NCBI GenBank assembly: GCA_016926315.1
Contig: JAFGOU010000314.1
Coordinates: forward strand, 1-17,320
Reading direction: 5' to 3'
Source: Chitinispirillaceae bacterium
GTDB lineage: Bacteria > Fibrobacterota > Chitinivibrionia > Chitinivibrionales > Chitinispirillaceae
Length of the DNA stretch: 17,320 nucleotides
How positions within the stretch are numbered: the first letter of the stretch is position 1; each line of letters starts with the position of its first letter. Both the position numbers and the translations under genes were made by a program. Under the pieces are notes generated by a model. The model was given only the letters and a program-made list of their open reading frames with translations, did no database searches and had not been told where the DNA came from. Below are positions 1-17,320 of this stretch, piece by piece.

Positions 1-2
1 CC

Positions 3-320
3 CTTGCTTTTTCGATTCCGGAAAAAGCCGGAATGGATTCGGCAGGTCTCGACAGCGCGGTGCTCGTCACGATCGAACGCCTGACCTTCAGGCGCAATAA
101 TTTTTATGTCGAGTACTACTGGGACGACAAGACCAAACGACCCGCCAACCTCGAAGTCGATGCCGTGGTGCTGATATGGGACTACCGGAAAGACGCCCCC
201 GTGTTCTACGGGACCGTTTTGCAGAAAGTGGAGTTCCAGATCGCGATGCAGCGGAAGCACTGGGACGAATCGGCGAGGAATCTCGCAAAAAAGATCGTGA
301 TGTCGGCGAAGTGTCTGTAA
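3..320 (+). CDS. C-terminal fragment of an unrecognised protein
   Basis: The reading frame is open from the left edge (L-A-F-S-I-P-E-K-A-G precedes the first internal Met at 33), so this is the tail of a gene that starts outside the window; about 105 residues are visible. The segment has alternating hydrophobic and polar stretches (AVLVTIERLTF, AVVLIWDYRKDAPVFYGTVL) that look like beta strands. An amphipathic tail follows with W-x6-LA-x2-I (KHWDESARNLAKKIV) and the protein ends in Cys-Leu. This strand-rich core with a W-LA helix resembles small envelope lipoproteins of Fibrobacterota-like genomes, but I do not recognise a named family and the N-terminus that would show a lipobox is missing. 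The 194-nt gap to lexA contains a separate promoter, so it is probably not in the same transcription unit. Confidence 0.7.
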   Translation, partial: LAFSIPEKAGMDSAGLDSAVLVTIERLTFRRNNFYVEYYWDDKTKRPANLEVDAVVLIWDYRKDAPVFYGTVLQKVEFQIAMQRKHWDESARNLAKKIVMSAKCL

Positions 321-326
321 TTAAAA

Positions 327-371
327 CAGGGGAGGTTAATCCCCCAAAATCCTGCTCGTGATGATCCCCTG
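327..371 (+). terminator. possible terminator or alternative hairpins after the first gene
   Basis: Just after the stop codon at 320, GGGGA (329-333) can pair with TCCCC (340-344) across a 6-nt loop. Alternatively CAGGGGA (327-333) can pair with TCCCCTG (365-371). Neither is followed by a T-run, so intrinsic termination is uncertain. The position directly after a stop codon and before the lexA promoter is what supports it. Confidence 0.3.
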
Positions 372-429
372 CGGATTACCGTAACCCCGTCTGCCCTGCT
401 TGCCGTCACTGACCGGAAAAACAAAAACC

Positions 430-458
430 TTGCATACTGTCCTTTTGAACAGTATATT
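430..458 (+). promoter_or_regulatory. lexA promoter (-35 TTGCAT, 17 nt, -10 TATATT)
   Basis: TTGCAT at 430-435 and TATATT at 453-458 are separated by exactly 17 nt, a standard sigma70-type arrangement. The expected transcription start is near 465, giving a leader of about 50 nt before the lexA ATG at 515. The spacer is filled by the SOS-box palindrome, so a bound repressor would block RNA polymerase. This supports both the promoter call and autoregulation of lexA. Confidence 0.75.
434..455. promoter_or_regulatory. LexA operator (SOS box), perfect palindrome
   Basis: ATACTGT (434-440) and ACAGTAT (449-455) are perfect inverted 7-mers separated by 8 nt. The core reads taCTG-N10-CAGta, identical in its outer positions to the classical E. 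coli SOS box consensus. It lies between the -35 and -10 of the lexA promoter. Known biology: LexA represses its own gene through such sites until RecA-stimulated self-cleavage. Inference: this lexA is autoregulated and recognises a CTGT-N8-ACAG motif. No second copy was seen at the other promoters in the window. Confidence 0.85.
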
Positions 459-487
459 ACCGGTAGCATGCTTTCTGACGGCAGGTT

Positions 488-509
488 AAAGGTATCCTTT
501 ACCGAAAGG
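488..509 (+). promoter_or_regulatory. lexA ribosome-binding site with two competing mini-hairpins
   Basis: The Shine-Dalgarno sequence AAAGG (505-509) lies 5 nt before the ATG at 515. CCTTT at 496-500 can pair either with the upstream AAAGG (488-492, 3-nt loop) or with the Shine-Dalgarno itself (4-nt loop). The two 5-bp hairpins are mutually exclusive, so the leader could in principle switch ribosome access. The stems are short and AU-rich, so this may be chance. Confidence 0.35.
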
Positions 510-514
510 CGCGT

Positions 515-1147
515 ATGATCATCCACGGTCACTTGACTTCCGAGCAGGAGCGGGTCTACTCGTTCATACTGGAGTGGAAAAACAACAGGGGGTTTCCGCC
601 GACCGTCCGGGAGATCGCCGAAAGTCTTGGGTATAAGAGCGCGAACAACGTGCGCCAGCACCTGCGTCTCATCGAGAAAAAAGGGTATCTCAGGATCGTC
701 TCCGGCAAGGCGCGCGGTATAGAGGTCCGTTCCCCCTTTTCTCCGGTCGACGACTCAAACGGGTTTGAAGTGCCGCTCATCGGTCGGGTGGCGGCCGGCG
801 CGCCGATCACCGCCGAGGAGAACATCGAAGGGACCGTGACCCTCGACCGCACCCTGTTCAAGGGTGACGGCCTCTTTACCCTCCGCGTTCGCGGTGACAG
901 CATGAAGGACGCCGGCGTTTTCGACGGCGATATCGCCGTCGTGCGGCAGAAGCCGACCGCCGACAACGGCGAAGTCGTGGTCGCGGTCATCGAAGGCGAG
1001 GCGACCCTCAAACGGTTTTTCAAGCGGGAAGAGGCGGTCGTACTGCATGCGGAAAACACGGCCTACGAGGATATCGTGATTACCGCTCCGCAGAGCGTGT
1101 ATATAGCGGGGAAACTGGTCGGCGTCATCAGGAGATGCGCGGCCTGA
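515..1147 (+). CDS. lexA: LexA, SOS-response transcriptional repressor
   Basis: LexA represses DNA-damage genes and inactivates itself by RecA-stimulated autocleavage. The 210 residues match the family length. The N-terminal winged helix-turn-helix (about residues 8-70) includes PPTVREIAESLGYKSANNV and the wing K-G-Y-L-x-I-V-S-G-K-A-R-G-I. The linker carries the cleavage site in GRVAAGAP (Ala94-Gly95). The S24-type catalytic dyad is Ser129 in RGDSMKDAG and Lys166 in EATLKRF, so the protein should be cleavable. The ATG at 515 is chosen because it has AAAGG 5 nt upstream and gives the canonical L-T-x-x-Q-x-x-V-x-x-F-I opening. It is transcribed alone from its own promoter, which contains a palindromic operator. 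The next gene downstream is convergent. Confidence 0.97.
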   Translation: MIIHGHLTSEQERVYSFILEWKNNRGFPPTVREIAESLGYKSANNVRQHLRLIEKKGYLRIVSGKARGIEVRSPFSPVDDSNGFEVPLIGRVAAGAPITAEENIEGTVTLDRTLFKGDGLFTLRVRGDSMKDAGVFDGDIAVVRQKPTADNGEVVVAVIEGEATLKRFFKREEAVVLHAENTAYEDIVITAPQSVYIAGKLVGVIRRCAA

Positions 1148-1198
1148 GAGAAGCTGCGGAGCCATACGATGACCATTGCAAGGCTCCGCCGGCTCAGG
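1143..1198 (+). terminator. nested inverted repeat over the lexA stop codon
   Basis: CCTGAG (1143-1148, containing the lexA TGA) pairs with CTCAGG (1193-1198). Inside it, GCGGAGCC (1156-1163) pairs with GGCTCCGC (1182-1189) around an 18-nt loop. This makes a two-tier hairpin in the lexA 3' region. No T-run follows, so it may be an RNA-stabilising or Rho-assisted 3' end rather than an intrinsic terminator. Confidence 0.4.
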
Positions 1199-1222
1199 AC
1201 GTGCAATCAGGACGCCTGTTCC

Positions 1223-1244
1223 GGCATGGCCTGAAGGCCATGCC
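1223..1244. terminator. 9-bp perfect hairpin between convergent genes
   Basis: GGCATGGCC (1223-1231) and GGCCATGCC (1236-1244) form a perfect 9-bp stem with a TGAA tetraloop (TTCA on the other strand). It lies between lexA and the convergent small HTH gene, where a shared bidirectional terminator is expected. There is no U-tract on either strand, which weakens the terminator call. Confidence 0.45.
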
Positions 1245-1313
1245 ACATTCTTGGGATAAAAGAAGCTGGGTGAGACAACGATACGCTTTTTGAAATACCG
1301 CCCGTCCACCCGT

Positions 1314-1607
1314 TTATTTTTTCTTTGCTTTTTTGGAAGATCCCCCGGTTTCCTTGATGATCCGGTAGGTTTGCGGAAGGGAAAGTTGAAACTGCCGTGC
1401 GATCGTCTCGACCTTTTTTCCGGCTTTGCGGAGCGCCGAGATCTTCTTGTTGCGCAGCGGATTGGATGCCGTCCGGGAGTCGACGGCGTATTTTTTGCGG
1501 AGCTGATGGACCGCCTGGCGGGTGATGCCGAATTTCGCGCCGATCTTTGCGTCGGTTTTAAGGACCTTCTGCAGTTTGATCAATTCCTGTTTGGATATCC
1601 TTGCCAT
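1314..1607 (-). CDS. small basic protein with two helix-turn-helix motifs
   Basis: This 97-residue Lys/Arg-rich protein looks like a DNA-binding protein with two tandem homeodomain-like units. Unit 1 is about residues 7-40, with T-D-A-K-I-G-A-K-F-G-I-T-R-Q-A-V-H-Q-L-R as turn and recognition helix. Unit 2 is about residues 52-88, with K-V-E-T-I-A-R-Q-F-Q-L-S-L-P-Q-T-Y-R-I-I. The I-A-x-x-F-x-[IL]-[ST] pattern is that of resolvase/Hin-type and transposase-type HTHs, but no catalytic domain is present. The tail is SSKKAKKK. The start has a strong ribosome-binding site, AAAGGAG (plus-strand 1616-1622), 8 nt upstream. It stands alone, 151 nt downstream of the CNNM gene on the same strand and convergent with lexA. 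Target and role are unknown; an autonomous regulator or nucleoid protein is possible. Confidence 0.8.
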   Translation of the reverse strand: MARISKQELIKLQKVLKTDAKIGAKFGITRQAVHQLRKKYAVDSRTASNPLRNKKISALRKAGKKVETIARQFQLSLPQTYRIIKETGGSSKKAKKK

Positions 1608-1647
1608 ACGGCATGCTCCTTTAATGAGGGGTTGTGGAACGGACGGG

Positions 1648-1678
1648 AACTATGAGTTACGAGTCTTGTTCCATAGTT
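1648..1678. repeat. inverted repeat upstream of the small HTH gene
   Basis: AACTATG (1648-1654) and CATAGTT (1672-1678) are inverted 7-mers, 17 nt apart, 40-70 nt before the HTH gene start. A second short palindrome, CCGGA-TAA-TCCGG, lies at 1696-1708. These could be operator sites for the adjacent HTH protein. This is inferred from position only. Confidence 0.3.
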
Positions 1679-1758
1679 GACATCATGATCTTATTCCGGA
1701 TAATCCGGGGTAACCAAAATAGAATCGTGCGTAACGGAACGCAAGGAAAAAATTGCCT

Positions 1759-3012
1759 TTAGGGAGTCGCCCCCCTGCTTGGCGCGATCCGCTCGACGAT
1801 GACGTCGTAGACGTTGCCGCGCAAGACGCGGCGCACCCGCAGTGAAACCGCTCCCAGCCTTCGCGAAAAGCCCTCGATCGGTTCCTTCTCGCCCGCCTCT
1901 CGCTTGATCCATGAGTCAAGGGTAATGTCGTCGTCCACGGGAAGGTCGGGCAGCGCGCGGGTTTTCACCTGGCGGAAGGTCGAATGGCCGCCGACGCGGA
2001 AACGGTGCTCGGCAAGCTGCACGATGAAGTCCGGCGGCGTGTCGTATTCGTCGCGCAGGTCGCCGACCAGCGTTTCGATGACGTCCTCGAGCGTCACGAG
2101 GCCCCTGGTGCGGCCATGGTCGTCCTGAACGATGGCAATGTGCTGGTAGCCTCCCGTCAACTTTGCCAGGAGCTCGGTAAGGCCGGTCGATTCCTTGACA
2201 AAAACAACTGGCCGCGTAACCCCGCGGAGCGTCGGGTCGTTCGGGTTGGCATGGAGCGCACCGACAATGTCCTTGAAATTGACATATCCGACGATCCGGT
2301 CGATGTTGCCCTTGTCGGTCAGGGGAAACCGTGTATGGCGGTGGACATGCGATGCGAGCAGCCCGTCCTGGAGCGACATCCCGTTCGAAAGGAAGTTGAT
2401 GTCCTCCCGGTCGATCATCACGTCACGGGCGTGAAGCCTGGACATGAGCATGCTGCGGGAGATCAACCCCTCCTGCTCCCTGCTCAGAAGGTTTTCGCTG
2501 ACCGCGCTCCGGGCGAGCACGCCGATATCGCTTATCGCCGTTTCGGGACGCGAGCGTTTCCCGCCGCTGAAGGGATGATTGAGAATTTCCGTCATTTTTA
2601 TAAGCGGGCCGAAAACCCCGACGATGACGCTGAAAAGGGGCGCGGTCAGGCTGGCAAGCCGCCTGTTGTAGCGGACGCCGAGCGTTTTCGGCAGTATTTC
2701 GCACCATTGAATGAAGACGAGAGAAAAGAGAACCGAGAAAACGGGGAGCCAGCGGCTGCCGTACAGGTTGGAAAACTGGGCGCCGGCCAGCGCCGCGCCG
2801 ATGGTATTGGCAAAGGTGTTGATGATGAGAATGGTGGCCAGAGGCCGGTGGATATCCTTTTTAAAACGCTGCCAGATGCGGCGCAGGAGCGGTTTATGCT
2901 CGGATATCCGAGCGATGTCGGTGCTTGAGATACTGAGCAGGCACGCTTCCATGAGCGAACAGCCGAAGGAAAAACTCATGGCGACCGCAAGAATGACCAT
3001 CAGAGAAATCAT
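1759..3012 (-). CDS. CNNM/CBS/CorC-domain membrane protein (HlyC/CorC family, probable Mg2+/Co2+ transport)
   Basis: 417 residues. The N-terminal CNNM (DUF21) membrane domain spans about residues 1-150, with helices at 2-27, 58-80, 89-103 and 122-140. It has the conserved small-residue/Glu signature F-G-C-S-L-M-E-A-C-L-L-S and E-I-L-P-K-T-L-G at 105-112. A cytosolic CBS pair follows (about 197-320, ending in GLVTLEDVIETLVGDLRDE, typical of the second CBS). The C-terminal CorC_HlyC domain is at about 328-410 (FRVGGHSTFRQV...). Family members are Na+-coupled or ATP-responsive Mg2+ (Co2+) exporters in the inner membrane. The start at 3012 is preferred because AAAAGGAA lies a few nt upstream and the first transmembrane helix begins at once. 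The frame stays open to a GTG at 3180 without a ribosome-binding site, so a 56-residue extension is possible but less likely. Confidence 0.92.
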   Translation of the reverse strand: MISLMVILAVAMSFSFGCSLMEACLLSISSTDIARISEHKPLLRRIWQRFKKDIHRPLATILIINTFANTIGAALAGAQFSNLYGSRWLPVFSVLFSLVFIQWCEILPKTLGVRYNRRLASLTAPLFSVIVGVFGPLIKMTEILNHPFSGGKRSRPETAISDIGVLARSAVSENLLSREQEGLISRSMLMSRLHARDVMIDREDINFLSNGMSLQDGLLASHVHRHTRFPLTDKGNIDRIVGYVNFKDIVGALHANPNDPTLRGVTRPVVFVKESTGLTELLAKLTGGYQHIAIVQDDHGRTRGLVTLEDVIETLVGDLRDEYDTPPDFIVQLAEHRFRVGGHSTFRQVKTRALPDLPVDDDITLDSWIKREAGEKEPIEGFSRRLGAVSLRVRRVLRGNVYDVIVERIAPSRGATP

Positions 3013-3218
3013 GGGAAAATTCCTTTTGTTTAATACAATTCGGAACCGGGACAACAGAGCGCCGGCGGGTATGGATAAAAAATAGTTATGCGATGGTCGT
3101 TGAGAAAGTAAAAACGCGACAGAGAGGCGGTCGCCCGGACGGATAATTCGGGTTTCCGTTGTTATTGTGGTTTCCTGCACGGTAGGACCGGTAATTCTGT
3201 GGTAACGGCGAATCCGTC

Positions 3219-3235
3219 ATTATATCATATATAAT
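3219..3235. promoter_or_regulatory. AT palindrome giving -10 elements on both strands
   Basis: ATTATAT (3219-3225) and ATATAAT (3229-3235) are perfect inverted 7-mers around CAT. On the plus strand this gives TATAAT at 3230-3235, with a transcription start expected near 3242, just before the TPR operon; no good -35 is visible. On the minus strand it gives TGATATAAT (3227 down to 3219), a full extended -10, pointing towards the CNNM gene with a leader of about 200 nt. It is the most AT-rich stretch of this divergent intergenic region. I see nothing else firm in 3013-3262. Confidence 0.55.
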
Positions 3236-3262
3236 CAAACCGTTATGTGGAGGAACAACCTG

Positions 3263-3298
3263 ATGATACCGCAATCGTTGTACCTGGCGGCCTGGTGA
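3263..3298 (+). CDS. possible 11-residue leader peptide overlapping the TPR gene start
   Basis: The only good ribosome-binding site before the TPR gene, GGAGG (3249-3253), is 9 nt upstream of an ATG at 3263 in a different frame. That ATG opens a 12-codon frame, M-I-P-Q-S-L-Y-L-A-A-W-stop. Its TGA (3296-3298) overlaps the GTG start of the TPR gene (3295) as GTGA. This arrangement is typical of translational coupling. It could be a coupling or attenuator leader, or the overlap may be coincidence. No regulatory residue run is obvious. Confidence 0.4.
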   Translation: MIPQSLYLAAW

Positions 3299-5412
3299 AA
3301 AAAACGGCCCGATCGCTCATTTGTATTCTGCTCCTGTTGCCGCCGGGCATCCATGCCTCGCGTCTGAGCACGGCGGTATTTCCCCTTACCAATGAATCGG
3401 GCAGCGCATTGCATGACTGGATCGGTTATGGCATTTCAGAAACCCTGGCGAGGAAACTGCAGCAGATGGAGCGGTTTCAGGTCTGGGACCCGGTGTTTCT
3501 GTTCCAGACCGATTCCAGCGGCCGGGAAATGCTCGACGAGAACCTTTTGAAAATGCACCGTACCCGCTGGCAATGGGATGCCGCAATGGGCGGTTCCTAC
3601 CGTCTTCGCGGCGATACGCTCGCTGCGACGTTCCGCCTGGTCTGGGCCACGGGAAAGGAGGAGCCGCTTTCGGTTTCACTGCAGCTTTCGGGGCGGGTCG
3701 TCGATTTTTTTTCACTGACCGGCGAAGCGCTCCTTAAAATGTTTCACCTCATGCAGTACCGTCCCTCGCCGGCCGATTCGCAGATCATACGGGAACGTGC
3801 CTCCTGCGCCATGGACGCCTACCGGACGTACGCCGCCGGGTTCGGGTATGAAATGCGGGGCGATTACCACGCCGCGCTGACCGCCTACCTCCGCGCAACG
3901 GAGATCGACGCCCGTTTCGCCGCCGCCTCCTGCAGGGAGGCGATGCTCTATCGCACGGCGGCTGAATATACAAAAGCAAAAGAGGCGTTCGAAAGGGCGT
4001 TCGCCGCAGACCCGAACGATCCCGCAATCGCCGCCGGATACGCCGATTTTCTGGTCGACTGCCTTCCGCCCGCCATCGCGTTCAAATTTATCGGCAGCCA
4101 GCGTGCGCTGCTCGGGAAAAGCGCCGCGGGCATGAAAGCCATGGGCAAGATGTACATCGTCTCCGGCGAGTACCCGCGGGCGATCGCGATGCTTACCCGA
4201 GCGGTCGCTTTCGGCCCGTCTGATCTTGATGTCGCGTTTGCGCTCGGCACCGCCTATTCCACTGCCGGGGATTTTACCCGGGCGGCGGAAATATTCAACC
4301 AGCTCATCCAGTACCGTCCGTACCATGTTCGGTATTACGCATCGCTCGGCGGCGCGTACCGCAAGGCCGGCCGGCTCATGGAATCCACCATCGTGCTGGA
4401 ATCGGCGGAAAAAATCACGCCGGACAATACCATGGTCCTGGTCGACCTCGCCCACACGTATATCAGGCTCGGCTGGTATGAAAAGGCGGGACAACTTCTT
4501 CTGCGCGCACGCGAAATCGCGCCTTTCGTTAGTGATATCGGCACCAACCTCGGGGTGGTGTACTGGTACCAGGGAAAAAAGGCCGAAGCGCGGAAGTGTT
4601 TCGAAGAGGCCGCGCGCGCCCCCACGACCCGGCAGGCGGCTTTCAATAACCTGGGAAATGTGTTGTTCATGGACGGCTCACCGGGCAAGGCCATCGCTGC
4701 CTACAAGAAAGCCGATCAGGCAGGGCGTAAAAATGAGACCGTGCTCTACAACCTCGCTGCCGCCAGCCTCGCCCGCAACGACCGTAAGAAAGCCGCCGTG
4801 TATTTCGACGAGGTACTGCGGCTGATGCCCGACCGCCTCGATGTCCTGCTCCGGCAGGCGGAAATCGCGGCGTCTCTTAAACGAAGCGCCGCGGCTGAAG
4901 GGTACTACCGCCGCATTATCGAGCTCCTGCCCGACCATGAAGCGGCTCTCCGGGGACTCGTGCGGATACTTATGAGGCAAAAACGATACCGCGAGGCGGT
5001 CCAGCCGATTGAAGAGTATCTTTCCCGTCAACCGATGTCCCGGGAATTCATGCTGCTGCTCGCCGATGTGTATGTGAAAATGGCATGGCGTGAAGTCGCG
5101 CTCATGAAATACCAGGCGGTCGCCAGGGAATTTCCCGATGATTCGAGCGCCCATCTCGGCATCGGGACCTGCATGTATGCCCTGATCGCGGAAAAGGGAA
5201 TGACGAATTACGACGATGCGATACTCGCGCTCAAGAAAGCGAGCGATCATGCCGCGGGCAATCCTCTGCCGGACCAGCTTATCGGAGACCTGTACGCCGT
5301 ATACAAGGGGTACCGGGAGCTTGCGATTGACCACTGGAAAAAAGCGCTGGCACGCGCCGTCGATCCGAAGACGAGGAAACTGCTGCAACAAAGACTGGGA
5401 GGGAAGGGGTAA
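3295..5412 (+). CDS. exported TPR protein with TolB/FlgO-like N-terminal domain (operon gene 1)
   Basis: 705 residues from the GTG at 3295. This start gives a clean signal peptide (M-K-K-T-A-R, hydrophobic core LICILLLLPPG, cleavage after IHA at about residue 21). The frame is open to a GTG at 3247, but that codon has no ribosome-binding site and lies only a few nt from the predicted transcription start. Residues 22-150 resemble the TolB-N/FlgO type of domain that often precedes periplasmic TPRs: V-F-P-L-T-N-E-S-G-S-A, then W-I-G-Y-G-I-S-E-T-L-A-R-K-L, then RFQVWDP. From about 175 to 700 come about a dozen 34-residue tetratricopeptide repeats (for example YTKAKEAFERAFAADPNDP, YPRAIAMLTRAVAFGPSDL). 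TPR arrays are protein-interaction scaffolds, so an envelope assembly role is likely. The next gene starts 4 nt after the stop. Confidence 0.88.
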   Translation: MKKTARSLICILLLLPPGIHASRLSTAVFPLTNESGSALHDWIGYGISETLARKLQQMERFQVWDPVFLFQTDSSGREMLDENLLKMHRTRWQWDAAMGGSYRLRGDTLAATFRLVWATGKEEPLSVSLQLSGRVVDFFSLTGEALLKMFHLMQYRPSPADSQIIRERASCAMDAYRTYAAGFGYEMRGDYHAALTAYLRATEIDARFAAASCREAMLYRTAAEYTKAKEAFERAFAADPNDPAIAAGYADFLVDCLPPAIAFKFIGSQRALLGKSAAGMKAMGKMYIVSGEYPRAIAMLTRAVAFGPSDLDVAFALGTAYSTAGDFTRAAEIFNQLIQYRPYHVRYYASLGGAYRKAGRLMESTIVLESAEKITPDNTMVLVDLAHTYIRLGWYEKAGQLLLRAREIAPFVSDIGTNLGVVYWYQGKKAEARKCFEEAARAPTTRQAAFNNLGNVLFMDGSPGKAIAAYKKADQAGRKNETVLYNLAAASLARNDRKKAAVYFDEVLRLMPDRLDVLLRQAEIAASLKRSAAAEGYYRRIIELLPDHEAALRGLVRILMRQKRYREAVQPIEEYLSRQPMSREFMLLLADVYVKMAWREVALMKYQAVAREFPDDSSAHLGIGTCMYALIAEKGMTNYDDAILALKKASDHAAGNPLPDQLIGDLYAVYKGYRELAIDHWKKALARAVDPKTRKLLQQRLGGKG

Positions 5413-5416
5413 TATC

Positions 5417-8400
5417 GTGCGGACCGCCCGACAGGCAGCGTTATTTTCACGGCGTTCGCCGCTGATGGCGGCGGCGTTTGTCGTTGCGGCGTTCGCGCTT
5501 TCCTCCCCCGGCAGCGCCCCGCAGAAAAAGCCGGCCGCCATTCCACCGTGGCTTGACACCGTGCCGCCGATGGTCGAGATCCTTCCGGCGAAAACCTGGC
5601 ACTCCTCGATATTCATGATCACCCTTTCCGCCAACGAGCGGGCGCGGTTCTGGGTGGGCGTCAACAACCGGCGGGAGCTGGCCGAATACGTCAAGCCGAT
5701 CACCATGGCTCGCGACACCGCCATTACGGTCTATTATTACGGCGAGGACGATTACGGAAACCGGTCGCCGCTTGACTCCATGCGGTACGTGCTCGACCGG
5801 CGGCCGCCGCAGCTCCGGTTCATTCCCGAACCGGGATCGTATGAAAAAGGCGTGGTCGTTTATTTTGCCGCCGACAAACCGTGCCGTTTCGAGTACCTGA
5901 AGGATCCGACATCGACAAAAGGGAAAGCGGTTCCGGAATCGCTTGCGGTCGCCGGCGTGTTCGAAGGCCATGTCGCCGCGATCGACAGCGCCGGGAATCG
6001 CGTCGTTTCGCCGTTTTTCAGGTATATCGTCGATACAACCTCGATCCAGGTGTCGGTGCAGCCTGCCGGAGGGCTTTTCAGGGAGCAGCCAAAAATCGTT
6101 TTTGACGCTTCAAGGAACACGACCGTCTTTTTTACGTTCGATCCGCTCGCCCCTCCCGATCTGTTTTCGGAGTACCGCGGCGTCATTCGTCTGCCTCACG
6201 GCCTCAGCACCCTACGCTATTACGGGAAAAACGGTCCTGGCCGCCGGTCGGCCGTACAGCGCGAAAAGTTTATTCTCGATACCATCCCGCCCAGACTGCA
6301 GGTGCAGCCGGCCGACGGCGCCGCATTTGACCGCCTGTCGCTTTCAATAAAGGAACCCGGGGAAATACGGTATACGCTTGACGGATCGATCCCCGACAAA
6401 AAGAGCGCGCGGTACGAAAAGGAGATCGTCATTCCTCACAAGGGCATGTGCAGGCTCAGGGCGTTTGCGTGGGACGAGGCCGGCAACCGGTCAGACCTCC
6501 TGGAGTGGGATCGGAAATATGATTTTGCGCCGCCGCTGGTCGTCATGACGCCGGCGGGAGGGGTATTCACCAGAGCGCTGACCGCCTTTGTCTCCGTCAA
6601 TGAAAAGGCGGACATGTACTATACTATTGACGGTTCGGAACCCGGTACGGGATCGATCCTTTACAACAACGCCGGAATATCCATTTCACGCGAAGGTGCC
6701 ACCGTGGTACGGTATTTTGGCGTCGATGAGGCCGGAAACCGCAGCGAGGAGCATACGGTAACGTTCCTCCTCGACACCCGGCCGCCGCAGGTCAGGGTAA
6801 GGATCGAGGGGTCGCTGCTTCTTAAAAACTTCCAGGTACGGCTGACGGCCAACGAACCGTCGGTTATCTACTATGAAGTGGACGGAAAAAAACCAACGAC
6901 GGCCTCGCGCGTCTATTCCGCGCCCATTCCTCTCGAGAGCGGTCAGGCGCTCATGTACATGGCGCGCGATTCCGCCGGCAACGTCTCGAGCATCTACGAG
7001 ATGGACGAACTTAAAAAGCCCATGGTATCGCCGTCGCCCGAAGCCGGGATGTACAACCGCCGTGTGTCGGTGCGATTCGTGACGAACATAACCGGGATCG
7101 TCTATTGCCGCATGCCGCCGGACACGTCGTTCAGGCCGTTTCGCGATTCGATCGTCCTCAACAATGAGGGGTCGCACTCCATCGAGTATTATCTGGAGTC
7201 GCAGCAGGGGCTCAAAAGCCCGCTGCGGAGGAGCGAGTACTACCTTGACTGGACGCCGCCGCGTGTCGGGATCTCCGTAAAAAAAGGTTTTGCCGACTCG
7301 GTGTCGGTCTTTTTCGAATGCAGTGAAAACGCCTCGGTCTACTATACGACCGACGGCTCCAATCCGCTGTACAGCAGAAAAACCATGATCGCGGGCAATA
7401 AATTGACAATGGCAAGAGACCGCATCAGCCTGCTCCGCAGCGCGGAGGCGAAGCTTGCTTTTTATGCCGAGGACGCCGCTGGAAACCAGGGTGCGATGAC
7501 GGTCCTCGATGTTTTCAAGCCGCGGGTCATTCCCAACGTGCCGGCCGGCAGCGACCGGCTGTACGACCGCATACTGTCGGTCACCCTTAACACCTATGAT
7601 CAATCAACGATTTACTATGCGCGTCATGGTCGCCCGCCGACCGCCGACTCGGCGGTCTATGCCGTGCCGTTGACGCTGATCGCGTCCGATACGATCGTCG
7701 CGTTTGCCGTCGATGCGTCAGGCTTCAGGGGAGACCCTGATACGCTTGTCTACCTGATCGACCTGCCCCCGTCGGCACATTTCTCGGTGTCGCCGGACAC
7801 CATCTACGAGGGCGTCCAGGCCGTTTTTGACGCGTCGACAAGCGTGGACAAGGAACATCCCCTTTCACGGTTGACCTTCCGATGGGATTTCGACGGCGAC
7901 GGCCGTTTTGACGCCGGACCGTTCTCCGATCCGCGCATCGCCCATCGGTATGAAAAGCCGGGCAGCTACGAGCCGCTGCTTGAGGTGTCCGATCCGAATA
8001 AGCGGTCCGGCGTGCTTTCGCGAACCCTGCGGATTCATGAGCGCTGCCCGTCAGGGATGGTATCGGTGGTCGATACGGCCGGACGGAGTTTTTGCATTGA
8101 CCGTTACGAATGGCCCAATCGGCACGGCAGGCTTCCCCGCACCAGCGTATCGTGGGTCGAGGCCAAGATGGCCTGTATCGACGCGGGAAAACGGCTCTGT
8201 ACCCAGCAGGAGTGGGAAGCGGTCTGCCGTGCCGGACTCCCGTATGCCAAAAGCCGCGATCGGGAGGAACGGTGCCAGGGCGTGGCCAAGGGACCGGGAA
8301 GGGCGGGTTCAGGTAAAAAATGCGCCGGCGCCGGCGTGTACGACATGATCGGCAACGTCGGCGAGTGGGTCGAAGACCGCCGGGGCGACTATCCGTATGC

Positions 8401-8506
8401 AATGGGAGGGACCTGGCGTGATGGCCGGGACGCTCATTGCGGTCACCGCGTACCCGGCACCATTGCCACCCGCAGCGAGGACACCGGTTTCAGATGCTGC
8501 AAATGA
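5417..8506 (+). CDS. exported chitobiase-type Ig-repeat / PKD / SUMF1-like protein (operon gene 2)
   Basis: 1029 residues from a GTG at 5417, chosen because G-rich GGGAGGGAAGGGG precedes it and a signal segment follows (SPLMAAAFVVAAFALSS, about residues 14-30). About nine repeats of 80-90 residues fill 46-780. Each opens with a variant of LD-x-x-PP and most end in a D-x-A-G-N turn. Several carry the chitobiase C-terminal-domain signature YYT-[IT]-DGS-x-P (for example near 401). A PKD domain follows at 783-872 (FRWDFDGDG at 821-829). Residues 876-1029 are a compact SUMF1/FGE-like domain: FCIDRYEWPN, VSWVEAKMAC, GKRLCTQQEWEAVC, YDMIGNVGEWVED, GFRCC. It is only about 154 residues with 10 Cys. 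The region before the final GFRC has a single Cys (1008) where true formylglycine-generating enzymes have a C-x4-C pair. A structural or ligand-binding role is therefore more likely than FGly synthesis. Confidence 0.87.
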   Translation: MRTARQAALFSRRSPLMAAAFVVAAFALSSPGSAPQKKPAAIPPWLDTVPPMVEILPAKTWHSSIFMITLSANERARFWVGVNNRRELAEYVKPITMARDTAITVYYYGEDDYGNRSPLDSMRYVLDRRPPQLRFIPEPGSYEKGVVVYFAADKPCRFEYLKDPTSTKGKAVPESLAVAGVFEGHVAAIDSAGNRVVSPFFRYIVDTTSIQVSVQPAGGLFREQPKIVFDASRNTTVFFTFDPLAPPDLFSEYRGVIRLPHGLSTLRYYGKNGPGRRSAVQREKFILDTIPPRLQVQPADGAAFDRLSLSIKEPGEIRYTLDGSIPDKKSARYEKEIVIPHKGMCRLRAFAWDEAGNRSDLLEWDRKYDFAPPLVVMTPAGGVFTRALTAFVSVNEKADMYYTIDGSEPGTGSILYNNAGISISREGATVVRYFGVDEAGNRSEEHTVTFLLDTRPPQVRVRIEGSLLLKNFQVRLTANEPSVIYYEVDGKKPTTASRVYSAPIPLESGQALMYMARDSAGNVSSIYEMDELKKPMVSPSPEAGMYNRRVSVRFVTNITGIVYCRMPPDTSFRPFRDSIVLNNEGSHSIEYYLESQQGLKSPLRRSEYYLDWTPPRVGISVKKGFADSVSVFFECSENASVYYTTDGSNPLYSRKTMIAGNKLTMARDRISLLRSAEAKLAFYAEDAAGNQGAMTVLDVFKPRVIPNVPAGSDRLYDRILSVTLNTYDQSTIYYARHGRPPTADSAVYAVPLTLIASDTIVAFAVDASGFRGDPDTLVYLIDLPPSAHFSVSPDTIYEGVQAVFDASTSVDKEHPLSRLTFRWDFDGDGRFDAGPFSDPRIAHRYEKPGSYEPLLEVSDPNKRSGVLSRTLRIHERCPSGMVSVVDTAGRSFCIDRYEWPNRHGRLPRTSVSWVEAKMACIDAGKRLCTQQEWEAVCRAGLPYAKSRDREERCQGVAKGPGRAGSGKKCAGAGVYDMIGNVGEWVEDRRGDYPYAMGGTWRDGRDAHCGHRVPGTIATRSEDTGFRCCK

Positions 8507-11500
8507 GCATACAAACGACGCTGCTTCTTGCATGGTTCGCCGTCGCCGTTCCGGCAGAGAGGGTGGATTGGCTGCTCAAGGACGCGTTCGAAGAGGAGTT
8601 CATTGCCCTGAGCGAAGTATCGGTCGTTACGCCGGCCCAGGTGCGTTACGCACTGGAACAGTACGAGGCCGGCAATTACCGAAAGTCCATCGAGGTGCTC
8701 GAAAAAGTCAGGGCGCTGAAGCTTCCCGATGGAAGGCTCGATTTTACCTCTTTCGTTCTCGGCGAATCGTACCGGCAAAACGGCTCGATCGGACTTGCGC
8801 GGCAGGAGTATTCTTTTGTCGTAACAACGTTTCCCCTGAGCGATAAAACGCCGGCGGCATACTACCGGCTGCTTGAATTCGCCGTCAGGGAGGACGACAT
8901 CGAAAAAGCCGACGATGTCCATGCGCTCTTCAAAAAACATTTTGCGGCGCATCCGCTGCACAATGCGGTGAAGTATCAGTATGCCGTGCTGTTTTACCGG
9001 CGCAGCGAATATGAAAAAGCCGCGGAAGTGCTGGGCGGCATCGGAGAAAAGTCGGCCCGCTATCTCCAGTCAAGATTCCTGCTCGCACTGTGTCAGCTTC
9101 AACTCGGTGATTACACCGGAGCGCTGCTTTCGCTCGAACAGGTGAGAAAGAACGGGCCGAAAGGGGAGATGGTCAACGAGGCGGTCATTCTGATCGGGGA
9201 TTGCTATTTCATGGAGGGGAACCCGGCCGCCGCCCTCGGTTTTTACGAACAGGTCCCGAAGGACGCCCGGCGGCATCATTACGCATTAGTCAAGGCAGCC
9301 CGGACCCGCATCGACCTCGGCCGAAACAAGGAAGCGATGAAAATGTCGAAATCGTTTCTCGAACGCAACCGGAAAAGCCGGTACTACTTTGAAATGGCTT
9401 CGGTACTCGAACAGGCCTATTCCAAAATGGGCAGGGACGACGATGCGCGGAAAATCGGCACGCTCATTCACCGCCAGATCATGGACGCCCGCCTTGGGTT
9501 CGAGATATACCAGGAAATCGACAACGTCAACGACCTGATGCGTTCGTGGCTGGAGATCGAGCACCAGGCGATACGCCGGGGGAACAGGACTTTCCAGGAC
9601 CGCGCCGCCGCTGAAATGGAACGTTTGCACACGCTTGAGAAGCAGTTGTATGCCCTTCTGAAGAGCGTCGTTCCGGCAGGGGCCGCCGGAAGCGGGGAAA
9701 CCGTGCCGTATCATGCCGAGCGCCGTTATCTCGCACTGTTGAAGGCCCGGATGTCGATGTATGACGATACCCTTGCGGCGGCGCAGAAGCACTTCGAGTC
9801 GGTCATGGCGCTCCTTAAAGACAACCCGGCCGATACCGCGGTCCTGCTCCGCGCCGACAGCCTTTCGCGCTGCATCGATACGGTCAAACAGCACCGCCGT
9901 CGTTACGCGGACGAGTGCGACCTGGTCCTCTCGGTATGCATCGGCAGCAACGACGGCGCCCGTGAGGCCGACGAGGACCTCCAGGCAAAGTTTGTCGATT
10001 GGGCATTTATCAAGTACCAGGAAAAGAAGGACGAACTGCGGAAAATCAATCTGGAACTTTCGGAGCGGAAAAGGGCCGCTGCGCAGGGACAGGACGGTGC
10101 TGAACCGGGAATGCGCAAGGAAAGCGATGCCGGCGGAAAAGAGCGGCGTGTGCCTGCTGAAGAGGACCGCATACGCCAATCGCGTCTGATACTCGAGGAA
10201 CGGCTGCGACTCACGGAACATATCAAGACCATTATCGACGTGTATCCGAGGGGCGCCTACACGCCCGCGATCCTGTTCCGGTTGGCGGAACTTTATTTCG
10301 ACGCCGCGGGCGACGATTTCCAGGATCGGCTCAGGGCCTACGAACAGCGGATGGCGGAAGGAAAGGATTCCGCCGGCGCTGAATTTCCCGAGTACCGGCT
10401 CGACAGCGTCATCGCGACCTACGACCGGATCATTGACGTTTTTCCCTACAGCGACGTCGCCGACGGCGCCCATTTCTACAAGGCGCTCGCCCTGCAGAAA
10501 ATGGGAAAGGAGGAGGAGGGGAATGCTGTTTTGCTTTCCCTTATCAGGAAATATCCCGAAAGCCGCTATTACGTCGAGGCAAACATGATCATCGGCAGAT
10601 ACTATTTCGACCATCCCAAGGTTGAAAAGGGGCAGGGATACAAACTTGCCGAGGACGCCTACCGCAGGGTGCTCTATTTCCGCAAACATCCTGAATATGT
10701 CTCGGCGCTGTACCATCTCGGCTGGTGCTACTACATGCAGGACCGTTACGATGAAGCTATCGCGGTATTCAAATACCTGATTGAAGAAGCCAGCCTGGAC
10801 TTCGATCCTTCCCGCAAGGACGAGAAACAGATCGCCAATCCGCTGCTGCGCGGCGAGGCGATCGATTACATCGCCATCAGCTTTGATGCAAAAAACAAAG
10901 TGGACGAGGCGATCCAGTTTCTGAAACTTGTCGGCAACCAGGACTATGCCGCCCTGGTGCTCAAGCGCATCGGAGAGCTGCGCGAGGAGGATCTCGATTT
11001 CGCGACCGCCATTTCCGTGTACCGCCGCCTCCTGGCCGAATACCCGAAAAGCCGCGACGCTCCCCTGGCCTGCGTCTCGCTCATCCGCCTGTATGACAGC
11101 CGCGACCGGCATGATTCGGCCATGGTCCTTCGCGAGGAGTTTTTTTCTCGGTATGCGCAGGGCGGCGAATGGCAGGACGCGGCGGCCGGGAAAGACACCG
11201 TTTTCGCGCGATCCGTCGATTCAATGGCAATTGTCAATGGACTGTACGTTGCCGACGAGTCGTACCGCAGGGCCGAGGTGACCAGGGACCGCGATGCGTA
11301 TGCCGCCGCGGCCGGCAATTACCGGCGGCTGGTCGAGCGCTACCGGGGCGATCCCCGTGTGGTCGAGGCGCACTGGAATCTTGCGGTGCTTCTCGACGCG
11401 AAGCTCAACGACAAGCCGCAGGCATTCGACCGGTACAAGGCGTTCAGCAGGCTTGAAAACGTGGAGCGGCCCCGTCGCGAGCAGGCGGCGCTGAACGCGG

Positions 11501-14373
11501 TCGGTATTGCCCAGGCTCTCCTGCCGGAGGATTCCGCGGTCACGCCGGGCACGGTCGATTTTGCCGCCGCCAAGGTCGTTGAGGCGGTGGAAAATTATAC
11601 GAAGCAGTTCCCCGACGGCACCGCGTGGGGCAAGGTCATGCTCGGTCTCGGCGCCATTTATTTCAACCGCCACCTGTTCACAAACGCGGCGAAATTATAC
11701 GGTCAGATCATAGCGAAAGGTGCAAAAAACGCCGACTATTTCGAGGCGCTGGCGTATCTCGGTCAATGCCATTTCGGGGAGGAAAACTGGCCGGCGGCCA
11801 TAACCGCGTTTGAAAAGGTGATCAGGGAATCGGGAGATGACGCACGGAAGGACGCCGCGAAAAAAATGCTCCTGCAGGCCGAGTTCCTGAACGCAAAGCG
11901 GTTTTTCGGCGCCGACGACTTTGCCGCCGCGGCAACACTTTTCAGGGCAATTGACGACAAGCATCCCGGCAGCGAATACGGCGACGTGGCGTTGTTCAAT
12001 GCCGCCGAAGCGCACGAGCGGCTCAAGCAGTGGGATAAGGCGTGCGACCGCTATGTGGATATTGTCAAGAGATATCCCTTGTCGAAACTGGTCCCCGACG
12101 CCCTTCTGAACGCCGCCGGCGATTACGAGAAAATAAACAAATACGACAAGGCGGCCGACGCCTACGAAAAACTCGCCGCCGATTACGCATGGTCCGACAA
12201 GGCGAAAGACGCGCTCTTCAATGTGGGATTTTGCTATGAAAAACTCGGTAAGCCCGAAAAGATGGCCGATGCAAACGAACGCTATTCGGCGAGGTATCCC
12301 GGTGAAAAGGACGTCGAGGCGATGCTTCTCCGCTCCGCCGCCTTTTACATGAAAGCCTCCATGTGGGACCGTGCGCTGTCGGTCTACCGTAATTTCGTCA
12401 GGAGGTATCCGCACAATCCGAAGTCAATCGAAGCGTATTTCATGATCGCGAAATGTTCGTACGACCAGGGTGACAAGGTCAACGCCCTGCTGGGATTCAA
12501 CCAGGCGGAACAGCAGAACCAGAATCTGGCGAAGCAAAACAGTGAAACCAACAACTATTACGCCGCGGAGGCCGCCTACCATTCGGGACTGATCCAGCGC
12601 GAAAAAATGCTTTCAGTAAAGCTTAAGCTTCCCGAAGAAGTCCTTAAAACGGCGCTCAAGGAAAAGTCCGACCTGCTTGCCGATGCCGTGAAAGCGTTTC
12701 AGCGGGTGATGCAGTACCGGAGCGAGCGCATGTTTGAAGCCGCATTCCGGGTGGGGGAGCTCTATGAAGATCTCGCCATGGCATGGAAAGACCAGGAGCG
12801 GCCGTCGCTCGACCCGATCAACGCCGCGGTGCGTGAAAAAGAGATCCTGAGCCTGTCAGCGGCACTGCTGCAGAAGTCTTTCATTCCTTATGAAAAAGCC
12901 CTCGAACTCGCCCGGGGTTTGGACTCGCTCGGCACCGAGCAGCGGGGCTGGGTTGAAAAGGCGGAAAAAGGGTTTAAAAAGAACATGAACGAAGCCGGCT
13001 TTCTCATGAAAGAGGCGGTAAGCTCCATGAGCAGCGCCCCGGTGCCGAAAGAGATCCGCGACAAGCCGCTGCATTTTTTCCAGTACCAGAAACAGCTTCT
13101 GGAGGCGCTCACCCCCATGCGGGAACAGGTCCGAGACTATTTCGCCGGCGTCCTCTCCCTGAGCGATTCATTCGGGCTCAAGGGAGCGGAGATCGACTCG
13201 TGCAGGTCTGATTTCGCCAAAGCCAATTTCTCGATCGGCGACGGATTCGACCGCCTGTCGTCCCTCATTCTGCGCAATGCAAAGGAAGTCGCCAAAGATC
13301 TGCCGCAGGAAGAGCGGGAGGACCTCCTTTTTCAGCTCGAAGACATTGTGTTCGAGTTGCAGGACAAGGCCATATTTGCCTATGAGGACGGGTTGAAAGC
13401 GATCGGAAAACGGGGTCTACAGGAGAACCGCTGGGCAAAGCAGATCGTGGGCAACCTTGCGCGCCTGAGTCCGGATAAATACGGATCGGCCTATTTCGTC
13501 AAGGCCGTTGCGGTGTCGAACGGCACCTGGATCGCGCGGTCCGACAGCGTAGAAGGCTGGTGCGGCGCGTCGCCGCCGCAGACCGGATGGCAGCTTGCCG
13601 ATACCGTCTCTCCGCGCCAGGCGCAGGGGTTCAACGACGGCTCGCCGCGGTATATCGGAGCGGTTGGCGACGCCCCGGCCTGCTTCCTGTGGAAATTTCT
13701 CTTTCTGTCCGGAGCGCCCCGCAGCGCGGCACTGTACGTTTCGACACCCGACCGGTACCGTTTTTTCGTCAATGGCTCGCTTGTCCTGAGCGACAGCATC
13801 GGCTCCGGCAAGCACGACCGGATTGACAGCGCCGCAGGCATCGTGAGCATGCTGCACGGCGGCGACAATACGCTCTGTGCGGAGATGGCCGCGGCCGGAG
13901 ACGAGCCACCGCGCATTGCCGTGGTGTTCAGCGCAATGATCGACACCTCGGAGCGCTATGCCTCCTCGGTGAAGCTTCCACCCCCGCTTGCGGGCATGAA
14001 ACTGGAGGGAACCGCGCTGCAGGGCCGTGAAGCCGGCGCGCCGGCGGTGCGAAGCGGCCGCAGGACCGTGGCCGACAGCACGATGCGTGAGGCGGCTTCG
14101 AATGCCGCTCGCTACCGTACCGCCGGCGAACTGCACATGGCCATCGACAATTATTATGCCCGCGAGGCGAAAATCGCACGCGAGATAAAAAAAGAACGGA
14201 TCGAGATACAGCGGATGAGAATGGAAAACGACAGCCTCGGCGGGCGGCTGCGGCAGGTGCGTGCGGAAATCGATTCCCTCAGGGCGAAAAAGGGGACGAC
14301 CGGGATCGATTCCGCGGCCGCACGGCAGACGCCCCCGCCGTCTGATTCCGGCAAAGGAACCGGAGACCGGTGA
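8503..14373 (+). CDS. giant exported TPR protein with galactose-binding-like domain (operon gene 3)
   Basis: 1956 residues. The ATG at 8503 overlaps the previous stop as ATGA and gives a good signal peptide (MSIQTTLLLAWFAVAVPA, then ERVDW). The protein is mostly TPR or TolA-binding/BamD-like helical repeats at about 35-370 and 570-1370, with many A-x-x-x-Y-[RK]-x-[IVL] and Y-P-x-[S]-x-[YDL] repeat ends (YPRGAYTPAILFRLAELYFD, RYPLSKLVPDALLNAAGDYE). A highly charged coiled-coil-like linker lies at about 505-575. Residues 1370-1670 are helical but not clearly TPR. Residues 1673-1813 form a beta-rich unit like the galactose-binding domain of rhamnosidase N-termini (W-K-F-L-F-L-x7-A-A-L-Y-V-S, YRFFVNGSLVLSD, LHGGDNTLCAEM). 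A coiled coil at about 1885-1930 and a Ser/Thr/Pro-rich tail end the protein. It has no transmembrane anchor apart from the signal. It is likely a periplasmic or outer-membrane scaffold; gliding-type TPR proteins are a loose analogy. Confidence 0.87.
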   Translation: MSIQTTLLLAWFAVAVPAERVDWLLKDAFEEEFIALSEVSVVTPAQVRYALEQYEAGNYRKSIEVLEKVRALKLPDGRLDFTSFVLGESYRQNGSIGLARQEYSFVVTTFPLSDKTPAAYYRLLEFAVREDDIEKADDVHALFKKHFAAHPLHNAVKYQYAVLFYRRSEYEKAAEVLGGIGEKSARYLQSRFLLALCQLQLGDYTGALLSLEQVRKNGPKGEMVNEAVILIGDCYFMEGNPAAALGFYEQVPKDARRHHYALVKAARTRIDLGRNKEAMKMSKSFLERNRKSRYYFEMASVLEQAYSKMGRDDDARKIGTLIHRQIMDARLGFEIYQEIDNVNDLMRSWLEIEHQAIRRGNRTFQDRAAAEMERLHTLEKQLYALLKSVVPAGAAGSGETVPYHAERRYLALLKARMSMYDDTLAAAQKHFESVMALLKDNPADTAVLLRADSLSRCIDTVKQHRRRYADECDLVLSVCIGSNDGAREADEDLQAKFVDWAFIKYQEKKDELRKINLELSERKRAAAQGQDGAEPGMRKESDAGGKERRVPAEEDRIRQSRLILEERLRLTEHIKTIIDVYPRGAYTPAILFRLAELYFDAAGDDFQDRLRAYEQRMAEGKDSAGAEFPEYRLDSVIATYDRIIDVFPYSDVADGAHFYKALALQKMGKEEEGNAVLLSLIRKYPESRYYVEANMIIGRYYFDHPKVEKGQGYKLAEDAYRRVLYFRKHPEYVSALYHLGWCYYMQDRYDEAIAVFKYLIEEASLDFDPSRKDEKQIANPLLRGEAIDYIAISFDAKNKVDEAIQFLKLVGNQDYAALVLKRIGELREEDLDFATAISVYRRLLAEYPKSRDAPLACVSLIRLYDSRDRHDSAMVLREEFFSRYAQGGEWQDAAAGKDTVFARSVDSMAIVNGLYVADESYRRAEVTRDRDAYAAAAGNYRRLVERYRGDPRVVEAHWNLAVLLDAKLNDKPQAFDRYKAFSRLENVERPRREQAALNAVGIAQALLPEDSAVTPGTVDFAAAKVVEAVENYTKQFPDGTAWGKVMLGLGAIYFNRHLFTNAAKLYGQIIAKGAKNADYFEALAYLGQCHFGEENWPAAITAFEKVIRESGDDARKDAAKKMLLQAEFLNAKRFFGADDFAAAATLFRAIDDKHPGSEYGDVALFNAAEAHERLKQWDKACDRYVDIVKRYPLSKLVPDALLNAAGDYEKINKYDKAADAYEKLAADYAWSDKAKDALFNVGFCYEKLGKPEKMADANERYSARYPGEKDVEAMLLRSAAFYMKASMWDRALSVYRNFVRRYPHNPKSIEAYFMIAKCSYDQGDKVNALLGFNQAEQQNQNLAKQNSETNNYYAAEAAYHSGLIQREKMLSVKLKLPEEVLKTALKEKSDLLADAVKAFQRVMQYRSERMFEAAFRVGELYEDLAMAWKDQERPSLDPINAAVREKEILSLSAALLQKSFIPYEKALELARGLDSLGTEQRGWVEKAEKGFKKNMNEAGFLMKEAVSSMSSAPVPKEIRDKPLHFFQYQKQLLEALTPMREQVRDYFAGVLSLSDSFGLKGAEIDSCRSDFAKANFSIGDGFDRLSSLILRNAKEVAKDLPQEEREDLLFQLEDIVFELQDKAIFAYEDGLKAIGKRGLQENRWAKQIVGNLARLSPDKYGSAYFVKAVAVSNGTWIARSDSVEGWCGASPPQTGWQLADTVSPRQAQGFNDGSPRYIGAVGDAPACFLWKFLFLSGAPRSAALYVSTPDRYRFFVNGSLVLSDSIGSGKHDRIDSAAGIVSMLHGGDNTLCAEMAAAGDEPPRIAVVFSAMIDTSERYASSVKLPPPLAGMKLEGTALQGREAGAPAVRSGRRTVADSTMREAASNAARYRTAGELHMAIDNYYAREAKIAREIKKERIEIQRMRMENDSLGGRLRQVRAEIDSLRAKKGTTGIDSAAARQTPPPSDSGKGTGDR

Positions 14374-14385
14374 AGCGTCCTGCCG

Positions 14386-15750
14386 TCACTTCCTGAAAAA
14401 CTCGTCGTAGAGAGCGTTGACCGCCTTTCCCTCTTCGTCAACATCAATCCCGAAGATCATGCTGATCTCGGAGCTTCCCTGGTTGGCGATTTTTATATTG
14501 ACACCCGTCTTCGAGAGCGCCGTGGCCGCAGCGGCAAGCACACCGATCTTGTGGATCAGCCCTTCACCCACCACCGCGACAAGCGCGATGCCGAATTCGG
14601 TGCGGATCTCGTCGGGTTTGAGCTCCTCCTCGATTGCGCGTATGACCGTATTGGCCATTTCGAGCTTGAGCTGCGATTGGTCGAGAATCACCGAAATGCT
14701 GTCGACGCCCGACGGACAGTGCTCGTAGGAGAGATCGAGCTCCTCAAAGATCGAAAGCAGGCGCCTGCCGAAGCCTTTTTCCCGGTTCATGAGGAATTTT
14801 TCAAGCGTAAAACTGCAATATCCCCCGCCCGAGGCGATACCGACCACGTCACGTTCGCTCGGAAGCCGTTCCGATACGATGAGCGTCCCGGGATTGGCGG
14901 TGTTCATGGTATTGCGGAGCCTGATCGGTATTTTTTTGCGCAGGACCGGTTTGACCGCCTCCTCATGGAGTACGTTGAAACCGACGTAGGAAAGCTCGCG
15001 CATCTCTTTGTAGGTGAGCGCCGGAATAAGTTCGGGATTTTTGACCATGGTCGGATGGGCGCTGAAAATGCCGTCGACATCGGTCCAGTTTTCATATTCA
15101 ATCGCATCCAGCGCTTCGGCAAGTAGTGATCCCGTCAGGTCGGAACCGCCGCGGCTGAAGGTGGCGACATCCCCCTCGGCGGTGAAACCGAAGAAGCCCG
15201 GGAACACCACGATTTTTTCTTCGCACAACTTTTTAAGCTTTGAAAGGTGCCGCGCAGCCTCGGGGAGCGGCTGGGCGTCGCCGAAGTTCGGTGTGACCAG
15301 AAGGCCGGCATCTTTCGGCGACCGATACACCGCATCGATGCCGACGGTTTTCAGGTATTCGGCAAAAAGCTGGCAGTTGAGGTCTTCACCCGCAGCGACC
15401 ATGAGGTCACGGTATTTTCCCGGATGCGCGATCGATGTCCTGCGGCGACGGTCGAGGTCGGCAAGAATCTCGTCGATGCGGGCGGCGGGAACCTTGAGCG
15501 GGTCGTAAATCGCGTGAAAGCGCTCCTTGAGTTCCCTGATTTCGGCGGAGCAGTTTTTCCGCAGCAGTGATTTATTGACGATCGCAATCAGCGTGTCGGT
15601 GACCTTCACCGGGCAGTCCGGACCTTTCCCCGGCGCCGAGAGCACGAAACAGCGCCGACGCGGGTCCATCCGGAGTATGGTGACAATCTGCTGGAGCTTC
15701 CCGCTGGTGGTGACCGAACTTCCTCCGAATTTACAGACGATACAGCTCAT
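14386..15750 (-). CDS. aspartate kinase (monofunctional, two C-terminal ACT domains)
   Basis: Phosphorylates aspartate to 4-aspartyl phosphate, the entry step to lysine, threonine, methionine and diaminopimelate. 454 residues, normal for a single-function enzyme. The amino-acid kinase domain (1-290) shows K-F-G-G-S-S at 7-12, the substrate loop F-S-R-G-G-S-D-L-T-G at 198-207, and W-T-D-V-D-G-I-F-S-A-H-P at 222-233. ACT domains lie at about 310-375 and 388-454 (V-G-V-L-A-A-A-A-T-A-L-S-K-T-G-V-N-I near 403-419), suggesting feedback inhibition by an end product. The ATG overlaps the upstream araC-type stop as ATGA, with AGGAG inside that gene's last codons as its ribosome-binding site, so the two are translationally coupled. 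It converges with the TPR operon with only 12 nt between stop codons. The paralogue (lysC, thrA, yclM-like) cannot be fixed from sequence alone. Confidence 0.94.
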   Translation of the reverse strand: MSCIVCKFGGSSVTTSGKLQQIVTILRMDPRRRCFVLSAPGKGPDCPVKVTDTLIAIVNKSLLRKNCSAEIRELKERFHAIYDPLKVPAARIDEILADLDRRRRTSIAHPGKYRDLMVAAGEDLNCQLFAEYLKTVGIDAVYRSPKDAGLLVTPNFGDAQPLPEAARHLSKLKKLCEEKIVVFPGFFGFTAEGDVATFSRGGSDLTGSLLAEALDAIEYENWTDVDGIFSAHPTMVKNPELIPALTYKEMRELSYVGFNVLHEEAVKPVLRKKIPIRLRNTMNTANPGTLIVSERLPSERDVVGIASGGGYCSFTLEKFLMNREKGFGRRLLSIFEELDLSYEHCPSGVDSISVILDQSQLKLEMANTVIRAIEEELKPDEIRTEFGIALVAVVGEGLIHKIGVLAAAATALSKTGVNIKIANQGSSEISMIFGIDVDEEGKAVNALYDEFFRK

Positions 15751-16736
15751 GACGGCTCCTTGCGTGGTGGATGCGCCGGCGCCGCGCGTGAGAGGCGCCG
15801 GTAATCCGTCGGCGACCTGTTTTCCCGGTGTTTGAAGGCGCGGGAGAACGAATTGGCGTTCGGATATCCTGTTTGCGCCGCGATGTCCGCTACCGGCGAG
15901 CCGGTCGTTTCCAGAAGGTGTTTCGCCCGTTCGAGACGGACGGTCACCAGGTAATCGTACAGCGTAACGCCGGTTTCTTTTTTAAAAAGTATGTTAAGAT
16001 AATTTATGTCCACGCCGCATTCGCGTTCAAGATCGCCCTGGCGGCAGACACGGGAGTAGTTGCACTCCATGAACGCCTGCGCCTTGGCCACAAGGCTTTT
16101 TTGTTTGTTTTTTGGAAACTGCGATTCCCTGATATGGACAAGCCCTTTTGCAAAAAGGACGGCGAGCAGTTCCAGGAAGCGGGAGGCGGTGGCGAGCTCC
16201 CGGTCGATTCCGTTCCGGGAGCGCACCAGAAAAAGGTCGAAAATGAGGTTGTCAACAACGGTACGGTCATTTCCCTCGAGAATGGTCTTTCCTTCGACAA
16301 CCGAATTCCAGTAGCATTTCGCCCCTGCTGCCGGCAGGAGCGAGAATCGCAGAAGAAAGGATTCAAAGACGCCTTTCTGGTGCAGGTAGCTATACCGCTG
16401 CCCGCGTTCCATGATGCCGAGAAGTCCCGGTCGCGCTGTTCCAAAAACATTCCGGGTGGTGTTCTGCAGGATCCCGTATCCGTCGACCTGATACCAGAGA
16501 GTGTAGGAGTCCTGGTGGAACCGGAGGGGGATGGGCTGGTGCTCTCCGCGGGTCAACGAATACTCCAGGTAATCAACCCCCCTGATTTCAATGCGCAGCT
16601 TCGGGATTTCGACCACCGGGAACTCGCTCCAGCCCGTCATGCAGGAAAACGTTCTGATCGCTTCCTGATATGATGGATGGGGAATGAACACCGGATCGGT
16701 AAACCGGCTTAACAGTTCGTGGCGGTCATGCAACAT
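15747..16736 (-). CDS. AraC-family transcriptional regulator
   Basis: 329 residues. The C-terminal AraC/XylS DNA-binding domain (about 214-318) has two HTHs. The first is at about 234-254 (GDLERECGVDINYLNILFKK). The second is at about 281-303 (VADIAAQTGYPNANSFSRAFKH), followed by the family signature ENRSPTDYRR. The N-terminal 200 residues form an effector or dimerisation region with cupin-like strands (LRFHQDSYTLWYQVDGYGIL) but no identifiable ligand. The ATG at 16736 has no good ribosome-binding site (ACCCCA precedes it), but no better Met occurs before residue 33 and the frame is closed upstream. It overlaps aspartate kinase by 4 nt, so the pair is one operon. It is transcribed divergently from the sigma gene, with overlapping promoters. 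A regulator of this class coupled to an amino-acid-biosynthesis gene is unusual. Confidence 0.92.
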   Translation of the reverse strand: MLHDRHELLSRFTDPVFIPHPSYQEAIRTFSCMTGWSEFPVVEIPKLRIEIRGVDYLEYSLTRGEHQPIPLRFHQDSYTLWYQVDGYGILQNTTRNVFGTARPGLLGIMERGQRYSYLHQKGVFESFLLRFSLLPAAGAKCYWNSVVEGKTILEGNDRTVVDNLIFDLFLVRSRNGIDRELATASRFLELLAVLFAKGLVHIRESQFPKNKQKSLVAKAQAFMECNYSRVCRQGDLERECGVDINYLNILFKKETGVTLYDYLVTVRLERAKHLLETTGSPVADIAAQTGYPNANSFSRAFKHRENRSPTDYRRLSRAAPAHPPRKEPS

Positions 16737-16769
16737 TGGGGTAAAATAGTTTATTTAACGATAAATACT

Positions 16770-16787
16770 TTGAAAATCCTTGAAAAT
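16770..16787. repeat. tandem TTGAAAAT pair in the divergent promoter region
   Basis: TTGAAAAT occurs at 16770-16777 and again at 16780-16787, a 10-nt (one helical turn) spacing. The first copy supplies the -35 of the plus-strand promoter and the second overlaps the minus-strand -10. Direct repeats at one- or two-turn spacing are the usual layout of AraC-family sites, so this could be the autoregulatory operator. Confidence 0.4.
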
Positions 16788-16798
16788 TATAGTATATT
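16770..16798 (+). promoter_or_regulatory. sigma-gene promoter (-35 TTGAAA, 17 nt, -10 TATATT)
   Basis: TTGAAA (16770-16775) and TATATT (16793-16798) are 17 nt apart, giving a transcription start near 16805 and a leader of about 220 nt before the sigma ATG. It overlaps the divergent araC-type promoter, so the two are probably mutually exclusive. Confidence 0.6.
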
Positions 16799-16815
16799 AA
16801 GAAAATTCTTTTTAA
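16786..16815 (-). promoter_or_regulatory. araC/aspartate-kinase promoter (TTAAAA, 18 nt, TATAAT)
   Basis: On the minus strand a perfect TATAAT occupies 16791 down to 16786 with TTAAAA at 16815-16810, 18 nt away. The expected start is near 16779, about 43 nt before the regulator's ATG. The -35 is a weak match (4 of 6). The site overlaps the plus-strand sigma promoter. Confidence 0.55.
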
Positions 16816-16961
16816 CGACTCAGGTCCCTGTACCGTTCGTCTCGACGCTTCGATGTCATTGTACCTGCGCAGCCCGTAGGGATGATGCACCGAGTTTCGG
16901 GGTGTGGCCGGTGCATCGAGGCAGGGGACAGGGGAACACACCTGAGTGGCAACGGTTTTTT
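16805..16961 (+). ncRNA. candidate structured leader RNA or small RNA before the sigma gene
   Basis: From the predicted transcription start, ACTCAGGT (16818-16825) pairs with ACCTGAGT (16940-16947). The contiguous CCCTGT (16826-16831) pairs with ACAGGG (16928-16933), leaving a one-sided 6-nt bulge. Inside, CCTGC (16864-16868) can pair with GCAGG (16921-16925), and GATGCACCG (16884-16892) with CGGTGCATC (16909-16917). The nested set gives one elongated, rod-like fold of about 130 nt. A run of six T follows at 16956-16961. It is not recognisable as 6S, SRP, tmRNA or RNase P RNA. It may be a regulatory 5' leader or an independent small RNA ending at the T-run. Confidence 0.4.
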
Positions 16962-17024
16962 GTAAAAGAAACAGGCAGACGTTATCCTGCTCCAGGCATC
17001 AAAAAACATCTCCTGACGGGAATT

Positions 17025-17320
17025 ATGGCCCCAATCGATACCGGTCGTTTTATTTCGGAAGAAAGCTGTCTGGCGCTCTATTTAAAAGAGATCAGTAAAA
17101 ACAAGACGCTGTCTCTCGAAGAAGAGGCGGTATTGGCGGTACGGATCCGTACCGGAGAACGTAAGGCGCTTGAAAAACTGGTCAAAGCGAATCTGCGCTT
17201 CGTGGTCAGCGTGTCACGCAACTACCAGAATCAGGGCCTCCCGCTGAGCGATCTGATCAACGAGGGGAATCTGGGGCTTATCCGCGCGGCAAAACGGTTC
17301 GACGAAAAGAAAAATTTCAA
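17025..17320 (+). CDS. RNA polymerase sigma-70 factor, primary-type, N-terminal part
   Basis: The gene runs off the right edge after 98 codons. The ATG at 17025 is the only sensible start; the ribosome-binding site is weak (CGGGAA, 4 nt upstream). Region 1.2 starts at once (about residues 14-45: A-L-Y-L-K-E-I-S-K...L-S-L-E-E-E), so there is no region 1.1. Region 2.1 is clear: A-N-L-R-F-V-V-S-V-S-R-N-Y, NQGLPLSDLINEGNLGLIRA, then A-K-R-F-D. The L-I-N-E-G-N-L-G-L core and N-Q-G-L (rather than R-G-L) resemble the short primary sigma factors of the Bacteroidota/Fibrobacterota side. It could be the housekeeping RpoD/SigA or a close group 2 paralogue; the missing C-terminus prevents a decision. A long, possibly structured leader precedes it. 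Confidence 0.9.
   Translation, partial: MAPIDTGRFISEESCLALYLKEISKNKTLSLEEEAVLAVRIRTGERKALEKLVKANLRFVVSVSRNYQNQGLPLSDLINEGNLGLIRAAKRFDEKKNF

Follow-up and report, generated by a model that had tools for sequence, protein, structure and literature searches.

Three large and tightly packed genes of a Chitinispirillaceae bacterium (phylum Fibrobacterota) raise the question of whether their products work together at the cell envelope and, if so, in what kind of system. The window, that is, the whole stretch of 17,320 nucleotides analysed here (GenBank assembly GCA_016926315.1, contig JAFGOU010000314.1), carries these genes, designated A, B and C, in the following arrangement:

3295-5412, forward strand: gene A, 705 codons (705 amino acids), GTG start; predicted exported TPR protein
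5417-8506, forward strand: gene B, 1029 codons (1029 amino acids), GTG start; predicted exported Ig-stalk protein
8494/8503-14373, forward strand: gene C, 1956-1959 amino acids; predicted exported giant TPR protein, GltD-like
8494-8506, forward strand: 13 nt common to the end of B and the probable start of C (M-L-Q); judged by eye in the window and 17 loci

A preliminary description had read these genes as an operon encoding an envelope complex, and its gene sizes (705, 1029 and 1956 codons) and the 4-nt gap between A and B stood, as did the ATGA overlap of B and C if C begins at 8503 (open reading frame analysis). However, the window and 17/17 homologous junctions examined by eye (a stricter scripted pattern caught 10 of the 17) all keep a start codon, with Leu-Gln/Arg as the next residues, 13 nt ahead of where B ends, and C therefore probably starts at 8494, giving 1959 codons and a 13-nt overlap with B. 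The conserved ...RCCK terminus of B partly forces this kept pattern. The N-termini of all three products are signal-peptide-like by simple hydropathy and regular-expression criteria, in agreement with the export signals described earlier, and the window proteins have no lipobox. That the three frames are not chance follows from their membership of full-length protein families with 33-76% identity.

We surveyed 167 Fibrobacterota genomes, of which 23 were C-positive and 144 C-negative. B and C were adjacent on one contig and strand in 20 of the 21 genomes that have the two (threshold for B, E <= 1e-60), and A preceded B in 16 of the 17 genomes that carry it, while most flanking genes varied between genomes; a scan of contigs yielded at least four near-full-length B loci. 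A-B-C is a fixed module of Fibrobacterota. The conserved gene order on which the preliminary description had made its case depend was thus found, and its counter-case of genes in unrelated locations was confined to separate contigs in G005, where contig ends may be the cause, and G039; G044 gave only C, which takes up the whole of a 5.8-kb contig. None of the names listed for close homologues assigned them an unrelated function.

Protein A has TPR matches in Pfam. The AlphaFold2 model of the full-length protein (pLDDT 90.2) drew TPR-type and other helical-repeat complexes among its best 50 structural matches, and the N-terminal domain was therefore modelled separately, with the following result:

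3352-3780, forward strand: TolB D1-like domain of A, residues 20-162, from the separate model of the N-terminal domain

On these models, A is a TolB-D1-like domain combined with TPRs. The GltE model NF033758 gave A, which lacks a lipobox, 24.1 of 225 bits, far under cut-off, and in the hhalign comparison set out below for C, A scored 120.

Protein B is composed of three kinds of domain:

5537-7765, forward strand: Ig-like modules of B (chitobiase-C/Fn3-associated, CHB_HEX_C_1), residues 41-783; PF13290 198 bits, five stretches pass
7766-8038, forward strand: PKD domain of B, about residues 784-874; PF18911/PF00801, PDB 2c26
8045-8503, forward strand: FGE/SUMF1-like, Cys-rich domain of B, residues 877-1029; PF03781 over cut-off

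About nine Ig-like modules were counted by eye from D-x-x-P-P repeats. A single weak PADLOC match in this Ig region (DUF499, 22.7 bits), which would have suggested an anti-phage role, was taken as spurious. The preliminary description saw no obvious classical enzyme domain in the three products, and this was wrong for B, where FGE-sulfatase/SUMF1 (PF03781) matched residues 903-1027 with 38.0 bits against a cut-off of 23.3; the nearest PDB entries were SUMF2 and SUMF1. Nine cysteines are invariant in an alignment of 19 B proteins (19/19). On our reading of a weak phmmer alignment, conserved Cys 1008 falls off what we take to be the position of the FGE catalytic Cys pair, and the domain is probably non-catalytic.

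Protein C gave TPR/YbgF/BamD matches in profile searches; the galactose-binding-like fold previously attributed to it found no Pfam match. Its length is colinear by hhalign both with a GltD-like protein of one group of loci (Set I) and with two TPR proteins, a and b, of another (Set II), families whose genes stand beside TolQ/ExbD/GltG-type genes:

9022-11523, forward strand: residues 174-1007 of C, counterpart of Set II TPR protein a; 770 columns, score 339
10249-13473, forward strand: residues 583-1657 of C, counterpart of the Set I GltD-like protein; 967 columns, score 524
11533-13947, forward strand: residues 1011-1815 of C, counterpart of Set II TPR protein b; 794 columns, score 564

Two other large open reading frames of these loci, weak controls of putative TPR content, scored 37 and 22. 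Scores of the size seen with C are not specific to proteins of established motor linkage, as four other TPR proteins (P0219, P0222, P0223 and P0224) gave 349-541. Judged by sequence against the Set I and Set II proteins rather than Myxococcus GltD directly, C is a GltD-like large TPR protein.

The preliminary description had also suggested a search for ExbB/ExbD/TonB partners, and such genes were found directly behind B-C in one outgroup genome, G170, and at a co-occurring locus elsewhere. In G170 a single strand carries, in order, B, C, a small secreted protein, TolQ, a TolQ-ExbD fusion, ExbD, a GltG-like protein, a PilZ-like protein, an open reading frame and a secA-like gene; A was not found there at E <= 1e-40, and G170 alone among the genomes surveyed shows this linkage. 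Among the matches listed, the fusion (E <= 2e-80) was present in 20 of the 23 genomes with C and in none of the 144 without it, lying apart from A-B-C in 19 of the 20; the complete small-TolQ-fusion-ExbD-GltG operon was seen at 8 of 15 such loci fetched, the remaining seven being cut or having one gene absent from the list of open reading frames. Among the matches listed the fusion was missing from C-positive G010, G012 and G025, the last with a partial similar TolQ, and such absences may be gaps because genome completeness was not given. Conversely, G024 and G026 are without both C and the fusion, with a Set I protein 70-73% identical to that of G001. On a quick tree of the 45 genomes whose Set I protein was usable (C-positive G012 and G157 and most of the 144 C-negative genomes fall outside it), six independent pairs could be drawn, in which the motor changed the same way as C in 5.2 on average and never the opposite way, a borderline result by sign test (median p 0.0625). 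ExbB was sought in 16 of the 23 C-positive genomes. The GltG-like protein scored 80-122 bits against NF033760 (cut-off 650), leaving the first ~320 positions unmatched, and was over cut-off for myxo_SS_tail (NF033768) in G170 and 6/6 others scanned; at loci L139 and L148 its best match was the Set II GltG.

We consider it likely that A-B-C forms the outer half, in the periplasm and outer membrane, of an Agl/Glt- and Tol-type machine that spans the envelope and is driven by protons; its probable motor is known from related genomes and would be a prediction for the organism of the window. Conserved synteny and the motor genes support the central idea of a single envelope complex, whose physical assembly, force path and cargo we infer as follows. 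The inner-membrane motor would consist of TolQ, the TolQ-ExbD fusion and ExbD, with the GltG-like TonB protein as transducer, encoded in most carriers in a second operon with the small secreted protein and the PilZ-like protein. Proton flow through the TolQ/ExbD stators would move the transducer, whose TonB/TolA-like tip may engage periplasmic receptors, the TolB-D1-like domain of A and scaffold C being the candidates; C, assembled with A, would hand force to B, whose Ig stalk would bear the putative non-catalytic FGE-like docking head. The output would be the movement or anchoring of a surface polymer, an adhesin or a polysaccharide-degrading complex, and handling of a surface polymer or adhesin is accordingly a candidate role; the data fit gliding, adhesion and secretion alike.

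The same domains could be assembled without a motor. A static outer-membrane/peptidoglycan scaffold, a tether of the Tol-Pal/CpoB kind, would account for the TolB-D1 fold of A and the YbgF/CpoB/BamD-type TPRs of C, yet Pfam gave no OmpA/Pal peptidoglycan-binding or TolB propeller match in A, B or C, and the tight co-occurrence and the G170 linkage with the motor also make this reading improbable. Still less probable, in our judgement, is a cell-surface carbohydrate-binding complex for cellulose or chitin attachment with a coincidental motor link: it draws on the Ig/CHB_HEX and PKD modules of B, but CHB_HEX modules are generic Ig folds, no carbohydrate-binding family is among the Pfam matches of A, B and C, and motor co-occurrence and the homology of C are left unexplained. 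Its appeal comes also from the group itself, which includes chitin- and cellulose-degrading isolates, one attaching to chitin, according to passages of PMC4814513 and PMC11700989.

The FGE fold of B and the TPRs of C suggest a further possibility, that A-B-C serves a type IX secretion system (T9SS) as an accessory or replaces one of its parts, with B as a PorK/GldK/GldJ-like FGE docking hub and C as a PorW/SprE-like TPR bridge to SprA. The search for T9SS families covered 17 of the 23 C-positive genomes: SprA was present in all 17 (16 over cut-off), as were sorting domains (a model that also matched 2/14 control genomes, among the matches listed), and GldM in none; as a control, GldM was matched in 2/3 Bacteroidota genomes. 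A short FGE protein with B's cysteines adjoins SprA in three of five SprA regions read, and in G157 about 11 kb separates SprA from A-B-C on one contig. Against this, SprA occurs in at least 158 of the 167 Fibrobacterota (E <= 1e-6), including C-less G024, G026, G013 and G014, while C occurs in 23; a T9SS therefore runs without A-B-C. B had no GldJ/GldK match, its FGE part matching only EgtB (20.7 bits) in NCBIfam, which presumably contains GldJ/GldK models. The PorW/SprE model NF052312 gave C 49.2 and A 23 of 250 bits, less than the Set I GltD-like protein (60.5), and the neighbours of B-C in G170 are of TolQ/ExbD/GltG type rather than T9SS genes. Published passages do describe a repurposed FGE fold as the docking hub in PorK (PMC12421860) and PorW as a TPR bridge to Sov (PMC8754138), a likeness that extends to an FGE-like fold outside catalysis and a TPR protein as bridge; with no family match over cut-off and the translocon gene occurring without A-B-C, we regard a T9SS part as unlikely, and return to the Agl/Glt- and Tol-type machine.

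The set could not at first be matched to a named system, a verdict that no longer holds given a GltD-like C and an Agl/Glt- and Tol-like motor. The Agl/Glt core complex comprises GltD, E, G and C with AglR, Q and S and was reported in one Fibrobacteres member, versions outside Myxococcales/Bdellovibrionales having an additional gene (sections of Luciano 2011, PMC3169522). Shared here are the large GltD-type periplasmic TPR scaffold (C) and, in G170, an operon-like order; TolQ with two ExbD-type proteins and a GltG-like TonB transducer are probable further likenesses, linked to B-C in G170. In contrast, there are two TolQ copies, of which one is joined to ExbD, the GltG model is left unmatched by the GltG-like protein over its first ~320 positions, the partners A (TolB-D1 and TPR) and B (Ig, PKD and FGE) are its own, and the motor genes lie apart in most genomes. 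No GltE or GltC match was over cut-off in the sequences scanned; for GltC, B and C had no match, the best 25 of 28 rows for A likewise contained none, and a Set I gene gave a weak one (35.9 of 450 bits).

The Agl motor is modular and works with either the Glt or the Nfs complex, each encoded apart from it (Wartel 2013, PMC3858216, in part), and the Myxococcus Agl-Nfs spore-coat transporter likewise combines one motor with interchangeable envelope complexes encoded apart; Nfs, however, is a single eight-gene cluster homologous to gltA-H in the same source, whereas here there are three genes and a Glt-type counterpart was found for C only. Tol-Pal resembles the set in its TolQ/TolR-type motor, TolA/TonB-like transducer, TolB D1 fold (A) and CpoB/YbgF-type TPRs (C), but differs in that A, B and C gave no propeller or Pal/OmpA match, and in the giant TPR and Ig/FGE partners. 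In Fibrobacter succinogenes an ExbB/ExbD/ExbD/TonB operon (FSU_2400-2403) is raised on cellulose, as are TPR proteins FSU_2397 and FSU_2398, the authors proposing cellodextrin uptake for the operon (passages of PMC6851124); by gene names its content resembles Set I, of which it would be a paralogue, as distinct from A-B-C. Finally, in PMC12204202 (in part), vWA force transducers adjoin TolQR-like motors, along with a TPR gene that is uncharacterised, a recently described set alike in its TolQ-type motor and TPR partner but with vWA in place of a GltG/TonB-like transducer; the terms GltG and Fibrobacter are absent from its main text. No paper describing A-B-C or the TolQ-ExbD-fusion operon was recognised among the matches listed in the open-access literature.

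More tentatively, and with somewhat less than even confidence, we propose an undescribed class of proton-driven trans-envelope machine in Chitinivibrionia-type Fibrobacterota, in which a TolQ, TolQ-ExbD fusion and ExbD stator under PilZ (c-di-GMP) control, a GltG-like transducer, coupler A (TolB-D1/TPR), the giant fused GltD-type scaffold C and Ig stalk B with its FGE-like docking head would serve, on insoluble substrates, to move or anchor either surface polymers or complexes that degrade polysaccharides. Luciano et al. (PMC3169522, in part) describe the gammaproteobacterial Glt-like core complex as being of unknown function. A-B-C with its likely motor would be a further branch of the Glt-like class, distinguished by a fused stator and by a partner with an FGE head, connecting Tol-, Glt- and T9SS-type building blocks. 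The phylum that carries it includes cellulose and chitin degraders, and the defined gene set (A, B, C, the small protein, TolQ, TolQ-ExbD, ExbD, and the GltG-like and PilZ-like proteins) allows surface force, or the retention of enzymes or polymers, to be studied in such bacteria.

The three genes, designated A, B and C, form the run of large forward-strand open reading frames (ORFs) listed here with their two neighbours, in a window of 17,320 bases with a GC content of about 0.58.

1759-3180, reverse strand, CNNM-type protein, unrelated upstream neighbour of A-B-C
3295-5412, forward strand, gene A, ORF of 705 codons (TolB-D1-like domain and TPRs)
5417-8506, forward strand, gene B, ORF of 1029 codons (Ig-like modules, PKD and FGE/SUMF1-like domain)
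8494/8503-14373, forward strand, gene C, ORF of 1956 codons (giant GltD-like TPR protein)
14386-15750, reverse strand, aspartate kinase, unrelated downstream neighbour

The three-gene operon of the preliminary description is real; a 4-nt gap separates A from B, while B overlaps C. The overlap is probably longer than the ATGA proposed: in the window and, by eye, in 17/17 homologous junctions printed, B contains, 13 nt from its end, a start codon followed by codons for Leu-Gln/Arg, and C therefore probably begins at 8494. As had also been claimed, all three products have predicted signal-peptide-like N-termini; examination of these N-termini in the window proteins revealed no lipobox. The CNNM-type gene is divergent to A both here and in the relative G011 (L111 1757-2998), and similarity of its product to GldE is weak (113 bits of 376). 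The right edge of the window (16719-17320) holds the beginning of a sigma-70-like gene, named from sequence.

Among the matches listed, full-length relatives share 39-76% identity with A, 33-76% with B and 37-68% with C; where a source is named, it is a Chitinivibrionales, Chitinispirillaceae or 'Fibrobacter sp.' assembly, and outside these similarity falls sharply. Across 167 genomes of the phylum, A was found in 17 (E ≤ 1e-40), B in 21 (E ≤ 1e-60) and C in 23 (E ≤ 1e-70). Gene order, which the preliminary description had proposed checking, is conserved: by the match tables, B and C lie on one contig and strand in the same order in 20 of 21 genomes (different contigs in G005), and A is upstream of B in 16 of the 17 genomes with A (the exception being G039, where A is on a 3.2-kb contig). 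Flanking genes mostly differ from locus to locus. On these sequence comparisons, A-B-C is a lineage-bound module. In genome G157 (L124, L128), C is split into two ORFs of 568 and 1438 aa.

The ExbB/TolQ/ExbD/TonB partners that had been suggested as a further check were found directly behind B-C in the outgroup genome G170 (B 35% and C 31% identical). Here the genes downstream of C, all on its strand, encode in order a secreted-looking protein of 102 aa, TolQ (255 aa), a fusion of TolQ and ExbD (430 aa), ExbD (172 aa), a TonB protein resembling GltG (341 aa; myxo_SS_tail over cut-off) and a PilZ-like protein; an ORF of 151 aa and a secA-like gene come next. In most of 16 C-positive genomes, the TolQ/ExbB matches listed place this unusual pair of TolQ and TolQ-ExbD at a separate locus. 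Fifteen such regions were fetched from 14 genomes; the small protein-TolQ-fusion-ExbD-GltG string is complete in 8/15, the remainder being cut or having one gene absent from the ORF list. As in G170, a SecA-like ORF lies downstream in 13/15 (the other two are 3-kb contigs), after PilZ-like and other small ORFs (L134-L144, L146, L148); the SecA and PilZ names were Pfam-confirmed in one locus each.

Two further operons of the same genomes likewise encode large TPR proteins. Set I (L091, L094, L097) encodes a TPR protein of 1213-1247 aa, then TolQ and two ExbD-like proteins, closed in L091 by a GltG-like TonB protein (scanned in L091; L094 ends before this position); its TPR protein occurs in 141/167 genomes (E ≤ 1e-60). 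Set I is reminiscent of the GltD/AglRQS/GltG core complex, which Luciano et al. (PMC3169522) report in Myxococcus and one Fibrobacteres member. Set II, read from L095, L096 and partly L098 with ExbD, STAS and export names partly assigned from sequence, comprises a pair of TPR proteins of about 1160 and 1000 aa, a small secreted protein, TolQ, ExbD-like and GltG-like proteins and polysaccharide-export-like genes, with a STAS-like protein in L095; it is possibly an Nfs-like polymer transporter. In two fusion-locus regions (L139, L148) the GltG-like protein is closest to that of Set II.

In profile alignments, C 583-1657 aligns with the Set I TPR protein (967 columns, score 524), C 174-1007 with the first Set II TPR protein (339) and C 1011-1815 with the second (564), as if C were a fusion of this Set II pair; the scores were 120 for A, and 37 and 22 for two other large ORFs. 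C thus appears to belong with the motor-linked TPR proteins, although four other TPR proteins scored alike (349-541) in the same hhalign test, which counts against specificity.

The fusion was found in 20/23 C-positive versus 0/144 C-negative genomes (E ≤ 2e-80, among matches listed; two matches, in G041 and G044, partial), absences being soft because genome completeness is not given. The C-positive genomes without it are G010, G012 and G025, the last with a partial similar TolQ; neither C nor the fusion was found in the relatives G024 and G026. Fisher's p for co-occurrence is 5e-23 with kinship ignored. On a quick tree built from 45 proteins of Set I, C requires 6 changes and the motor 7; over six independent pairs the motor changed in the same direction in 5.2 on average and in the opposite direction never (sign test, median p 0.0625).

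Possibly, A-B-C instead has an accessory role in type IX secretion (T9SS), since SprA and, among matches listed, T9SS sorting domains occur in 17/17 C-positive genomes tested (of 23), and a short FGE protein with the cysteine pattern of B lies beside SprA in 3/5 SprA regions read:

L129 12889-14049, short FGE-domain protein by SprA
L130 7213-8346, short FGE-domain protein by SprA
L131 13734-14891, short FGE-domain protein by SprA

These proteins (377-386 aa) have an N-terminal hydrophobic segment and share the conserved cysteines of B; on their far side lie RNase G/E-like and L21-like genes, named from sequence. GldM (PF12080) was found in 0/17 C-positive genomes tested, where a control gave matches in 2 of 3 Bacteroidota genomes; the T9SS motor there may differ or be too diverged. 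However, among matches listed SprA occurs in 158/167 genomes, including those where C is missing, and A-B-C is therefore not a required T9SS part. In G157, SprA and the A-B-C locus share a contig, about 11 kb apart.

A-B-C is real and conserved, and we consider it reasonably likely to be the outer half of a new Agl/Glt- and Tol-like machine variant whose likely motor was read in related genomes. We do not class it with the Agl/Glt systems: A does not correspond to GltE, no GltC turned up in what was scanned, and linkage of the motor to B-C in cis was seen in G170 only. In this machine, proton-driven TolQ/ExbD stators would move the GltG-like transducer, whose TonB-like tip would contact the TolB-D1-like domain of A and/or C, as TolA meets TolB; C would be a long scaffold, and B would transmit force or cargo via its Ig stalk and FGE-like head. 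The PilZ-like protein suggests c-di-GMP control. The head may be likened to PorK, whose FGE-like fold serves for docking, as a hub, and not as an enzyme (PMC12421860). Motor and envelope parts encoded apart and exchangeable are described for the Agl motor, which pairs with Glt or Nfs (PMC3858216). In F. succinogenes, growth on cellulose raises an ExbB/ExbD/TonB operon together with TPR proteins of nearby numbering (PMC6851124), and Chitinispirillum attaches to chitin (PMC4814513); a first guess at the role would therefore be the handling of polymers or adhesins on insoluble polysaccharide.
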